This document shows, one piece after another, positions 1-64,000 of a stretch of DNA of 64,000 nt (the stretch's first letter is position 1; each line of letters starts with the position of its first letter). The notes below the pieces were generated by a model. It was not told the origin of the DNA. It saw only the letters and a program-made list of their open reading frames with translations, and searched no databases. The stretch comes from Yinghuangia soli (GTDB lineage: Bacteria > Actinomycetota > Actinomycetes > Streptomycetales > Streptomycetaceae). The position numbers and the translations under genes were made by a program. The stretch is from NCBI RefSeq assembly GCF_021502675.1, contig NZ_JAKFHA010000023.1:62001-126000 (forward strand), given 5' to 3'.

Positions 1-417
1 GGGCGCGAAAGGCGGAGGGGCGGGTGGGGCAGGCGGTGCGTAGGGCGGGGACGCGTACGCAGGCGGCAGCGGTGCCACCGGAGGCACCGGGGGAGGCGTC
101 GGGGGAGGTGCGTGCAGCGGCCGAGGCGGTGCGTCCGCCCGCGGCACGCTGCCCGCGACAACGAAGGCCATGAAGTCGAAGCCCCCGTGCTGGTAGCTGC
201 CCGCGTACTCGTAGCCGAGGCTGCGTGCGATGCGGAGTAGTTCCAGCGTGTCGACCGGATAGAAGGCGTACAGGAAGAAGACGGGTGCGGTACCGCTGAA
301 GCGTGCCCGGATGTCGGCGTCCAGGCGGGCCCGGGACCAGCGGAACGGGCGGGTCATGCGCACGACGATCCACACGAGGATGACCGCGGTCACCAGGATC
401 GCGAAGGACTCGCTCAC
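1..417 (-). CDS. small single-pass membrane protein, 3' end outside window
   Basis: The gene reads leftward from a GTG at 417 and stays open to base 1, so its C-terminus lies beyond the window. The first 20 residues (VSESFAILVTAVILVWIVVR) form one membrane segment. A short basic stretch follows, then a globular part containing FFLYAFYPVDTLELLRIARS and LGYEYAGSYQHGG. The last visible 50 residues are almost pure Pro/Ala. The start codon overlaps the stop of the upstream gene by 4 bp (GTGA), so translation is probably coupled. No family is recognised. The layout (N-terminal anchor, small cytosolic domain, proline-rich tail) resembles uncharacterised actinobacterial envelope-associated proteins. 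Confidence 0.7.
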   Translation of the reverse strand, partial: MSESFAILVTAVILVWIVVRMTRPFRWSRARLDADIRARFSGTAPVFFLYAFYPVDTLELLRIARSLGYEYAGSYQHGGFDFMAFVVAGSVPRADAPPRPLHAPPPTPPPVPPVAPLPPAYASPPYAPPAPPAPPPFAP

Positions 418-867
418 GGCATCCACCACCGCTTGGGCAGCACCAGCTGCGGCCTGGCCGGGAACCCGGGGTGGCGGGCGAAGTGGTACTCGATGCCGTC
501 CGTACCGCGGCCGGACGTGGCCCGTGCGGCGAGCCGGGCGCCGATGCCCGCACCCCTGCCCGCACCCCTGCCCGCGCCGATACCCGTACCGGGGCCGGGG
601 CCGGTACGTGCCGCCCCCGTGAGCGGGCGATGCCCCGTGCAGTCGTACCCGTACTGCACGGCGATCGCCCCGACCTCCGCCGGCGACACGTCGCGGGCCC
701 GCAGGACGCAGGTGGCTGCGGCCCGCCCCGTCCAGGGCCCGGGTGATCAGCCGCAGCACGAGCGCGCGGCGCCGCTCCGCGGGTGACTGGAGACGGCGGA
801 AATACCAGACCATCCAGGCGACTGCCGCCACCAGGATGAGGATGGCCGCGAGCCTGAACACCAGCAC
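414..867 (-). pseudogene. small membrane protein gene with apparent frameshift near 720
   Basis: A GTG at 867 is preceded by a GGGGGAG ribosome site and opens a frame with a membrane segment (LVFRLAAILILVAAVAWMVW) and the stretch SPAERRRALVLRLITRALDGAG. Near base 720 this frame turns into Arg/Gly-rich nonsense. The next frame takes over with protein-like sequence (CVLRARDVSPAEVGAIAVQY, then GFPARPQLVLPKRWWMP) and ends at 414, overlapping the next gene by 4 bp. One base too many around 720 explains both halves. The architecture (anchor, helix, basic linker, PKRWW end) matches its downstream neighbour, so this is likely a related gene carrying a real or sequencing-derived frameshift. No function is recognised. 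Confidence 0.6.
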
Positions 868-1040
868 ATCGACTCCCCCGTAGTCGTCGAAGTCCCGCAC
901 GCTACCAGCGAGGACGCGCGGCCGGGCTCGGAAGCCGGAACCGGCCAACTGCCCAGGCGGCTCTGGTGCGATCCGTCAGCACCGGCATACGGTGAGTCAA
1001 ACCGCTTGCTGTTTCAGTCAGTTGGTGGAGGGAGCGCACC

Positions 1041-1433
1041 ATGTCGCTAGATGTGCCGCCGGAGCTGCTCGCACAGGCCGAATCCGGAGACGTCGACGAG
1101 GCCGAGTTCGTCGAATGCATCCGCACTTCCTTGCCGTACGCCTGGGACCTGATCGCCGAGCTGGTGGTCCGACTCGAGGTGGACGGCGGGGAGTTCGCCG
1201 ACAATCAGGTTCCGCCGCCGGACGAACAGGCGCGCGGGCAACTGCTGCGCGCGTTGGCCAGTGACGCCATCAAGGGGGCGCTGGAGCGCCACCACGGGGT
1301 GAAGCTGGCGTTCCAGAACTGCCACCGGGTGGGGGTGTTCCCGGCCGGTGCCGAAGCGTCCGACCGTTATGCCAAGTTCACTTCGGTGCGCGGCCAGTTG
1401 CTGAACCAGTCGCCGCTGCTGCGGGACTGCTGA
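1041..1433 (+). CDS. conserved actinobacterial 130-aa protein
   Basis: The start is an ATG with a strong GGAGGGAG site 6 bases upstream. The 130-residue acidic protein has no signal peptide or membrane segment. Recognisable blocks are SLPYAWDLIAELV, GEFADNQVPPPDEQARGQLL, LASDAIKGALERH and the C-terminal TSVRGQLLNQSPLLRDC. I recall near-identical orthologues in Streptomyces (the SCO5388 type, unverified), always of this length, so the boundaries are good. Function is unknown. It stands alone, with a repeat-containing gap of more than 400 bp downstream and oppositely oriented genes upstream. Confidence 0.88.
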   Translation: MSLDVPPELLAQAESGDVDEAEFVECIRTSLPYAWDLIAELVVRLEVDGGEFADNQVPPPDEQARGQLLRALASDAIKGALERHHGVKLAFQNCHRVGVFPAGAEASDRYAKFTSVRGQLLNQSPLLRDC

Positions 1434-1517
1434 ACGAAGTTCAACAAGATTCGACTACCCCGGCCGGGCCTGTTGCCAGCAGGTCCGGCCTGCGGTTTGC
1501 TGTGCTGAGCGAGCGCT

Positions 1518-1679
1518 AGTACCGCAACAGGCAACGTTCACCCCGTCACGGCGCCCGGCACCGCACCTCGCGGCGTTGCAGGGCCTTGCGAGTACGACCG
1601 AGTACGAGCTTCGGCCCTGCGCCTTGCGATGCACGGCACCGGACACCGCGACGGGGCAAACGTTGCCTGCCGCGGTACT
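1518..1679. repeat. 162-bp imperfect palindrome in a 439-bp intergenic gap
   Basis: Two arms of about 75-80 bp are inverted around 1598. The left begins AGTACCGCAACAGGCAACGT and the reverse complement of the right begins AGTACCGCGGCAGGCAACGT. Both continue through a CCCCGTC block, a CGG.G.CCGG.GCCG block and GCAGGGCC. The centre carries a direct GAGTACGA repeat. I recall similar hairpin-forming intergenic repeats in Streptomyces chromosomes, but cannot verify this. It could be a MITE-like element, a large RNA hairpin or a bidirectional terminator. The rest of the gap (1434-1517 and 1680-1872) holds nothing recognisable except the ribosome site of the next gene. Confidence 0.7.
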
Positions 1680-1872
1680 GGAGAACTGGTACTTCCGGCC
1701 GTCGGCTGCCGTCCGCCCTGCCCATGCTGCCTGCCCGCACGCCGCAGCGTCCCTGATGTCCCGATCCGCTTCTCCCCGGGCCGTACGTCCCAGGCCCTGC
1801 TCCCCGGACCGCGCCGAGAGCCCTGCGCACCACGTACGGATCCCGCATCCCCACCCCAGGGAGACTTCGCCC

Positions 1873-3504
1873 ATGGGCATCACTCAGCCTCTGCACCGCA
1901 TGGCCCAGCAGAACCCCGGCAAGACCGCGCTGGTCGAGGGCGACACGGTCGTCACGTTCGGCGAGTTCCGCGACCGGACCGCGCACTCCGCGGGCGCCCT
2001 GCAGAACCTCGGCGTGGCGGCCGGCGACCGGGTGGCCGTCCTGTCGCTCAACTCGGTCCGCTACCTGGAGGTGCTGGCCGGGACGATCTGGGCCGGCGCC
2101 GTGGTGAATCCGGTCAACATCCGCTGGAGCCCGGTCGAGATCGCCTACTCCCTCGACGACTCCGATACGCGCGTCCTGTTCGTCGACGACGTCTTCGCCG
2201 CCATGGTCGGCAAGCTGCGCGACCTGAGCAGCAGCCTGCAGACGGTCGTCCACTTCGGCGTCGGACCGACCCCCGAGGGGATGCTGTCGTACGCCGAACT
2301 CCTCGACGGCGCCGTGCAGGTGCCCGATGCGAGCGGGCAGGGCAGCGACCTCGTCGGCATCTTCTACACCGGCGGCACGACGGGTTTCCCCAAGGGCGTC
2401 ATGCTCAGCCACACCAACCTGCACACCTCGGCGCTGGGCGGCCTGGTGGCGACCGCGAAGCTGCGGGAGGGCGACGACGCGTGCGCGCTGTACGCCGCAC
2501 CCATGTTCCACATCGCCGGCTTCGGCACCTGGGTCATGACCTCGATGCTCGGCGTCACCGGGATCATCCTGCCGTTCTTCGAGCCCAAGGCCGTCCTGGA
2601 GGCCGTCGAACGGCACTCCGTCACCGAGGTCTTCCTCGTCCCCACGATGATCCAAATGGTGCTGGACCACCCGGATTTCGAGAAGCACGACATGTCGTCC
2701 GTGCGCTTCCTGAGCTACGGCGCGTCGCCGATCAGCGAGACGCTCCTGGACCGCACCCTCGCCGCGCTCCCGGCCGCGCGCCTCACGCAGGCGTACGGGC
2801 AGACCGAGGTCTCGCCGCTGCTCACCTTCCTGATGCCGGAGGACCACGACGAGCGCGACCCCAAGCGGCTGCGCTCGGCCGGGCGTCCGCTCGTGCACAC
2901 CGAGGTGCGGATCGTCGACCCCGACGACAACGAGGTCGAACGCGGCGTGGTCGGGGAGATCGTGGGCCGCGGCGACCACATCATGCTCGGCTACTGGAAC
3001 CGGCCGGAGGAAACCGCGGCGGCGCTGCGCGGCGGCTGGATGCACACCGGCGACCTCGGGTTCATGGACGAGGACGGCTACGTGACCGTGGTCGACCGCC
3101 TCAAGGACATGATCGTGACCGGCGCCGAGAACGTGTACTCGGCCGAGGTCGAGAACGCCCTCGCGGCCCACCCGGCGGTCGCGGCCTGCGCGGTCATCGG
3201 CGTACCGGACCCGCAGTGGGGCGAGCGCGTGCACGCGGTCGTCGTCCTGCACCCGGGGGCGACGGCGACCGAGAAGGAACTGCGCGACCATGCGCACACG
3301 CTCATCGCGAACTACAAGTGCCCGCGGTCGGTCGAGTTCGTCGACGAACTCCCTTTGACCGCAGCCAACAAGGTCTCCAAGCCGGTGCTGCGCGAGCGGG
3401 TCCGCGCGGCGAGCCTGATCGAGGTCGAGCAAGCGTCGGGCACCGCGTCCGAGACCGTGTCGGAGACCGCCCCCGAGACCCCCTCCGAGGAGGGAACGCC
3501 ATGA
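1873..3504 (+). CDS. acyl-CoA synthetase (AMP-forming, class I adenylating)
   Basis: This 543-residue enzyme activates a carboxylic acid as acyl-AMP and transfers it to CoA. It shows the full ANL-family signature: YTGGTTGFPKG (residues 165-175, phosphate loop), YGQTE, HTGDLGFMDEDGY, DRLKDMIVTGAENVYSAEVE, and the C-terminal hinge/lysine motif NKVSK (catalytic Lys about 500-503). The last 25 residues are a Ser/Thr/Glu-rich tail. The ATG at 1873 follows AGGGAGA. The frame is open further upstream, but only through the palindromic repeat. Its stop overlaps the aldehyde dehydrogenase start by 4 bp (ATGA), so the two are co-translated and probably handle the same fatty or aromatic substrate. The exact substrate cannot be read from the sequence. 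Confidence 0.93.
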   Translation: MGITQPLHRMAQQNPGKTALVEGDTVVTFGEFRDRTAHSAGALQNLGVAAGDRVAVLSLNSVRYLEVLAGTIWAGAVVNPVNIRWSPVEIAYSLDDSDTRVLFVDDVFAAMVGKLRDLSSSLQTVVHFGVGPTPEGMLSYAELLDGAVQVPDASGQGSDLVGIFYTGGTTGFPKGVMLSHTNLHTSALGGLVATAKLREGDDACALYAAPMFHIAGFGTWVMTSMLGVTGIILPFFEPKAVLEAVERHSVTEVFLVPTMIQMVLDHPDFEKHDMSSVRFLSYGASPISETLLDRTLAALPAARLTQAYGQTEVSPLLTFLMPEDHDERDPKRLRSAGRPLVHTEVRIVDPDDNEVERGVVGEIVGRGDHIMLGYWNRPEETAAALRGGWMHTGDLGFMDEDGYVTVVDRLKDMIVTGAENVYSAEVENALAAHPAVAACAVIGVPDPQWGERVHAVVVLHPGATATEKELRDHAHTLIANYKCPRSVEFVDELPLTAANKVSKPVLRERVRAASLIEVEQASGTASETVSETAPETPSEEGTP

Positions 3505-5021
3505 CCGCATCGTCCATCGACAGCCCGGCCGCACAGCCGCTGCGCGAGACGTTCGCGTCGCTGAATCCGGCGACGGGCGAGGAAGTCGCCCGCTATCCGG
3601 TCGACGGCGAGCACGAGGTCGCCGAGGCGGTGGCCCAGGCGCGCATCGGCGCCGCGTGGTGGGCCGCCCTCAAGCCGTCCGAGCGCAAGCGGCGCCTGGG
3701 GGCGTGGGCCGCGACCATCGTGCGTGAGCGCGCCGCGCTGTGCGAGCTGGTCCACGAGGAGAACGGCAAGCCCCGGGACGACGCGTTCCTGGAGGTCCTG
3801 CTCGGCCTCGAACAGCTCAACTGGGCGGCCCGGCACGCCGGACGCGTGCTGCGCCGCCGCCGGGTCCCGAGCGGGCTGGCGATGGCCAACCAAAGCGCGA
3901 CCATCGAATACCGGCCGCTGGGCGTGGTCGGCGTGATCGGGCCGTGGAACTACCCGATCTTCACGCCGATGGGCTCCATCGCGTATGCCCTCGCGGCCGG
4001 CAATGCGGTCGTCTTCAAGCCCAGCGAGTTCACGACGGGCACCGGCGTGTGGCTGTCCGAGTCCTTTGCCCGCGCGAACCCGGACGCACCGACCGGCGTC
4101 TTCCAGACCGTCACCGGTCTCGGCGCCACCGGCGCGGCACTGTGCGCGGCCGGGGTGGACAAGATCGCGTTCACCGGGTCGGCACGTACCGGCCGCAAGG
4201 TGATGGCTGCGTGCGCCGAGCGCCTCACCCCCGTGCTGATGGAATGCGGCGGCAAGGACGCCCTGATCGTCGCCGAGGGCGCGGACGTCAAGGCCGCCGC
4301 ACAGGGCACGCTGTGGGGCGCGCTGGCCAATGCCGGCCAGACCTGCGTCGGGATCGAGCGCGTGTACGTCGTCAAGGGGCTCGAAGGCGCGTTCCTCGAC
4401 GAACTGCGCGCCGGGCTCGCGGAGATCAAGACGGGCGCCGATGCCGAGGACCGGGCGTACGGGCCGATGACGATGCCCGGCCAGGTCGAGGTCGTGCGCC
4501 GGCACATCGAGGAGGCCATCGCGAAGGGCGCGACGCCGCTCTTCGGCGGTGTGGACTCGGTGAAGCCGCCGTTCATCGACCCGGTGGTGCTGGTCGACGC
4601 CCCCGAGGACAGCTCGGCCGTCTGCGAGGAGACCTTCGGCCCGACCATCACGGTGCGGACGGTCGCGGACGTCGACGAGGCTGTCGAACTCGCCAATGCG
4701 AGCATCTACGGGCTCTCGGCATCGGTGTACGCCGGGAGCGCACGCCGGGGCGCGGAGATCGCCCAGCGCCTGCGGACCGGCATGGCGTCCGTCAACGCGG
4801 TCATCGCCTTCGCGGGCATCCCTGCCCTGCCCTTCGGCGGGGTCGGCGAGAGCGGCTTCGGGCGCACGCACGGCGAGGACGGACTCAAGGAGTTCGCCCG
4901 CGTGCAAGCCGTCACCCGCAAGCGCTTCAGTACGCCGCTCGACCCCACTACGTTCAAGCGCACACCGGCGACCATGAAGGCGCTGGACCGCTATGTCACG
5001 ATGCGGTTCGGGCGCAAGTAG
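3501..5021 (+). CDS. NAD(P)-dependent aldehyde dehydrogenase
   Basis: A 506-residue ALDH-superfamily protein that oxidises an aldehyde to the acid. Visible landmarks are PWNYP (residues 148-152, cofactor site), FKPSE, FTGSARTGR (Rossmann loop), the general base Glu248 in MECGGKD, the nucleophile Cys282 in NAGQTC, and EETFGP near the C-terminus. The ATG at 3501 overlaps the TGA of the acyl-CoA ligase, indicating translational coupling. An aldehyde to acid to acyl-CoA sequence would be completed by this pair. The C-terminal 40 residues (RKRFSTPLDPTTFKRTPATM and on) resemble membrane-associated fatty-aldehyde or succinate-semialdehyde-type dehydrogenases, but substrate assignment is inference. 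Confidence 0.93.
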   Translation: MTASSIDSPAAQPLRETFASLNPATGEEVARYPVDGEHEVAEAVAQARIGAAWWAALKPSERKRRLGAWAATIVRERAALCELVHEENGKPRDDAFLEVLLGLEQLNWAARHAGRVLRRRRVPSGLAMANQSATIEYRPLGVVGVIGPWNYPIFTPMGSIAYALAAGNAVVFKPSEFTTGTGVWLSESFARANPDAPTGVFQTVTGLGATGAALCAAGVDKIAFTGSARTGRKVMAACAERLTPVLMECGGKDALIVAEGADVKAAAQGTLWGALANAGQTCVGIERVYVVKGLEGAFLDELRAGLAEIKTGADAEDRAYGPMTMPGQVEVVRRHIEEAIAKGATPLFGGVDSVKPPFIDPVVLVDAPEDSSAVCEETFGPTITVRTVADVDEAVELANASIYGLSASVYAGSARRGAEIAQRLRTGMASVNAVIAFAGIPALPFGGVGESGFGRTHGEDGLKEFARVQAVTRKRFSTPLDPTTFKRTPATMKALDRYVTMRFGRK

Positions 5022-5043
5022 GACGACAACTGCAGGAGGGTGC

Positions 5044-6375
5044 GTGGGCGGGGGCTCCGGGCGACGGCGCGGCATAAGAGCGTCGCTATTTCGCGGGGTC
5101 CCCGCCCTCGCTTCGTCCGGAGCCCGCGCCTTCTCCCGAGCCCTGGTTTCCTCCGGAGCCCGTGCCTTCTCCGAAGCCCTCGTTTCCTCCCGAGCGCTGG
5201 CCTCCGCCCGTGCTGCCGTTTCCTCCCGAGAGCAAGCCTCCTCCCGAGCTGCCGGTTCCTCCCGAGAGCAAGCCTCCCGAGCGCCAGCCTCCTCCCGAGC
5301 GCCCGCCTCCGCCCGTGCTGCCGTTTCCTCCCACGCCCGCGCTGTTGCTTGCTCCCGAGCCCCCGCACTCGCCGCAACCCTCGCTGTTGGCCTCGCCATC
5401 ACGGCCATCTCCGGCTGCGCGCTCTCCGGTGAGACCCCCGGCCGCCCGGACTCCTACTGCTGGGACACCGTCACCGCCGCCGAGTTCGAGGCCCTCGTTC
5501 CGGCCGGCCCGGACTACCAGGATCGCTCTGGCCGCCCGGCCTACCCGTCGGCCGGAGGCGCGGCCCACTGCCTGGTCATGGACGAGGCCGGCAGCGTGCT
5601 GCCGGTGTTCGAGTACGCGGTGCACCAGTCGTACCAGGGCCTGGACTGGCCCGGCGGCCTCTACGCCGGCGCGAAGGTCTCCGTCCCCCTCGGCCCCGGC
5701 CTGCTCGGCGCAGTCGCGGAGACCGAGGCATGGGTCGAAGTCCCGCGCTGCGGCCAGACCGACGCCAGCCGCTACGCCCAGCTGACCGTCCGCAGCCCGC
5801 GCTACGACACCGAGCCCTGGACGCTCAGGCAGCGCCTGGCCACCACCCTCGTGGCGATGACCAACCGCCTGCGCGCGGCATCCGACTGCGCAGGAGGCGG
5901 CGTGCTTCCGCAGCCCCAACTCGCGGCACCCCCGGCCCCCGCACCGGTCGACCCCGCGTCTCTCTGCGGCGCCGAGACCCCGCCGGTCATCCCGACGACA
6001 GGCCCGACGTCGCCCGCCGCCCGCGCCTGGACGCAGCAACGCTCCGGCATCGACACGTACCTCGAAGACTGCGTCATATCCGACGGCACACCCGGCGCCA
6101 TGCCGGAACTCCGCGTCGAGATCTACCGCGACATCCTCGGCCGCCTGGAGACATCCGTCCTCCAGCGCAACAGCATGGCCGGGCAGATGTACACCACCCA
6201 ACTGAACAACGCCTACTCCACCGGCTATTGGGGCGTCTGCAGCGGTGGCCCGGTCGTCTACCGCGTCGAGGTAAAGGACATCGAACAACTCCCGTCCTCC
6301 GAGGCGCTCCTCACCGCGTTGATAGCCGCCAACTACCCAAAGGACGGCTGCCCGTTGCCTCGCCCCTCGGCGTGA
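5044..6375 (+). CDS. putative lipoprotein with repeat-derived N-terminal extension
   Basis: The GTG at 5044 has an ideal AGGAGGG site and lies 22 bp after the aldehyde dehydrogenase. It is the only start with a good ribosome site before the lipobox. The lipobox (LAITAISGC, Cys125) is preceded by about 120 Ser/Ala/Arg residues encoded by repetitive DNA, unusual for a signal peptide. The mature part (about 319 residues) shares with the next gene the blocks SYCW, YQDRS..PAYP, VLPVFEYA, WPGGL, RYAQ, SLCG, LEDC, YTTQL and YWGVC, and a C-terminal LLTALIAAN. Eight or more conserved cysteines suggest disulfides outside the membrane. Function is unknown. A leaderless or later non-canonical start cannot be excluded. 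Confidence 0.75.
   Translation: MGGGSGRRRGIRASLFRGVPALASSGARAFSRALVSSGARAFSEALVSSRALASARAAVSSREQASSRAAGSSREQASRAPASSRAPASARAAVSSHARAVACSRAPALAATLAVGLAITAISGCALSGETPGRPDSYCWDTVTAAEFEALVPAGPDYQDRSGRPAYPSAGGAAHCLVMDEAGSVLPVFEYAVHQSYQGLDWPGGLYAGAKVSVPLGPGLLGAVAETEAWVEVPRCGQTDASRYAQLTVRSPRYDTEPWTLRQRLATTLVAMTNRLRAASDCAGGGVLPQPQLAAPPAPAPVDPASLCGAETPPVIPTTGPTSPAARAWTQQRSGIDTYLEDCVISDGTPGAMPELRVEIYRDILGRLETSVLQRNSMAGQMYTTQLNNAYSTGYWGVCSGGPVVYRVEVKDIEQLPSSEALLTALIAANYPKDGCPLPRPSA
5110..5350. repeat. degenerate tandem repeats rich in CTCCCGAG
   Basis: The stretch repeats units such as TTTCCTCCCGAG, GAGAGCAAGCCTCC and GCCTCCGCCCGTGCTGCCG several times, with two nearly identical longer copies around 5200-5260 and 5280-5330. 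It encodes the Ser/Ala/Arg-rich extension of the lipoprotein. In other frames it would give Pro-rich or Gly-rich sequence, so it constrains no particular protein well. It is probably an unstable simple-sequence expansion. Confidence 0.65.
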
Positions 6376-6467
6376 TCGGCCACACCGCCGACGCACCTCT
6401 GTTGTCCGTTCCCTCAACTGCCTGGGTGACCTTCCTGGCGGCCGCGCAGTAGGTCCACAGTGGACGT

Positions 6468-7667
6468 ATGAGACGGGTCCCGCGTCGGCCGCGCCGCGCT
6501 CCCGTACGTCCTGAGTCCGCCCGCGCCACCGCCCGCGGCTCGCCGGCCGGCCGCCGTCCACGTACCCGTCGAAACGCCACCGGGCGTGCAGTTGCTGCCC
6601 TGTTGGCCGCGGCGCTCGGGGCCTGCGGCTGTTCGGTATTCGAAGCCGGGCCTCCGGGCCCGCCAACGTCCTATTGCTGGGGAGCCATCGAGGCCACCCA
6701 AGTGGCCGAACTCCTCGGCTCCGCGCCGTCCGGCAACGCATCTGTCTCGGCGAAGTCCCGCACTTACCAAGATCGTTCCGAGCCGCTTGCGTACCCGACC
6801 GCGTACGAGACCTACTGTCAAGTCCTGGAGCCCGGCGGCGTCCTGCCTGTCTTCGAGTACGCGATCCGCCGCACTTACCAGGACATTCAGTGGCCGGGTG
6901 GGCTGCCCGCCGCGGACTCCGGTCCGATCCTTCTGCTCGGCGAAGGTCTCGTGGGCTCGTCATCGCAGGCCGGGGCATGGATCCGCGTCCCGCAATGCCG
7001 GGCGGACGATGGAACGCGCTACGCCCAGATCGCTATGCGCCCATCGCAGCGGCCTGCCCCGAATGCGCTGCAGTCAGCCGATGGGCTCCGCCGCCGCCAG
7101 TCGTTGGTCGCCATGCTGATCGAAACGACCAACGCCTTGCGGACCAAGGCCGGTTGCATCGGCGATCCCATTCCGATCCCGGCCCCACGCACACCTCCCG
7201 CCTCCGTCCCCGCCCTCCCAGGCAGCCTCTGCGGCACGGTCCTGCCTGCCTCTCCAGCGCCGCTCCGCTATGCCCCGGCCGCCACATGGACCGAGTCATG
7301 GTCCGGTTTCGACGACCGGCTCGAGGACTGCCTGGTCGTCGACAACGCCCCGGGGACCGGATCCGAGGCTGGAGCCCGTCCTCTGCTTCGTGTACAGACG
7401 TACCGCGGTGAACTGGCCCGGCTCGAAATCAGTGTGATCCAGGAAGGCGATCCCGCGGGAACGATGCACACCACCCAACTGCAAGGCGCCCAATCCACGT
7501 TCTACTGGGGTGTCTGCGCCAACGGCCCGGTCATCTACCGGGTCGAGACGGCGACCCGTGCCGACCTCCCCACCGCGGAATCCCTGCTCACCGCCCTCAT
7601 CGCTGCCAACACCTCCCGTGACGGCTGCAGCCCACCGGGGCCCGACATCCGGGCCGGCAGCACTTGA
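6468..7667 (+). CDS. putative lipoprotein, paralogue of the preceding gene
   Basis: A 399-residue protein with a long, very basic N-region (RRVPRRPRRAP and on), a short hydrophobic core and the lipobox LGAC (Cys53), giving a predicted lipid-anchored exported protein. Its mature domain aligns throughout with the upstream lipoprotein: SYCWGAIEA, YQDRSEPLAYP, GGVLPVFEYA, WPGGL, RYAQIAMR, SLCG, LEDCLVVD, TMHTTQLQGA, YWGVCANGPV and LLTALIAANTS..GC. The two are a tandem duplication. The gap between them is 92 bp and this gene has no obvious ribosome site at its ATG, so the start is less certain. No known domain is recognised. Confidence 0.8.
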   Translation: MRRVPRRPRRAPVRPESARATARGSPAGRRPRTRRNATGRAVAALLAAALGACGCSVFEAGPPGPPTSYCWGAIEATQVAELLGSAPSGNASVSAKSRTYQDRSEPLAYPTAYETYCQVLEPGGVLPVFEYAIRRTYQDIQWPGGLPAADSGPILLLGEGLVGSSSQAGAWIRVPQCRADDGTRYAQIAMRPSQRPAPNALQSADGLRRRQSLVAMLIETTNALRTKAGCIGDPIPIPAPRTPPASVPALPGSLCGTVLPASPAPLRYAPAATWTESWSGFDDRLEDCLVVDNAPGTGSEAGARPLLRVQTYRGELARLEISVIQEGDPAGTMHTTQLQGAQSTFYWGVCANGPVIYRVETATRADLPTAESLLTALIAANTSRDGCSPPGPDIRAGST

Positions 7668-7881
7668 GACGCCGGCGTCGTCCAGGTAGCTGAAGCAATG
7701 CGCCGGCCGCCCTTGAACTCGGTGGGGGCTGCCGTCGGTCGAGTCGGCTGACGCCCGAGGCCCGACGAGTCGGCCCCGCGGGAGCCCTGCGAGCACCGGC
7801 AGGGCCACGACGTGAGACGGACGCGCCGATCGCATACGGGGGCCGGTCATGATCCCTGCGGCCCGACGCGGTTTCGTCGAA

Positions 7882-10212
7882 TCAGCATCCGTGTCGGCGC
7901 AGTTCGCGTGCGGACAGCACCGCGATGTCGTCCCCGAAGGCGGCTACGATTCGGTGGGTGGCGGTGATCGCGATATGGGTGACCGGTGCGGGCAGGTGGG
8001 TGCACGAGCGTTCATGGCCGGTCTCGAGGTCCCACGCACGGACGGTGCCGTCGTCGCTGCCGGTGAAAGCGATCGGGTGGTGTCCGTCGTCCTCGGCGAC
8101 GGCAACGCACCGAATAGGTTGCGTGTGTCCGGTGAGAGCCGGGCGGACCGGGCGTCCGGTGGACACGTCCCAAACGCGCACGCTGTGGTCCTCGCCGCCG
8201 GTGATGGCGACCAGGGCGTTGCCGAGGCGGGTGAGGGCGATGGCATTGACGAAGCCGTCGTGGCCGATCTCGGGGTGGCAGACCGGTTCGCCGTCGCCGA
8301 GCCACCAGACACGTACTTCGGGGGTGAAGCCCGAGCCTGCGGTGATTGCCACGGCCCGGCCTTGGAGGAGGCCGACGGCTGCCGCGGTGACGATGCCGTC
8401 GCCGCGGCCGGCGAGCGCGGTGAGCAGAGTTCCGTCATCCGCGTACCACGCTCGTGCCTCGTTGTCAGGACCGCCGGTGACGATGACAGGTCGGTGGTCG
8501 TGCGTGCCGGTGGCGAGCGCGCACACGTTGCCCTTGTGGTCCTGGGAATGGTGGCGGGTCCTGAAGGTGGTGCCCACGTCCTCGGCCTCCGGCAGGCGCA
8601 ACAGACGCGGCCCGTCCCACCAATTGACGACCGCGACGGGCTCTGTGCCCACATGGGTCAGTGCGAGGCGGCGCAGTCCCTCGTCCGTTGCAGCAACAGG
8701 TGCGGCCGGGGAGCCGTCCGCGAGGTCGGTGACGCGGAGGAAGCTCTCGCCGCGGGTGGGGTGTTCCTCGTCGGCGTTTTTGGTGTGCGTAGTGACGATG
8801 GCCTCGCGGCCGCGTAGCTTGGCGACGGCAAGCCCGGTCACGGTGCCGGGCGTCGGCGGCATATGCGCGGGCGGCATGGCATCGCATGCGGCAGCGAGGT
8901 CCCAGGCATGGACGGTGGACGAGCCGTACCCGCCGACCACGGCGACCGGGTGGCCGTCCGCGTCCGCAACGGACACTTTCACGGGCGTGCCGTCGTAGGA
9001 AGGAAGCGGTGTGCACAGCTCGCGCCCGCTGGCCGGATCGACCACGTGTACGCGGCCTTTGCGGTCCGCGGCGACGAGGACCGGACGCCCATGGAGGTCC
9101 GCAACGGCGAGTGCCTCGCCGAGGGAGCCGGGACGGGTGTCCGGGAGGAGTTCGGCGAGGATTTCGCCGGACAGGTCTCGGAGCTGGATCGGGCCGTCCG
9201 CGGTCCACGTCGCCAGGACGGTCCGCCCTTCGAGGGCGAGGACGGCCAGCCCCGAGATACGGCGTTCGGGAAGCGTGATCGGTGGCGCGACCTCTTTCCG
9301 GTCCCGCAGATCCCAAGTCCGGACGACCCCGTGCGTGTCGCCCGTGATCGCGACGATGCGCCCGCTCAAGAGGGTGATGGCGGCCGCTTCGATTGCCTGC
9401 CCGGTGTGCCCCTCGAAAGGTTCTCCCCAGGGGAGTTCTTCGCTCAAGTCCCAGACGCGGACGGATGATCCGTCACCGGCGAGCGCGACCGAGCGTCCGT
9501 CGACGGTCGCGGTCGCCAGAGCCCCGCTGGTACTGGCGTACGTGATGAACGGCGTCCCCAGCCGGACACCGGACGCGGCGTCCATGGTGTACACGCTTGC
9601 TCGTGTGATGCCTTCGACGGCTGTGTAGCCGGTGACGGCCAGTACTCCGCGTCCGCCGACTGTGACCGGTCCGAGCGCGGCGACACCGCCGTCCAGACGC
9701 AGGCGCGCAATGGTTGCCCCGGTTGCCAGGTCCCAGACTCGGCCCTCGTCCCCGTACGCTGTGGCGGCCGCGACCGGGCGACCGTTCAGCACGCCGGCGG
9801 TCACTGTGCGAACACCTTGGATGTTCCGGTCGTCGGAATCAACGTCACCCGACCAAAGCAGTGCGCCGTGCAGCGCCGAGCCGGTTGCCCAGTCGACTCG
9901 ATAGGCCCCCGATGCACCATGCGCGACCGTCACTTCGGCCAGCCGTCGACTCAGGTCGGTGGCACCCCAGCGCGCGGCGTCCACGGCCAGAATGTCCCGG
10001 CGGGCTGCCGGGGGCGCGTGCCGGTGCCGCCCGACCGACGTGCGGTAGACCTGCGCAGCTGTCACGGCGGTGGCGCTGCGGGCACGCCTGGCCCACGCCA
10101 ACACGTCGGCAGGCTCGGAGTGGACCAAGAATGCTGCGTTGTCCAGCAGTTCGTCGTCGGACCCGCCGAGTGTGCCGGTATCGGGGTTCGTCTGCTGATC
10201 ACGGGAGGACAT
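7882..10212 (-). CDS. WD40 beta-propeller protein resembling the C-terminal half of a STAND protein
   Basis: 776 residues. The first 130 (LLDNAAFLVHSEPADVLAWA, then AAQVYRTSVGRHRHAPPAAR) resemble the helical linker that, in large actinobacterial caspase- or NTPase-WD40 proteins, sits just before the propeller. The remainder is a long series of WD-type blades with spaced RVWDL, RTWDL, HAWDL, RVWDV and RAWDL ends, enough for two propellers. There is no effector or NTPase domain, and none lies upstream in frame. The ATG has no ribosome site. A TAGCCT hexamer (TANNNT type) lies about 8 bases ahead, suggesting a leaderless transcript. It is likely a protein-interaction scaffold or the remnant of a larger sensor. 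Confidence 0.85.
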   Translation of the reverse strand: MSSRDQQTNPDTGTLGGSDDELLDNAAFLVHSEPADVLAWARRARSATAVTAAQVYRTSVGRHRHAPPAARRDILAVDAARWGATDLSRRLAEVTVAHGASGAYRVDWATGSALHGALLWSGDVDSDDRNIQGVRTVTAGVLNGRPVAAATAYGDEGRVWDLATGATIARLRLDGGVAALGPVTVGGRGVLAVTGYTAVEGITRASVYTMDAASGVRLGTPFITYASTSGALATATVDGRSVALAGDGSSVRVWDLSEELPWGEPFEGHTGQAIEAAAITLLSGRIVAITGDTHGVVRTWDLRDRKEVAPPITLPERRISGLAVLALEGRTVLATWTADGPIQLRDLSGEILAELLPDTRPGSLGEALAVADLHGRPVLVAADRKGRVHVVDPASGRELCTPLPSYDGTPVKVSVADADGHPVAVVGGYGSSTVHAWDLAAACDAMPPAHMPPTPGTVTGLAVAKLRGREAIVTTHTKNADEEHPTRGESFLRVTDLADGSPAAPVAATDEGLRRLALTHVGTEPVAVVNWWDGPRLLRLPEAEDVGTTFRTRHHSQDHKGNVCALATGTHDHRPVIVTGGPDNEARAWYADDGTLLTALAGRGDGIVTAAAVGLLQGRAVAITAGSGFTPEVRVWWLGDGEPVCHPEIGHDGFVNAIALTRLGNALVAITGGEDHSVRVWDVSTGRPVRPALTGHTQPIRCVAVAEDDGHHPIAFTGSDDGTVRAWDLETGHERSCTHLPAPVTHIAITATHRIVAAFGDDIAVLSARELRRHGC

Positions 10213-10403
10213 GGCTCGTGAGGCTAACAACCGCCACCCGCAGGTAAGTCGCGCTGCAGCCTTCGGACCCGCGGTGCGGTGTGTTCGGTGCGAACGATCC
10301 GCGCCATGTGTCCCAGGCTCCCGCGCAACTGGGATGACCCGTGCAGTCGGCCAGTGAGTCGGTCGGAGGGTCAGGACGCCGCTTGAGGCGCGTCGCTGTG
10401 CGC

Positions 10404-11867
10404 TCACTTCGTGGCGCGGCGGTAGGTGAGGGTTCTCAGGGGCCAGTTGGTGGTCACCTGGCCGGTGGGGGTGCGGTACCAGCTGGTGCAGCCGGCGGTG
10501 AAGGCTGAGGTGGCGAGGGCGGCCTGGAGGCGTTCTTGGTGGGCGTCGTGGGCGGGCCGGCTGGGCTCGTGGACCTTGTCGGCCTTGATGTGGCGGAGGA
10601 TGTGGGCCGCCTGGGACTCGATCATGTAGATGATCGAGTTGTGGCCGAGGTTCGTGCCGGGGCCGTACAGCATGTACAGGTTGGGGAAGTCCGGGACCGT
10701 GATGCCCAGGTAGGCGGTGGCGCCGTCCTTCCAGGCGTCGTGGAGGTTGGCGCCGGCCCGGCCGGTGATGGTCATCGGCTTGAGGAACTCGGTGGCCAGG
10801 AAGCCCGTGCCGTAGATGACGGTGTCGACGGGGTGGTGGGTGCCGTCGGCGGTGTCGATGCCGGTCTTGATGATGCGGGCGACTGGGGACGTCACTAGTT
10901 GGACGTTGTCTCGGGCGAGGGTGGGGTACCAGTCGTCGGAGATCAGGATGCGTTTGCAGCCGATGGGGAAGTCGGGCTTGAGCTGGGCGCGGAGCCTGGG
11001 GTCTTGGATTTGGGTCTCGAGGTGCTTGCGGGAGGCCCATTCGGCGAGGCCGGCGAGCTTGCCGCCGCGGATGGCCCAGTAGACGACGGTCTCCCCACGG
11101 AGGTAAGTCAGGAGGCGCAGGAGTAGGCGTACGGGGGCTACTCGGTCTCGGAGGGTGAGAGCGAGGCGGCCGAACTCGGCGTCCGGCTTCGGGATCACCC
11201 AGTTTGCGCTGCGTTGGAAGACGTAGAGCTTGGCCGCGGACTTGGCTACTTCGGGGACGAATTGGACGGCGGACGGGCCGGTGCCGATGACAGCTACCCG
11301 GCGGCCGGTCAGGTCGTGGTCGTGGTTCCACTCGGCGGAGTGGAAGGACGTCCCGGTGAAGGTCCGCATGCCGGGGATGTCCGGGTAGCGGGGGCGGTTG
11401 AGCTGGCCTACGCCCGTGATCAGGTTCCGGGCGTGGACGTCCTCGCCGGTGGTGGTGCGGAGATGCCAGATGGAGGTCTCGTCGTTCCAGTGGGCGGCGG
11501 TGACCTCGGTGTCGAAGCGGATGTGCGGGGTGATGTTGTACTGGTCGGCGGTGCGCCGGAGGTACGCCAGGATCTCGTGCTGGAGGGGGAACTTCCGGCT
11601 CCACCTGCCGTGTTGGGCAAAGGAATAGCTGTAGAGGATCGAGGGGACGTCGCAGCCGGCGCCGGGGTAGGTGTTGTCGCGCCAGACGCCGCCGAGGGTC
11701 GAGGACTTCTCGTAGACGGTGAAGTCGGTGATCCCGGACTGCCGGAGACGGATGGCCATGCACAGGCCCGCGAAGCCGGCGCCGATGATGGCCGCGCGTT
11801 GGACGGGCGGGTGCCCGGGCGGCGCGGTGGGGTCGGCGGGGCTTGGCGTTTGGTTCGTCTCCGGCAC
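10404..11867 (-). CDS. flavin-containing / Baeyer-Villiger-type monooxygenase
   Basis: This 487-residue FAD/NADPH enzyme has two dinucleotide folds: GAGFAGL near residue 30 (FAD) and GTGPSAVQ in the middle (NADPH). Between them lies the family fingerprint FTGTSFHSAEW, close to the FxGxxxHxxxW signature of flavin and Baeyer-Villiger monooxygenases. It is expected to insert oxygen into a ketone or oxidise a soft nucleophile. The chosen GTG at 11867 follows an AAAGG site. The gene lies 62 bp downstream of the Tat-exported FAD oxidoreductase on the same strand, so the two are probably one transcript controlled by the TetR operator at 14001. Substrate is unknown. Confidence 0.9.
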   Translation of the reverse strand: MPETNQTPSPADPTAPPGHPPVQRAAIIGAGFAGLCMAIRLRQSGITDFTVYEKSSTLGGVWRDNTYPGAGCDVPSILYSYSFAQHGRWSRKFPLQHEILAYLRRTADQYNITPHIRFDTEVTAAHWNDETSIWHLRTTTGEDVHARNLITGVGQLNRPRYPDIPGMRTFTGTSFHSAEWNHDHDLTGRRVAVIGTGPSAVQFVPEVAKSAAKLYVFQRSANWVIPKPDAEFGRLALTLRDRVAPVRLLLRLLTYLRGETVVYWAIRGGKLAGLAEWASRKHLETQIQDPRLRAQLKPDFPIGCKRILISDDWYPTLARDNVQLVTSPVARIIKTGIDTADGTHHPVDTVIYGTGFLATEFLKPMTITGRAGANLHDAWKDGATAYLGITVPDFPNLYMLYGPGTNLGHNSIIYMIESQAAHILRHIKADKVHEPSRPAHDAHQERLQAALATSAFTAGCTSWYRTPTGQVTTNWPLRTLTYRRATK

Positions 11868-11929
11868 GGTCCGGTTGCCTTTCCGTCGGGGGGCGGTCCC
11901 GCGGGCCGGGTCAGGGGCCGGGCGGGACG

Positions 11930-13903
11930 TCAGGGCCAGTACGGCTTGAGCACGTCGAACGCGTTCGGCAGGCCGAGGCGGTAGCGCAGGTCGTCGGCCC
12001 GGCAGAACCCTGCGAGTGCGGGCTCCTGGTACATCTCGTGGATCGTGACGCGGGGGGCGGAGGAACCGGCGGCCGCGAGGACGCCGTTGGCCGCCTTGCG
12101 GCCGGCTTCGTTGGCACCTTCCATGGTGGCCAGGTTGATGGAGACGCGTACATAGTCCCCGGCGAGGAAGAGGTTGGGAATACGCGTCGTCGCCTCGGGG
12201 CGGTCGTCCCAGGAGCCGATCGTGTTGACGAGCAGCGGCTCGTCGTTGGCCACGGACGGGGTGCCCGATCCGGTGATGCCGGGGTCCAGGAACCACGAGT
12301 GGATGAGCGAGTCGGGGACGATCGCGGCGCCGTTGTCGAGATTGGCGCGGAGCTGGGCCAAGACCTCGTCGACGATCTGGCGCGGGGTGCATTGGCGCGC
12401 GGAGCGTCCGTAGACGATGCCGGGTGCGTCCCAGTCGGACAGGTCGAGCGACAGGCAGTCCTGCACGCTGCCGTCGCCATACGTGGCCGCGAAATCGTTG
12501 CGCCAGAACTGCCCTTGGGTCAGCCCGGTGACCGCCCACGGGGAGTCCATGAAGGCCAAGTGGCCATGTGTGATGGGGGTCTTGCGCTTGAGGTAGAGCA
12601 TCAGGCCGTTCATCCAGTCGGTCTGGAGGCGGCGCAGGCGGCCGAGCGCGGGGTCGGCGGCGACCAGGGCAGGGCTCATGAGCGGTACGGCGCGTTCGAC
12701 GGGGACGGCCAGGACGTAGTGGTCGGCGTCGATGGTCGCGGCGTTGCCGGACGGGTCGGTCATGCGCGCACCCGTGATGCGGCCGCCCGAGTAGTCGAGG
12801 CCGGTGACGGTCCAACCGACCCTGAACTCGACGCCCAGGGACGTGAGAAGGGTGTGCCAGGGGTCGATCCAGGCCTCGTTGGTCGGGCCGTTGAGGACGC
12901 GGTCCGGGGCGCCCTCGTTGCCGCGGCCGAGCATGGTCCACAGGAAGATCTCGACCATCATGGTGATGGTGCGCGTGCTGGCGACGGTCTCCTTCGCGGC
13001 CACGAGGGTGGAGGTGAAGGAGCGGACGAGGATGTTGCGGTACGCCTCCGACATCTTGTCCATCTGGAGGTACTCGGAGTACGGCATGTACTCCCACTGG
13101 TGGCGCCGCCGCAGCTCGCCGCTGGTGAAGAAGACGAGCATCTTCTCGGCCCAGAACGCGATCTCCCACCAAGGGACTTGGCCTGCGACGTTGGCCATCG
13201 TCTTGAGCGCGGCGCGGAGGGCTTCGGGGGTGATGCTGTCGATGCCGCCGTCCGGGAGGATCAGCTTGTTGTCGGGACGTCCGGCCTGGGCGAAGATCGC
13301 CTCGGGTGCGTCGACGAGGTTGTCGTGGACGCCGTTGGGGTTGCCCGGGAACGGGATGCGCCGCATGGTGTCCGGCACGTTCAGGTAGAAGCCCGGGAAG
13401 AAGCGGAAGCCGTGCTCGCCGGGGAGGTCGCGGCGGCCGCCTGATCCGGTGCCTGCGACGGGGATGCTGCGGGCCTTGCCGCCGAGCGATTTGCGTTCGT
13501 AGACGGTGACTTGGAAGCCGCGTTCGGCGAGCTCGTGGGCGACGGTGAGGCCGGCCATGCCGCCGCCGAGGACGGCGACGCGGCGTCCGGACCCCGACGC
13601 GACCAGCGGTGCGCCGAAGGCGGGGGCGGCGAGCGGGCCGCCGGCGCCGAGGGCGGTCAAGCCTGCGGCTGCGGCGCCTGCGCCTAAGGTCCCGGCGACG
13701 AACTTGCGCCGGGTGGGCGACGGTTCGGGTTGGGCAGCCGACTTGGCAACGCGCGACGACGCGGGTGCCGAGGGGGTCGGTGCCGTCGGGAGTGGTGCCG
13801 TCGGGAGTGGTGCGGGCGTCGGAGACTTGAGGGATGGGGTCCTGGGGGACGTGGGCCGATCCTGTGGCGCGGTGCGGGGGAGGTGCGGCTCGTACGTTGG
13901 CAC
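11930..13903 (-). CDS. Tat-exported FAD-dependent oxidoreductase (phytoene desaturase / HpnE-like fold)
   Basis: 657 residues from a GTG with a near-perfect AGGAGG site. A Pro/Thr-rich leader of about 60 residues precedes a twin-arginine signal (SPTRRKFVAG, RR at 65-66, then an Ala/Gly-rich hydrophobic core), so the enzyme is probably exported folded with FAD. The catalytic part starts with VLGGGMAGLTVAHELAERGF and the KSLGGKARS motif, as in amine-oxidase-like dehydrogenases of carotenoid and hydroxysqualene metabolism. The C-terminal FAD motif is LFLAGDYV. It heads a two-gene unit with the monooxygenase. Its promoter carries a palindrome shared with the tetR gene. Export of such an enzyme is unusual; the substrate may be a membrane lipid. 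Confidence 0.85.
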   Translation of the reverse strand: MPTYEPHLPRTAPQDRPTSPRTPSLKSPTPAPLPTAPLPTAPTPSAPASSRVAKSAAQPEPSPTRRKFVAGTLGAGAAAAGLTALGAGGPLAAPAFGAPLVASGSGRRVAVLGGGMAGLTVAHELAERGFQVTVYERKSLGGKARSIPVAGTGSGGRRDLPGEHGFRFFPGFYLNVPDTMRRIPFPGNPNGVHDNLVDAPEAIFAQAGRPDNKLILPDGGIDSITPEALRAALKTMANVAGQVPWWEIAFWAEKMLVFFTSGELRRRHQWEYMPYSEYLQMDKMSEAYRNILVRSFTSTLVAAKETVASTRTITMMVEIFLWTMLGRGNEGAPDRVLNGPTNEAWIDPWHTLLTSLGVEFRVGWTVTGLDYSGGRITGARMTDPSGNAATIDADHYVLAVPVERAVPLMSPALVAADPALGRLRRLQTDWMNGLMLYLKRKTPITHGHLAFMDSPWAVTGLTQGQFWRNDFAATYGDGSVQDCLSLDLSDWDAPGIVYGRSARQCTPRQIVDEVLAQLRANLDNGAAIVPDSLIHSWFLDPGITGSGTPSVANDEPLLVNTIGSWDDRPEATTRIPNLFLAGDYVRVSINLATMEGANEAGRKAANGVLAAAGSSAPRVTIHEMYQEPALAGFCRADDLRYRLGLPNAFDVLKPYWP

Positions 13904-14000
13904 GGGTCCTCCTACACGGGGTCCTCGTCGAGCGGGGGTCTCTCCTTCGGAGTTCCGCGGGCTCGCAGGGGCGCGGTCCGCGGGGCTCGGAGTACGCGAT

Positions 14001-14020
14001 AACCGACACATGTGTCGACA
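14001..14020. promoter_or_regulatory. candidate TetR operator, site 2
   Basis: AACCGACA-CATG-TGTCGACA is a 20-bp palindrome of two 8-bp half-sites around a 4-bp spacer, with a perfect inner core CGACACATGTGTCG. It lies just downstream of the predicted start point of the oxidoreductase transcript. Its left half is identical to that of the site at 14879, upstream of tetR, with the same 8-4-8 spacing. A repressor bound here would block transcription of the oxidoreductase/monooxygenase pair. Confidence 0.7.
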
Positions 14021-14033
14021 GGATGCAGAGCCG

Positions 14034-14062
14034 ACTATCGCGCCCGTGATACAGCGGGTCAA
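14034..14062 (-). promoter_or_regulatory. predicted housekeeping promoter of the FAD oxidoreductase
   Basis: On the minus strand a -35 box TTGACC (14062-14057) is separated by 17 bp from a -10 box GATAGT (14039-14034). This fits the major actinobacterial sigma factor and predicts transcription from about 14027, giving a leader of about 125 bases to the GTG at 13903. The candidate operator at 14001-14020 follows immediately. Confidence 0.6.
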
Positions 14063-14084
14063 GAGTTGTACCGATGCCTGTTTT

Positions 14085-14097
14085 TGACGCAGCGTCA
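14085..14097. promoter_or_regulatory. short perfect palindrome upstream of the oxidoreductase promoter
   Basis: TGACGC-A-GCGTCA is perfectly symmetrical and sits 23 bp upstream of the -35 box, between the promoter and the 3' end of tetR. It could be a second regulator's site or part of a weak terminator for tetR. A preceding T5 run lies on the plus strand only, which does not help a minus-strand terminator. Confidence 0.35.
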
Positions 14098-14122
14098 GGT
14101 CATGGGTACAGGTTGGGAACGG

Positions 14123-14815
14123 TCAGTCGCGTGGTGTGTTGAGGCGTTCGAGGCCACCCCACAGGACGTCCGCGGCCATCGTCTCCAGGGTCGCGCGCGG
14201 CACCTCGGGGTGGTGCGCCCACCACTGGGCCACCCCGTCAAGGCTGCTGATCAGCAGCTCGATCAGCACCTCGGCCTCGGGGGAGTCGGGTGCGAGGCCG
14301 GCCCGCTCGGTGTCGTGCGCCATCATCGCCATGACCGCGCGCGTACGGGTCTGCCGGATGCCCCAACGCACGGCGCTCAGCTCCGGGTCGCCTTCGTCCG
14401 TCTGGTCGAAGAGCAGGCGGCGCGCGACCGGGTTGGCCTCGGCAAAGTCGAAGTACGCAGCGACAGTTGCACGCATGCGGGTATGGCGGCCGCCGCGTCC
14501 GGTGATGGCTGCGCCCATGTGCGCGACCAGGGCGGCGTTCTGCGCGCCGAGGATGGTCAGGAACAGCACGCGCTTGGTCGCGAAGTGCTCGTACAGCACG
14601 CTACGGGTGACCCCCGCGGCCTCGGCTATCTCGCCCATCGAGGCGGCCCCGTAGCCGCGCGAGCCGAACACCGCGAGCGCGGCGTCCTCGATGCGGCGGC
14701 GCCGTGCGGGGCCCGTCATGCGGCGGCGAACGGCCGTCGGCGGGACGGGGGGCTTCGGCGCGACCGGGCCGGGGGACGGCTCGTTCGGCTGTTCCGGGTT
14801 CGGGAGGGCGGACAT
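14123..14815 (-). CDS. TetR-family transcriptional regulator
   Basis: 230 residues. A disordered Pro-rich leader of 30 residues precedes the DNA-binding domain: RRRRIEDAALAVFGSRGYGA, then SMGEIAEAAGVTRSVLYEHFATKRVLF, the classic TetR helix-turn-helix. The C-terminal ligand and dimer domain is all-helical (LFDQTDEGDPE, LIELLISSLDGVAQWW). The ATG at 14815 follows GAGGA. It lies between the oxidoreductase pair and the flavoprotein at 15009, and both flanking control regions hold the same 20-bp palindrome. It is most simply an autoregulated repressor of the whole redox cluster. The inducing ligand is unknown, probably a hydrophobic substrate of these enzymes. Confidence 0.92.
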   Translation of the reverse strand: MSALPNPEQPNEPSPGPVAPKPPVPPTAVRRRMTGPARRRRIEDAALAVFGSRGYGAASMGEIAEAAGVTRSVLYEHFATKRVLFLTILGAQNAALVAHMGAAITGRGGRHTRMRATVAAYFDFAEANPVARRLLFDQTDEGDPELSAVRWGIRQTRTRAVMAMMAHDTERAGLAPDSPEAEVLIELLISSLDGVAQWWAHHPEVPRATLETMAADVLWGGLERLNTPRD

Positions 14816-14878
14816 GTCCTCAGCGTAGCCGGACGAGGGGTCTTGTCCGGGGCGGTACTGCAGGACTAGCGTCGCAAT

Positions 14879-14898
14879 AACCGACAGTGCTGTCGGTT
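14879..14898. promoter_or_regulatory. candidate TetR operator, site 1
   Basis: AACCGACA-GTGC-TGTCGGTT is an 8-4-8 palindrome in the 193-bp divergent region between tetR (minus) and the flavoprotein (plus). Outer symmetry extends to GTCGCAAT...TTGCGAT. It shares its left half and spacing with the palindrome at 14001. The position suits simultaneous control of tetR and the gene at 15009. Confidence 0.75.
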
Positions 14899-15008
14899 GC
14901 GATCTTTGCGCTGCGCGGCCCGTCGGCCGTGTGGTGATCTCTCGCTCCGGGTACGGCATTTGACGATCCCGCGGCACCGCGGCCGCGGCTCTGCGCAAGG
15001 GGAGTCCC

Positions 15009-16376
15009 GTGACCGAAGAGCACGTCGACGCCATCGTGGTCGGGGCGCGCTGCGCCGGATCCGCTGCGGCCATTGCGCTGGCCAGGTCGGGGCGGCGGGT
15101 GGTGGCGCTGGACTCGGCGAAGTTCCCTTCGACGACTGTCTCCACGCATTTGCTGTTCGCGGGTGGCGTCGCGGAGTTGGACCGGTTGGGCGCTCTGGAG
15201 CGGGTCGAAGAGCTGGGACCGCCGAGGCACTTCGATGCCTTCATCGGCACGCCGTTGGCCGAAGTGCGCGGTACGTACTCGCCGGTGGACGGCATCGCGT
15301 ACGGCATGTGCGTACGCCGGGCCGGGCTGGACGCGGCGCTGGTCGCGACGGCGCGGGCGGCGGGCGCGGAGGTGCGCGAGGGCGTCAAGGTCACCGAACT
15401 CGTCGAGAAGGACGGCCGGGTGGTCGGCGTCCGGGCCGGTGCGCGGGGCGGGCAGGGCGAGTACACGCTCCGGGCTCCGCTGGTGATCGGTGCGGACGGG
15501 CGCAGGTCGACGATCGCCCGGCTGGTCGGCGCGGACGTCCCGTACCTGTCGAACGCCAATGCCCGCGCGGGCTACTACGCGTACTACGAGGACCCGCGGA
15601 CGGAATGGCACGGCACGGCGGCGATGTGGCTGGGCGGACGGGAGTTGGGCACCGCGTTCCCGACGGACGGCGGCCTGGTGCTGTGCCTGCTGATGCCGCC
15701 GATGGAGCGGGTGGACGAGTTCCGGCTCGATCTGGAAGGCGAGTTCGACCGCACGGTGGCGATGCTGCCGGGGCTTGCCGAGCGTATGCAGGGGTGTACG
15801 CGGGCGACGAAGATCGTCGCGTCGGTCGACCAGCCGTCGTACTTCCGCCGGTCGTCGGGACCGGGCTGGGCGCTGGCCGGGGACGCGGGGCACTTCAAGG
15901 ACCCGGTGACCGCGCAGGGCATCCGCGATGCGCTGCGGTTCGGGCGCTTGCTGGGGGAGGCGGCGGCTCCGGTGCTGAACAACCCGGCCCGGCTCGATGC
16001 GGCCATACGGGCGTGGGAACGCCGGCGCGATGCCGAATGCCGCGAGACATACCACTGGACGAACCGCTTCGCGCGCGCCGACGAGGTCAACCCGCTGCAG
16101 GAGCAGATGCTGCGCATGCTGGCGAAGGAACCCCACGGGTCGCGGCGGCTGTTGGACGTCTATTCGCGGGCGCTGCGGCCGAGCCAGTTGCTGACGCCGG
16201 GGTTCGTTGCGGCGTGCGCTGCGGGCGCTTTCCGGCGGCGTGACACCAAGCGGCGTGAGCTGTTCCGTACGTTGCGCAGCGAGATGAGGACGGAGTTGGA
16301 GGTGCGGCGGGATTTGGCGCAGGCGGCTCGCTCCGCACGTGCGGCGCGTGCGTCAGGTGTGGAGCGCGGGCACTGA
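15009..16376 (+). CDS. FAD-dependent oxidoreductase, geranylgeranyl-reductase / group A monooxygenase type
   Basis: 455 residues with the three hallmarks of this fold: the N-terminal dinucleotide loop VVGARCAGSAAA (second glycine replaced by Ala, as in geranylgeranyl reductases), the mid-protein DG motif GADGRRST, and the GD motif GDAGHFKDPVTAQGI that binds the FAD ribityl chain. The C-terminal 100 residues are helical and basic. The GTG start follows AAGGGGAG. It is divergent from tetR across the palindrome at 14879. It may reduce isoprenoid double bonds or hydroxylate an aromatic or lipid compound. Co-control with a Baeyer-Villiger-type enzyme favours a lipid or terpenoid pathway, but this is inference. 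Confidence 0.9.
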   Translation: MTEEHVDAIVVGARCAGSAAAIALARSGRRVVALDSAKFPSTTVSTHLLFAGGVAELDRLGALERVEELGPPRHFDAFIGTPLAEVRGTYSPVDGIAYGMCVRRAGLDAALVATARAAGAEVREGVKVTELVEKDGRVVGVRAGARGGQGEYTLRAPLVIGADGRRSTIARLVGADVPYLSNANARAGYYAYYEDPRTEWHGTAAMWLGGRELGTAFPTDGGLVLCLLMPPMERVDEFRLDLEGEFDRTVAMLPGLAERMQGCTRATKIVASVDQPSYFRRSSGPGWALAGDAGHFKDPVTAQGIRDALRFGRLLGEAAAPVLNNPARLDAAIRAWERRRDAECRETYHWTNRFARADEVNPLQEQMLRMLAKEPHGSRRLLDVYSRALRPSQLLTPGFVAACAAGAFRRRDTKRRELFRTLRSEMRTELEVRRDLAQAARSARAARASGVERGH

Positions 16377-16397
16377 AGGCGAATCCGGGGCGGGTGA

Positions 16398-18758
16398 TCA
16401 GCGGCGCAACTGCCAGAACTGGCAGGTCATATCAGCGCTTGCAGTGGCGAGCAGTCGGCTGTCCCCGCTGAAGGAGACACCTGTCACCGGGCCTTCGTGG
16501 TCGATCTGGAGCAGCTTCTTTCCGTTCCGGACATTCCAGATGTACGCATGGTTGCCGAGGGTGCCCGTCGCCAGGTAGCGGCCGTCGGGCGACAGGGCGA
16601 CCCGGCTGACGTAGGCGGTGTGCGGGAAGGTCTTCACGATATGTGCCGTCTGGGCGTCCCATAGGCGCGCGTTGCCGTCGCCGCAGGTGACGAACTGCCG
16701 GCCGTCCTGGGCGAAGGCGACCGAGTGGACATTGCTGCCCCACTCGCCGTGCCTGACCTGGAGGGTTCCTTTGCCGGAGAGTACGTCGTAGATACGGGCC
16801 CATTTGGTCACGTCGCCGACGAGTATGCGTGTGCCGTCCGGGGCGAAGGCGACGGAGTTGACGGCCTTCAGGAGCAGGTTCGGACTGGTGATCTTCCGGA
16901 TGGCCTCACCGTTCGGGACCTTGCAGACCAACGTCGAGCCGTCCGCCGCGCCGCCGGCCACCAGGCGTCCGTCCGGGCTGAACGCGACCGCGCAGACGGT
17001 CGCGGAATGGCGGGCGCGCCAGATCTCGTCGCCGGTCGTCTCCCACACGCGGATGAAATGGTCGCTGCCTGCGGTGGCGAACAAGCGGCCGTCCGGGCTG
17101 AAAGCGATCTGGTAGATGCGGCATCTCGGATTGGCCGGGATGCTGCGGACCAGCTGGCCCTGCGGGTTGATGATCATCGCGGCATTGTCGGCGAAGGCCA
17201 GTGCCAGCAAATCGCCTTGCGGGTTCAGCGCGGCGAACTGGATCTTGTGCGGGAGGGTGTGCTGCGCGATGCGCTCCGCGGTGAAGCGGGCGGGCGAGGA
17301 CTTCGCGCGCTTGGGCGGGGGTTGCGGCGGGCGCGGGGGCAGAGTCGGCGGGTCGGCGGCTCGTCGCGGAGATCCGAGAGCGTCGGGGGACGCGGGAACC
17401 GCTACGGCCTCGCTCTTTGGGAAGGCCTCGGCTTCGACGTCTCGCGCCACGGTTTCTGCCGGAACCGCGGTGATCGGGGCGGACCCGGGTGGGGTCATTT
17501 CGGCGGCGGAGGACTCGGAGGTCTCGGAGTTCTCCTTCGGACTGGCCTCTGTCAGGAACGCCGATGCTTCCACCGCGGACACGGCGATGTTCTGTACGGG
17601 GACCACTTGTGTCGGAGCCTCAGTGAGGTTGAACAGCACGCCGTCCAACGACCGCATATGCAGGACCGGCGTCCCCCATTCGAGGCTGTGCCGCTGAGCG
17701 ATCCACATCGCCTGCCGGGCCTCCATGACCGCGACGTCGATGGGCAGTTGCCGGGCGAGGCCTTCGTAGAACGTGCGGGCGCACTCCAGGGCCGACGCGT
17801 CGGTGATCGGGTACCGCATCGCCAGTACCGCCGGCATGCCCTTGCGCATCAGAGCCCCGGCGACGCTCGAGAACGGGTCGACGGTGCCCGACCGCGCCGT
17901 CTCGCACGCGTTGAGGACCGCCAGGCGCAGCGACGGGTGCCCGGCGAGCAGGACGGCCAGCTGCGTGGCGCCGAGGTAGTGCGTACCGCCGTGTTCGCCG
18001 GCCAGGGCGAGGGTGCCCTCCTGGGCGCGGCTGTCGAAAGCGCCGTGCCCGATGAAGTGCAGGACGTGCCAAGGCCCGCCCGAGCCTGATCGGCCCCCTG
18101 CCTCCGTACCCCGGGCGTCGCGGCGTACCGCATCGCGCAGGGCGCGCCACGTCTGCCCGGCCACCCACCCCAGCTCGACGCGGCCTTCGTCGACAAGATC
18201 GGCCAGCGCTTCTTGCAGCCGTTCCGCTTCGTGCTGGGTGTCCAGCGGCACCAGGTCGTCCGGACGCGCGATCATGCACAGGATCCGCAAGGGTGCGCCG
18301 ACCCGCAGGGGAGCCACCGGACGGGCGACTTGCGGGTACCTGACCAGCGGGATCTCGTGGCCGAGGTAGTCGCCTTCGTCCGGGTCGTACATGAACTCCC
18401 ACGGGAGTACGGCCAGTTCCGGGGCGTTGACACGCAGGATCAGCCGTACGTTAGTGCCGCGCTCCGCGGCGCGGTGCCGGGCGGCGCGCAGTTGTCCGGC
18501 GCCGGCGCGGACCAGGAGGGCTTCGAAGAGCAACTGCCCGAGTTCACGGACGGGGCCTTCGTCGCCGACCACGGCCCGGCGTACCTGCGCGGTCGACGCG
18601 AGCACCGCATCGGGCACCCGGGCGGCCAGGGCCGCGAGGACGCTCGGCGGCGGGAGCTGCAGCACCCCGGATGTCTCGCCACCGGTCGAGTCCCGGAACA
18701 GCACGGCGTAGGTCTCCGGCCCGCCCGGAGCCACTTCGACCTGCAGGTCGACGTCCAC
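16398..18758 (-). CDS. CHAT-domain caspase-like protease fused to a WD40 propeller
   Basis: 786 residues from a GTG at 18758 (GGGGGG site); starts upstream in frame to 18920 are possible. Residues 100-420 form a CHAT domain with the catalytic pair: His238 in LHFIGHGAFD and Cys285 in LNACETARSG, plus the downstream GMPAVLAMRYPITDASA block. Residues 420-510 are a low-complexity Ser/Glu/Pro linker. From about 515 a single seven-bladed WD40 propeller follows (AFSPDGRLFATAGSDHFIRVWE, then VALSPDGRYLATG). CHAT proteases act in death-like and phage-defence pathways. The propeller probably senses or recruits the target. No NTPase is fused. It is convergent with the flavoprotein and divergent from the 151-aa gene. 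Confidence 0.9.
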   Translation of the reverse strand: MDVDLQVEVAPGGPETYAVLFRDSTGGETSGVLQLPPPSVLAALAARVPDAVLASTAQVRRAVVGDEGPVRELGQLLFEALLVRAGAGQLRAARHRAAERGTNVRLILRVNAPELAVLPWEFMYDPDEGDYLGHEIPLVRYPQVARPVAPLRVGAPLRILCMIARPDDLVPLDTQHEAERLQEALADLVDEGRVELGWVAGQTWRALRDAVRRDARGTEAGGRSGSGGPWHVLHFIGHGAFDSRAQEGTLALAGEHGGTHYLGATQLAVLLAGHPSLRLAVLNACETARSGTVDPFSSVAGALMRKGMPAVLAMRYPITDASALECARTFYEGLARQLPIDVAVMEARQAMWIAQRHSLEWGTPVLHMRSLDGVLFNLTEAPTQVVPVQNIAVSAVEASAFLTEASPKENSETSESSAAEMTPPGSAPITAVPAETVARDVEAEAFPKSEAVAVPASPDALGSPRRAADPPTLPPRPPQPPPKRAKSSPARFTAERIAQHTLPHKIQFAALNPQGDLLALAFADNAAMIINPQGQLVRSIPANPRCRIYQIAFSPDGRLFATAGSDHFIRVWETTGDEIWRARHSATVCAVAFSPDGRLVAGGAADGSTLVCKVPNGEAIRKITSPNLLLKAVNSVAFAPDGTRILVGDVTKWARIYDVLSGKGTLQVRHGEWGSNVHSVAFAQDGRQFVTCGDGNARLWDAQTAHIVKTFPHTAYVSRVALSPDGRYLATGTLGNHAYIWNVRNGKKLLQIDHEGPVTGVSFSGDSRLLATASADMTCQFWQLRR

Positions 18759-18907
18759 GGCGGCCCCCCGTCCACGTCCCGTCCGCTGCCGCGGCACGCC
18801 AACTAGGGTGCGCTGCCGCAGTGACGGCAGACTACTCGCGCCGGACACGACCCATCGGTGAATCGCGGCCGTGACCGGGACCTTGGAGCAGGGAAGGGCA
18901 CAGACGA

Positions 18908-19363
18908 GTGACGGAAGCACCCAGCCTCATCGTGGAGTTGTGGCACCGCGAGGAAGTACTGACCTGGGACGCGGTGTACTACGCGGACGGGCGCGCGTGG
19001 GAACTCGCGCTCGACGACGAGACCCGCTCCCGGGTCGAGCTGCTGGACGAGCTCGACATCGCCGCCCCGTCGCCCGAAGGCCGCGACGGCGCCGCGTGGT
19101 TCGGCACGCTGGTCCGCGCGGCGGATCCCGCCGGGGGTTTCGTGCACGGCGGCGAGTGCGCGTACCCCGGGTCGGCAGGCTGGTTCGCGCGGCTGGACGA
19201 TGCAGGCGAACTGTTGTGGATCGTCCACCTTGGCTACGACAACCCTTTCGACCGCGTCGATTTCGGCGACGGCGTGACGACCGTGCACTCGACCAACGGC
19301 GCCACCGTGGCCTTCCGCAGCGGCCCCGGCATCACCGACTTCCACCCGGTCGCCGCAGCGTGA
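18908..19363 (+). CDS. conserved hypothetical protein, 151 aa
   Basis: An acidic soluble protein from a GTG at 18908 with no signal peptide or membrane segment and only a weak ribosome site. It begins SLIVELWHREEVLTWDAVYY and contains GGECAYPGSAGWFARLDDAG and VDFGDGVTTVHSTNGATVAF, suggesting a small beta-rich domain. It is divergent from the CHAT-WD40 gene across 149 bp that contain a weak CTGCCG-6-CGGCAG inverted repeat (18813-18830). It could be a partner, substrate or inhibitor of the protease, but only position supports this. No family is recognised. Confidence 0.75.
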   Translation: MTEAPSLIVELWHREEVLTWDAVYYADGRAWELALDDETRSRVELLDELDIAAPSPEGRDGAAWFGTLVRAADPAGGFVHGGECAYPGSAGWFARLDDAGELLWIVHLGYDNPFDRVDFGDGVTTVHSTNGATVAFRSGPGITDFHPVAAA

Positions 19364-19399
19364 CATAGGGGCCCACCAGGACGAGGCCGGGGCGGGGGC

Positions 19400-20416
19400 T
19401 CAGTCGGCCTGCAGGTGCGGCAGGACCTCCTTCCCCAGCCGGTGGATGTTCTCCAGCGTTCGCTCCCTCGTGCCTGCGCCCTCCACGAACAGGAGCTGGC
19501 GGGTGATGCCGGTGGCCTCCGCGGTGCGCCTCAGCCGGGCGATGCACTCCTTCGGGGTGCCGATCGGGTGGATGCTGCACAGGTAGTCGGTGTACGTGCG
19601 CGGGTCGCGCATCGTGCGGGGGTGGCCGTCGAGGGTCTGGTGGGCGGGGAGGCCCAGGCCGAGCCACTTGGGCAGGGCGGTGCGGAGCTCGCGTACGGCC
19701 TCGGTGCGGGAGTCGGCGACGAGGGCGACCGCGGCGGCGGCATGGGGGACGCCGCGCGGGTCGCGGCCGCAGGCTCGGGCGGCGGCGTCGTACGTGCGGA
19801 TCATCTCGGCCTTCTCGGTGTCGTCCGCGTGCATCCCCAGCAGCATGGGCAGGCCCTGGCGGGCGGCCAGCGCTGCGGATGCGGGTGTGGTGCACGCCAC
19901 GATGACCGGGGGGTGGGGGCGGGTCAGCGGGCGCGGGACGACCGGGACCTCGCGGAAGTGGTACTGCGGGCCGTCGGCGGCCACCCGGCGGCGCGTCAGC
20001 CAGCGCATCAGCAGGTCGACGGACTCCGCCCAGCCCTCCTCCTCGTACCGCTCCAGGCCGCCGCCGAAGACCTCCAGGTCCACCCACGGGCCGCCGCGCC
20101 CGATGCCGAGGGTGAAGCGGCCGTGCGACAGCTGGTCGAGCAGCGCGGTCTGCTCACCCAGTAAAACCGGATGGGTATTCGGTAACACACTGATGGCGGT
20201 GCCTACTCGCAGCCGGTCCGTACGCCCCAGTAGCATGGCGGCGAACGTGACCGCGGACGGGCAAACCCCGTACGGCACGAAGTGGTGCTCGGCGATCCAA
20301 GCCTCGCCGAACCCCGCCACCTCCGCGGCGCAGCCTGCGTCCAGTGCGGCGGTGAGCACCGCACCCTGGTCTCCGGCCTCGAACTGGGCCGCGAGCAGGA
20401 AGATCCCCAACTCCAT
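19400..20416 (-). CDS. LLM-class flavin-dependent oxidoreductase (luciferase-like)
   Basis: 338 residues with the bacterial luciferase-like TIM-barrel pattern: start MELGIFLLAAQFEAGDQG, GFGEAWIAEHHFVPYG, TDRLRVGTAISVLPNTHP, LSHGRFTLGIGRGGPWVD, and the C-terminal IGTPKECIARL motif. These enzymes use F420H2 or FMNH2 with oxygen or another acceptor, and the sequence cannot decide which. The ATG at 20416 is the natural start, matching the family's beta-strand 1. The gene is convergent with the 151-aa protein and divergent from the dehydrogenase at 20701. Substrate is unknown. Confidence 0.9.
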   Translation of the reverse strand: MELGIFLLAAQFEAGDQGAVLTAALDAGCAAEVAGFGEAWIAEHHFVPYGVCPSAVTFAAMLLGRTDRLRVGTAISVLPNTHPVLLGEQTALLDQLSHGRFTLGIGRGGPWVDLEVFGGGLERYEEEGWAESVDLLMRWLTRRRVAADGPQYHFREVPVVPRPLTRPHPPVIVACTTPASAALAARQGLPMLLGMHADDTEKAEMIRTYDAAARACGRDPRGVPHAAAAVALVADSRTEAVRELRTALPKWLGLGLPAHQTLDGHPRTMRDPRTYTDYLCSIHPIGTPKECIARLRRTAEATGITRQLLFVEGAGTRERTLENIHRLGKEVLPHLQAD

Positions 20417-20700
20417 GGGCAGCCTCTCGGTATCCCTGCACCGGCATAACGGGTGAAATCCCCATTGGGGCACGAACGGCTTGTCCGACCGGTCTGTGCC
20501 CGTTCGGCGGGGCCTGCAATACTCCCGGCAAGCTGAACTACTTCGCGGTAACCAAAGCGGAACCCTCGCAGCACCCCCTCGCAGCATCCGCAGCGCCCGC
20601 AGAACACGTACAGCGCACACGCAGCAGAACCCCCGAAACCCTCACAGCAACCCTCAAGGCGTACTCCCGTCCCCGGGAGACGGCATTCAAGGAGCGCATG

Positions 20701-22476
20701 ATGGCGCGTGACATCACTACGGTCGGCGTGGTCGGCCTGGGCACCATGGGTGCCGGCATCGTCGAGATCCTCGCCCGCGGCGGCGTCCGCGCGATCGGCG
20801 TGGAGGTCGACGACGCGGCGGCCGCCCGCGGCCTGGCCCGGATCCAGCACTCCACCGCACGCGCCGTCGAGCGCGGCAAGCTGACCGAGGACGAGCAGAC
20901 CGCCCTGTACGAGCTGATCAGCATCGGCACCGACCTCGCCGCGGTGGCCGACGCAGACCTGGTGCTCGAGGCCATACCGGAGCAGCTGGAGCTCAAGCAG
21001 GACATCTTCGCCCAGCTCGACAAGATCTGCGGCCCGGAGACGATCCTCGCGACCAACACCTCGTCGCTTTCGGTGACCGAGCTCTCGGTCGCCACCGGCC
21101 GCTCGTCGCGCGTCGTCGGCCTGCACTTCTTCAACCCGGCGCCGGTCATGAAGCTGGTCGAGGTCGTGCGCACGGTCGTCACCGAGCCCGAGGTCCTGGA
21201 GGACGTCGTGGCGCTCGCCGAGAAGCTCGGCAAGTCGCCGGTCGTCGCGGGCGACCGCGCCGGGTTCATCGCCAACGGCCTGCTGTTCGCGTACCTCAAC
21301 CACGCAGCCGCGATGTTCGAGGAGAAGTACGCCACCCGCGAGGACATCGACGCCGCCATGCGCTTCGGCTGTGGCCTCCCGATGGGCCCGCTGGCCGTGC
21401 TCGACCTGGTCGGCATCGACACCGCGTACAACATCCTGCAGCAGATGTACCGGCAGTCCCGGGACCGCCTGCACGCGCCCGCGCCGATCCTCAAGCAGAT
21501 GGCCACCGCGGGCCTGCTGGGCCGCAAGAGCGGCCGCGGCTTCTACCGCTACGAGGAGCCGGGCTCCTCGGTCGTGGTCGCCGACGCCGCGTCGTCCGCC
21601 GCCGTCGCCGGTACGCCGCGCCAGATCGACTCCGTCGGCGTGGTCGGCTCCGGCACCATGGCGACCGGCATCGTCGAGGTCTTCGCCAAGTCCGGCTACA
21701 CCGTCACCTTCGTGGCGCGCAGCGAGGAGAAGGTCGCCGGCGTCACCAACGCCCTGACCCGCTCGCTCGACAAGCAGGTCCAGCGCGGCCGCCTCTCCGA
21801 GGCCGACCGCGACGCGGCCCTCGCCCGCGTCACCGGCACCACCAAGCTGGACGACCTGGGCTCGGCCGACCTGGTCCTCGAAGCCGTGGTCGAGGAACTC
21901 TCGGTCAAGCAGGCGCTGTTCGAGAACTTCGACGAGATCTGCAAGCCGGGCGCGGTGCTCGCCACCACGACCTCCTCGCTGCCGGTCATCGAGTGCGCGA
22001 TGGCGACCTCGCGTCCCGAAGACGTCGTCGGCATGCACTTCTTCAACCCGGCGCCGGTCATGAAGCTCGTCGAGGTCGTGCGCACGGTCACCACCTCGGA
22101 CGACGTCGTGGCCACCATCCACGAGGTCTGCAAGCGCACCCGCAAGCACGCGGTGGACTGCGGCGACCGCGCGGGCTTCATCGTCAACGCGCTGCTCTTC
22201 CCGTACCTGAACGACGCGGTCAAGATGCTGCAGGCCAACTACGCCTCGGCGGACGAGATCGACACCGCGATCAAGACCGGCGCGGGCTACCCGATGGGCC
22301 CGTTCGAACTCCTGGACGTGGTCGGCCTGGACGTCTCGCTCGCCATCGAGCAGGTCCTCTTCGCCGAGTTCCGCGAGCCGGGCTGGGCCCCCGCGACCCT
22401 GCTGGAGCACCTGGTCACGGCCGGCTACCTGGGCCGCAAGACGGGCCGCGGCTTCCGCGACTACGCCAAGAAGTAA
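20701..22476 (+). CDS. double-domain 3-hydroxybutyryl-CoA dehydrogenase
   Basis: 591 residues made of two consecutive 3-hydroxyacyl-CoA dehydrogenase units. Each has an NAD loop (VGVVGLGTMGAGI at 8-20; VGVVGSGTMATGI near 310-325), the catalytic HFFNPAPVMKLVEVVRT block, GDRAGFI and GYPMGP or GLPMGP. The catalytic His and Asn sites look intact in both halves. The two halves are so alike that 54 bp around 21124 and 22037 are nearly identical. Of two adjacent ATGs, the second has the better spacing from AAGGAG. It interconverts acetoacetyl-CoA and 3-hydroxybutyryl-CoA, linking to AtoB and crotonyl-CoA reductase further right. From memory this matches SCO5385. Confidence 0.93.
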   Translation: MARDITTVGVVGLGTMGAGIVEILARGGVRAIGVEVDDAAAARGLARIQHSTARAVERGKLTEDEQTALYELISIGTDLAAVADADLVLEAIPEQLELKQDIFAQLDKICGPETILATNTSSLSVTELSVATGRSSRVVGLHFFNPAPVMKLVEVVRTVVTEPEVLEDVVALAEKLGKSPVVAGDRAGFIANGLLFAYLNHAAAMFEEKYATREDIDAAMRFGCGLPMGPLAVLDLVGIDTAYNILQQMYRQSRDRLHAPAPILKQMATAGLLGRKSGRGFYRYEEPGSSVVVADAASSAAVAGTPRQIDSVGVVGSGTMATGIVEVFAKSGYTVTFVARSEEKVAGVTNALTRSLDKQVQRGRLSEADRDAALARVTGTTKLDDLGSADLVLEAVVEELSVKQALFENFDEICKPGAVLATTTSSLPVIECAMATSRPEDVVGMHFFNPAPVMKLVEVVRTVTTSDDVVATIHEVCKRTRKHAVDCGDRAGFIVNALLFPYLNDAVKMLQANYASADEIDTAIKTGAGYPMGPFELLDVVGLDVSLAIEQVLFAEFREPGWAPATLLEHLVTAGYLGRKTGRGFRDYAKK

Positions 22477-22500
22477 CCCGTACGGCATAGCAACATCTGA

Positions 22501-22634
22501 CAGGGCGCCGGGGGCCCCCCGGGCGCCGCGCCCCCGGCGGGGGGTGGGGGGCGGGGCGAAACCCCCAAACTTAAACCCTAAGGCCAACCCAACATCTCAC
22601 CGGCCCCCGCGCCCCCCGGGCCCGCGGCGCCCTG
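22501..22634. terminator. GC-rich inverted repeat after the dehydrogenase
   Basis: CAGGGCGCCG (22501-22510) pairs perfectly with CGGCGCCCTG (22625-22634). Inside lie nested G/C runs such as GGGGGCCCCCCGG and, in the loop, a C- and A-rich stretch with CCCCCAAAC and AAACCCTAAG. This is probably the transcription end of the dehydrogenase gene. The rest of the 359-bp gap (22635-22835) holds two GGCTATTGC copies but no recognisable gene. Confidence 0.45.
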
Positions 22635-22835
22635 TCGTCGTCTTGGGGCACTGCTCCAGGGCTATTGCAGCGAGACGGCAGTGCGTTCCCTGGGGCGAGA
22701 CGGCCCCGCGGAGCAGACGTCCTCCCCGGGAGAGAGCCGGGCGAAGCGTGGGGTAAGTCCCTCGGCTATTGCCGGGCGAAGGCGGAAAGCTTGCGGTGGT
22801 CCGCCAAACGGCCTTTCTGCACTGGAGGTTCCGCC

Positions 22836-23243
22836 ATGTCGCAGCCGTACCGTCGTCCCCCGCGGTCCCGGTCGGGCACCGAAACGGCCGCGGGAGTGCT
22901 CGGCTTCACGTACGGACTGATCATCGGCGGCGCCGGGGCGGCCGGGATGATGTGGGGGATAAGCGACTTCGGCGAGGTGGGGTGGCTCGCTCTCCTCTGC
23001 CCGTTCGTCATCGCGCTCGGCGTGGCCATGCTGCGCAACGGATGGTGGCTGCTGAAGGGCGACGGGGACGGCGAGCGCCTGGCCCAACTCCTCTTCGTAC
23101 CGGCCGGCCTGTCCGGCGTCGCGATCGGGAGCATCATCGCCCAAGGCGACCTGTCGACCGACTCCATACAGAAGCAACTGACAGGCTTTATCGCTGCTTT
23201 CGTGCTCTCGGTCATCGGAATCGTCATGGCATCCCGCGCCTGA
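22836..23243 (+). CDS. small multi-pass membrane protein, 135 aa
   Basis: The ATG at 22836 has a GGAGG site 7 bases upstream; the frame is open further left, but without a better start. After a basic cytosolic leader (SQPYRRPPRSRS) there are four predicted membrane segments (roughly residues 20-40, 48-66, 83-101 and 113-133), separated by short charged loops such as LKGDGDGERL. No conserved catalytic motif is visible, and no family is recognised. A strong hairpin 28 bp after the stop ends the transcript, so the gene is monocistronic. Confidence 0.8.
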   Translation: MSQPYRRPPRSRSGTETAAGVLGFTYGLIIGGAGAAGMMWGISDFGEVGWLALLCPFVIALGVAMLRNGWWLLKGDGDGERLAQLLFVPAGLSGVAIGSIIAQGDLSTDSIQKQLTGFIAAFVLSVIGIVMASRA

Positions 23244-23271
23244 CTCCCAGGTGGAGCAACGACTTTCCGTT

Positions 23272-23299
23272 GCGCCGCCGCCCATCAGGGCGGCGGCGC
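23272..23299. terminator. bidirectional hairpin terminator
   Basis: A perfect 12-bp stem, GCGCCGCCGCCC (23272-23283) with its complement at 23288-23299, and an ATCA loop. It sits between the convergent genes 22836-23243 and 23342-23527 and can serve both. Confidence 0.7.
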
Positions 23300-23341
23300 G
23301 ATACTCCTGATCATGTGCAGCTCTCGGATTCCCGAGAAGCT

Positions 23342-23527
23342 TCAGCGACGCAGGCCGTCGACCAACTCGGACCATGCGGAGGCGGGAAACCGGAACGCGG
23401 CGAGTTCGGGGCGCTTGGAGTCGCGGAGGGCTATGTGGGCGGGGAGTGGGGCGACTTCGACGCACTGATCTTCGCCGACGCTGTAGGTGGATGTACGCCA
23501 GGCCAAGGTCATGGTGTGCTCGGTCAT
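23342..23527 (-). CDS. DUF397 small protein
   Basis: The 61 residues carry the complete DUF397 pattern: AWRTSTYSVGEDQCVEVA, then IALRDSKRP and the C-terminal FPASAWSELVDGLR. DUF397 proteins are found in dozens of copies in Streptomycetaceae, usually beside a helix-turn-helix regulator and often near RsbW-like ATPases, and are thought to modulate those regulators. Here the usual HTH partner is missing. A damaged ATPase gene lies divergently to the right. The ATG at 23527 gives the normal family length. The frame remains open upstream, so a longer protein is possible. Confidence 0.85.
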   Translation of the reverse strand: MTEHTMTLAWRTSTYSVGEDQCVEVAPLPAHIALRDSKRPELAAFRFPASAWSELVDGLRR

Positions 23528-23694
23528 GCTCTGCCTTCCGGCCTCGCGGATCAGGGCGATCAAGTCGTCGACAGGGAGCACGACGGCTCTGACCCCGGAG
23601 AACGCCAGCGGAAAGCCCAGGCCTCTCGGTGCCCTCAAGGTAGCTGAGGCCGCGCAGGTTTTCGAATGCCACGACGTCTCCTTCCCGCCCATCG

Positions 23695-24062
23695 ATGCGG
23701 GTCTGCACCTCTCCCGAAAAGGTGGGCCAAATCCGAGAGTTGATCCCACGGATCCTCGCCGTTGCGGGGGCGTCCCCGCAGACCTCGTCGACACCGTGCG
23801 GCTCTGCGCCCACGAGCTCGTCGCGAACGTCGTCAAGCACGTGGGGGACGGGGCGCCGTTTCGGCTCGTGCTCGGGGCCGACGCGTACGGGGTCTCTGTC
23901 GAGGTCCATGACCGCGACGACGTCCGGCACCCCGTCGTGCGCGAGGTCGACTGGGAGGCCGTCGGCGGACGCGGCATGCAGATCGTTCGGGAGTGTGCGC
24001 CGGCTTGGACCTCGACGGCCAGCGACTTCGGGAAGGCCGTTGCCTTTCGGGTGGCGTATTGA
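23695..24062 (+). pseudogene. RsbW-like HATPase (anti-sigma-type) with -1 frameshift near 23780
   Basis: From an ATG at 23695 the frame reads SPEKVGQIRELIPRILAVAG, a typical first helix of RsbW/SpoIIAB-like ATPases, then degenerates. One base over, the family continues with VDTVRLCAHELVANVVKHVG (ATP-binding N box) and EAVGGRGMQIVREC (G1 box), ending at 24062. Restoring one base in the run TCCCCGCAG near 23780 gives a continuous domain of about 123 residues. The second frame is itself open back to 23487, but without a plausible start or ribosome site. It is either a decayed gene or a sequence error. Such proteins sequester sigma or anti-anti-sigma factors, commonly next to DUF397 genes. Confidence 0.55.
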
Positions 24063-24124
24063 GGGTCGAAGGTTGCCGGGGGATGGCAATGACCGGGGCG
24101 TGGGCGGCGGGCAGGGTGGCAGCC

Positions 24125-24685
24125 ATGGAACGGAGCTACCTGTGGCATGCGGGGGTTGCGGCGGGGTTGGGGATGGTGGCACTCGGGCTGGCCGGGCTTA
24201 CCTGGTTGCCGGGGGTGGCGCCGTTCACCGGGGCGACGTGGCCGGGCGCGGTGATGTGGGTGTTGGCTGCCCTGGTGTTCCTGGCTGCGGTGGTTCGGGT
24301 GTTGGTGAACCGTGCCTACGGGCAGCGCGGGGTGGACGCCGTCTGGCGGCTGATGCTTGCGGGCAAGGGATGGTTCGGACTGCTCGGGCTCGCGGTGTTC
24401 TGCGCGGCGGTCACCGTGACGGTCGGACTGGATGGCGGCGCGCGGCCGGAAAAGGTCGAGGACGGGCGCTACTTCGCGGCCGACAGCGGTCAGAAGGTGG
24501 ACGGCAGGCCCACGGTGTTCGAGGTGTCCCGTGCGGAGTACGAGGACGCGCGGGAGAACGGCCTGCGCGCGGCGCTGGGTGTCCCGGGAGGACTTCTCGT
24601 CATCGCGGCGTGCCTGGCGCTCGTTGCCGGCGAGGCGCAGCGGATGAACGTGGAGGGCGTACTGAGCGAGGGCGCCCTGGTGTAG
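24125..24685 (+). CDS. four-helix membrane protein, first of a tandem pair
   Basis: 186 residues starting MERSYLWHAGVAAGLG. Hydrophobic segments lie at about 8-28 and 38-60, then 84-102, and a final one (LLVIAACLALVAGE) near the C-terminus. Between the third and fourth is an external or cytosolic domain with DGRYFAADSGQKVDGRPTVF and EVSRAEYEDARENG. The next gene is a clear paralogue (shared RSY.W.AG, WLPGV.PF.GA.WP, DGRY, EVSR..YED). The ribosome site is weak. No family is recognised; the extramembrane domain might bind a ligand or partner, but nothing shows what. Confidence 0.78.
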   Translation: MERSYLWHAGVAAGLGMVALGLAGLTWLPGVAPFTGATWPGAVMWVLAALVFLAAVVRVLVNRAYGQRGVDAVWRLMLAGKGWFGLLGLAVFCAAVTVTVGLDGGARPEKVEDGRYFAADSGQKVDGRPTVFEVSRAEYEDARENGLRAALGVPGGLLVIAACLALVAGEAQRMNVEGVLSEGALV

Positions 24686-24714
24686 GGCCTGGTGGTCGCG
24701 AGGGACTGGGGGAT

Positions 24715-25257
24715 ATGGGGCGGAGTTATCGGTGGCTTGCCGGAGCGATGGCCGGGGTGTCGGCTGGCTGCTGTGCGCTGGGCTGCATCGTCTGGTTGCC
24801 AGGGGTCGTGCCGTTCGCTGGGGCGAAATGGCCGGTGGTGGTGGTTGTCGTGCTGGTCTTCGGGTTCGGCGGGGCTGTGCTGGTGCGGGCGAGGGCGGGC
24901 TTCGTGCCCGGGAACCAGTGGGAGGCAGCACGGGGGTTGGCGCGGTGGGTGAAGGCGGGGCTGTTGGGGGCGGGGGCTGCGGGGGTGGTTCTCGCGGTGT
25001 GTGCGGTGGTGCCGCTGTCCAAGGACGGGCAGGCGCACGAGGTCAGGGACGGGCGGTACTACGTCTCCGACAAGGATCGGAGCGGCAAGGTCGTGGTACG
25101 CGAGGTGTCGCGGCGTACCTACGAGGACGTGCAGGAGGGCGGCCTGCGGTTCATGTTCGGCGTCTCGGGGTTCATGCTCGCCGGGATGTCGTTCGCTGTG
25201 CTGGTGGCGGGGGAGGCGCGGCGGTCGGGTGCGGTCAGCGTGCGGGCAGCGGGGTAG
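24715..25257 (+). CDS. four-helix membrane protein, second of the tandem pair
   Basis: 180 residues from an ATG at 24715, preceded by GGGGGAT. Same plan as the upstream gene: two N-terminal helices around WLPGVVPFAGAKWP, a third near residues 82-102, the small domain HEVRDGRYYVSDKDRSG / EVSRRTYEDVQEGGL, and a last helix (GFMLAGMSFAVLVAGE). Thirty bases separate it from its partner, so they are co-transcribed and may form a heteromer. Function is unknown. Confidence 0.78.
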   Translation: MGRSYRWLAGAMAGVSAGCCALGCIVWLPGVVPFAGAKWPVVVVVVLVFGFGGAVLVRARAGFVPGNQWEAARGLARWVKAGLLGAGAAGVVLAVCAVVPLSKDGQAHEVRDGRYYVSDKDRSGKVVVREVSRRTYEDVQEGGLRFMFGVSGFMLAGMSFAVLVAGEARRSGAVSVRAAG

Positions 25258-25304
25258 GGCGTGGTGGCCGCGGGTGGGTGTGGCCGGGTCGGTAGCCTTG
25301 GGGG

Positions 25305-25613
25305 GTGCCACGTCGAAATCGTCCGCCGCGTCCTGAACGCCCTGAGCCCGAGGGGGGCTCCGGGGGTTGGTTCGGGCTTGAGGACCGCGAGTCCGGGGCG
25401 GACGGGGAGTGGGTCGTCCGGCCGGTGAGCGGGGCGGCGGCGACGAAGGTCTACCGGTGCCCGGGCTGCGATCACGAGATCGCGGTGGGAGTGCCGCATG
25501 TGGTCGCGTGGCGAGCCGACGGGGTCGGGACCGTGGAGGACCGGCGGCACTGGCATCGGGCCTGCTGGAACAACCGGGGGCATCGGCGGATCGGGCGACG
25601 GCCCGGGCGTTGA
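25305..25613 (+). CDS. small zinc-binding protein conserved in actinomycetes
   Basis: 102 residues from a GTG at 25305. A Pro/Arg-rich disordered N-terminus leads to a compact domain with YRCPGCDHEIAVGVPHVVAW and DRRHWHRACW. The CxxC plus HxH...C arrangement implies one bound zinc ion. I recall close relatives throughout Streptomyces, often labelled ATP/GTP-binding protein without evidence; no nucleotide-binding motif is present here. The C-terminus is strongly basic (GHRRIGRRPGR), so nucleic-acid binding is possible. Confidence 0.82.
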   Translation: MPRRNRPPRPERPEPEGGSGGWFGLEDRESGADGEWVVRPVSGAAATKVYRCPGCDHEIAVGVPHVVAWRADGVGTVEDRRHWHRACWNNRGHRRIGRRPGR

Positions 25614-25851
25614 GCAGCGGGGTGGTCGGGCTTCTGTCCTGGGGTGGAGCGGCCGGGCAGTCGGGCGTCCGACTCGGGCATGGAGCCGAGGAACCGTCAG
25701 ATGCCGGGTGCCACGTTGAACCGGGCTGTCGAGTGCCGGACCGGGCGTCGAATCGCGGGATAGCCGATTGTCGGGCGGCGCGTTCGGCCAGTGGCCTGCC
25801 GCTGGTCAAGCTCTGGGACGCCAGCGGCGGTGTCGTGCCTGTCGGCCACGG

Positions 25852-25869
25852 GGTACACCTGGGTGTACC
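25852..25869. promoter_or_regulatory. perfect inverted repeat, candidate operator of the ABC exporter
   Basis: GGTACACC-TG-GGTGTACC is an exact 8-2-8 palindrome 100 bp before the ABC ATPase start, in a 355-bp gap (25614-25968) without any convincing gene. Its size suits a dimeric regulator such as the NarL-type response regulator encoded four genes downstream, or a TetR or GntR protein. The rest of the gap shows no other structure. Confidence 0.55.
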
Positions 25870-25968
25870 TGGGATCCGGCTGTCTGCCGCAGTGTCCTGG
25901 ACCGCTCCTCTTGATGGACTTTCGGTACCGCCTGAACCACGGCGGCGGGGCGGCACCGGGAGGGTGGC

Positions 25969-26745
25969 ATGGGGCAGAACTTGCTGGATCGGGCGGAGGG
26001 TTCGCAGGCTGCGCGGGCGGGTGACGTCGCCTTGGAGATGCGGCAGGTCGTGCGCTCGTACGGGACCGGCGAGGCGCGGGTGCGCGCGTTGGACGGGGTG
26101 GACCTGACGCTGGACGCGGGCTCGTGGGTCGCGGTGATGGGGCCGTCCGGGTCGGGCAAGTCGACGCTGCTGCAGTGCGCGGCGGGGCTGGACGGCGTGG
26201 ATGCCGGGCAGGTCTTGTTGTTCGGTGAGGACTTGGCCGGGGCGGACGACCGGCGGCTGACGAGGTTGCGGCGCGACACGGTCGGGTTCGTCTTCCAGAA
26301 CTTCAACCTGGTTGCGTCGCTGACCGCAGAGCAGAACGTGGCACTGCCGTTGCGGCTCGCCGGGCGGCGGGTGGGTGGTGCGGAGGTCCGGCGGGCGCTG
26401 GATGGCGTCGGTCTCGGCGACCGGGGGCGGCACCGGCCCCGCGAGTTGTCCGGTGGGCAGCAGCAACGCGTCGCGATTGCCCGGGCGATGGTCGCCAAGC
26501 CGAAGGTGCTGTTCGCGGACGAGCCGACCGGGGCGCTGGATTCGACGTCCGCTCGGGTGGTGCTGAGTCTCCTGCGGAGGATGGTCGACGGGGCGGGGCA
26601 GACGATCGCCATGGTCACGCACGATCCCATCGCTGCGGCGGCTGCGGACGCGGTGGTGTTCCTCGCCGACGGACGGGTGGTCGACCGGATGGAGCGGCCG
26701 TCCGCGCGCCGTGTCGCCGAGCGCCTTGCGTCTCTGGAGGTCTGA
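25969..26745 (+). CDS. ABC transporter ATPase, MacB/LolD type
   Basis: 258 residues with Walker A GPSGSGKST, Q-loop FVFQNFNLV, signature LSGGQQQR, Walker B VLFADEPTGALD and the H-loop THD. The DEPTGALD and NFNL features are typical of the MacB/LolD/FtsE branch, which powers mechanotransmission rather than ordinary transport. The ATG follows GGGAGGG. Three bases separate it from the FtsX-like permease, and a histidine kinase/response regulator pair lies downstream. This BceAB- or MacB-like layout often signals antimicrobial-peptide or envelope-stress resistance. Confidence 0.95.
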   Translation: MGQNLLDRAEGSQAARAGDVALEMRQVVRSYGTGEARVRALDGVDLTLDAGSWVAVMGPSGSGKSTLLQCAAGLDGVDAGQVLLFGEDLAGADDRRLTRLRRDTVGFVFQNFNLVASLTAEQNVALPLRLAGRRVGGAEVRRALDGVGLGDRGRHRPRELSGGQQQRVAIARAMVAKPKVLFADEPTGALDSTSARVVLSLLRRMVDGAGQTIAMVTHDPIAAAAADAVVFLADGRVVDRMERPSARRVAERLASLEV

Positions 26746-26748
26746 GCC

Positions 26749-28710
26749 GTGTTCACGCTTTCGCTGAGTACGCTGCGCGACCGCCGGCAGCTCTTCGCCG
26801 GGGCCTTGGTAGCCATCGCCTTGGGTGTCGCGCTGGTCCAGGCGTCGCTGCATGTGCTGACGTCCGTGTCGGATCCCGTCATCCCGGCGGGGCTGTCCGC
26901 CGCGGAGCGCGACGAGATGCGCGAGGGCTTCGTCGGCGCGTCGGTGGTGATGGGCCTTCAGGCCCCGCTGGTGGTCTTCCTTGCCGTCTTCGTGGTCGGT
27001 TCGACCTGCTCGTTCGCGGTCGCGCAGCGGCGCCGGGACCTTGCGCTGCTGCGCCTGCTGGGTGCTGGACGCGGTCAGACGCGGCGGCTGCTGGTGACCG
27101 AATCGCTGGTCCTGGGGGCGGCGGGGGCGTTGTGCGGCGCTCCGCTGGGTGTCGTGATGACGTGGATCCAGACCCGGGTGCTGGAACAAGTCGGCTTCGT
27201 ACCCGCGGGATTCCAGCCGGTGTACTGGAACTGGGGCGCCGTGCTCGCCGCGGGAGCCACCGGGGCCGGTATCGCGCTGCTCGGGTCCTGGAACGCGGCC
27301 CGGCGGGCGGGGCGCGTCCGTCCGCTGGAGGCGATGGCCGACACGGGGGCGGCCGCCCGGGTCATGACGCCGGGACGCTGGTGTGCGGGCGTACTGAGCC
27401 TGGCCTTGTCGGCGCTGCTGGTGGCCGGGGGACAGGCGGCCGATCCGATCGGCGCCATCACCATCGCGATGGCGCTGTCGGTGGTCGGCGCGGTGGCGCT
27501 GTCGGCGCTCAGCCCGCTGGTCGTGCCGCTGGTGGCCCGGCTGTTCGGGCTGGTGTTCCGGCGCAGCCTGCTGGGCGGGCTGGCCGAGGCGAACATCCGT
27601 GACGGTGCGCGCCGCAACGCGTCGGTCGCGGCCCCGCTGATCACCCTGGTCGCGCTGGTGCTCGGTCTGTCCGGCGCGCTGGGCGTGCTGGCCCGGTCGA
27701 TCGGCGTCGAGCAGGAACGCCTGACGCGCGGCGACCTCGTCGTCACGTCCGCGGACGGCGCGTCGGCGGCACGGCTGGCCGGCATCCCGGGTGTTGCGGA
27801 CGTCTCGTCCCAGCTGGCGGTGCCCGCGTCGGTGACCGCCAAGGTACGCAAGGACGGTGCGCGCGCCGCCCGGCCGCACACGTTCGACGAGCGCGTGGTC
27901 GCGGTGGACGGGGCCGCGTACGAGCGGGCGCGTACGCTCGCGCCGACGTCGGGTTCGCTCGCGGACCTGCACGGCGACGCCGTCGCGGTCGGTCCCGCGG
28001 TGTCCGCCGAGGGCTTCTCCACGCCGCGCGTCGGCGACACGGTGACGGTCACTGCCGACGGCGTCGAACGGGTTCTGCGGGTCGTCGCGGTCCTGCCGGA
28101 AACCCTGGAAATCGGCGACGAGTTCCTGATCGCGAAGGACGCTCTGCCGACCGCTCTGCTGGCCGCCGCCCCCGGGGAGTCGATCGTCACGGTGGCGCCG
28201 GGGGCCTCCGTCGATGAAGTCGCGGAGCGCATCCGCGCCGCGGGGATCGGCGACACCGAGAGCGTGGCCCAGTGGGCGCAAGGCAAAGCCGACGTCCAAC
28301 AGGACGGCAACGACAAGGTCTTCGCGGTCCTGCTCGGCCTCGCGGGCGTCTACGCGCTGATCGGCGTGATCAACGCCCTGGTCATCGCCACCGCCGAACG
28401 CCGCACCGAATTCGCGGTCGCCCGGCTCAGCGGGCTCGAACGCCGGCAGGTCGTCCGGATGGCGGTCGTCGAGGCCTGCGCGGTGGCCACGATCGGACTC
28501 GTGCTCGGCGGCCTGGTCGCGGCGGCCGGGATGGCGGGGATGGCCAAGAGCACGGCGGCGGCGACCGGGACGGCGATCGTCGTGGTGCCGTGGGGGACGC
28601 TGGCGGCGACGGTGCTCGGGGCGTTCGCGGTCACGGTCGGGGCGGCCGTGCTGACGGCGCGGGCGGCGACGCGGGAGCGCCCGGCTGCGCTGGCCGCCGC
28701 GCGGACCTGA
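26749..28710 (+). CDS. FtsX-like ABC permease
   Basis: 653 residues from a GTG at 26749. The protein has a helix near residues 15-35, a bundle of segments around 55-230, an extracellular domain of about 200 residues (after VGVEQERLTRGDLVVTSADG), and three C-terminal helices with FAVLLGLAGVYALIGVINAL and FAVARLSGLERRQVVRM. The last is the FtsX coupling-helix motif. It forms the membrane partner of the preceding ATPase. An internal repeat of the permease unit (two FtsX domains in one chain) fits actinobacterial MacB-like exporters of unknown cargo. Confidence 0.93.
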   Translation: MFTLSLSTLRDRRQLFAGALVAIALGVALVQASLHVLTSVSDPVIPAGLSAAERDEMREGFVGASVVMGLQAPLVVFLAVFVVGSTCSFAVAQRRRDLALLRLLGAGRGQTRRLLVTESLVLGAAGALCGAPLGVVMTWIQTRVLEQVGFVPAGFQPVYWNWGAVLAAGATGAGIALLGSWNAARRAGRVRPLEAMADTGAAARVMTPGRWCAGVLSLALSALLVAGGQAADPIGAITIAMALSVVGAVALSALSPLVVPLVARLFGLVFRRSLLGGLAEANIRDGARRNASVAAPLITLVALVLGLSGALGVLARSIGVEQERLTRGDLVVTSADGASAARLAGIPGVADVSSQLAVPASVTAKVRKDGARAARPHTFDERVVAVDGAAYERARTLAPTSGSLADLHGDAVAVGPAVSAEGFSTPRVGDTVTVTADGVERVLRVVAVLPETLEIGDEFLIAKDALPTALLAAAPGESIVTVAPGASVDEVAERIRAAGIGDTESVAQWAQGKADVQQDGNDKVFAVLLGLAGVYALIGVINALVIATAERRTEFAVARLSGLERRQVVRMAVVEACAVATIGLVLGGLVAAAGMAGMAKSTAAATGTAIVVVPWGTLAATVLGAFAVTVGAAVLTARAATRERPAALAAART

Positions 28711-28845
28711 GGATCGGCCGGCCGTCCGCAGCCGGAGTGCGGCCGGACGCCGGGACGGAAGCAGAGGGGACCGGCCGCATCGACCCGTCCGTCCCGATGT
28801 GTACCGTTCACGGTCCGACCGAAAACGATCTTGAGGGGGACCGCC

Positions 28846-30312
28846 GTGCCGCAGCCCGACCGATCCGGCAGCCCCAGCCGCCCCGCCCGCCTCGGCGGCT
28901 CCTGGTCCGAAACCCCGTCCTGGACCGGAACCCTGCCCTGGACCGGAAGGCGCCCCCCGGCCTCCGGCGCCCTCCTCCCCCAGGTGGCCCGCGCGGTCGG
29001 GTACGTCGTCCTCGGCCTGCCGTCCGGCCTCCTGGCCCTCCTCGTCCTCGGCGGGCTCGCGGCACCGGCCGCGATGGCGGCGGCAAGCCTGGACGACATC
29101 TCCTCCTGGCGCGACGCCGCCCGCCCCGCGGTCCTCCTCCTGCTTGCGGCCCTCCTGACGGCCGGCGTCGCACCGCTGGCCGCGGTCCCGCTGGCCGCGC
29201 TGGAACGCCGCAGGCTCCGCGTCCTGACTCCGGCCGCAGCCGACTTCCGCGACGACGAACCCCGCGCTCCCGCGGCCCTGTTCCGCGACCGGTACACCAC
29301 CGCGCAGGCCTGGCGCGAGGTGGCCGCCGGATACGTCGCCGCAGTGGCCGGAACCGTGCTTGCGGCGCTCACGCTGGTCTGGGCCCTCATGTGCCTGGCC
29401 TGGCTGACGGCTCCGCTCCTGGTCGCGATGAGCAGCGGCCCGGTAGCGCTCGTCGTCGGGCAGACCGGCAGCGTCGCCGGAGCGCTCCCGTACGCCGCGG
29501 CCGGGCTGGCCGGCACCGTCCTCGGCGCCTTCGGCCTCACCGTCCTCGCCCACGCGCAGGCCGTGCTGATGCGGTCGCTCGTCGAACGCCGCCGCGACGA
29601 ACTGGCCGCACGCCTGGTCGAGGTCACCCGCTCCCGGTCCCGCCTCGCGGACGCGTTCGCCGCCGAGCGCCGCCGCATCGAACGCGACCTGCACGACGGC
29701 GCCCAGCAGCAACTCCTCGCACTCACCCTCGAGTTGGGCCTGGCCCGGCTCGACCTTCCGGCCGATTCCCCGGCTGCGGAGTCGGTCGCCAGGGCCCACG
29801 ATCAGGCCAAGACGCTCATGGCCGACCTGCGCAGGCTGATCCGCGGCATCCACCCGCAGGCGTTGACCGATCGCGGGCTCGGCGCGGCACTCCGCGAACT
29901 CGCCGAGTTCTGCCCGCTGCCGGTCGGCACCGACATCCGGCTGCCCCACCGTCCGCCGCAAGCCGTGGAGACCGCCGCCTACTTCGCCGCCGCCGAGGCA
30001 CTGGCGAACGCCCTCAAGCACAGCGGCGCCGACGACATACGCATCACCGCAGGCCTGCGGCGCGGACGCCTGACCGTGGACGTCGAGGACAACGGCCGCG
30101 GCGGCGCCCGGATCTCCGACGGCACCGGCCTTACCGGGCTCGCCGACCGGGTCGCCGTGGTCGACGGGACGCTCCGCGTGTCCAGCCCGCCCGGTGGGCC
30201 CACCTTGGTACGGGTGGAAATCCCCTGCCCCGCGCCGCAGGACCCGCCGGACTTGCCCGACTCGCGCATCTCCCGGGAATCCCGGCCCCTCGAGAGCAAG
30301 GACGAACACTGA
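28846..30312 (+). CDS. sensor histidine kinase, NarL-partner type (HisKA_3)
   Basis: 488 residues. The GTG at 28846 has an AGGGGGA site. An N-terminal Ser/Trp/Pro-rich stretch is followed by four membrane segments (about residues 45-75, 85-110, 155-190 and 205-230). The dimerisation/phosphoacceptor block is ERRRIERDLHDGAQQQLLAL (His283), and the ATPase domain includes AEALANALKHS and DNGRGGA...GTGLTGLADRV. There is no extracellular sensor domain, so the signal may come through the membrane helices or the ABC permease. It is coupled to the response regulator through a 4-bp overlap. An ACCGT-TC-ACGGT repeat lies at 28803-28814, just upstream. Confidence 0.93.
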   Translation: MPQPDRSGSPSRPARLGGSWSETPSWTGTLPWTGRRPPASGALLPQVARAVGYVVLGLPSGLLALLVLGGLAAPAAMAAASLDDISSWRDAARPAVLLLLAALLTAGVAPLAAVPLAALERRRLRVLTPAAADFRDDEPRAPAALFRDRYTTAQAWREVAAGYVAAVAGTVLAALTLVWALMCLAWLTAPLLVAMSSGPVALVVGQTGSVAGALPYAAAGLAGTVLGAFGLTVLAHAQAVLMRSLVERRRDELAARLVEVTRSRSRLADAFAAERRRIERDLHDGAQQQLLALTLELGLARLDLPADSPAAESVARAHDQAKTLMADLRRLIRGIHPQALTDRGLGAALRELAEFCPLPVGTDIRLPHRPPQAVETAAYFAAAEALANALKHSGADDIRITAGLRRGRLTVDVEDNGRGGARISDGTGLTGLADRVAVVDGTLRVSSPPGGPTLVRVEIPCPAPQDPPDLPDSRISRESRPLESKDEH

Positions 30313-30989
30313 ACACCCTGCGCCTCATCCTCGCCGAAGACTCCGTGCTGCTCCGCGCCGGACTCACCGGGCTGCTGGAACGCCTCGGGTTCGAGGTGGC
30401 CTCGGTGCCGGATGGCGCCGCGCTCACCGCCGCCGTCCGCGAAAGCGTCCCCGATCTGGTGGTGACCGACGTCCGCATGCCCCCGGCGTACGCCGACGAG
30501 GGCCTGCGCGCCGCACTCGCGCTGCGCGCCACGTGGCCGGCCCTCCCGATCGTCGTCCTCAGCCAGTACATCGAGCCGGACGGCGCCGCCGAACTCCTCA
30601 CCAGCGGCGGCGGCCGGGCGATCGGCTACCTGCTCAAGGACCGCATCGTCGACGTCGACGACTTCGCCGCCACCCTCCGCCGCGTCGCAGCAGGCGGAAC
30701 CGCCGTCGACCCCCAGGTCGTCGCCCGCCTCCTGCGCCGCCGCGCGGAACCCCTCGCCGCACTGTCGCCGCGGGAGCGCGAAGTCCTCGCGCTGATCGCG
30801 GAAGGCCTGTCCAATGCGGCGATCATGCGCGCGCTGGGCATCTCGGAGCCGGCCGTCGCCAAGCACGTCCGCGGCATCTTCACCAAACTCGGCCTGCCGT
30901 CGGACGACGACACCAACCGCCGCGTCCTGGCCGTGGTGGCGTATCTCGGCTCGGGCAACGGTCCCGCCACGGGCCTCGGCGAGGGCTGA
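30309..30989 (+). CDS. NarL/FixJ-family response regulator, possible CTG start
   Basis: 226 residues. Receiver domain: acidic pocket ILAEDSV, phosphoacceptor Asp54 in VVTDVRMPP, and Lys in GYLLKDR. Output domain: LSPREREVLALIAEGLSNAA and SEPAVAKHVRGIFTKLGL, a LuxR-type HTH. No ATG, GTG or TTG lies in a suitable place. A CTG at 30309 overlaps the kinase TGA as CTGA, mirroring the usual ATGA/GTGA coupling, with AAGGA 6 bases ahead, and it gives exactly the family's N-terminus. The next in-frame candidates would cut into the first beta-strand. It likely controls the ABC operon. Confidence 0.9.
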   Translation: MNTLRLILAEDSVLLRAGLTGLLERLGFEVASVPDGAALTAAVRESVPDLVVTDVRMPPAYADEGLRAALALRATWPALPIVVLSQYIEPDGAAELLTSGGGRAIGYLLKDRIVDVDDFAATLRRVAAGGTAVDPQVVARLLRRRAEPLAALSPREREVLALIAEGLSNAAIMRALGISEPAVAKHVRGIFTKLGLPSDDDTNRRVLAVVAYLGSGNGPATGLGEG

Positions 30990-31034
30990 CCGCGCGGTGC
31001 CCGGCCCCCTGGGTGCTCCGGGGCGCCGAAGGGG

Positions 31035-32000
31035 TCAGGCCTGCGCCGCGCGGGACAGGATGCGGCCGAGTGTCCACCACTCGATGGTGCCGGGGGCATG
31101 CTCGTCGCCATTGGGCCAGGTCATGGCGACCACGGGTTTTGTGCCAGGGCGGATCTCGACGGTCGCGTCGGGCAGGGTGACCTCCCCAAGTCCGTCGAGC
31201 GACCGGGCTTCGGCGCCGAGGGCGGCGGCGATCCGCTTGGCCGCGTCCGGGGATGTGGCCTGGATGCACAGTCTTTCCGTGAGGGCGTTCTTCCAGTCGC
31301 TGCGGGCGCCGAGGGCCGCCACCGTGTAGTTCGGCGTGGCCGGATCCGCGGAGAACTGCGCGTAGTAGACGTCGCCCAGGCATCGTGCGGTGGCGAGGTA
31401 GGGCTCGCTGTCGGCGAGGGTCTCGCCTGTCGGGACGATGGATTCCACGGTGGACAGGTCGTGGCCGTAACGGAGTTCGGTCTTGGTGACCCGGAGTACG
31501 GCAGCCCCCCGGTCCGAGACCCCCTCGGGGCGCTCCATGAACAGGACGCCGTCGCGGATGTGCGCGACGTAGCCGCGGCGTTCGGTCGCGGCGCGTATCG
31601 CGTCCGGATCGAAGCGGCCGAAGAGCCGGGTGCCGTGGTCGAGCCGGACGGCCTTGGTGACGTCCGTGCGGTCGAAGCCCAGGGCGGCGCGGTCCGAGTT
31701 GAAGTCGCTGTTGAAATCTCCTTCCCCCAGGGGCGGTGCCCCGAGGTGCATGACGAAGAGGAACCGCTCCCACCCGCCGCGGGTGAGCTCGCGCAGGGCC
31801 GTGCCGTCCCCGTAGCCGGCCTCGGACTCGTCCGACCACGGCAGGAGGCCGAGTGCGCGGACGAGATCCGACTCCCCGGGCCGGTCCGGCAAAGGGCCCG
31901 AGGAGCCGAACCACGAGCAACTCGTGGCGAGCAGGGACAAGGCCGTGGCGGCGACCAATGCGGTGAACCCATGCCGGGCGGCGCCCGCGCGGATACGCAT
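31035..32000 (-). CDS. putative lipoprotein, 321 aa
   Basis: Signal peptide with basic start (MRIRAGAARHG), hydrophobic core and lipobox LLATSC (Cys28). The mature protein contains SDLVRALGLLPWSDESEAGY, a tandem FNSDFNSD, FGRFDPDAIRAATERRGYVA and VRVTKTELRYGHDLSTVES-type blocks with two later cysteines (ATARCLG, TERLCIQ). No domain is recognised. It is convergent with the response regulator and 58 bp downstream of the chaperone operon. An AT-rich promoter-like palindrome in that gap suggests independent expression. Confidence 0.82.
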   Translation of the reverse strand: MRIRAGAARHGFTALVAATALSLLATSCSWFGSSGPLPDRPGESDLVRALGLLPWSDESEAGYGDGTALRELTRGGWERFLFVMHLGAPPLGEGDFNSDFNSDRAALGFDRTDVTKAVRLDHGTRLFGRFDPDAIRAATERRGYVAHIRDGVLFMERPEGVSDRGAAVLRVTKTELRYGHDLSTVESIVPTGETLADSEPYLATARCLGDVYYAQFSADPATPNYTVAALGARSDWKNALTERLCIQATSPDAAKRIAAALGAEARSLDGLGEVTLPDATVEIRPGTKPVVAMTWPNGDEHAPGTIEWWTLGRILSRAAQA

Positions 32001-32028
32001 GGCCGCAGTGTGGCAGCGGGGCGACGTA

Positions 32029-32046
32029 TTAGAGAAGGTATTCTAA
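32029..32046. promoter_or_regulatory. AT-rich inverted repeat upstream of the lipoprotein
   Basis: TTAGA-8-TCTAA in a conspicuously AT-rich patch. On the minus strand it includes TAGAAT and TCTAAT, either of which could be a -10 box for the lipoprotein gene (leader 30-45 bases). A convincing -35 box at the right distance was not found. It could be a promoter overlapped by an operator. Confidence 0.45.
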
Positions 32047-32058
32047 AACTTTGCGGGG

Positions 32059-32463
32059 TCAGGTTGCCAAGCGGTCCAGGTGGGCCAGGCCGGCGGTGGC
32101 GGACGGGTGGTCGGGGGCGGCCTTCAGGGCGCGCTGCCAGGCGGCCCGCGCCTCGGCTTCGTTGCCGAGTTGGGCGTGGACCTTGCCGAGTACGACCAGG
32201 GCGTCGACGAAGGATCCGTCGTCCGCGAGCGCGAGTTCCAGCGCCGCCACAGCCTGTTCGCCCAGACCGTGCTTGGCGAGGTCCAGGCCGAGGTTGTACG
32301 CGCGGTCCGCGCGCGAGCGCAGGAACGCCAGCGGTGCGAGGTCCTCGCGGCAGTCCGGGCACGTGAAGGTGCGGGGGTGGGGCGGCACGCGGCACACCGG
32401 GCAGGTGACGCCCGGTGCGGACCGGCGGGCGGGGGCGGCGGCCGCCGTGATCGGGGCCGTCAC
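32059..32463 (-). CDS. zinc-ribbon/TPR protein, last gene of the Hsp70 operon
   Basis: 134 residues. A CPVC...CPDC zinc ribbon (about residues 20-38) is followed by two to three TPR helix pairs (AYNLGLDLAKHGLGEQAVAA, LVVLGKVHAQLGNEAEARAA, WQRALKAAPDHPSA). The GTG start overlaps the Hsp70 stop as GTGA, so the protein is made together with the chaperone. Both its domain types also occur in its operon partners: ribbons in Hsp70 and TPRs in the 1135-aa protein. It may bridge the two. No function is established. Confidence 0.85.
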   Translation of the reverse strand: MTAPITAAAAPARRSAPGVTCPVCRVPPHPRTFTCPDCREDLAPLAFLRSRADRAYNLGLDLAKHGLGEQAVAALELALADDGSFVDALVVLGKVHAQLGNEAEARAAWQRALKAAPDHPSATAGLAHLDRLAT

Positions 32464-34979
32464 TTGAGGCGGTCCGTGGGCTTGGCCGGACCCTGCGGCC
32501 CGATACGCCGGTCGCCGAGTTCCTCCGCGGCGGCCGTCCACAAGGGCTGCACCTGGTCGAGGTAGCGCTCCAGGGCCACCCGGTCGTTGCGGTCCGCGGC
32601 GTCGTCCAGGTTGCCGGTCAGTTCGGCGATCTGGTGGGACAGCCGTGGCGAAACGGAGCCCTGAGCCGCGACGGTGCGCATCTCCATGATCATCGCGACG
32701 ATGGGCGGCAGGCCGTCGATGGTCGACTGCACCTGCTCGGCGATGGCCAGGCCCGCCACCCAGTCGGCCTGCTCGCGCGCCCTTTCCAGCTGGTCGCCGA
32801 GCAGTTCGAGTCGGGACTGCTGCTCGGCGGTCAGGTACTTCCCGGTCCAGTGCAGGATCATCGCGAGCCGCGCCGCCGCGTAGCGGATCTCGGTGGCGAA
32901 GCGCAGCTGCTCGCGGATCCGCTTGATCAGCGGCTCGATCGGCTCGCTCCCCGGCCCCTCCAGCAGGATGTGCTCCAACTGCGCGAGCGAAGAGCGGAGT
33001 TCGTCGCGCTCGCGGTCGGTGAGCTCCTGTTCGAGGGTGTCCAGGAAGCGCACGAGGTCCTCGCGGGCCGCCGACACGACCTCCTTCTTCTGCGGGTCCA
33101 GCCGCCCGAAGCGCTGCAGCTGGACCACGTGCGGCTCGGCGCCCGGGGTGCGGACCAGCACCGAGACGGTGATGGTCCGGTCGGACGACAGCCCGAACGA
33201 GATGGTCAGCGGCGTGCCGTCCGGGAGGTCGGGCGGCAGTTGGACGTTGACGTGCCCGCACAGCTCGTTGCGCTCCGCGATGTTGTGGGAGCCCTCGTAC
33301 ACGGACACCTCGAGCCGCGTCGCACCCGCGCCCGAGGTGTGGAAGTCCCGCGAAACCGGGGACGTCGTCGGGTAGTTGGTCCCCTTGGGGATCACCACGC
33401 TCATCCGCCCGTCGTCGAGTTCGACGCCGAGGTCCTTCGGGGTGATGTCCTGCGGATCGGTGATCGGCATCGGCTGCTCGCACGAGACGCAGTCCAGGAC
33501 GCCCGGCGGGTTGACGCGCCCGCAGGCCGGGCAGCGCAGGCCCTCGCTGCGCGCCGGCCCCTCACCGCACACCGAACACGACTTGCTCTCCGGGGCGTTC
33601 GCTTTGCCGCACTGGTCGCACGTCCACAGCTTGGCGACGCTCACGGTCGGCGCGCTGTGCACCGGAGCGCCCGCGCCCGTACCCGCGCCGCCGAGCGCAG
33701 TGCCGCATTTGCCGCACGACGCCGCATCGACGTCCACCGGCATGTGGCAGGTCGCGCAGTCCGTCTTCGGCGCCCCGACCAGCGATCCGGCGCACGACGA
33801 ACAGAACTCCTCGGCAAGGTCGTTCACCGCGGCGCAGGCCGGGCACTCGATCTCCGCGGACAGCGCCGACTGGACCGCCGCACCGACCGCCACGCACTGC
33901 ATCGGATTGACGTCCTTGCGGATCCGCTCGGCGCCGAACACCTCCGCGAGCCGCTGCTCGACCAGCGGGATGGACGTGGAGCCGCCGACCAGCAGCACCT
34001 GGTCGACCGTGTCGACGTCCAGGTGGGCCTCGGCGAGCGCCTTCCGCACCAGCGTGATGGTGCGGTCCACCGCACCCGAGACCAGCTTCTCGAACTGCTC
34101 GCGCGTCACCTCGGTGTCCAGCGTGACGGCCTGCCGCCCCAGCGCGGGCAGGACCACCTCGGTGGCCAGCTGGTCGGACAGCGCGACCTTCGCCTCCTCC
34201 GCGGCGGTGCGCAGCCGCGTGGTGGCCACCAGGTCGCCGTCCAGCGCGACGCCGTGCTCCCGCTCGGCCTCCGCGGCGAGCCGGTGCCGCAGCAGGTCGT
34301 CGAAGTCGTCGCCGCCGAGCAGGTTGTCGCCCTCGATGCCGATCACGTCGATCATGCCCTGCACGAGCAGCAGCACCGAGATGTCGAACGTGCCGCCGCC
34401 CAGGTCGTAGACCAGGATCGTGCGCGGCTCCTGCCCCGGGTCGGCGGCCAGCCCGAACGCGAGCGCTGCCGCGGTCGGCTCGTTGATGATCTTCAGCACG
34501 TGGAACCCGGCCAGCCGCCCGGCCTCCCGGGTGGCCGCGACCTGCCGCTCGCCGAAGTACGCGGGCACCGTGATGACGGCCCGGTTGAACTGCTCGTGGG
34601 TGCGCTGCTCGGCGTCCAGCTTGAGGCGCCGCAGGATCATCGCGGATATCTCGATGGGCGTGTAGTCGTACGCCCCGAGCCGCACGTGCACGTCCCCGTC
34701 CGCGCCTCGCCCGATCCGGTACGCCACCCGGTCGAGCGCCGCGGCCACCTCCGGGTCGTCGAACCGGCGGCCCATGAACCGCTTCACGGATGTGACCGCG
34801 TCGGTGCCGCGGCCGCGCGCCGGGGCGCCGACCAGCAACTCGTCGCGGCGGCCGAGGGCCACGACGGACGGCGTGGAGTCGCGGTTCTGGCGGTTCAGCA
34901 GGATCTTCGGTTCACCGCGCGACAGGTACGCCATCACCGAGTTCGTCGTGCCGAGGTCGATGCCGAGAGTGCGCTGCAC
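32460..34979 (-). CDS. Hsp70-family chaperone with four inserted zinc ribbons
   Basis: 839 residues. ATPase domain 1-372 has GIDLGTTNS, NEPTAAALAFG, YDLGGGTFDIS and LVGGSTSIPLVE intact. The substrate-binding beta domain (about 510-615) begins ITPKDLGVELDDGRMSVVIP, with a helical region to the end. Between them, residues 379-500 hold eight CxxC pairs (379/382, 393/396, 408/411, 422/425, 454/457, 468/471, 483/486, 497/500), that is four zinc ribbons replacing the interdomain linker. Housekeeping DnaK is about 620 residues and has none. The C-terminus lacks the usual acidic EEVD/EEKD-like tail. It lies between grpE (3-bp gap) and a ribbon/TPR gene (4-bp overlap). Confidence 0.93.
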   Translation of the reverse strand: MQRTLGIDLGTTNSVMAYLSRGEPKILLNRQNRDSTPSVVALGRRDELLVGAPARGRGTDAVTSVKRFMGRRFDDPEVAAALDRVAYRIGRGADGDVHVRLGAYDYTPIEISAMILRRLKLDAEQRTHEQFNRAVITVPAYFGERQVAATREAGRLAGFHVLKIINEPTAAALAFGLAADPGQEPRTILVYDLGGGTFDISVLLLVQGMIDVIGIEGDNLLGGDDFDDLLRHRLAAEAEREHGVALDGDLVATTRLRTAAEEAKVALSDQLATEVVLPALGRQAVTLDTEVTREQFEKLVSGAVDRTITLVRKALAEAHLDVDTVDQVLLVGGSTSIPLVEQRLAEVFGAERIRKDVNPMQCVAVGAAVQSALSAEIECPACAAVNDLAEEFCSSCAGSLVGAPKTDCATCHMPVDVDAASCGKCGTALGGAGTGAGAPVHSAPTVSVAKLWTCDQCGKANAPESKSCSVCGEGPARSEGLRCPACGRVNPPGVLDCVSCEQPMPITDPQDITPKDLGVELDDGRMSVVIPKGTNYPTTSPVSRDFHTSGAGATRLEVSVYEGSHNIAERNELCGHVNVQLPPDLPDGTPLTISFGLSSDRTITVSVLVRTPGAEPHVVQLQRFGRLDPQKKEVVSAAREDLVRFLDTLEQELTDRERDELRSSLAQLEHILLEGPGSEPIEPLIKRIREQLRFATEIRYAAARLAMILHWTGKYLTAEQQSRLELLGDQLERAREQADWVAGLAIAEQVQSTIDGLPPIVAMIMEMRTVAAQGSVSPRLSHQIAELTGNLDDAADRNDRVALERYLDQVQPLWTAAAEELGDRRIGPQGPAKPTDRLK

Positions 34980-34982
34980 AGG

Positions 34983-35555
34983 TCATCCTTCTTCCGGAGC
35001 GTCGGCAGGGCTGCCGTCGGGGATTTCGGCGGAGAGGTCGGTGGGGAGGTCGGTTTCGAGCGGCTGCCGGCTCACCACGACCTTGGCCGGCCGCAGGACG
35101 TCGTCGCCCAGCCAGTAGCCCGCCGCCACCACCCGGAGGATCGTGCCTTCCGGCCGCCTCGGGTCGTCCTCGGTGTCCACCACGTCGCAGCGCTCGGCAT
35201 CGGAGATCGCGCCCAGCGCCATGCGCTCGACGCCCGCCCGCCGCATCCTCTGCAGCAGCAGCCGCTGCGTGGCCTCGATGTTCTCGCGCAGCCGCTCCAG
35301 CCCGCGGGACGACCCCATCACCGCGTCGGCGGGCAGCTGCCGGGTCAGGACTTCATCGAGCGCATCGCATACGTCGAGGAGCCCGGTGACGAGTTCGCGG
35401 CGCTCGCCGGCCCGCGCGCTGCGCTCCTTGTCGAGCAGGGTCTCCACGGTCGCGCGGCGCTGCAACTGCCGGGCGTACGCGGCATACAGGTCGGTGTCGG
35501 GGACGTCCGCGCCGCCGGCCCGGGGTTCCTCGACCACCGCGAGCGGATCGGTCAC
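34983..35555 (-). CDS. GrpE-type nucleotide exchange factor
   Basis: 190 residues from a GTG with an AGGAGG site. A helical coiled-coil region (YARQLQRRATVETLLDKERS, LLDVCDALDEVLTRQ) leads to the C-terminal beta domain (GVERMALGAISDAERCDVVD, ILRVVAAGYWLGDDVLRPAK), where the last block is the GrpE signature. The order long helix then GYWLxDxVLRPAxV is diagnostic. It is separate from the housekeeping dnaK-grpE-dnaJ locus and is presumably dedicated to the neighbouring zinc-ribbon Hsp70, whose ADP it would release. Three bases separate it from the Hsp70 start. Confidence 0.92.
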   Translation of the reverse strand: MTDPLAVVEEPRAGGADVPDTDLYAAYARQLQRRATVETLLDKERSARAGERRELVTGLLDVCDALDEVLTRQLPADAVMGSSRGLERLRENIEATQRLLLQRMRRAGVERMALGAISDAERCDVVDTEDDPRRPEGTILRVVAAGYWLGDDVLRPAKVVVSRQPLETDLPTDLSAEIPDGSPADAPEEG

Positions 35556-35610
35556 GGGTGCCTCCTTGTCCACGTCCTGTGCCTCCGACTCCGCCGCGCC
35601 GTGCGCGGCC

Positions 35611-36012
35611 TCACAAGGGCGGTTCCAGATCGGGCAGCAGACCGGGGTCGGGCCCCGGGAACGCCGCGAGGCCGACCGGGGCGACGGGCAGCGGGCGGAT
35701 GTCGGCGGCGCGTTCCGCGGCCGTCGAACCGAACATGTCGCCGGTGTCCGGGACCGGCAGCAGTTCCGGGGCCAGGAAGTCGACCTCGCCCGGCGGCCCG
35801 AGCGACTCCCGTGTCTCATCGTCGAGTTCGGCGTCGAAGTAGTACAGGACGTCGTGTTCGAGCCGGTTCCGGAGCAGCTCCTGACGGGCCTGGCCCAGCT
35901 CGGTGCGGCGGTCGCGCGCGGTGCGGGCGGCCTGGACGTAGGCGGCGTACACGGCCTTGTCGTCGGCATCGGGCCCGATGCCGAGCAGGTCGTACAGGGA
36001 TTCCTCGGCCAC
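35611..36012 (-). CDS. J-domain-like protein lacking the HPD motif
   Basis: 133 residues from a GTG preceded by GGAGGA (very short spacing). The opening SLYDLLGIGPDADDKAVYAAY matches helix I and the start of helix II of J domains. LLRNRLEHDVLYYFDAELD matches the end of helix III/IV. The HPD tripeptide that triggers Hsp70 ATPase is absent; the loop reads QAARTARDRRTEL. The C-terminal half is acidic and Pro-rich (PLPVAPVGLAAFPGPDPG). It may recruit rather than stimulate the Hsp70, or be a regulatory J-like adaptor. It lies between the TPR giant (47-bp gap) and grpE (55-bp gap). Confidence 0.75.
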   Translation of the reverse strand: MAEESLYDLLGIGPDADDKAVYAAYVQAARTARDRRTELGQARQELLRNRLEHDVLYYFDAELDDETRESLGPPGEVDFLAPELLPVPDTGDMFGSTAAERAADIRPLPVAPVGLAAFPGPDPGLLPDLEPPL

Positions 36013-36059
36013 GCTCCTCCTCGCGGATCTTCGCCTGCCTGCGGGGACGCGGATCGGCG

Positions 36060-39000
36060 TCAGAGGCCGAGTCGCCCCTGCTCGATGAGCATCTTGAGCC
36101 GGTACCAGGTCACGTTGTCCGGATCGAGCCGGATCGCCTTGTGGATGCGCTCCAGCGCCGCAGTGATGTGGCGCTGCTCGAACGCGTCGCTCGCCCACAG
36201 CCCGTAGCACTGCGCCATCATCTGGCGCACCACCGGATCCGGATCGAGCGCGAGCGCCTGCTCGAACTCGCTGATCCCGTCCGCGAACCGCCTCTGGTTG
36301 GTGAGCTGCACCCCGAGGTTGTGCCGCAGCACCCCGAGGCGCTGGGTCAGCACGGGATCGTCGACGCGCTTCCGGGCCTCCTCGACAACCGTGCAGGCCT
36401 TGCGCAGGTTGCCGTCCTCGACCATCTTGGCGACGTAATTATCCGTGCTGACCACGTAGTTGCGGCGGATCAGCGGGGCGTCCGGGGCGTAGTCCAGCGC
36501 CGTGGTGATGAGCTGGTGGGCCTTCCTCGTGTCGCCTTCCGCGCTCTTCGACGCCGCCCACCGGTTGAACGTCGCGGCCAGGTCTTCGGTGATCCGCTCG
36601 TCGCCTGGGACCAGCTTGCGGCCGCGGCGCAGCACCGCCACCGCGGCGTCGTAGTCGTCGTGGTCGGCCAGGATCGAGCGGGCCAGCTCGGTGGCCGCGT
36701 CGGCGACCTTGTCCTCCTGGCCGCCGACCTGCCCGATGCGCTTGTCCATCGCCTCGAAGTGGTCGAGGCACGCCGCCCACGAGCGCCGGGCGTGCAGGTC
36801 GACGCCCTTGAACGTCAGGGCGCGCACCAGGAAGACGCGGTTGCCGGCGGTCACCGCGGACGGCGTCAGCTCCGCGATGATCCGCTCGTGGTCGCCCTCG
36901 GCGAGCAGCAGTTCGTACCGGCCCTCGGGGCTCAGCAGGCGGCGCAGCTCCTCGTCGTGCCGGGCCGGCCCGGCGAGACCGTCGCGGATGCCCTCGCCGT
37001 CGGCACCCAGTGCGTCCAGGGCGTCGGCCAGCAGCGGGCCGTTGACGATGACCTTGGCGTTCGGCTCCAGCGCTGCGGGCAGCTGCCGGATCCGGGCCGC
37101 GACCGCGAGCTCCAGGCGCAGTGTGGCCGCGAACCGGGCGGCCTCCGGGTCCTCGTGGCCGCGCTCCCGGACCAGCTGGGTGAGCCGCTCCACGTGGAAC
37201 GCCCGGGCGCGCTCCGTGCGTTCCTCGTCCGCGCTGCGCCCGGTGCGCTGGCCGAGGTAGCGCCAGAAGGCGTCGGAATGCAGCAGTGCCACCCACGTGC
37301 CGCCGAGCAGCGGCCAGATCCCCGGGAACGCCCGGCCGCTGCGCGCGCAGCGGTCGGCGACCACGGCCGCGGACCAGATGACGTTGAAGCGCGGGGCGGT
37401 ACGCAGCGCCTCCTGGATCAGCGCGAGCGCCTCCGCGTGCCGCCCTTCCCGCGAGGCGCGCCCGGCCGCCCGCTGCAGCAGCACGGCCCGCAGCCCGGGC
37501 GGGGCCGTGATGCTCTCCAGAGCCGCCGCGACCGCAGCCGGAACCGGCGGCCCGCCCTTGGTGCCCAGCCCGGCCCGGGCCTTGAGGGCATCCAGCGCCT
37601 GCAGCGCCGCCAAGGCCGTCGCGTCGTCGCCCTGGACCATCGCGAGCCGGGCCTGCTCGGCCCGCACCAGCGGCAAGTACGGCTGCCCGTCGCCCAGGAG
37701 CGCCGCACGGTGCAGTCCCTCGGCAGCCTCGTCCGGTGCCAGATTGCGGACATCGGCGGCCAGCAGCGCGGCCACCGCTGCGGCGTACCGGCCCGCGGCA
37801 CCGCTGTCCGCGAGCAGTCCGGCGCACAGGGAGCCCGCCCGGTCGTGGTCGCCTTCCTGGACGGACTGCCGCAGCCGCGCCACGTCGGTGTACGGCTGCG
37901 GGGCGCCGGCTGCCTCGAAGAAGTAGACCGCCTGGTCGGTGCGCCCCGACGCCAGGTACGCGGCCGCCCGCCACCGCTGCGTGCGCGGATCCAAGTCGCC
38001 GGCGAGCGGCCCCTCGAAGCGCGTCCGCAGTTCTGCTGCGATCGCCTCGCGGTCGCCGCCGAGCAGCACTGCACGCGCCGCGTGGCGGTGCACGCGCGGG
38101 TCCTCGGGCAGGAACTGCTTTGCCTCGTGCACCAATACGCCGAGCCGCTCGCCGGTGACGTCCTCGGCCGCCAGTTCGCGGACGTACGTCTCGCCGAGCG
38201 CCTCCCGGAAGCACGCTTCCTGCGGGAGCAGCGCGGCCGCGAGGCGCCAGTGCCGCCGGGCCTCCCCGGTGTCCCCGCCGGCCAGTGCGTCCCGTGCGAG
38301 CGCGTCGTGCGTGGCGGCCCGGTCGCCGGGCAGGCTCGCCGGGGCGGACCGGCCCGGGCCGCGGGTCGGCCGGCCCGCGGCGCCGCCGACTCCCGCGGCC
38401 GGCGGCAGCGCCGTCATCTCCGCCCACCGGTCGAGCGCGTCCTGCCCGTGGCCCGACCGGGCGAGCCCCAGCCCCACCAGGTAGGGATCGCCGAGTGCCT
38501 CGATCCGCCGCCGCGCATCGGGCTCACCGGCGGCGGTCGCCGTCGCCGCCAGCCGCTCCGGAAGCCCCGGCCAGGCTCCGGCGATCGTGCGGTATTCCGC
38601 GTAGGCCTTGGCGTGCTCGCCCTCGAACTCGTACGCCATCCCCAGCCCGTAGCGGGCCTGTTCGAGCCCCGGGTCGCGTACCAGCGCGGCCATGAAGTGC
38701 AGCCGCGCGCTCTCGTAGTCCTGCTCGCCGAGCGCGAGCCGGCCCTGCGCGTAGGACGCCGGAGCCGACGCCCCGGCCTGCTCCAGGTCGCGGAACGCGC
38801 GGTCCGGGAAGCCGATCCGGCGCAGCACGTCACCGCGGTGCAGCAGCACCTCGGGCGTCTGCTCGGCCCGGTCGTACGCCGCGGCCGCATCGTGCAGGCG
38901 GCCCGCCCTGACCAGCACGTGGCCGAGCGTGGCCGCCGCGCCGGGGTCTTGCTCCAGCACGGCCGCGGCCCGCTCCAGATGCCCGATCCTGGCCAGCGAC

Positions 39001-39467
39001 CGGCCCAGCAGCTCCGTCTGCGGCGTGGTCCGGGCCGGCATCGCGGACAGCACGTCGGCCGCCTCGGCATAGCGCTGGTGCGCGAACCGGTAGCGCCCCA
39101 GCCGGTGACGGAACTCGGCCAGGGGAGCAGCGAGTTGCGGATCGAGCGCGGCCGCCGCCGCGAGCACCGCCACGGCCGGGGCCAAACCCTCCGGGTCCTG
39201 GGCCAGTTCGTGTGCGCATGCGGCCGCCTCGGCGGGCCGCGCCTCCTGGCAGGCGATCTCGCCGAGGGCGGCCAGTGCCCGCCGCCGCGATTCCCGCAGC
39301 GGCTCGGGGACACCGAGCCGGTCGGCGGTCGCCACGATCCGCTCGTACAGTCTGCGGGCGCGGTCCAGTTGGTTCTTCTCCCGGCTCTTGTCGGCCCGGT
39401 CCAGCGCCGCATCGTGCCCCGCCGGGTCGTCGCCCAGCCGCATGAAGCCGTCGAAGAGCCCGGCCAT
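36060..39467 (-). CDS. giant TPR-repeat protein heading the Hsp70 operon
   Basis: 1135 residues starting MAGLFDGFMRLGDDPAGHDA at the ATG at 39467. Nearly the whole chain is alpha-alpha repeats of TPR type: RLGRYRFAHQRYAEAADVLS, HVLVRAGRLHDAAAAYDRAE, GRLALGEQDYESARLHFMAA and, at the end, VQLTNQRRFADGISEFEQAL. There is no signal peptide, membrane segment or catalytic motif. A solenoid this large could hold clients or organise Hsp70, J-like protein and GrpE. Its start overlaps the stop of a 24-codon leader reading frame. TPR clamps usually bind EEVD tails, but the Hsp70 here has none, so contact would differ. Confidence 0.88.
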   Translation of the reverse strand: MAGLFDGFMRLGDDPAGHDAALDRADKSREKNQLDRARRLYERIVATADRLGVPEPLRESRRRALAALGEIACQEARPAEAAACAHELAQDPEGLAPAVAVLAAAAALDPQLAAPLAEFRHRLGRYRFAHQRYAEAADVLSAMPARTTPQTELLGRSLARIGHLERAAAVLEQDPGAAATLGHVLVRAGRLHDAAAAYDRAEQTPEVLLHRGDVLRRIGFPDRAFRDLEQAGASAPASYAQGRLALGEQDYESARLHFMAALVRDPGLEQARYGLGMAYEFEGEHAKAYAEYRTIAGAWPGLPERLAATATAAGEPDARRRIEALGDPYLVGLGLARSGHGQDALDRWAEMTALPPAAGVGGAAGRPTRGPGRSAPASLPGDRAATHDALARDALAGGDTGEARRHWRLAAALLPQEACFREALGETYVRELAAEDVTGERLGVLVHEAKQFLPEDPRVHRHAARAVLLGGDREAIAAELRTRFEGPLAGDLDPRTQRWRAAAYLASGRTDQAVYFFEAAGAPQPYTDVARLRQSVQEGDHDRAGSLCAGLLADSGAAGRYAAAVAALLAADVRNLAPDEAAEGLHRAALLGDGQPYLPLVRAEQARLAMVQGDDATALAALQALDALKARAGLGTKGGPPVPAAVAAALESITAPPGLRAVLLQRAAGRASREGRHAEALALIQEALRTAPRFNVIWSAAVVADRCARSGRAFPGIWPLLGGTWVALLHSDAFWRYLGQRTGRSADEERTERARAFHVERLTQLVRERGHEDPEAARFAATLRLELAVAARIRQLPAALEPNAKVIVNGPLLADALDALGADGEGIRDGLAGPARHDEELRRLLSPEGRYELLLAEGDHERIIAELTPSAVTAGNRVFLVRALTFKGVDLHARRSWAACLDHFEAMDKRIGQVGGQEDKVADAATELARSILADHDDYDAAVAVLRRGRKLVPGDERITEDLAATFNRWAASKSAEGDTRKAHQLITTALDYAPDAPLIRRNYVVSTDNYVAKMVEDGNLRKACTVVEEARKRVDDPVLTQRLGVLRHNLGVQLTNQRRFADGISEFEQALALDPDPVVRQMMAQCYGLWASDAFEQRHITAALERIHKAIRLDPDNVTWYRLKMLIEQGRLGL

Positions 39468-39541
39468 CAGCCCGCGCTCCGCAGCGGACCGCGCGCGCCG
39501 ACCGCGCAGACGTCGTCGTGGCCGGCCAAAGTCCTTGGCAT
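39467..39541 (-). CDS. possible 24-aa leader peptide coupled to the TPR gene
   Basis: An ATG at 39541, directly preceded by AGGGGGAGG, opens 24 codons (MPRTLAGHDDVCAVGARGPL and four more). They end in TGA overlapping the TPR start as TGATG. Such an arrangement usually reloads ribosomes onto the downstream gene. The TPR gene's own site (GGAG, 9 bases away) is moderate, so coupling would matter. The peptide has no recognisable attenuator codons. The site sits unusually close to the ATG, so this is tentative. Confidence 0.4.
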   Translation of the reverse strand: MPRTLAGHDDVCAVGARGPLRSAG

Positions 39542-39752
39542 GCCTCCCCCTTCGTCGGCCTGGCGGCTCCCGCGGTGGTCCACAGTTGCAGGCTATCCGC
39601 GGGCATGCACGTCCCGGCCAGAGGATCGCGGCGATCAGAGGGAAGTCCCGCACGGAACTCGCCTGCGGCAAAAGGCCGAACGCCCCCGCGGGTGCCGGTG
39701 CGCGTCGGGCAGCAAGAGCCGGGCATCCTGCCGGTCGGATGACAGCCCCCGG

Positions 39753-40811
39753 CTACGGCTGCCGCATCCACTCCCGGTGGTAGGCCGCCCAGTCCTCCTC
39801 GGTGGCCGCGAAGTCGACGTACAGCGCCACGCCGAAGTTCCGGCGGTCCGAGCCGGCCGCGTCCAGGCCGATCCGGACGGCCCGGGCCGCGGTCCCGGCC
39901 CGCTCGGCGTTCTCGTGATGGCCGATCGTGTCGTCGTGGTAGAACGGCAGCCCGATCAGCAGGTCCGTGCGCTCCGGCGTGTGCTCCAGGGCGAGTTCGG
40001 TCTGCCGGGTGACATAGCCGCCGAAGAGGCCGCGGGTCGGCATCCAGGTGTCGTAGGCCATCACCGCGATCTGGTCGACCCGGGACGCGATCGCCGTGAA
40101 GTAGCCCGGCGTCCACCACTTCGTGCGGTCGGCGCCGCCGAGCCGGGCCAGGTCGACCAGGTTCCCGGCGGGCTCGATCTGGTGCGCCGCGACCGAGAGC
40201 ACCGCGCCGCGGGCGTGCGCCGCATCGCGCGCCCGGCCGAGGATGTCGAGGTAGTCGGTGTTGCCGTCGCCCATCGGCTCCAGGTCGAAGTGCACCCCGT
40301 CGAAGCCGGCGTCCAGCGCCTGCGCGGCGGACGCCACCACCCGGTCCCGGTTCGGGCCGCGGCTCAGGTCGAGGCGGTCCGGGCGGGCCGGGTCGGCCGG
40401 TCCGACCACGTTGCCCAGCCAGGCCTGCACCCGTACGCCGGGCAGGGCCGTGCGCATCCCGGCCAGGAACCACGGCGCCTGCGGGTAGCGCGCCGGATCG
40501 AGGCTGCCGTCGTTCTCGAGCGGCCCGGCGTGCACGTACACGTCGTGCACGCCGGTGGTGCGCAACCGGTCGCCGAGCGCGGCCAGATCGGCCGGCCCCT
40601 TGCGGCCGTCCAGCCAGGCGTGCCCGAGCCACAGCGCATCGCGGCCGCGGGACCGGTCGGCTTCCCCGGGCGAGCCGGTGTACTGCAGCCGCAGCGTGGT
40701 GAGCACCCCGATGACGACGATCAGCACCGCGACGGCGAACGACGCCACGACGGCGAAGGCGACGCGCAGGATCCGGCGGATTCGGGTCGGGTGTGGCGGG
40801 CGTTCGGTCAT
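39753..40811 (-). CDS. membrane-anchored GH18-like glycoside hydrolase fold protein
   Basis: 352 residues. A basic N-terminus is followed by one membrane helix (about residues 17-41), then a TIM-barrel domain facing out. The block GFDGVHFDLEPMG (Glu178) matches the DxxDxE-type end of strand beta-4 in GH18 chitinase-like proteins, with HDVYVHAGPLEND and VDQIAVMAYDTWMPTR as further barrel strands. It may cleave a polysaccharide or be a catalytically weak binding protein. The ATG at 40811 is the natural start. It lies 285 bp before the chaperone operon on the same strand and may or may not be co-transcribed with it. Confidence 0.82.
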   Translation of the reverse strand: MTERPPHPTRIRRILRVAFAVVASFAVAVLIVVIGVLTTLRLQYTGSPGEADRSRGRDALWLGHAWLDGRKGPADLAALGDRLRTTGVHDVYVHAGPLENDGSLDPARYPQAPWFLAGMRTALPGVRVQAWLGNVVGPADPARPDRLDLSRGPNRDRVVASAAQALDAGFDGVHFDLEPMGDGNTDYLDILGRARDAAHARGAVLSVAAHQIEPAGNLVDLARLGGADRTKWWTPGYFTAIASRVDQIAVMAYDTWMPTRGLFGGYVTRQTELALEHTPERTDLLIGLPFYHDDTIGHHENAERAGTAARAVRIGLDAAGSDRRNFGVALYVDFAATEEDWAAYHREWMRQP

Positions 40812-40957
40812 TGCCGGGCATCCTGCCGTATCGGGTACGGGCCTGCCGAACCAGCCGCCGCACCGTGTGGGGCTCTGCCCTGGTGCGACGGCGTCGCTCG
40901 GCGTAACGTCATTGCCCGACCAGCATCGGAGCATGCCAAAAGGCGTGCCGGACAAGG

Positions 40958-41572
40958 GTGGTGGCCGTGGTGGGGGTGGTTCCGCACAGCCGCGACGACG
41001 AGGCCGACCATCGCGGCCTGCTGCGCGGCGACGAGCAGACGCTCGGCCGGCTGTACGACGCCTATGCGGACTTCGTGTTCGGCGTGGCGCTGGGGGTGAC
41101 CCGCGAGGAGTCCTCGGCCGAGGACATCACGTGCGAGGTCTTCGTCGCGCTGTGGGAGCGTCCCTACGACTACGACCCGGCGCAATGGTCCCTGGGCGCC
41201 TGGCTGGTGGCCGGCGCGCACCGGCGCGCGGTGGTCCGGCGGGGCGCCGCGCAGACGGCGCAATCCGCACGGGCGGCCGGCTCCGAATCCGTTGGCAAGG
41301 ACAGCACAGCCAGCACGGACAGCACGGCCGGATTCGCCGCGGACGGCGCCGTCGCCGCGACGCTGGCCGGGCTGGCGCCCGAACTGCGCGACGTGGTCGA
41401 ACTGGCCTACTTCCAGGGCCTGACGTACCGCGAGGTGGCCGCGAAGCTCGGCCTCGGCGAGACGGTCGTCGCGGAGCGCGTGCGCAACGGGCTGTGGGCG
41501 TGGGCGGACGACACCGCGCCGACCGGCGGCCGAGCGGCCGCCGAGGACGACGGGACGGGGGCGACGACATGA
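40958..41572 (+). CDS. ECF-type RNA polymerase sigma factor
   Basis: 204 residues from a GTG at 40958 (nearby GTGs in the same frame make the exact start uncertain). Region 2 is GDEQTLGRLYDAYADFVFGV...SAEDITCEVFVALWERPYDY. Region 4 is LAPELRDVVELAYFQGLTYREVAAKLGLGETVVAERVRNGL. An Ala/Ser/Thr-rich linker separates them. It would redirect RNA polymerase to its own small regulon. Its stop overlaps the next gene's ATG by 4 bp. That gene, of the DinB/maleylpyruvate-isomerase type, is therefore the probable partner. Promoter specificity cannot be read from the protein. Confidence 0.92.
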   Translation: MVAVVGVVPHSRDDEADHRGLLRGDEQTLGRLYDAYADFVFGVALGVTREESSAEDITCEVFVALWERPYDYDPAQWSLGAWLVAGAHRRAVVRRGAAQTAQSARAAGSESVGKDSTASTDSTAGFAADGAVAATLAGLAPELRDVVELAYFQGLTYREVAAKLGLGETVVAERVRNGLWAWADDTAPTGGRAAAEDDGTGATT

Positions 41573-42417
41573 ACGCGCTGCCGGCCGCACTGCGCGACCG
41601 GGTCATGGGCGAAGCGGTACGCCGCCGCCCGCCCGCCGTGCAGACCGGCCCCCACGCACGCGCCTACGCGCACGCGGTGGCGAGCCTCGACGCGATGCTG
41701 CGCAGCCTCACCGCCGACGAGTGGGCGCTCCCGGTACGGCACGACTGGGACGTGCAGCGGACCGTGGTCCACCTGATGGCCGGCGACGGTGCGCTGTGCG
41801 CGGCGGCGCGGGTGCCCGAGGCGGTCCCGCTGCCGCGCTACGAGGGCTTGTTCGCCGAGGCGGACATCCCCGGCAGCCCGGGCGCGGGCTGGGCGGGCCG
41901 CAGCACCTACGTGCTGTCCCGGCACTCCGGCCGCCCCTTCCGGATGAGCTGGCACGCCTGGCGCGCCCAGTCCCGCAGCCTGCTGGGCTGCCCGGCCGCC
42001 CGGGACCGCGACGAGACCGCGATCGAGTACGCGGGCCGCCGCATGAGCCTGGCGGACGCGTTCCTCGCCCGCGGCTTCGAGACGTGGCTGCACGGCGACG
42101 ACATCGGGCGCGCGGTCGGCCGGCCGATGCCCGAGCCCGCCGACGAGTCGATGGCGCTGCTGGTCGGCCTGGGCCTGGCCATGCTCTCCAAGGCCGACCT
42201 GCCGGCCCAGACCCGGCTCGCGCTCACCGGCCCGGGGGCTGCGGACGCCCGGCTCGGCGTCGGCCCGGTGGCCGCGGAACTCACGATGAGCACCTCGGAC
42301 TTCTGCCGGCTTCTCGGCGGCAACCGGCGGGCGGACGAGATCGCCGTGCGGGCGGACGGCGACGCGGACGCGGCGGAGCAGGCCCTGGCGGCGATCGCCG
42401 CGATGGCGATCCTGTGA
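41569..42417 (+). CDS. DinB/MDMPI-family protein coupled to the sigma factor, possible anti-sigma
   Basis: 282 residues. The N-terminal four-helix bundle has the MDMPI pattern LTADEWALPVRHDWDVQRTV with HLMAGD, and RGFETWLHGDDIGRAVGRP (potential metal-binding His). The C-terminal half (ELTMSTSDFCRLLGGNRRAD) is the small SCP2-like or TIGR03083 tail. Enzymes of this family use mycothiol. Members encoded directly after ECF sigma genes in actinomycetes are often regarded as anti-sigma or redox-sensing partners. The ATGA overlap supports co-synthesis. Whether it is enzymatic or regulatory remains open. Confidence 0.85.
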   Translation: MNALPAALRDRVMGEAVRRRPPAVQTGPHARAYAHAVASLDAMLRSLTADEWALPVRHDWDVQRTVVHLMAGDGALCAAARVPEAVPLPRYEGLFAEADIPGSPGAGWAGRSTYVLSRHSGRPFRMSWHAWRAQSRSLLGCPAARDRDETAIEYAGRRMSLADAFLARGFETWLHGDDIGRAVGRPMPEPADESMALLVGLGLAMLSKADLPAQTRLALTGPGAADARLGVGPVAAELTMSTSDFCRLLGGNRRADEIAVRADGDADAAEQALAAIAAMAIL

Positions 42418-42455
42418 GGGAGTGACGCGGCCGCTGCTTGCGTCGGCGTGACCGG

Positions 42456-42476
42456 CCCTCTCGTACCGCGAGAGGG
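42456..42476 (+). terminator. hairpin terminator after the sigma/MDMPI pair
   Basis: CCCTCTCG pairs with CGAGAGGG across a 5-base loop, 38 bp after the stop codon. The arms are perfect. There is no strong U-tract, as is normal in high-GC actinomycetes. Confidence 0.55.
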
Positions 42477-42653
42477 GTTACGCACTTCCGAGTGCCTTCT
42501 TATGCCCGCGGGTCCGGGAATCCACCATGGAGTCATCGCCGAACGATCACCTGATCGCCTTCGGCGGCTCCGGCACCCGAGCGTGCCGCCTGCCCGGCCG
42601 GTGCATCGCAAAGCCGGGTGGGCCCGCCGTCCCGAAACCCTGAAGGAACCGTC

Positions 42654-43100
42654 ATGCTCAGTGCATTCGAGGTGCTCACCATCGTGGTCGTCGGGCTGAT
42701 GGTGGGGGTGGAATGCTCCGTCGTGTTCGTCATGAAGCCGATCCTCGACGCCCTGCCCGGCGATGCCGGCCAGCTCGGCCACGCGCACGGCGGCCGGATG
42801 CTCGGCGCGGCCATGCCGGTCTGGTACATCGGCTCGCTTGCCCTCAGCGCCGTCTGGGCCGTCGCCCGATGGGACGAGCAGGGCACCGGCCTCGTCGTCA
42901 CCGCCGCCGCACTCCTGGTCCTCAGCGTGGCCATGTCGCTTCTGCTGCTCGTCCCGATCAACAACCGGAACAAGACGTGGACCCCCGAGAACCGGCCCGC
43001 GGACTGGAAGCAGCAGCTGAACCGCTGGGAACGCTGGCACTACGCCCGCATCGCCGTCATCACCGGCGCCTTCGCCCTGCTGGCGGCCGCGCTCGCCTAA
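42654..43100 (+). CDS. DUF1772-type membrane protein
   Basis: 148 residues from an ATG with AGGA 6 bases upstream. Four membrane helices (about 5-25, 48-68, 78-100 and 128-147), with PINNRNKTW and NRWERWHYAR between the third and fourth. This layout and the NxxxxxW...W...H pattern are those of DUF1772/anthrone-oxygenase-like proteins, some of which catalyse cofactor-free oxygenation of polyketides. The gene is convergent with, and overlaps by 4 bp, the styrene-monooxygenase-like gene. No aromatic polyketide genes are nearby, so the role is unassigned. Confidence 0.8.
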   Translation: MLSAFEVLTIVVVGLMVGVECSVVFVMKPILDALPGDAGQLGHAHGGRMLGAAMPVWYIGSLALSAVWAVARWDEQGTGLVVTAAALLVLSVAMSLLLLVPINNRNKTWTPENRPADWKQQLNRWERWHYARIAVITGAFALLAAALA

Positions 43101-44323
43101 TGCGACGCCAGATAGGCGTTCGCCTTCTCCTCGGCGTAGAACCACGACTCGAAGTCCGCCGGTTCGTCGAACCCGTTCGCGAAGCGGTCGGCCACCGGCT
43201 GGAGTTGGCCGGCCGCGCCGAGCAGGTTCAGGACGTGCGGGGGCGGCGGGGCCAGCATGGCGTTGGTCCACTTGGTGACCGGCGCGACCACCGACCAGAA
43301 GTCCTCGAACGTCTGCTCCATCCAAGCCCGGTCGAACGGCTGCGTGCCCCGCGCCTCGATCGCCGCCAGATAGCCTGCCGCGCACTTCGCCGCATTGTTC
43401 GAACCCTGGCCGGTGATCGGGTCGTTCGCGACCACCACGTCCGCGACGCCCAGCACCAGCCCGCCGGAGGCGAGTTCGACCACCGGCTTGCGGACCGTCG
43501 GTGCGTAGCGGCCCGCCAGCGTGGCGCCCTCGTCGGCCAACTGCACGCCGTTCGCCGCCCGTTCGTACTCCCACGGGACGAACTGCTTCATCAGCGCAAG
43601 GGTCAGCTCCAGGTGCGCCTCCGGCTCGCGCACGCCCTGGAACGCGTCCAGCGGCCCGCCGGGGACGCCCTCGAAGAAGAAGATGTCGCACGGGCCCGAC
43701 AGCGTCAGTGCCGGCATCACGAACAGCTCGCCCACCCCCGGCACCAAATTGCAGCGCACTGCGGGGAAGTCGTGCTCCGGGCGCGGCGCGAGGCCTTCCA
43801 CGTACGCCACCGCGAGCGACCGCATCGGCTTGTCGTACGGCGAGCGCGCCGGGTCCCGGTCGAACATCCCGGCCAGCGGGCCCTTGCCCGCCGCCAGCAG
43901 CACCAGGTCGTAGCGGCCGGCGTACCAGTCCAGGTCGGAGACCGACACCGGGTGCACCACCAGGTTGCCGCCGCGCCCGGTGAAGAGGTCCAGCCACGCG
44001 GCCATCTTGACCCGCTGGTCCACGGACTGCGCGGGGGCGTCCAGGTGCCCGACCCAGTCGATCGGACGGCTGCCGTCCGGCCCCGCGACCGAGACCCCGA
44101 GCCCGTCGACGCGCGGCGCCCGGTCGTCCCACAGGTTCAGGCCCAGGTCGCGTTCGTGCGCGAGGGCCTTGCCGAACATGCACTGGGTGGACAAGACCCG
44201 CCCGGTCCGGATCTCCTCGGCGGTGCGGTCCGACACCACCGTCACCTCGTAGCCCCGGGACTGGAGCCCCAGGGCGAGCATGAGGCCGGCCTGCCCGGCG
44301 CCGACTATCAGGACTTTGCGCAC
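43097..44323 (-). CDS. styrene/indole monooxygenase-like flavoprotein (StyA type)
   Basis: 408 residues with the N-terminal FAD motif VLIVGAGQAGLMLALGLQSRGYEV, the conserved GRVLSTQCMFGKALAHERDLGLNLW, and the GD-like motif DVVVANDPITGQGSNNA. StyA-type enzymes are one-FAD epoxidases that receive FADH2 from a separate reductase. No reductase gene is adjacent, so it must be supplied from elsewhere. The GTG at 44323 follows GGAGG at a rather long 10 bases. It lies beside the conservon but is separated from it by 116 bp including a small tandem repeat. Confidence 0.88.
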   Translation of the reverse strand: MRKVLIVGAGQAGLMLALGLQSRGYEVTVVSDRTAEEIRTGRVLSTQCMFGKALAHERDLGLNLWDDRAPRVDGLGVSVAGPDGSRPIDWVGHLDAPAQSVDQRVKMAAWLDLFTGRGGNLVVHPVSVSDLDWYAGRYDLVLLAAGKGPLAGMFDRDPARSPYDKPMRSLAVAYVEGLAPRPEHDFPAVRCNLVPGVGELFVMPALTLSGPCDIFFFEGVPGGPLDAFQGVREPEAHLELTLALMKQFVPWEYERAANGVQLADEGATLAGRYAPTVRKPVVELASGGLVLGVADVVVANDPITGQGSNNAAKCAAGYLAAIEARGTQPFDRAWMEQTFEDFWSVVAPVTKWTNAMLAPPPPHVLNLLGAAGQLQPVADRFANGFDEPADFESWFYAEEKANAYLASH

Positions 44324-44371
44324 GACGAACTCGCCTCCGTGGACTGGCAAGGATCAAGAGAACCGCAGGGG

Positions 44372-44401
44372 ACCGCAAGAAGATGCACCGCAAGAAGATG
44401 G
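44372..44401. repeat. two tandem 15-bp units
   Basis: ACCGCAAGAAGATGC followed by ACCGCAAGAAGATGG, with partial flanking copies, in the short gap between the flavoprotein and the conservon GTPase. It is AT-richer than its surroundings. It could be a replication-slippage product or a binding site for a regulator of the flavoprotein. Confidence 0.5.
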
Positions 44402-44439
44402 ACCGCACGGGGAAACGCGGCTGCAGGGGCCGCGTCCGG

Positions 44440-45078
44440 TCAGCGGGTGGCCATCTGCAGCGCGTGCATCACGAGCGTGGCCAGCGCGTTCGCGGAGCTC
44501 TGCCGGTCGCGGGCGTCGCACGCGATCAGCGGCGTCTCCGGGCGCAGCGACAGCGCGTCGCGCAGGTCCTGCACCGGGTACACCGGGGCGCCGTCGAAGG
44601 TGTTGATCGCGACCACGAACGGCATTCCGCTGCGCTCGAAGTAGTCGACGGCCGGGAAGCACTCCTCGATGCGCCGGGTGTCCACGAGCACGACCGCTCC
44701 GACCGCGCCGCGCACCAGGTCGTCCCACATGAACTGGAAGCGCCCCTGGCCCGGTGTGCCGAACAGGTAGAGCACCAGGTCCGATTCCAGGGTGACGCGG
44801 CCGAAGTCCAGCGCGACCGTGGTGGTGACCTTGTCGGGCAGCCCGTCGAGCCGGTCGGTCGCCTCGCTCATCACCGTCATGACCGACTCGGTGGTGAGCG
44901 GTTCGATCTCCGACACCGAACCGACCAGCGTGGTCTTGCCGACCCCGAAGCCGCCGGACACCACGATCTTGGTCGAGGTGATCGGCGGCATGCCGTCCGC
45001 GGCCCGGCGGGGCGCCGGGACGGCGAGCGGAGGTACGGAACGTCCGGCCGTACCGGGGTCAGAGTCTGCGTAGTCCAC
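44440..45078 (-). CDS. conservon small GTPase (CvnD-like, MglA family)
   Basis: 212 residues from a GTG at 45078 that overlaps the DUF742 gene by 20 bp; an internal ATG at residue 30 would also suit. P-loop VVSGGFGVGKTTLVGSV, switch region TTTVALDFGRV, and G3-like FGTPGQGRF, as in MglA-type GTPases. G4 is AINTFDG rather than NKxD, usual for this family. In conservons this protein acts as the output of a membrane-associated, G-protein-like complex linked to the sensor kinase, roadblock and DUF742 proteins. Here all four are present in the standard order. Confidence 0.93.
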   Translation of the reverse strand: MDYADSDPGTAGRSVPPLAVPAPRRAADGMPPITSTKIVVSGGFGVGKTTLVGSVSEIEPLTTESVMTVMSEATDRLDGLPDKVTTTVALDFGRVTLESDLVLYLFGTPGQGRFQFMWDDLVRGAVGAVVLVDTRRIEECFPAVDYFERSGMPFVVAINTFDGAPVYPVQDLRDALSLRPETPLIACDARDRQSSANALATLVMHALQMATR

Positions 45079-45472
45079 CCAGCAGCCTTTCGAGCAGTGC
45101 GCGGTCGGGTCCGTCGCCGTCGCCGGCGGTCTGGTAGACGCTGATGCGGCCTTGGTTGGCCAGGTCGCCGATGAGCACCCGGACGACGCCGAGCGGGAGG
45201 TCGAGCAGGGCGGACACTTCGGCGACGGAGCGTACGCCACGGCAGAGTTCGATGATCGCGCGGACCTCGGGCATGTCGCTGCGGCCGGTCTCCAGGCGGG
45301 CCACGTCGACCACGCCGGCGGCCGCATCGGCCTCGTCGCAGTCGAGCGTGGTGACCAGGGTCTCCACCGACAGGACGTGGCTGTACCGGGTGCGCCCCCG
45401 GGTCAGTGCGTAGGGCCGCACGCGCGCGGAGCGGCCTCCGACCGTGCTGCGTCCCCCGTCGTCAGCGGCCAT
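45059..45472 (-). CDS. conservon DUF742 protein (CvnC-like)
   Basis: 137 residues with the DUF742 features VRPYALTRGRTR, EVRAIIELCRGVRSVAEVSA and LDLPLGVVRVLIGDLANQG, a winged-helix-like fold. The C-terminus LLERLLGGLRRL is typical and overlaps the GTPase gene. Six bases separate it from the roadblock gene. The family is thought to pass signals within the conservon complex, and the wing might contact DNA or protein. Confidence 0.93.
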   Translation of the reverse strand: MAADDGGRSTVGGRSARVRPYALTRGRTRYSHVLSVETLVTTLDCDEADAAAGVVDVARLETGRSDMPEVRAIIELCRGVRSVAEVSALLDLPLGVVRVLIGDLANQGRISVYQTAGDGDGPDRALLERLLGGLRRL

Positions 45473-45478
45473 GGCGTT

Positions 45479-45922
45479 CTACCTCCCTGGTTCGGTGCCC
45501 GGTTCGTGGCTGCGGTGGAGCTCGGCGCGGAGGGCCGGGGTCAGGACATGCCCGGCCCTGCGGACGAATGCTGTCATCTGATAGGCGATGACGGCCAGAT
45601 CCGACGTGCCCGCGGCATGCACGCCGAGGCAGGAACCGTCGCTGATGGACATCGCGACGACGTGCCCCTCGCTCATCGTGACGATCTCCTGGCGCACCTC
45701 GCCCAGCCCCATCACCCGGGCCGCGCCCTGCGCGAGGCTCACCAGGCCGGACACGATCGCGCCGAGGCGCTCACCGCCGGCCTCGGTGTTGTTGCCGCCG
45801 GCCGAGGCCAGCAGCAGCCCGTCCGACGAGACGAGGACGACTTGCCGGATGCCGGGGACGTCCTGGGCCAGCCCGTCCACCAGCCACTTCACGTGGACGA
45901 CGGCGGTGTCCTGTGCGGTCAC
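45479..45922 (-). CDS. conservon roadblock/LC7 protein (CvnB-like)
   Basis: 147 residues from a GTG at 45922 that overlaps the kinase stop as GTGA. The roadblock fold is evident from WLVDGLAQDVPGIRQVVLVS, SDGLLLAS and GHVVAMSISDGSCLGVHAAG. Such proteins act as GTPase-activating or scaffolding partners for the adjacent MglA-like GTPase. The last 30 residues are an unstructured basic tail. Confidence 0.93.
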   Translation of the reverse strand: MTAQDTAVVHVKWLVDGLAQDVPGIRQVVLVSSDGLLLASAGGNNTEAGGERLGAIVSGLVSLAQGAARVMGLGEVRQEIVTMSEGHVVAMSISDGSCLGVHAAGTSDLAVIAYQMTAFVRRAGHVLTPALRAELHRSHEPGTEPGR

Positions 45923-48357
45923 CGGTTCTCACCTCCGGGTGCCGGTGCGGCGGCGGATGTCCTGCTGCCTGCGGAATCGACGGGTTCGACGGGTGCAGCG
46001 GTCTCGAGGGGTGCAGCAGTCTCGAGGGGTGCGGCGGAGTCCGGGAGCGCGGCGGCGGGATCCGGTGCGGATCCCGGTGGTGCGGCAGGCCCGGGGGCAG
46101 CGGCGTCGGCGGGCAGCACGGGCATCACCCGGGTCACCGCGTCGGCGCCGTCCTCCTCGGCCGCTTGCCGGGCGGCCGTGCTGCCCATCTGGAATCCGCT
46201 GAGCCTACGCCGCAGTTCCTCGGCCGCGATAGGCCCGCTGTCGCGTACCGAAGCGGGGTTCGCGGGGGCTGCGGCGCCGGCCGGACCGGCGGCGCCGGGG
46301 GACAGTCCAGGGGCTGCCCCGGAGACGCCTGCCGCGTCCGTGCGCGGGAGGCGCTTGGGCAGGCCCGCGCTGGTGATCCCGATCGGCGAGCCGTGCACCG
46401 GGGTGTCGTCGCGGTACGGGGCGGGCGGGGCGGATGCCGACGCCAGGGCCGCGGCCGCGGTGGCGCCGCGGCGTACCCCGGCACCGCGGCGCGGCAGCAG
46501 CGGAGGGGCCTCCGGGGCGGGTTCGGGGGGCGGGGCGGGCGCTTCGCGGCGGGTGAGCGGGGGTGCATCTGCGTCCGGCGCATCGATTCGGCCGACGGAC
46601 TCGTTCTCGCGGGCCGGGGCGTGACCGCCCCGCCGCGGCAGCGAGGGGAGAGCCGTACTCGTGGCGCCCGCGGCCTCCACCGGCTCGGCAGGGGCTGCCC
46701 CGCCGCGGCGGGGCAAGGTGCCCGCGCCTGCTGCCGGGTTGCCCTGCGGGACGAACGGGACGGCCTCGTCGCCGTCCACCTGGCCGTACGCGGTCAGCGC
46801 GGCGAGCAGCCGGGTCGCATTGAGGTCGTCCAGCGTCTCCGCACGCGGCTGCACTTGCGGCTGCGGCTGCGGCTGCGGCTGAGGGGCGGAGGCCGGAACC
46901 GGCTCCGCGGATGCTGCGGCGTGCCGGCCCGGAGTGCGGGTCGGTGCGGCCGGCTCGGCCGCGGCGGACCGGTCGCCGTGGGCCGGGGCGTCCGCATCGG
47001 ACACCGGGCGTATCGGCTCGCGCCGGGGCAGGGGCGGCAGTTCCGCGGCTTCGGGCGCTGCGGCGTCCGCGGCCGCCGCAGCGCCGGGTATCTCGGCGGC
47101 TGCGGGCGTCTCGGTGGCCGCGACCGGTGCCGCCGCGTCCACCGGTGCCGGTTCGGCGGGTCCCTGGGCGGCCGGGGTGGCCGTCAGGGCGGCCTTCTGC
47201 CGGACCCGGGCCAGCGCGGCCTGCTCGCGGGTGAGTTCGCGTTCGCGGGTGATCTCGGTCGGCGTGGGGCCCGGGCCGTGGATGAGGGACACCGGGAGCA
47301 TCACGATCGCGGCGAGGCCGCCCTCGCGGCGCGGGCGCAGCTGCACGCGCACGCCGTGGCGTACCGCGAGCGCGCCGACCACGAAGACGCCGAGGCCGGC
47401 GAGGTCCGAGGCGCCCGCGGCGGCACGGCCGCCCTGGAGCTGGGCGTTCAGCTCGGGCAGCCGGTCCGGCGCGACACCGAAGCCCTCGTCCTCGACGGTC
47501 AGCAGGATGCCGCGGTTCTCCAGCGTGCGGCCGGCGATGGTGACGCGCGTGCCGGGCGGCGAGTACGCCGCCGCGTTCTCCAGGAGTTCGGCCAGCAGGT
47601 GGCTGATGTCGTCGGCGGTGTGCCCGGCCATCTCGGCCCGGGGGATGTGGCCGATGTCGATGCGCTCGTAGAACTCGATCTCGGACACCGCGGCGCGTAC
47701 GACGTCGAGGAGCGTGCCGGGCGGGCGGTGCCCGTGGTGCTCGTCGGCGTCCGCGAGCACCAGGACGTTCTCGCTGTTGCGCCGCATGCGGGTGGCGAGG
47801 TGGTCCAGCCGGAACAGGTCTTCCAGGCGCTGAGCGTTCTCCTCGGTGCGCTCCAGCTTCTCGATCAGGTCCAGCTGGCGCTCGACCAGGGTCAGCGAGC
47901 GCATCGAAAGGTTCACGAAGGATTCCTGCATGCGTTCGCGCAGCAGGTCGTCCTCGGCGATCAGGAGCTGCTGGCGGCGCGTCAGGTCGGCGATCTCGCC
48001 GCCCCGGCGGTCCAGCTCCTCGGTGAGCCGGCGCTGCGCCTCGTCGCGGCGCGCGATCTCGGCCTGGAGTGCGGCCATGTGGTCGCCGACGAAACGGCGC
48101 TGCAGGGCCGCGGAGACGACCCCGATGATGCCGGACGGGACGTAGAAGAGCGCGACGATGCCCGCGTGCAGGTGCGCACCGTCCGAGACCAGGGTCAGGA
48201 TCGAGATGACCGCAGCGGTCAGGCCGAGTACGCCGGCCGCGGTCGCGGTCGCCACCGCGGGCCCGCTGACGGGCGTGATCCGCTTGTCGGGCAGGCCGCC
48301 TGACAGCAGGTCAGGATCGGCTCCCGGGCTGCTGCGGCCCCGCTGTCCCCCGGCCAT
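45919..48357 (-). CDS. conservon sensor histidine kinase-like protein (CvnA-like)
   Basis: 812 residues; the ATG at 48357 has a GGGAGGGG site. Two membrane helices (about residues 32-80) replace the large periplasmic sensor of other CvnA proteins. A long coiled coil (AALQAEIARRDEAQRRLTEE and on) leads to the dimer/ATPase part: LLAELLENAAAYSPPGTRV, VEDEGFGV and LGVFVVGALAVRHGV. The last 370 residues are Pro/Ala-rich and carry at least five LPRR- or LPKR-type motifs. These may bind the roadblock or DUF742 partners or the membrane. Signal input is unknown. Confidence 0.92.
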   Translation of the reverse strand: MAGGQRGRSSPGADPDLLSGGLPDKRITPVSGPAVATATAAGVLGLTAAVISILTLVSDGAHLHAGIVALFYVPSGIIGVVSAALQRRFVGDHMAALQAEIARRDEAQRRLTEELDRRGGEIADLTRRQQLLIAEDDLLRERMQESFVNLSMRSLTLVERQLDLIEKLERTEENAQRLEDLFRLDHLATRMRRNSENVLVLADADEHHGHRPPGTLLDVVRAAVSEIEFYERIDIGHIPRAEMAGHTADDISHLLAELLENAAAYSPPGTRVTIAGRTLENRGILLTVEDEGFGVAPDRLPELNAQLQGGRAAAGASDLAGLGVFVVGALAVRHGVRVQLRPRREGGLAAIVMLPVSLIHGPGPTPTEITRERELTREQAALARVRQKAALTATPAAQGPAEPAPVDAAAPVAATETPAAAEIPGAAAAADAAAPEAAELPPLPRREPIRPVSDADAPAHGDRSAAAEPAAPTRTPGRHAAASAEPVPASAPQPQPQPQPQVQPRAETLDDLNATRLLAALTAYGQVDGDEAVPFVPQGNPAAGAGTLPRRGGAAPAEPVEAAGATSTALPSLPRRGGHAPARENESVGRIDAPDADAPPLTRREAPAPPPEPAPEAPPLLPRRGAGVRRGATAAAALASASAPPAPYRDDTPVHGSPIGITSAGLPKRLPRTDAAGVSGAAPGLSPGAAGPAGAAAPANPASVRDSGPIAAEELRRRLSGFQMGSTAARQAAEEDGADAVTRVMPVLPADAAAPGPAAPPGSAPDPAAALPDSAAPLETAAPLETAAPVEPVDSAGSRTSAAAPAPGGENR

Positions 48358-48480
48358 TTTCGTCCCCTCCCGAAACATGGCTAGCGATCCTATCCTCACA
48401 CTTCTCGGGCGGATGGTCCCGGTTCCAACAACTCCTTTGGCAATGTTGCCAGTACGCAACCGTATGCAAAGCCGCAAAAC

Positions 48481-48518
48481 GCGAAGCCCCGTCCGGGACA
48501 AGCCGGACGGGGCTTCGC
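48481..48518. terminator. strong bidirectional terminator hairpin
   Basis: A perfect 16-bp stem, GCGAAGCCCCGTCCGG (48481-48496) and its complement (48503-48518), with a 6-base loop. It lies between the ABC-2 permease stop and the conservon start, and serves the permease operon on the minus strand. Confidence 0.8.
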
Positions 48519-48553
48519 ATTCGTACGCGTGAGCCGCGTGACGGGACGCAGTA

Positions 48554-49567
48554 TCAGACGTCGCGCGACTTGATCAGCGTGGCCGCACCGACCAGCGCGG
48601 CGGCGGCGTAGCAGGCCATCAGGATCATGCCGGGCCACGGGCCGAGGCCGCCGCCCAAGTCCGCGTCGTCGGCCGGCGCGATCATCTTGATCAGCAGCAT
48701 CATCGGCGAGTAGTCCACGACCCAGTCGCCGAACTTGCCCGGGATGAAGCCGCCGAAGATGGACGGCACCAGCATGATGCCGAGCACGGTCGTGATGGCG
48801 CCCGCGGAGTGCCGCAGCATCGTGCCGACGCCCAGCGCGAACAGGCCGATCAGGGCCAGGTAGGTCGCCGAGCCCACGACGCCCTTGACGACCTCCTTGC
48901 CGCTCGACGAGCCCGCCACGTCACTCGCGACCACCGCATCGCAGACGAGGTACGCGAGGTAGCACGCCACCAGGCCGACCACGAACATCAGCGTGCCGAA
49001 CACGACCGACTTGGCCGCCAGCACCGTGATGCGGCGCGGGTACGCGGTCAGCGTGGAGCGGATCATGCCGGTGGTGTACTCGGCCGAGATGGTGAGCACG
49101 CCCAGCGTCGCCGCCGCGATCTGCGCGATCATCACGCCGATCAGCGCGAGGGAGACGCTCGGGTCCGGGTTCCCGGAGCCGTCGTTGTCGGACACCGTCG
49201 CACCGAGCAGCGCGGCCAGACCGACGATGAGCACGACCATCACGAGCAGCGACCACATCGTGGAGCGGACCGTGCGGATCTTCGTCCATTCGGACTGCAG
49301 CATGCGGGTGAAGTGCAGGCTGCCGGTCGGGGCCTGCTGGTAGAGCCCCTGCGCGGGCACGGCGCCGGCGCCATGCGGGGCCTGGCCGTTCGGCTGCCAC
49401 TGCGGTGCTCCGCCGGGCTGCCCGTTCGCGCCCGGTGCGGCGTTCGGCGGTGCGGCGTACGCGTGGCCGTTGGCCGCGGCACCCTGGTGCACGCCTGCGG
49501 GGACCGGCTGCGGCGGCTGGTTGGGCGGCTGGTTCGGCTGCTGAGGCTGAGGGGTGGGGGTGGCCAT
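48554..49567 (-). CDS. ABC-2 type transporter permease
   Basis: 337 residues. The first 80 are Pro/Gln/Ala-rich and disordered. Then SEWTKIRTVRSTMWSLLVMV opens the ABC-2 membrane domain with six helices, including LTAYPRRITVLAAKSVVFGT (coupling helix). It is 3 bp from the ATPase gene, with which it forms an exporter. Cargo is unknown; such pairs in Streptomyces range from lipid to antibiotic exporters. Confidence 0.92.
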   Translation of the reverse strand: MATPTPQPQQPNQPPNQPPQPVPAGVHQGAAANGHAYAAPPNAAPGANGQPGGAPQWQPNGQAPHGAGAVPAQGLYQQAPTGSLHFTRMLQSEWTKIRTVRSTMWSLLVMVVLIVGLAALLGATVSDNDGSGNPDPSVSLALIGVMIAQIAAATLGVLTISAEYTTGMIRSTLTAYPRRITVLAAKSVVFGTLMFVVGLVACYLAYLVCDAVVASDVAGSSSGKEVVKGVVGSATYLALIGLFALGVGTMLRHSAGAITTVLGIMLVPSIFGGFIPGKFGDWVVDYSPMMLLIKMIAPADDADLGGGLGPWPGMILMACYAAAALVGAATLIKSRDV

Positions 49568-49570
49568 GGC

Positions 49571-50680
49571 TCAGGCCTCGCTTCCGTGGGTCGGGGCCTG
49601 CTGGGCCGGCGCGGGCGGCGCCTGCGGCGGGAACGGCTGCCCGCCGGGCCCGGGCGGCGGCGCCCAGCCCTGCGGCTGCTGCTGACCCCAGCCCGGGGCG
49701 CCCTGCGGCTGCCCCCAGCCCGGCTGCGGCTGCCCCCAGCCCTGCGGGGCGCCGGGCGCACCCGGACCGCCGGGCAGGCCCGCGCGGTACTCGACCGCAC
49801 CCTGGGTGAGCCGCATGTAGACCTCTTCGAGGGAGGCGAAGCGCGGCGAGAGTTCGTGCAGGCGGATGCCGTGCTCGGCGGCCATGTCGCCGATCGCGGC
49901 CGGCTCGGGACCGGTCACGCGCAGCGCACCGCTGTCGCCTTCCGGAGTCACCGTGCCGCCCTTCGCGGTGACCAGCTTGGTCAGCTGGTCGGCCTGCGGG
50001 GAGCGGACCACCGTGTACGCCTGGGAGTTGCGCTCGATGAAGTCGCGCATCGAGGTGTCGGCGATCAGCCGGCCCTGCCCGATGACGATCAGGTGGTCGG
50101 CGGTCACCTCCATCTCGCTCATCAGGTGGCTGGACACGAAGACCGTGCGGCCTTCGGCGGCCAGCGCCTTCATCAGGTTGCGGATCCAGAGGATGCCCTC
50201 CGGGTCCAGGCCGTTGACCGGCTCGTCGAACATCAGGATCCCGGGGTCGCCGAGCAGCGCCGACGCGATGCCGAGGCGCTGCCCCATGCCCAGCGAGAAG
50301 CCCTTGGTGCGCTTCTTCGCGACCGCGGTGATGCCGACCATGTTGAGCACGTCGTCGACGCGGCGGCGCGGGATGCCGTTGCTCTGCGCGAGGCACAGCA
50401 GGTGGTTGTAGGCGCTGCGGCCGCCGTGCATGGCCTTCGCGTCCAGCAGCGCACCGACCTCGCGCAGCGGCGCCGACAAGTACTCGTACGGACGCCCGTT
50501 GACCAGGACGTTCCCCGCGGTGGGGGAGTCGAGGCCGAGGATCATGCGCATCGTCGTGGACTTGCCCGCACCGTTCGGGCCGAGGAACCCGGTGACCGTG
50601 CCGGGCCGGACCTGGAAGGAGAGCTGATCCACCGCCAGCTTGTTGCCGTACCTCTTCGTCAAGCCTTGGGCTTCGATCAT
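49571..50680 (-). CDS. ABC transporter ATPase with proline/glutamine-rich tail
   Basis: 369 residues from an ATG at 50680 (GAGGA site; another ATG at 50698 is in frame). Walker A GPNGAGKSTTM, signature LGMGQRLGIA (an MGQR variant of SGGQ, usual in this subfamily), Walker B ILMFDEPVNGLDP and H-loop SSHLMSEM. The C-terminal 70 residues are repeats of GWGQPQ and GWGQQQP, matching the disordered N-terminus of its permease in composition; the two tails may interact. It is the first gene of a two-gene unit ending in the hairpin at 48481. Confidence 0.92.
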   Translation of the reverse strand: MIEAQGLTKRYGNKLAVDQLSFQVRPGTVTGFLGPNGAGKSTTMRMILGLDSPTAGNVLVNGRPYEYLSAPLREVGALLDAKAMHGGRSAYNHLLCLAQSNGIPRRRVDDVLNMVGITAVAKKRTKGFSLGMGQRLGIASALLGDPGILMFDEPVNGLDPEGILWIRNLMKALAAEGRTVFVSSHLMSEMEVTADHLIVIGQGRLIADTSMRDFIERNSQAYTVVRSPQADQLTKLVTAKGGTVTPEGDSGALRVTGPEPAAIGDMAAEHGIRLHELSPRFASLEEVYMRLTQGAVEYRAGLPGGPGAPGAPQGWGQPQPGWGQPQGAPGWGQQQPQGWAPPPGPGGQPFPPQAPPAPAQQAPTHGSEA

Positions 50681-50717
50681 CGCGTCCTCGTCGGGCATCG
50701 GCGGTCATTCGGAAGTG

Positions 50718-50763
50718 CCACGACGCCGGATATCGACGGAAAATCCGATATCGGGCGTCGTGG
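50718..50763. promoter_or_regulatory. 18-bp inverted repeat upstream of the ABC operon
   Basis: CCACGACGCCGGATATCG (50718-50735) is inverted at 50746-50763 with one mismatch, around a 10-base A-rich loop. It lies 38 bp before the ATPase start and 126 bp after the AI-2E-type gene. No T-run follows on the minus strand. It could be an operator for the exporter or a terminator for the upstream gene. Confidence 0.55.
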
Positions 50764-50888
50764 TCGTCGGCACCCACTGTAGAGAACCGGGGACATCGCT
50801 ACGTCTCTCGGAGGACTGGATCGGCGACCTTCCCAAGGTCGAGGGAAGTCCCTTGTCTCATCCTTGCGGTGTAGGGGGGCGCCCCGAC

Positions 50889-52178
50889 TCAGACCTTGTC
50901 CTGACGGGGTGTGACCACCTCGCGGATGATGAGAAGTACCGCCGCGGCCACCGGTATGGCGAGCAGCGCGCCGGTGACGCCGAGCAGCGCGGCGCCTATG
51001 AGCGCGGCGATCACGGTCAGCGCGGGCGGCACGTTGATGACGCGCTTCATGACCTTGGGGTAGACCAGGTAGTTCTCGAACTGCTGGTAGCAGACGTAGA
51101 AGATGATGCAGATCAGCGCCTTGCCGGGGGAGTCGAAGAACGCCACCGCGGAGACCACGACCGCGCCGATCGTGGCACCGATCATCGGGATCAGGTCGGT
51201 GAGCGCCACGATCAGCGCCAGCGGCAGCGCGTACTCCAGGTCGATCACGGTCAGGAACACGAACGACGAGACGCCCGCGCATGTGGCCACCAGCAGCATG
51301 CCGTTCACGTAGCCGCCGATGCCGCCGATGATCTCGTTGCCCAGTGCTCGGACGCGCGGGCGGCGGCTCGCCGGGAAGAGCCGGTAGATCGCTTCCTTGA
51401 TGCCGGGCAGCGAACCGAGGAAGTACAGCGTCAGGCACAGCACGGTCAGGGTGTCGAACACCGAGTTCAGGATCAGCTTCCCGAAGCCCAGCAGGCCGCC
51501 CGCGACGGATTCCGCGGTATTGGCGCTGGCCGCCGCCTCCTTGGCCTTCTCGATGATGTCGTATTTCTCGTCGAGCTTCTTGAACTGCTCGTTGTGCAGG
51601 AGTTCGGTGAGCTTGTCGGGAATGCTGTTGATCAGATCCGTGGTCTGCTCGGCGAGCGGTTGGGCTATCGCGGTGATGAACCCCGCGATCACCAACAGGA
51701 ATCCGAGACCGACGGTGACCACGGCCCATTTGCGCGGCAGTCCCACGCGCTGCAGGCGCTCCACGAACGGATTCAGTCCGGCGGCCAGGAAGAAAGAGAT
51801 CGCGACCAGGACGATGACGTCCTTGATCCCGGTGAACGCCTGCGCCAGGAACCACGCGGTGATCAGCCCGAGGCCGCCGAAGAAGCCCACGTAGAACGGC
51901 GAGGAGCGGCGCAGCGGCCGCCCGGGCTCGCCGAACCTCGGGGCCGGGATGGACGGGTCGATCCAGTCGTAGACCGGCGCGGGCGCAGGGCCGGGTACGG
52001 GTGCGGCGCCGGCCGCCGGGGCGGCGGGGCCGGCGGACTTGCCCGCCGGGGCCGCGCCGGGTGCGGCGGAGGCCGGCGGCGCGGACGTCGTGCGGTCCGC
52101 AGCGCCGGCCGCGGTGCCCCCGTTCGTGTCCGACGCGTCTGCCGCGTCCGACGTGTCTGCCGTGGTGTCGGTGCTCAC
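50889..52178 (-). CDS. AI-2E transporter family (PerM-like) permease
   Basis: 429 residues from a GTG at 52178. A disordered Ala/Pro/Thr-rich leader of 85 residues precedes eight membrane helices of the PerM/AI-2E fold: GLNPFVERLQRVGLPRKWAV, the central charged loop (LTELLHNEQFKKLDEKYDII), and the conserved end IPMIGATIGAVVVSA and YQQFENYLVYPKVM. Members include Na+/H+ exchangers and autoinducer exporters; the name does not imply AI-2 signalling here. It lies between filP and the ABC exporter, as I recall in S. coelicolor. Confidence 0.92.
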   Translation of the reverse strand: MSTDTTADTSDAADASDTNGGTAAGAADRTTSAPPASAAPGAAPAGKSAGPAAPAAGAAPVPGPAPAPVYDWIDPSIPAPRFGEPGRPLRRSSPFYVGFFGGLGLITAWFLAQAFTGIKDVIVLVAISFFLAAGLNPFVERLQRVGLPRKWAVVTVGLGFLLVIAGFITAIAQPLAEQTTDLINSIPDKLTELLHNEQFKKLDEKYDIIEKAKEAAASANTAESVAGGLLGFGKLILNSVFDTLTVLCLTLYFLGSLPGIKEAIYRLFPASRRPRVRALGNEIIGGIGGYVNGMLLVATCAGVSSFVFLTVIDLEYALPLALIVALTDLIPMIGATIGAVVVSAVAFFDSPGKALICIIFYVCYQQFENYLVYPKVMKRVINVPPALTVIAALIGAALLGVTGALLAIPVAAAVLLIIREVVTPRQDKV

Positions 52179-52205
52179 CGGCGAGACTCTAGAGGGAAAA
52201 GCGAT

Positions 52206-52235
52206 GCGGCCGTTCCGAAAATCCGGAACGGCCGC
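52206..52235. terminator. hairpin terminator after filP
   Basis: GCGGCCGTTCCG and its complement form a perfect 12-bp stem around AAAATC, 38 bp after the FilP stop on the minus strand. Confidence 0.75.
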
Positions 52236-52272
52236 TTCCGCAAAGGTGCCCGGCGATCCGCCCGGCGGGTGC

Positions 52273-53211
52273 TCAGCGGGTCTGCTGGGCCGGCACGCCG
52301 GTCAGCTTGTCGTCGTCGTCCCCGACTCCGCCGGCCGCCGCGACCGCGGCACCCGTCAGCGTCGCGAGCATCTCGCGCACGTTGGTCAGCTGCGCGTTGA
52401 TGCTGTCCCGGCGGTGCGTCAGCGCGGCGAGCTCGCGCTCGGACTCGCTGCGGATGCGGTCCGCCTTGGCGCGCGCGTCCGCGACGATGTCGTCGGCCTG
52501 GCGCTGCGCGGTCTCGATGGTCTGACGCGAGCGGCGCTCGGCGTCGGTGCGCAGCTTCTCGGCCTCCAGGCGCAGCTGCTCGGCCCGGTGCTCGACCTCG
52601 GACAGGCGCTTCTCGGCCTTGGCCTGACGGGCCGCCAGGTCGCGCTCGGACTGCTCGCGGCGCTTGGCCAGGTTGGTCTCGAAGTCGGCAGCGGCCTGGG
52701 CGGCCTTGGCGCGCGTCTCCTCGAAGAGCGCGTCCGCCTCCTCGCGCTTGGTCGCGGCGTCCTTGGACGCCTCGGCGCGCAGCTGCGCGGAGTCGGCCTT
52801 CGCCTTGTCGAGGATGCGGGCGCCCTCGTCCTCGGCCTTGGCCTTGCGCTCCTTGCCGTACTGCTCGGCCTCGGCCCGCACCTGCTGCGCGGCCGCCTCG
52901 GCCAGCTCGCGGTGCTGGTCGGCCGCGCGGCGGGCCTCCTCGCGCAGGTCCTTGGCCTCTTCCTCGGCCAGCCGCAGGATCTTCTCGACGCGGGCGCCGA
53001 GCCCGGCGTACGACGGCTCGGCGTCGGCGAGCTGGGCCTGCACGTTCTGGCTTTCGAGGTGCAGTTCCTCGATGCGCTTCTCCAGAGCGGAGATGCGGGC
53101 CAACGCGCTGTCCCGGTCAGAGACGAGCTTCGTGATGCGATCGTCGACCTGCGAACGCTCGTACCCTCGGCGGACGAGATCGAAGCCGTGCGGAGAGTTT
53201 GTGTCGCTCAT
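52273..53211 (-). CDS. filP: FilP-like intermediate-filament coiled-coil protein
   Basis: 312 residues starting MSDTNSPHGFDLVRRGYERS, which matches FilP and DivIVA-like starts. After this head (about 45 residues) the chain is a continuous coiled coil (RIEELHLESQNVQAQLADAE through ERRSRQTIETAQRQADDIV), with a short Gly/Asp tail. FilP assembles a cytoskeletal network behind hyphal tips and contributes to cell stiffness, working with DivIVA and Scy. The length agrees with the family (about 310), and Scy is next upstream at a 109-bp distance. The ATG at 53211 follows AGGA. Confidence 0.95.
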   Translation of the reverse strand: MSDTNSPHGFDLVRRGYERSQVDDRITKLVSDRDSALARISALEKRIEELHLESQNVQAQLADAEPSYAGLGARVEKILRLAEEEAKDLREEARRAADQHRELAEAAAQQVRAEAEQYGKERKAKAEDEGARILDKAKADSAQLRAEASKDAATKREEADALFEETRAKAAQAAADFETNLAKRREQSERDLAARQAKAEKRLSEVEHRAEQLRLEAEKLRTDAERRSRQTIETAQRQADDIVADARAKADRIRSESERELAALTHRRDSINAQLTNVREMLATLTGAAVAAAGGVGDDDDKLTGVPAQQTR

Positions 53212-53320
53212 GGGGTTCCTGTCGTATGACCGGTGCTGTGGATGAGGTGACGGGTGGAATCCTGGCACGAAACAGACGGCTCATCGACCTGCGCTGCGCA
53301 GAACAACCGGCTTTCATCCC

Positions 53321-56300
53321 TCAATCGGGTGGTGCTGTGCTAGTGCTCTTGCCCGAAGACGAGGTCGCCGGTGATGCCAAAGCATCCAAAACGCCTTGCA
53401 CACGGGCCATTTCGGTCGCGATGTCCTTGCGGCGGCGGTTGAGCTCGTCCAGCTTGCGCTGACCCTCGGCGCGAGAACGCTCGGCTTCGCGGCGGGCCTC
53501 GCTGCGCAGCCTTTCCGCCTCCCTCCGCGCGTCGTCCAAGATCCTGTCGGCATCGGCCGCGGTCTTCCGGCGGACGGCCTGGGCTTCGCGCTGTGCGGCG
53601 GCGATCTGCTCGGCCACCTTCGCGCGCAGGTCGTCCGCGCCCTTCTGGGCGTCGGCGAGCCGCTGCTCCGCTTCGGACAGCAGCGCCTCGGCTTTCTTCA
53701 CCGCGGCGATACGTACCCTATCGGCCTCGGAGCTGGCCTTGTCGCGAATCCGGTCGGCTTCGTCCATTGCCTCGGATTTGGCCTTCTCGCCTTCCGCAAC
53801 GGACTTCGCGCATTGCTCCTCGGCCGCCTCGACCAGTGCGTCCACCCGCTTGCCCGCGGACTGCAGGCTTTCCGCGGCCTGCTTGCGGGCGCCTTCGACG
53901 AGCTCTTCGGCTTCCTTGTCGGCGCGTTCGCGGGTCGCGGTGGTGTCGCGCCGCGTCTCGCCGATCATCTTGTCCGAGTCGGTACGGGCCTTCTCTATGA
54001 CCGCGGCGGCCTCGGCGCGCAGCCGGGTGTCCTCGGCCTCCGCGTCGGCAAGCGTCTTGGCCGCCGTCTCGGATGCCGACTTGAGCTGCTGCTCGGCCTT
54101 GCGCTGGGCCTGGGCGACGAGTTCGGTGACGTGGCCCTTGGTCTTGACCAGGGTGTCCTCGGCCTCGTCGACCGCCTTGTCGAGGGCCGCCTTGGCCTTC
54201 TCGCGCATCGACGCGGCGTCCGCCTCGGCGGACTTGAGCGTCGCGGTCGCCTCGTCGCGGCCTGCGGTGCGGGTGCGTTCGGCCTCGCGCTCGGAGTCGG
54301 TCTTGAGGCGCTCGGCGTGCTTGCGCGCGGCGGTGACCGTCGCGTCCGCCTCGGCCCGGGCGCGCACCAGGTGGGTCTGCGCCTCGTCGCGCGACTTGGC
54401 CAACTCGCGTTCGGCCTCGGTGCGGAGGCGCGCCATCTCTTCGTGCGCGGCCTCCTCTATTCCGGTCACCGCGGCCCGGACGGTCTCCGCCTCGCCCTTG
54501 GCGTCGCGGATGATGCGGGCCCCGTCGTCCTCGGCCTTGCGCAGCTTGAGCTGCGCGGACTCGGCGATTTCGCGGGCCTTGCCCTCGGCGGCCTCGAGGA
54601 GTTCGCGGGCCCGGGCCTGGGTGCGGTCGCGCAGGTCGACGACTTCCAGGCGGGCCTCTTCGAGGGCCTGCCGGGCGGTCTCGCGGACGTCGGCGGCGGC
54701 CTGCTCGGCCTCGCCGACGGTACGCGCGGCGGCCGCGGCGGCGTCGTCGCGGGCCTTGCGGGCCGCGGCCTCGGTGTCGGCGCGCAGGTCGGCGGCGTCC
54801 CGGCGGGCGGCGTTGCGGATGCCCTCGCCCTCGCCGCGCGCGTCGCCGAGGAGTTCCTCGGCTTCGGCGCGCGTCTTGGCGAGCAGGTCCTCGGCGGCCT
54901 TGGCCGCGGTCTCGGTCCGCTTGGCGGCGTCGGCCCGGGCCTGCTCGAGCAGGGCCGCGGCCTCGTCGCGGGCGTTCTGCAGGGCGGCCGCGGCCTCGGC
55001 GCGCTTGGTCTCCGCCTCGTTGCGTAGCGCGGCGGCCCGCGCCTCGGCGGCCTTCAGCAGTTCTTCGGCGCCGCGGGTCGCGTCCTCGGTGCTCTTGGCG
55101 GCCTCGGCCCGTGCCCCGGCGAGGAGTTCCTCGGCCTCGGCATGGGAGCGGCCGGCCGCCTCGGCGGCCTGCCGCTGGACGCGTTCGGCCTCGGTCTTCG
55201 CCTTCGCGAGGAGTTCCTCGGCCTCCGCGTGCGAGCGCCCGGCGGCCTCGGCGGCCTGCTCCTGGACGCGGTCCGCCTCGGCCTTGGCCGTGGCGAGCAG
55301 TTCGGCGGCCTCGGCTTCCGCGCCGGCGCGCAGCGCCTCGGCGGCCTCGACCGACTCCGCGGTCAGCCGCTCGGCCTCGGCCCGGGCCTGCTCCAAGCGC
55401 TCGGCGGACTCGGCTTGCTGACGCTGCGTCAGATCGCGCAGCCGGGCGGTGTCGGCGACCGCCTTCTCGCGCAGCTTCCCCGATTCGGCCCGCGCCCGTT
55501 CGAGGATCTCCTCGCCTTCGGCCTCGGCGCGCGCCTTCACCTCGGCGGTGTGCGTCTTCGCCTCGGCGATCAGCCGGGAGCCGGTCTCGCGGGTGCGGGC
55601 CTCGACGGCCTCGGCGTCGGTCTGCGCGCGGGCGCGCAGCTCGTCCGCCTCGGTGCGGGCCTCGGAGGTGGTGCGTTCGGCCTCGGTCCGGGCCTTGGCG
55701 AGCAGTTCGTCGGCGGCGGTGCCCGCGGTGTCCAGGCGCTCGGCGGCGCCGGCCTCGGCCTCGGCGACCAGCCGGGCCGCGTCCGCGCGGAGCTTCTCGG
55801 CCTCGGCCTTGGCGGTGGCCAGGAGTTCCTCGGCGGCCGCGGTGGCGGCCGCCAGGTGCTCGGCGGCGGCCGTCTCGGTCTCGGTACGGGCCTGCTCGGC
55901 GTCCGCGCGCAGCTTCTCCGCGTCCGCGGCGGCCTTGGCCAGCAGCTCCGCGGCGGCGGTCTCCGCGGCCGCCCGGCGCTCGGCCGCCTCGGTCTCGGCG
56001 GCCCCGACGCGGGCCTCGGCCTCGGCGGTCATCCGCTCGGCCTCGGCTCGGCGTTCGTCTATCGCCGCGGTGACCTCGGCGTGCACGCCGAGGGCCTTCT
56101 CGCGGGCCGCCTCCGCCTCGGCGAGCGCGGCGTCGCGGGCCGCCTCGGCCTCGGCGACGGTCTCGGTGCGCAGGCGCGCGGCATCCGCCTCGGCCTCGGT
56201 GCGCAGCCGCTCGACGTCCTCGGCGGTCTCGGCCCGCAGCTGCTCGGCGGCGGCCGCGGCCGCGGCACGGACCCGTTCGGCTTCCTCGGCGGCGGCGGTA

Positions 56301-57613
56301 CGGAGCTGCTCGGCCTCCTCCGCGGCGGTCGACCGGAGTTGCCCGGTCTCCTCCTCGGCGACGGCACGCAGCGTCCCGGCGTCCGCCTCGGCCTCAGCCC
56401 GGACGCGCTCGGCGTCGGTCCGCAGCCGGTCGGCCTCGGCGGCCCCCTCGGTGCGGAGGCGCTCGGCCTCGGCCCGGGCCTGCTCGGCCAGTTCGGCGGC
56501 CTCGGTACGGGCTGCGGCGAGCAGCTCGGCCACCTCGGTGCGGACCGCGGCAGCGTGCTGCTCGGCCTCGGTACGGGCCTTGCCGAGGAGTTCCTCGGCA
56601 CCCGCGGTCGCGGCCTGCAGGCGCTCGGCGGCGTCCGTGCCGGCCACTTCGAGGAGTGTCTCGGCCTCGGCCCGCAGCTGCTCGGCCTCCGCCTGGTGGC
56701 GCTCGGCCTCGGCGGCCGCCTCGGCGCGCAGCCGCGCGACCTCGGCCTGGGTCTCCTGCAGCAGCTGCGCGGTGTCCGCGGACGTGCCCTCGGCGCGCGA
56801 CGCCGCCTCGCCGGTGACGCGCTGCGCCTCGGCCTGGGCCGCGCCGCGGATCCGCTCGGCCTCGGCGCGGGCGTCCACCACGAGCGCCTCGGCCTGGCTG
56901 CGGGTGCCGGACTTGATCTGCTCGACCTGCTCGCCGACCGATTCGGCGCGCTGCTGCGCGGCGGCCAGCATGCGGTCCGCCTCGGCCTGCGCGCGGGCCA
57001 GGATGGCGTCGGCCTCGGCGCGGGCGGTCTGGGCGGCCCCGGAGGCCTGCTCACGGGCCGCGCCGGCCTGCGCGGCGGCGTCGGCGAGCAGGCGCTCGGC
57101 CTCGGCCCGGGCGCCTTCGACCATCTGGCGGGCGCGCTCGTCGGCCTGCGCGCGGACCTGCTCGGCCCATGCGACGTTCTCGCCCACCCGGGCCTCGGTG
57201 GCCTGCCGGGCGTGCGCGAGCTCTTCTTCGAGGCGGCGGCGCCGGGCCTGGATCTCGGCCTGCCACTCGGCCTCGTGCTGGGCGGACCGCTGGGCCGCCT
57301 CCTGCATGACGCGCTGGGTGTGGGCGCGCGACTCCGCCAGTTCGCGTTCGGCGTCCGCCCGGACCTGATCGGCCTGGATCTGGGCGTTGCGCAGCATCTG
57401 CTCGGCCTGGCTGCCGAGGGAGTTGCTGTCGAAGCGGGGGACCGCGAGCTGGCGTCTGAGGTCATGCAGCTTCGCGCGAAGGACCTCGACCTGATATCCG
57501 AGGTCTTCCGCGTGCGCGACAGTCTCCTCGCGCTCGGTTCGCAGCCGCTTCATCTCGGCTTCGATCCGGCCGAGGCCGTCGTCACCACCCTCGTAGCGGT
57601 CGTTGCCCCGCAC
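53321..57613 (-). CDS. scy: Scy polarisome coiled-coil scaffold
   Basis: 1430 residues from a GTG at 57613; an ATG at 57631 is an alternative, but the GTG aligns with the VRGxx start I recall for Scy. Residues 20-70 (LGRIEAEMKRLRTEREETVA, LGYQVEVLRAKLHDLRRQLA) are the conserved head. Almost all the rest is an uninterrupted Ala/Glu/Arg coiled coil dominated by AEAERLRAEA-like repeats, longer than the S. coelicolor protein (about 1326). Scy recruits DivIVA and FilP at hyphal tips and helps time branching. At the DNA level the repeats make the gene prone to recombination. Confidence 0.94.
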   Translation of the reverse strand: MRGNDRYEGGDDGLGRIEAEMKRLRTEREETVAHAEDLGYQVEVLRAKLHDLRRQLAVPRFDSNSLGSQAEQMLRNAQIQADQVRADAERELAESRAHTQRVMQEAAQRSAQHEAEWQAEIQARRRRLEEELAHARQATEARVGENVAWAEQVRAQADERARQMVEGARAEAERLLADAAAQAGAAREQASGAAQTARAEADAILARAQAEADRMLAAAQQRAESVGEQVEQIKSGTRSQAEALVVDARAEAERIRGAAQAEAQRVTGEAASRAEGTSADTAQLLQETQAEVARLRAEAAAEAERHQAEAEQLRAEAETLLEVAGTDAAERLQAATAGAEELLGKARTEAEQHAAAVRTEVAELLAAARTEAAELAEQARAEAERLRTEGAAEADRLRTDAERVRAEAEADAGTLRAVAEEETGQLRSTAAEEAEQLRTAAAEEAERVRAAAAAAAEQLRAETAEDVERLRTEAEADAARLRTETVAEAEAARDAALAEAEAAREKALGVHAEVTAAIDERRAEAERMTAEAEARVGAAETEAAERRAAAETAAAELLAKAAADAEKLRADAEQARTETETAAAEHLAAATAAAEELLATAKAEAEKLRADAARLVAEAEAGAAERLDTAGTAADELLAKARTEAERTTSEARTEADELRARAQTDAEAVEARTRETGSRLIAEAKTHTAEVKARAEAEGEEILERARAESGKLREKAVADTARLRDLTQRQQAESAERLEQARAEAERLTAESVEAAEALRAGAEAEAAELLATAKAEADRVQEQAAEAAGRSHAEAEELLAKAKTEAERVQRQAAEAAGRSHAEAEELLAGARAEAAKSTEDATRGAEELLKAAEARAAALRNEAETKRAEAAAALQNARDEAAALLEQARADAAKRTETAAKAAEDLLAKTRAEAEELLGDARGEGEGIRNAARRDAADLRADTEAAARKARDDAAAAAARTVGEAEQAAADVRETARQALEEARLEVVDLRDRTQARARELLEAAEGKAREIAESAQLKLRKAEDDGARIIRDAKGEAETVRAAVTGIEEAAHEEMARLRTEAERELAKSRDEAQTHLVRARAEADATVTAARKHAERLKTDSEREAERTRTAGRDEATATLKSAEADAASMREKAKAALDKAVDEAEDTLVKTKGHVTELVAQAQRKAEQQLKSASETAAKTLADAEAEDTRLRAEAAAVIEKARTDSDKMIGETRRDTTATRERADKEAEELVEGARKQAAESLQSAGKRVDALVEAAEEQCAKSVAEGEKAKSEAMDEADRIRDKASSEADRVRIAAVKKAEALLSEAEQRLADAQKGADDLRAKVAEQIAAAQREAQAVRRKTAADADRILDDARREAERLRSEARREAERSRAEGQRKLDELNRRRKDIATEMARVQGVLDALASPATSSSGKSTSTAPPD

Positions 57614-57848
57614 TGTGGGGTCCCACTCCATCCCGTGGCCGCGTCCTCACCAGCGCCGATTACCGTATCCGAACCGCGTCCGACGCGGATCCGGCAGATC
57701 CTGTCAGATCCCGACCGCTCCCGACCGCTCTTGCGACAGGCCGAGGCGGCCCCGGCGCCCGAGATCCGGTGCAAGGAGCCACCGTAGCCCCCACCGCGCC
57801 GCGTGCGGTGTCCGCCAGGGAAATGGTGTCAGATCACGGGAAAGCTTA

Positions 57849-57884
57849 GTGCCGCGTCAGGGAACGAATTCCCTGACGCGGCAC
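57849..57884. terminator. strong hairpin terminator after ccr
   Basis: A perfect 16-bp stem (GTGCCGCGTCAGGGAA and complement) with a CGAA tetraloop, 46 bp after the ccr stop on the minus strand. It insulates ccr from scy. The remaining gap (57614-57848) should contain the scy promoter; a GATACGGTAAT patch at about 57660 is the only candidate -10 region seen. No gene is present there. Confidence 0.8.
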
Positions 57885-57930
57885 CTTGAGCTGCGTCACG
57901 CTGCGGACGCGGAGGCCTCCGTGAGAGGCG

Positions 57931-59268
57931 TCACACGTTGCGGAAGCGGTTGATCTCGTTGATGTGCTTGGCGCGCAGTTCGTGGTTGCGCACGCCCAGG
58001 CCCTCCTCGGGGGCCAGGCACAGCACGCCGACCTTGCCCTGGTGGAGGTTGCGGTGCACGTCGTACGCGGCCTGGCCGACCTCGTCCATCGAGTAGCTGC
58101 GGGACAGCGTCGGGTGGATCTTGCCCTGCGCGATGAGGCGGTTGGCCTCCCACGACTCGCGGTAGTTGGCGAAGTGCGAGCCGACGATGCGCTTGAGGTT
58201 CATCCACAGGTAGCGGTTGTCGTACTCGTGCACGAAGCCCGAGGTAGACGCGCAGGTCACGATGGTGCCGCCCTTGCGGGTGACGTACACCGAGGCGCCG
58301 AAGGTCTCGCGGCCCGGGTGCTCGAAGACGATGTCGACGTCCTCGCCGCCGGTCAGCTCGCGGATGAGCTTGCCGAAGCGGTTCCACTCCTTCGGGTCCT
58401 GGGTGCGTTCGTCCTTCCAGAACTTGAAGTCCTCGGCACGGCGGTCGATCACCAGGTCCGCGCCCATGTCGCGGCAGATCTGCGCCTTGTCCTCGGAGGA
58501 GACGACGCAGATCGGGGTGGCGCCGCCGTTCAGCGCGAACTGCGTCGCGTACGAGCCCAGGCCGCCGGAGGCGCCCCAGATCAGCACGTTGTCGCCCTGC
58601 TTCATGCCGGCGCCGTTGCGGGAGACGAGCTGGCGGTAGGCGGTCGAGTTGACCAGGCCCGGGGAGGCGGCCTCTTCCCAGGTGAGGTGGGCCGGCTTCG
58701 GCATGAGCTGGTTGCTCTTGACCAGGGCGATGTGCGCCAGGCCGCCGAAGTTGGTCTCGAAGCCCCAGATGCGCTGCTCGGGGTCGAGCATGGTGTCGCT
58801 GTGGCCGTCCGGGCTCTCCAGCTCCACGGACAGGCAGTGCGCGACGACCTCGGCTCCGGGCTTCCAGGCGTTCACGCCGGGACCGGTGCGCAGCACGACG
58901 CCGGCCAGGTCCGAGCCGACCACGTGGTACGGCAGGTCGTGGCGCTTGGTGAGCGGGGAGGTCCGGCCGTACCGCTCCAGGAAGCGGAAGGTCGAGACCG
59001 GCTCGAAGATCGAGGTCCACACGGTGTTGTAGTTGATGGCCGAGGCCATCACCGCGATCAGCGCCTCGCCCGGGCCCAGCTCGGGCAGCGCGACGTCTTC
59101 GACGTGCAGCGCCAGGCGCGGGTCCTTCTCGCGGGACTCGAGCCCGTCGAACATCGTCTCTTCGTCCTTGTGGACGGTGACGGCGCGGTAGGACTCGGGC
59201 AGGGGAAGGGCTTCGTACGCTTCCTGCGGGGTGTCCCCAGCGAGGATGGCGTCGAGGATCTCCTTCAT
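57931..59268 (-). CDS. ccr: crotonyl-CoA carboxylase/reductase
   Basis: 445 residues from an ATG with GGAGG 6 bases upstream. It is a medium-chain reductase with LPYHVVGSDLAGVVLRTGPG, the NADPH-binding GASGGLGSYATQFA, and the Ccr-specific FEHPGRETFGASVYVTRKGG and NRYLWMNLKRIVGSHFANY. It reductively carboxylates crotonyl-CoA to ethylmalonyl-CoA, the committed step of the ethylmalonyl-CoA pathway, or reduces it to butyryl-CoA for polyketide extender units. In S. coelicolor I recall ccr elsewhere; here it sits between scy and the epimerase. An operator-like TTACC-CATC-GGTAA overlaps its promoter region. Confidence 0.96.
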   Translation of the reverse strand: MKEILDAILAGDTPQEAYEALPLPESYRAVTVHKDEETMFDGLESREKDPRLALHVEDVALPELGPGEALIAVMASAINYNTVWTSIFEPVSTFRFLERYGRTSPLTKRHDLPYHVVGSDLAGVVLRTGPGVNAWKPGAEVVAHCLSVELESPDGHSDTMLDPEQRIWGFETNFGGLAHIALVKSNQLMPKPAHLTWEEAASPGLVNSTAYRQLVSRNGAGMKQGDNVLIWGASGGLGSYATQFALNGGATPICVVSSEDKAQICRDMGADLVIDRRAEDFKFWKDERTQDPKEWNRFGKLIRELTGGEDVDIVFEHPGRETFGASVYVTRKGGTIVTCASTSGFVHEYDNRYLWMNLKRIVGSHFANYRESWEANRLIAQGKIHPTLSRSYSMDEVGQAAYDVHRNLHQGKVGVLCLAPEEGLGVRNHELRAKHINEINRFRNV

Positions 59269-59314
59269 CGTCGGCCTCCAGGGTCGGCGTCGGGAGTTGA
59301 GGGTTGGCGAGAAA

Positions 59315-59328
59315 TTACCCATCGGTAA
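59315..59328. promoter_or_regulatory. operator-like palindrome before ccr
   Basis: TTACC-CATC-GGTAA is perfectly symmetrical in its 5-bp arms and lies 47 bp upstream of the ccr ATG. On the minus strand it overlaps TAATTT, a plausible -10 box. Sites of this TTACC..GGTAA type are used by TetR-family regulators of acyl-CoA metabolism, but no such regulator gene is adjacent. Confidence 0.5.
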
Positions 59329-59448
59329 CGTAAGGCTCGGCACCGGGGTATGCCAAGGGGCGGGCCCGTAGGAATCCCGCCCCCGGTTTGACGTTCTGTC
59401 AGCCCGCCGAGGGTGTGCGGGCCGGTGGTTCCGTGCGCGGTGCCGGGC

Positions 59449-59886
59449 TCAGTGCTCGGCGTCGGCCGGGGCCGAGGTGACCAGTTCGGTCAGCACGCCG
59501 TGGCAGTCCTTGGGGTGCAGGAACGTGATGCGCGAGCCCATGGAACCACGCCGGGGCTCGTCGTACAGGACCCGGACGCCCTTGCCGCGGATCGCGTCCG
59601 CGTCGCCGTCCACGTCCGCGGTGCCGAAGGCGATGTGGTGCACGCCCTCGCCGTTCTTCTCCAGCCACTTGGCGACCGTGGAGTCCTCCCGGATCGGCTC
59701 CAGGAGCTGCAGGTACGAGGCGCCGCCGTCGCTCGTCTCGTTGATCTTGAGCATGGCCTCGCGGACGCCCTGCTCCTCGTTGACCTCGCTGTGGAAGACG
59801 GTGAAGCCGTACGTCTCCTCGTAGAACTTCACGGTCTCGTCGAGGTTGCGGCAGGCGATGCCGATGTGGTCGATGCGCGTGAGCAC
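59449..59886 (-). CDS. mce: methylmalonyl-CoA epimerase
   Basis: 145 residues of vicinal-oxygen-chelate fold: start LTRIDHIGIACRNLDETVKF (metal ligand His7), SYLQLLEPI, GEGVHHIAF (second His) and GVLTELV (Glu ligand). It interconverts (2R)- and (2S)-methylmalonyl-CoA, joining propionyl-CoA carboxylation to methylmalonyl-CoA mutase and also acting on ethylmalonyl-CoA in some organisms. A GTG start is used. It is divergent from atoB across a 193-bp region with two inverted repeats, and reads the same way as ccr with a 180-bp gap. Confidence 0.95.
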   Translation of the reverse strand: MLTRIDHIGIACRNLDETVKFYEETYGFTVFHSEVNEEQGVREAMLKINETSDGGASYLQLLEPIREDSTVAKWLEKNGEGVHHIAFGTADVDGDADAIRGKGVRVLYDEPRRGSMGSRITFLHPKDCHGVLTELVTSAPADAEH

Positions 59887-59905
59887 GTGCCCTCCCGGGT
59901 CTTAA

Positions 59906-59928
59906 GGGTTACCTCTGAGTAGGTACCC
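59906..59928. promoter_or_regulatory. inverted repeat in the mce-atoB divergent region
   Basis: GGGTTACCT-CTGAGT-AGGTACCC: inverted arms that differ by one extra T on the left. It lies 20 bp before the epimerase start and 152 bp before atoB. The TTACC...GGTA elements echo the ccr site but with wider spacing, so binding by the same factor is uncertain. Confidence 0.45.
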
Positions 59929-59953
59929 TGTTTGTCTAAGCGACACTATGGTC

Positions 59954-59971
59954 GAGACCGCATCCGGTCTC
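59954..59971. promoter_or_regulatory. second inverted repeat in the mce-atoB region
   Basis: GAGACCG-CATC-CGGTCTC, perfect 7-bp arms, just after CACTATGGT in the middle of the divergent region. It may be an operator for atoB or a leader hairpin of its transcript. Confidence 0.4.
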
Positions 59972-60079
59972 CTGAGGTGGGTCGTGCGTTCTGTCACAAC
60001 AGGACCCCTGCCGACCACGACACACAGGCGGGTATGTTTCCGCCCAAACCCTCACTTCACCTCTCTGGAGGCCACTCTC

Positions 60080-61270
60080 ATGGCCGGTTCTGTCATCGTC
60101 GCCGGGGCGCGCACGCCCATGGGCCGACTGCTCGGCTCCCTCAAGGGCTTCTCCGCCACCGACCTCGGCGGCATCGTGATCAAGGCCGCGCTGGAGCGCG
60201 CCGGCGTCGCGGGCGACCAGGTGCAGTACGTGATCATGGGCCAGGTGCTGCAGGCCGGCGCGGGCCAGATGCCCGCCCGCCAGGCGTCGGTCAAGGCCGG
60301 CATCCCGATGGGCGTCCCGTCGCTGACCATCAACAAGGTCTGCCTCTCCGGCCTGGACGCCATCGCGCTCGCCGACCAGCTCATCCGCGCGGGCGAGTTC
60401 GACATCGTGGTGGCCGGCGGCATGGAGTCCATGACCAACGCCCCGCACCTGCTGCCGAAGTCGCGCGAGGGCTTCAAGTACGGCGCCATCGAGATGTTGG
60501 ACGCCATGGCGTACGACGGTCTCACCGACGCGTTCGACAACATCCCGATGGGCGAGTCGACCGAGTACCACAACGCCAAGCTGGGCATCTCGCGCGAGGA
60601 GCAGGACGCCTTCTCGGCGCGCTCGCACCAGCTCGCCGCCGCGGCCCAGAAGAACGGCGTCTTCGACGACGAGATCGTCCCGGTGGCCATCCCGCAGCGC
60701 AAGGGCGACCCGGTGCAGTTCTCGGTCGACGAGGGCGTGCGCGCGGACACCACGGCCGAGTCGCTGGGCAAGCTGCGCCCCGCGTTCACCAAGGACGGCA
60801 CCATCACGGCCGGCTCCGCGTCGCAGATCTCCGACGGTGCCGCCGCGGTCGTGGTCATGTCCAAGGCGAAGGCCGAGGAGCTGGGCATCGAGTGGCTCGC
60901 CGAGATCGGCGCGCACGGCAACGTGGCCGGCCCGGACAACTCGCTGCAGTCGCAGCCGTCCAACGCCATCAAGCACGCGCTCGGCAAGCAGGGCCTGGCG
61001 GTCGAGGACCTGGACCTCATCGAGATCAACGAGGCCTTCGCGTCGGTCGGCATCCAGTCCATGCGCGACCTGGGCGTGGACGGCGAGAAGGTGAATGTCA
61101 ACGGCGGCGCCATCGCGCTCGGCCACCCGATCGGCATGTCCGGCGCCCGCGTGGTGCTGCACCTGGCGCTCGAGCTCAAGCGCCGCGGCGGCGGCACCGG
61201 CGCGGCGGCCCTGTGCGGCGGCGGCGGCCAGGGCGACGCGCTGATCCTGACGGTTCCGCAGCAGGGCTGA
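60080..61270 (+). CDS. atoB: acetyl-CoA C-acetyltransferase (thiolase)
   Basis: 396 residues from an ATG with GGAGG 8 bases upstream. All thiolase residues are present: nucleophile Cys88 in NKVCLSG, NEAFA, His349 in [11 protein letters not shown] and Cys379 in CGGGGQGDA. It condenses two acetyl-CoA to acetoacetyl-CoA, which the 3-hydroxybutyryl-CoA dehydrogenase (20701) and crotonyl-CoA reductase (57931) can carry on into the ethylmalonyl-CoA route. Gene order epimerase-atoB-meaB is the same as I recall in S. coelicolor. Confidence 0.96.
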
Positions 61271-61366
61271 CGCCCGACCCGCGCGGTACGGCACGGCACG
61301 CACCAGGCGGCGGCGGGCAACTCCGCCGACCGGTGCGCGCCGACCTGCACGGCCGGTAGTTCTCGC

Positions 61367-61409
61367 GAGCGTGCGGTGAGCGGGTGGTCCACCCGCGCAC
61401 CGCACGCTC
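61367..61409. terminator. long hairpin between atoB and meaB
   Basis: GAGCGTGCGGTG pairs with CACCGCACGCTC, and the inner GCGGGTGG pairs with CCACCCGC, giving an almost continuous stem of about 20 bp. It lies 97 bp after atoB. It should stop most atoB transcripts. The rest of the 297-bp gap holds no gene. Confidence 0.7.
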
Positions 61410-61567
61410 GTCGTATCGGCCCGTATGCCGATCCGGCACCCGCCGTCCGCTCGACCCGACCGGCGCCATCGCCCCCACCCGGGGGTCCATCAGGTGTGCG
61501 GGCGCAGGCGCCGGGCACTGTCCACGGGCGGGGCACGACCGCGCCCGCCGTCCGACCCGAAGGAGTC

Positions 61568-62536
61568 GTGTTGGCCCGGCGCACGGATGTGGCCATGCTG
61601 GTCGAGCAGGCGCGGGCGGGGCAGCCGCGGGCGGTGGCGCGGCTGATCTCGCTGGTCGAGGACGCCTCGCCGAGCCTGCGCGAGGTGATGGCCGCGCTGG
61701 CGCCGCACACCGGGCAGGCGTACGTCGTGGGGCTCACGGGGCCGCCCGGGGTGGGCAAGTCGACGTCCACGTCCGCACTGGTCTCCGCGTACCGCGCGGT
61801 CGGCAAGCGGGTCGGGGTACTGGCCGTCGACCCCTCGTCGCCGTTCTCCGGCGGCGCGCTGCTCGGCGACCGGATCCGCATGCAGGAGCACGCCACCGAC
61901 ACCGGCGTCTTCATCCGCTCGATGGCCTCGCGCGGCCACCTCGGCGGGCTGGCGTGGGCCACCCCGCAGGCGCTGCGCGTGCTGGACGCGGCCGGCTGCG
62001 ACGTGATCCTCGTCGAGACCGTGGGCGTCGGGCAGTCCGAGATCGAGGTCGCGTCGGCGGCCGACACCACCGTGGTCCTGATGGCCCCCGGCATGGGCGA
62101 CGGGATCCAGGCCGCCAAGGCCGGGATCCTGGAGATCGGCGACGTCTACGTGGTCAACAAAGCCGACCGCGACGGCGCCCAGACCACCGCGCGAGAGCTC
62201 AACCACATGCTGTCGCTGGGCCCTTCGCGCGGCCCGGAGTCGTGGCGCCCGCCGATCCTCAAGACCGTCGCCTCGCGCGGCGAGGGCCTGGACGAGGTCG
62301 TCGAGGCACTGGAGAAGCACCGCGCGTGGATGGCCGCGAACGGCACCCTCGACCTGCGCCGCCGGCGCCGCGTACGGGCCGAGATCGAGGCCATCGCGCT
62401 GGCCGAACTCCGGTCCCGCATGGGCGATGTCGCCGAGGGGCGGCGCGCGGACGGCCTCGCCGACCGGATCCTGGCGGGCACCCTCGACCCGTACGCGGCC
62501 GCGGACGAGCTCATCGACGGCTTGGCGCAAGGCTGA
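61568..62536 (+). CDS. meaB: methylmalonyl-CoA mutase-associated GTPase MeaB
   Basis: About 322 residues. AGGAG sits 2 bases before a GTG (61568) and 5 before a TTG (61571), so the TTG may be the true start. P-loop GLTGPPGVGKST (57-66), switch region GVLAVDPSSPFSGGALLGDR, DVILVETVGVGQSE, APGMGDGIQAAKAGI and the base-specific VVNKADRDG are all as in MeaB/ArgK. MeaB protects methylmalonyl-CoA mutase and gates its B12 loading. The mutase genes are not in this window. Its C-terminal dimerisation helices are complete. Confidence 0.95.
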   Translation: MLARRTDVAMLVEQARAGQPRAVARLISLVEDASPSLREVMAALAPHTGQAYVVGLTGPPGVGKSTSTSALVSAYRAVGKRVGVLAVDPSSPFSGGALLGDRIRMQEHATDTGVFIRSMASRGHLGGLAWATPQALRVLDAAGCDVILVETVGVGQSEIEVASAADTTVVLMAPGMGDGIQAAKAGILEIGDVYVVNKADRDGAQTTARELNHMLSLGPSRGPESWRPPILKTVASRGEGLDEVVEALEKHRAWMAANGTLDLRRRRRVRAEIEAIALAELRSRMGDVAEGRRADGLADRILAGTLDPYAAADELIDGLAQG

Positions 62537-62623
62537 GCGCCCGGTCCGCCTCGCGGGGTTCGGCTTGCGGAGTCCGGCCCGTGCCGCCCGGCCCGGCCCT
62601 TCCGATCGACGCGGCCGGCGCCA

Positions 62624-63184
62624 CTACCGGGTTCCGGCGGCCTTGGTGAGTACCAGGGTCCAGCGGGCCTGCTTGGCGTTGATGCCGGTCAGCGTCACCT
62701 GCGTTCCTTGTGCGGTGCAGCTGAACCCGTCGACCGATGTCGGCGGGTTCGTGGACCGCCCCAGCGACGTATAGCGACCGCCTGCGGCCGTGAAGCTGTC
62801 GGAAACGGCACTCGGCCGGGTCATCGCCCAGGAGCCCGCGCCGTACTTGTCGATGGTCAGTTGGGCGTCGCCGGTCATCACCTGTGTCCCGATGGTCAAG
62901 CGGGCGAAGGAGTACGTCCCGATGCAGGCGGAACCACCACCGCCTGGCTGCCCGGCGCCGCCTGACGCGCCCCCTGCCGCGGACCCGCCCGGGACCCCCG
63001 GAGCGTCCGGCGGGCCTGCGCCCTGGATTCCCTCGATGATGTCCGCGCCGGCCGTGACGCCCTGTTCCACCTTGCCTCCGGTACCGCGGCCTGCCGAGCC
63101 CCCGCCCCGGCAGGCCGCGGCGGCTACCGCCACTGAGGTCGCGATCAAGGCAACTACCACTGTTCGCTTCGCTGTTGCACCCAT
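62624..63184 (-). CDS. putative small lipoprotein, 186 aa
   Basis: Signal sequence MGATAKRTVVVALIATSVAV ending in AAAAC (Cys25), a probable lipid anchor. Then comes a Gly/Pro-rich flexible region to about residue 85, and a C-terminal beta-rich domain with ACIGTYSFARLTIGTQVMTG, ITKYGAGSW-like and SVDGFSCTAQGTQVTLTGIN. The two cysteines in the domain could form a disulfide. It is convergent with meaB. No family is recognised. Confidence 0.8.
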   Translation of the reverse strand: MGATAKRTVVVALIATSVAVAAAACRGGGSAGRGTGGKVEQGVTAGADIIEGIQGAGPPDAPGVPGGSAAGGASGGAGQPGGGGSACIGTYSFARLTIGTQVMTGDAQLTIDKYGAGSWAMTRPSAVSDSFTAAGGRYTSLGRSTNPPTSVDGFSCTAQGTQVTLTGINAKQARWTLVLTKAAGTR

Positions 63185-63313
63185 CGGGCTTCCCCGTCCC
63201 CCATCGGATCCCTGGACTCGAACGTACGGCCGCCGGCATGTGCCCGCGATCCGCGTTGCGCGCAGCCTGGCCGCTTTGCGCAGGCAATTTTCTTGGGGCA
63301 GTGCCGCGTCGGA

Positions 63314-64000
63314 TCAGGACCACAGGGTCTCGGACGGGGGCACGCCGTACTTCCGGCCGTACGCGGCGGCAAAGCGCCCGAGATGGGTGAAGCCCCAGCG
63401 GTGCGCCACCTCGGTGACGGTCGTGCGGGTGGGCGGCGACGCGGCCAGCTCCGCGTGCACACGCTCCAGGCGCACATTGCGGAGGTACGCCATTGGCGCC
63501 ATGTTCACGTACGTCCGGAACGCGGCCTGGAGTGTGCGGATGCTGACGCCCGCAAGATCCGCGAGGGACGCCGCGGTGAATGGCGTCTCCGGTGCGGCAT
63601 GCATGGCCTCGACGACGCGCTTCACGGCCGGTGGGCGGCATGGCCGCCCCGGGCCGAGGAGTTCGTCCCGGTAGTCGTGCTCGCCGGCCGCGAGCAGGTG
63701 GGAGAGCATGTTGTGCCACAGCGGCACGCCGATGATCTCCTGTCGGGCCAGCGGTGTTTCGGCCGCCACCTGCCTGGCGAGCAGACAGGCGAGGTCACGC
63801 AGGATCCGGCCGTAGCCGCCGGACAGGTCCAGCGCGGGCGCGAGGTTGATGGGCGTGCGGACCGGCCGCTGCAGGAGGCGCTCCAACTCGGCCTCGAGCG
63901 CGACCCGGCCGATCTTGACGCACAGGATGCGGCTTCCCGCATCCCAGTGGTTCAGCCGGACGCTCCCGGTCGGCCCGAAGACGACGGCGTGCTGCGGGGT
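63314..64000 (-). CDS. AraC-family transcriptional regulator, 5' end outside window
   Basis: 228 C-terminal residues are visible; the frame is open through base 64000. An N-terminal cupin-like ligand domain (HAVVFGPTGSVRLNHWDAGS) is followed by two HTH motifs: SLADLAGVSIRTLQAAFRTY and VTEVAHRWGFTHLGRFAAAY, ending SRKYGVPPSETLW-like. The second matches the AraC signature GFxxxxxFxxxYxxxxGxxP. It resembles the AraC_binding_2 group that regulates degradation or oxidation genes. Its targets and the start of the protein lie outside this window. Confidence 0.92.
   Translation of the reverse strand, partial: TPQHAVVFGPTGSVRLNHWDAGSRILCVKIGRVALEAELERLLQRPVRTPINLAPALDLSGGYGRILRDLACLLARQVAAETPLARQEIIGVPLWHNMLSHLLAAGEHDYRDELLGPGRPCRPPAVKRVVEAMHAAPETPFTAASLADLAGVSIRTLQAAFRTYVNMAPMAYLRNVRLERVHAELAASPPTRTTVTEVAHRWGFTHLGRFAAAYGRKYGVPPSETLWS

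Follow-up and report, generated by a model that had tools for sequence, protein, structure and literature searches.

EthA is a Baeyer-Villiger enzyme encoded beside ethR. When under 200 bp separate a TetR protein's gene from a divergent one, the TetR protein is in most cases a repressor of that neighbour, according to the part of PMC3511530 drawn on here. The FasR of Mycobacterium tuberculosis is an activator, at fas-acpS, in the sections of PMC7382501 used here, and is not to be confused with a Streptomyces coelicolor protein also named FasR, which the relevant part of PMC5541348 identifies as the MabR ortholog, a different protein. Here we describe a TetR-family gene that stands among three flavoenzyme genes of Yinghuangia soli (Table 1), in a stretch of 64,000 nucleotides that was analysed whole and is called the window below.

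Table 1. Features of the tetR cassette, in positions of the window
Feature	Position	Strand	Remarks
BVMO, Baeyer-Villiger-type flavin monooxygenase	10404..11867	-	FTGTSFHSAEWN fingerprint; gene call, GTG start
AO, flavin amine-oxidase/desaturase-like enzyme	11930..13903	-	Pfam Amino_oxidase 3.1e-25
Operator 1 (putative), AACCGACA-CATG-TGTCGACA	14001..14020		between tetR stop and oxidase gene (AO); best dyad of spacer
AO-BVMO promoter (predicted), TTGACC-17-GATAGT	14034..14062	-	operator 1 begins 13 bp past -10
tetR, TetR-family regulator, 230 aa	14123..14815	-	FasR-like fold; recognition helix AGVTRSVLYEHF; Pfam TetR_N 6.5e-15
Probable flavoprotein promoter, TTGTCC-18-TAGCGT	14843..14872	+	weak consensus, 7/12; operator 2 begins 6 bp past -10
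Operator 2 (putative), AACCGACA-GTGC-TGTCGGTT	14879..14898		between divergent tetR and flavoprotein genes; best dyad of spacer
FAD-dependent monooxygenase/reductase-like flavoprotein	15009..16376	+	divergent from tetR, 193-bp spacer; Pfam FAD_binding_3 2.5e-18

Two palindromes in a flavoenzyme cassette

The preliminary description of this DNA had reported two palindromes with the same spacing and left half, one between tetR and the flavoprotein gene and the other following a good -35/-10 promoter ahead of the oxidoreductase pair, and each of these points held. The palindromes are present as claimed (AACCGACACATGTGTCGACA at 14001-14020 and AACCGACAGTGCTGTCGGTT at 14879-14898), operator 2 lies in the named spacer, and TTGACC-17-GATAGT is the sole promoter-like match in 13880-15060, against a shuffle mean of 0.1. 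The stretch common to both is longer than had been said, namely CGC[GA]ATAACCGACA-N4-TGTCG within a 23-bp repeat of 78% identity. Operator 1 is only partly palindromic, with a perfect inner 14 bp (CGACACATGTGTCG) and a degenerate outer right half. Searching the window for the 8-4-8 pattern at up to three mismatches gave two matches, both of them the operators (shuffle mean 0.12; two matches in 1 of 100 shuffles), and in an inverted-repeat scan free of motif bias each operator ranked top in its own intergenic region. We also generated Markov-2 random windows and scored them for a perfect 8-4-8 dyad accompanied, within 2 kb, by another copy of one of its halves to which the five innermost bases of the opposite half are joined at the same spacing; 11 of the 600 passed, and the real window holds two such events. 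Because that many random windows show a comparable event, the evidence of the window by itself is suggestive only. A further perfect short inverted repeat, TGACGC-A-GCGTCA at 14085-14097, lies between tetR and the AO promoter and is partly kept in Y. seranimata.

A putative palindromic operator lies inside the 193-bp spacer between tetR and its presumed target and directly past the target's promoter core, itself just a 7/12 match, as looked for in a local TetR repressor; at 193 bp the spacer is within the 200-bp limit described for such repressors (PMC3511530, in the part cited above).

The AO gene starts at a GTG 4 nt past AGGAGG, and its product carries a predicted Tat-type signal (TRRKFVAG). 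Against the NCBIfam model of the hydroxysqualene dehydroxylase HpnE it scores 94.5 bits, under the curated cut-off of 283.05. The nearest fold to the predicted AO model (mean pLDDT 74) is phytoene desaturase 5mog (19% identity), followed by oleate hydratase (15%). BVMO starts 62 bp downstream of AO, and the two are probably on one transcript. The motif FxGxxxHxxxW is the fingerprint of type I Baeyer-Villiger monooxygenases, and the BVMO gene product fits that class in its fingerprint and in its similarity to solved BVMOs: the best PDB matches are steroid monooxygenase 4ap3 (3.1e-74) and phenylacetone monooxygenase, for a query of 10404-11885, six codons longer than the called gene. A simple codon-composition caller supplied the BVMO start and the genes of the comparative loci (Y. 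seranimata, G081, G155, G289, G094 and the near-match loci).

Several other genes of the window were noted in passing. Adjoining the flavoprotein gene is one for a fusion of a CHAT domain and a WD40 propeller (16398-18758, minus strand); a 19-kb stretch of Y. seranimata (L092) has no match to it and carries different genes at that position. On the other side of the cassette another WD40-repeat protein is encoded (7882-9369, minus strand). Further away are an Hsp70-like protein with double zinc-ribbon (DZR) matches (32460-36012, minus strand), beside both a GrpE-like gene and a small gene lacking a Pfam match, and a styrene monooxygenase A-like protein with a Smoa_sbd domain (43097-44350, minus strand).

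In Y. seranimata, BVMO, AO, tetR and flavoprotein are kept together while the immediate neighbours differ, and luciferase-like and 3-hydroxyacyl-CoA dehydrogenase genes further out are common to both species. Operator 1 is identical there at 20 of 20 bases, and the stretch from operator 1 to the -35 at 95%; the parts of that spacer outside the promoter-operator block are 37% and 53% identical. For operator 2 the figure is 95%, for the stretch from the -35 to operator 2 it is 83%, and for the outer parts of the spacer 49-57%; the tetR gene itself is 81% identical. Peptide patterns of the window TetR, run over 84,980 species genomes by a method that finds close relatives only, gave 7 loci, with Y. 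seranimata the only close relative.

Frequency of the extended motif in Yinghuangia

Random occurrence throughout the genome had been named at the outset as evidence that would speak against the predicted regulon. The extended motif is not random in this sense, as its exact form is confined to the two operators: TAACCGACA-N4-TGTCGRY has two exact matches in the 9.7-Mb genome of Y. soli, both operators, and two in Y. seranimata, at the orthologous places, while TAACCGACANNNNTGTCGRY at 0 mismatches also occurs twice in each. For a third Yinghuangia genome the best ten extended-motif loci are all at 2 mismatches, and a search there for a close tetR ortholog found none (best E 1.4e-19).

Looser patterns are common. 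With up to two mismatches, ACCGACA-N4-TGTCGGT occurs at 33 places in the Y. soli genome and its reversed pattern at 7; one of the 33 is exact (operator 2), and two carry a single mismatch, inside a gene read as a glycosidase and in an operon read as infB. At three mismatches the forward matches number 104 in Y. soli, 121 in Y. seranimata and 104 in the third genome. When 21 spacings are allowed, the core CCGACA-N-TGTCGG occurs at 45 places in the Y. soli genome, 3 of them at spacing 4, which is not favoured. Since loose matches are equally frequent in the third genome and the core lacks a spacing-4 preference, we regard only near-exact sites as informative. A wide regulon in Y. soli was rejected: of 11 near-match loci examined, which are part of all near-matches (nine from Y. 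soli and two from Y. seranimata), nine fall within predicted coding sequence. The two noncoding ones are the locus read as the infB operon (L003), with one core mismatch, and one beside a gene read as radA (L004), with two.

Linkage of site, regulator and enzymes across families

The families in the comparison carry the labels f1, f19, f28, f6 and f15. Exact extended sites were found by pattern search in 7 of the 296 genomes of the class, Y. soli included, and a protein search with tetR (E at most 1e-27) found 4 of the 296: Y. soli itself, G289 (53%), G094 (51%) and G262 (37%). In G289 the motif search and the tetR search, each run over all 296 genomes, converge on one place, where the spacer separating tetR from an AO homolog holds a perfect palindrome, TTAACCGACA-CAAA-TGTCGGTTAA, and the spacer on the side of a divergent BVMO homolog holds a 2-mismatch copy. 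In G094 both a perfect 18-mer and a 2-mismatch copy are found between tetR and a divergent AO homolog. These two genomes belong to two families other than that of Yinghuangia. Within 15 kb of the TetR homolog of G262 there was no site at up to three mismatches. Exact extended sites also occur at L112-L116 (in G100, G157, G192, G204 and G104), with no strong tetR among the matches listed there. Searching plasmids with the TetR protein gave no match.

A profile of four orthologs, searched against f19, listed 47 matches from 40 of 341 genomes and 6 of 68 genera, all 47 of which were examined; together with the tetR genes of the window, Y. seranimata and G094 they form a regulog set of 50. We counted a site when ACCGACA-N4-TGTCGGT, at up to two mismatches, lay within 250 bp of tetR. 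The motif is found upstream of 41 of the 50 genes, downstream of 40 and on both sides of 40, most of these loci coming from one family and hence not being independent. Within f19 it stands on both sides of tetR in 38 of 47 cases and on neither side in 9. AO is close by in 38 of the 41 motif-bearing loci, the remainder being L174 and L140, near contig ends, and L178, where AO was not found; it is within 3.5 kb of none of the nine f19 tetR genes without the motif. Of the 41 motif-bearing loci, 21 have a BVMO homolog as the divergent gene and 14 a flavoprotein homolog; in the other 6 it is AO, or nothing was recognised. A flavoprotein homolog diverges from a tetR ortholog in 12 loci outside Yinghuangia. 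Most commonly the order is oxidase, site, tetR, site, and a divergent flavoprotein or Baeyer-Villiger-type monooxygenase. With sites beside 41 of 50 tetR genes that keep company with the same enzyme homologs, these comparisons of sequence lend strong support to the original proposal that the flavoprotein and the oxidoreductase pair form a single TetR regulon.

Over the 45 loci outside the window, 80 matches fall in 31,762 positions of tetR flanks vs. 2 in 414,778 positions elsewhere, and the reversed pattern gives 0 in both. Both of the outlying matches are at the AO and BVMO promoters of L188, where a tetR copy is 3.3 kb off. These counts bear on whether the palindromes might be mere coincidence, or a site for some other regulator. 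Such an origin draws on the 11 of 600 random windows with a comparable double event and on the indifference of the short core to spacing, but it is very hard to reconcile with the co-occurrence of the site and one tetR group over three families, given so sparse a background, and we consider it most improbable. At L188, AO and BVMO still have a pair of operator-like sites, and a tetR gene was not found in the interval.

The nine f19 genes without a site are of three kinds: tetR paralogs beyond the BVMO gene (L162, L166, L167 and L188), distant relatives (two in L169 and one in L170), and close relatives (L161 and L146) near which no gene for any of the three enzymes was found. Site-bearing genes of f19 and f28 encode proteins 48-61% identical to the window TetR, and the site-less ones 38-60%.

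The tie of the flavoprotein to the regulog is the weaker one, because in two f6 genomes of a 118-genome sample (G081 and G155) flavoprotein homologs (51% and 49%) and AO homologs adjoin a different TetR, from which they diverge. The palindrome upstream of the flavoprotein there is TCGGACA-CTA-TGTCCGA. TetR control of a similar enzyme pair may therefore have arisen repeatedly, as judged from these two related genomes. In both loci, at about 2760-3030 of L096 (G081) and about 2815-3120 of L098 (G155), this palindrome upstream of the flavoprotein-AO pair reads TCGGACACTATGTCCGA.

From a site just past the -10, a repressor can block transcription as it initiates or soon after, and activators normally bind upstream of the -35. 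We surveyed promoters by taking the best TTG-type core per 88-base stretch, and give raw counts. For sites 3' of tetR, the palindrome lies 11-18 bp past the -10 of a TTGAC- promoter of 9/12 consensus in 38 of the 39 readable loci, L178 being the sole exception (the fortieth such site, L140, is cut at a contig end and was omitted). A core facing the divergent gene, matching the consensus at 6 to 9 of 12 bases, is present in 34 of 41 loci, with the site beginning 1-14 bp past its -10. No promoter of at least 8/12 consensus for tetR itself was found in the 41 loci with an upstream site, so that it is operator position alone that points to autoregulation of tetR. The survey also weighs on the idea that TetR binds these sites yet turns the promoters on, in the manner of M. 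tuberculosis FasR at fas-acpS. FasR, the closest solved relative of the window TetR, is indeed an activator (PMC7382501, in the sections used here), but the site begins past the -10 at 38 of the 39 readable 3' sites, and we think activation improbable.

The palindromes could alternatively work as hairpins in a leader RNA and not as protein sites, an idea suggested by operator 1, which is palindromic and within a presumed leader. However, among 19 distinct 18-mers 3' of tetR, 7 have an A opposite a C at positions 3/14, and the same site is also found between divergent genes. Among 48 distinct sites, oriented so that tetR is on the plus strand, 42 have an exact right half (TGTCGGT) and 24 an exact left half, and the changes are uncompensated. 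Because the right half is so often exact and changes at symmetric positions go uncompensated, we take the palindromes as DNA sites and reject the hairpin, which has next to no likelihood.

Kinship with FasR, proposed mechanism and known systems

The window TetR combines a TetR_N helix-turn-helix with an all-helical effector domain, as is usual for the family; its AlphaFold model, of fair quality (mean pLDDT 83.9), consists of helices only, and its Foldseek matches are TetR proteins. The best PDB matches by sequence and by Foldseek alike are M. tuberculosis FasR (6o6n/6o6o/6o6p), at about 30% identity. That the window protein is FasR itself was rejected, its 99.9 bits to the NCBIfam FasR model being under the curated cut-off of 330. 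In one pairwise alignment, at that same low identity, four of six tunnel/spine residues named in the part of the FasR description at hand are identical and two conservative (L98-L96, L106-I104, F123-Y121, F138-F136, V163-V161 and L185-L187, FasR first). The recognition helices differ, TRSVLYEHF in the window TetR vs. SKPVLYQHF in FasR, and the helix of the site-bearing genes runs about [TAS]R[ST]V[LMV]Y[DE]HF (some rows being partial) vs. SKPVLYQHF in the FasR-type rows, which we defined by sharing it. In a tree, 17 FasR-type rows are split from the 50 regulog rows by a branch of SH-aLRT 99, although branches are long and the deep joins unsure. FasR activates fatty acid synthase genes, whereas the putative sites of the window TetR lie at flavoenzyme promoters.

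Our reading, to which we assign a probability of about 0.88 on sequence evidence, is that TetR is a local, ligand-released repressor that binds both operators and controls the three flavoenzymes. A TetR dimer would bind both palindromes; at operator 2 it would shut the divergent flavoprotein promoter and, by position, probably its own, and at operator 1, just past the -10, the AO-BVMO promoter. A hydrophobic ligand, probably a substrate or a signal related to the enzymes, would then release TetR, so that all three flavoenzymes are induced. Of all this, the sequences show the sites themselves, the uniqueness of the extended motif in the genome, conservation, placement next to two promoter-like sequences, and a regulator-operator linkage that extends over three families; that TetR binds, represses, controls its own gene and is released by a ligand of this kind is what we infer. 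Weighing against it are the 9 of 47 f19 matches without a site, the degeneracy of operator 1, the weak flavoprotein promoter, the tetR promoter that went unrecognised in the 41 loci, the indifference of the short core to spacing and the activator role of FasR.

Our best guess is that the ligand is a long hydrophobic molecule; the resemblance of the AO model to phytoene desaturase, its nearest fold, agrees with this but is weak evidence. We offer more tentatively, and would sooner doubt than back, a wider scenario in which a FasR-like lipid-tunnel TetR lineage was rewired, through a new helix and a repressor-type site, and now senses a long hydrophobic compound, which might be an isoprenoid or a lipid, inducing a pathway of an exported desaturase-like flavoenzyme and interchangeable flavin monooxygenases. 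The regulog may in this way show how a FasR-like sensor scaffold is reused as a repressor.

What began as a guess from two sites has become a regulog with an operator consensus, AO as core target and BVMO or flavoprotein as exchangeable partners, in three actinobacterial families. It supplies probes for EMSA, suggests how a reporter for screening ligands could be built and opens a route to the substrate of the flavoenzyme pathway. In a limited literature search by motif and gene context, neither this operator nor this set of genes was seen described; the operator, the regulog and the conserved oxidase core appear to be new, while the local TetR repressor as such is an already known kind of system.

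Among known systems, EthR/EthA of M. tuberculosis likewise places a TetR-type repressor beside a flavin monooxygenase, and EthR2 of the same species is among the top Foldseek matches of the window TetR; the divergent gene of the window, however, is a flavoprotein and not a BVMO. The EthR motif is larger and more complex, with no simple spaced palindrome in the part of PMC4482099 that describes it, whereas the window operators are spaced palindromes. SCO7222/SCO7223 of S. coelicolor resembles the window in its TetR with a divergent monooxygenase and operators in a spacer of less than 200 bp, with repression shown (PMC3511530, in the part cited), but its operator, TGGAACG-N-CGTTCCA, is unlike the regulog's ACCGACA-N4-TGTCGGT. 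Equating the window regulator with SCO7222 or EthR was rejected, as their operators, so far as described in these sources, set them apart. Classical TetR/tetA shares the divergent regulator and target and the palindromic operators (same part of PMC3511530), and differs in that the window targets are enzymes and not an efflux pump, and that another operator is found on the 3' side of the regulator gene.
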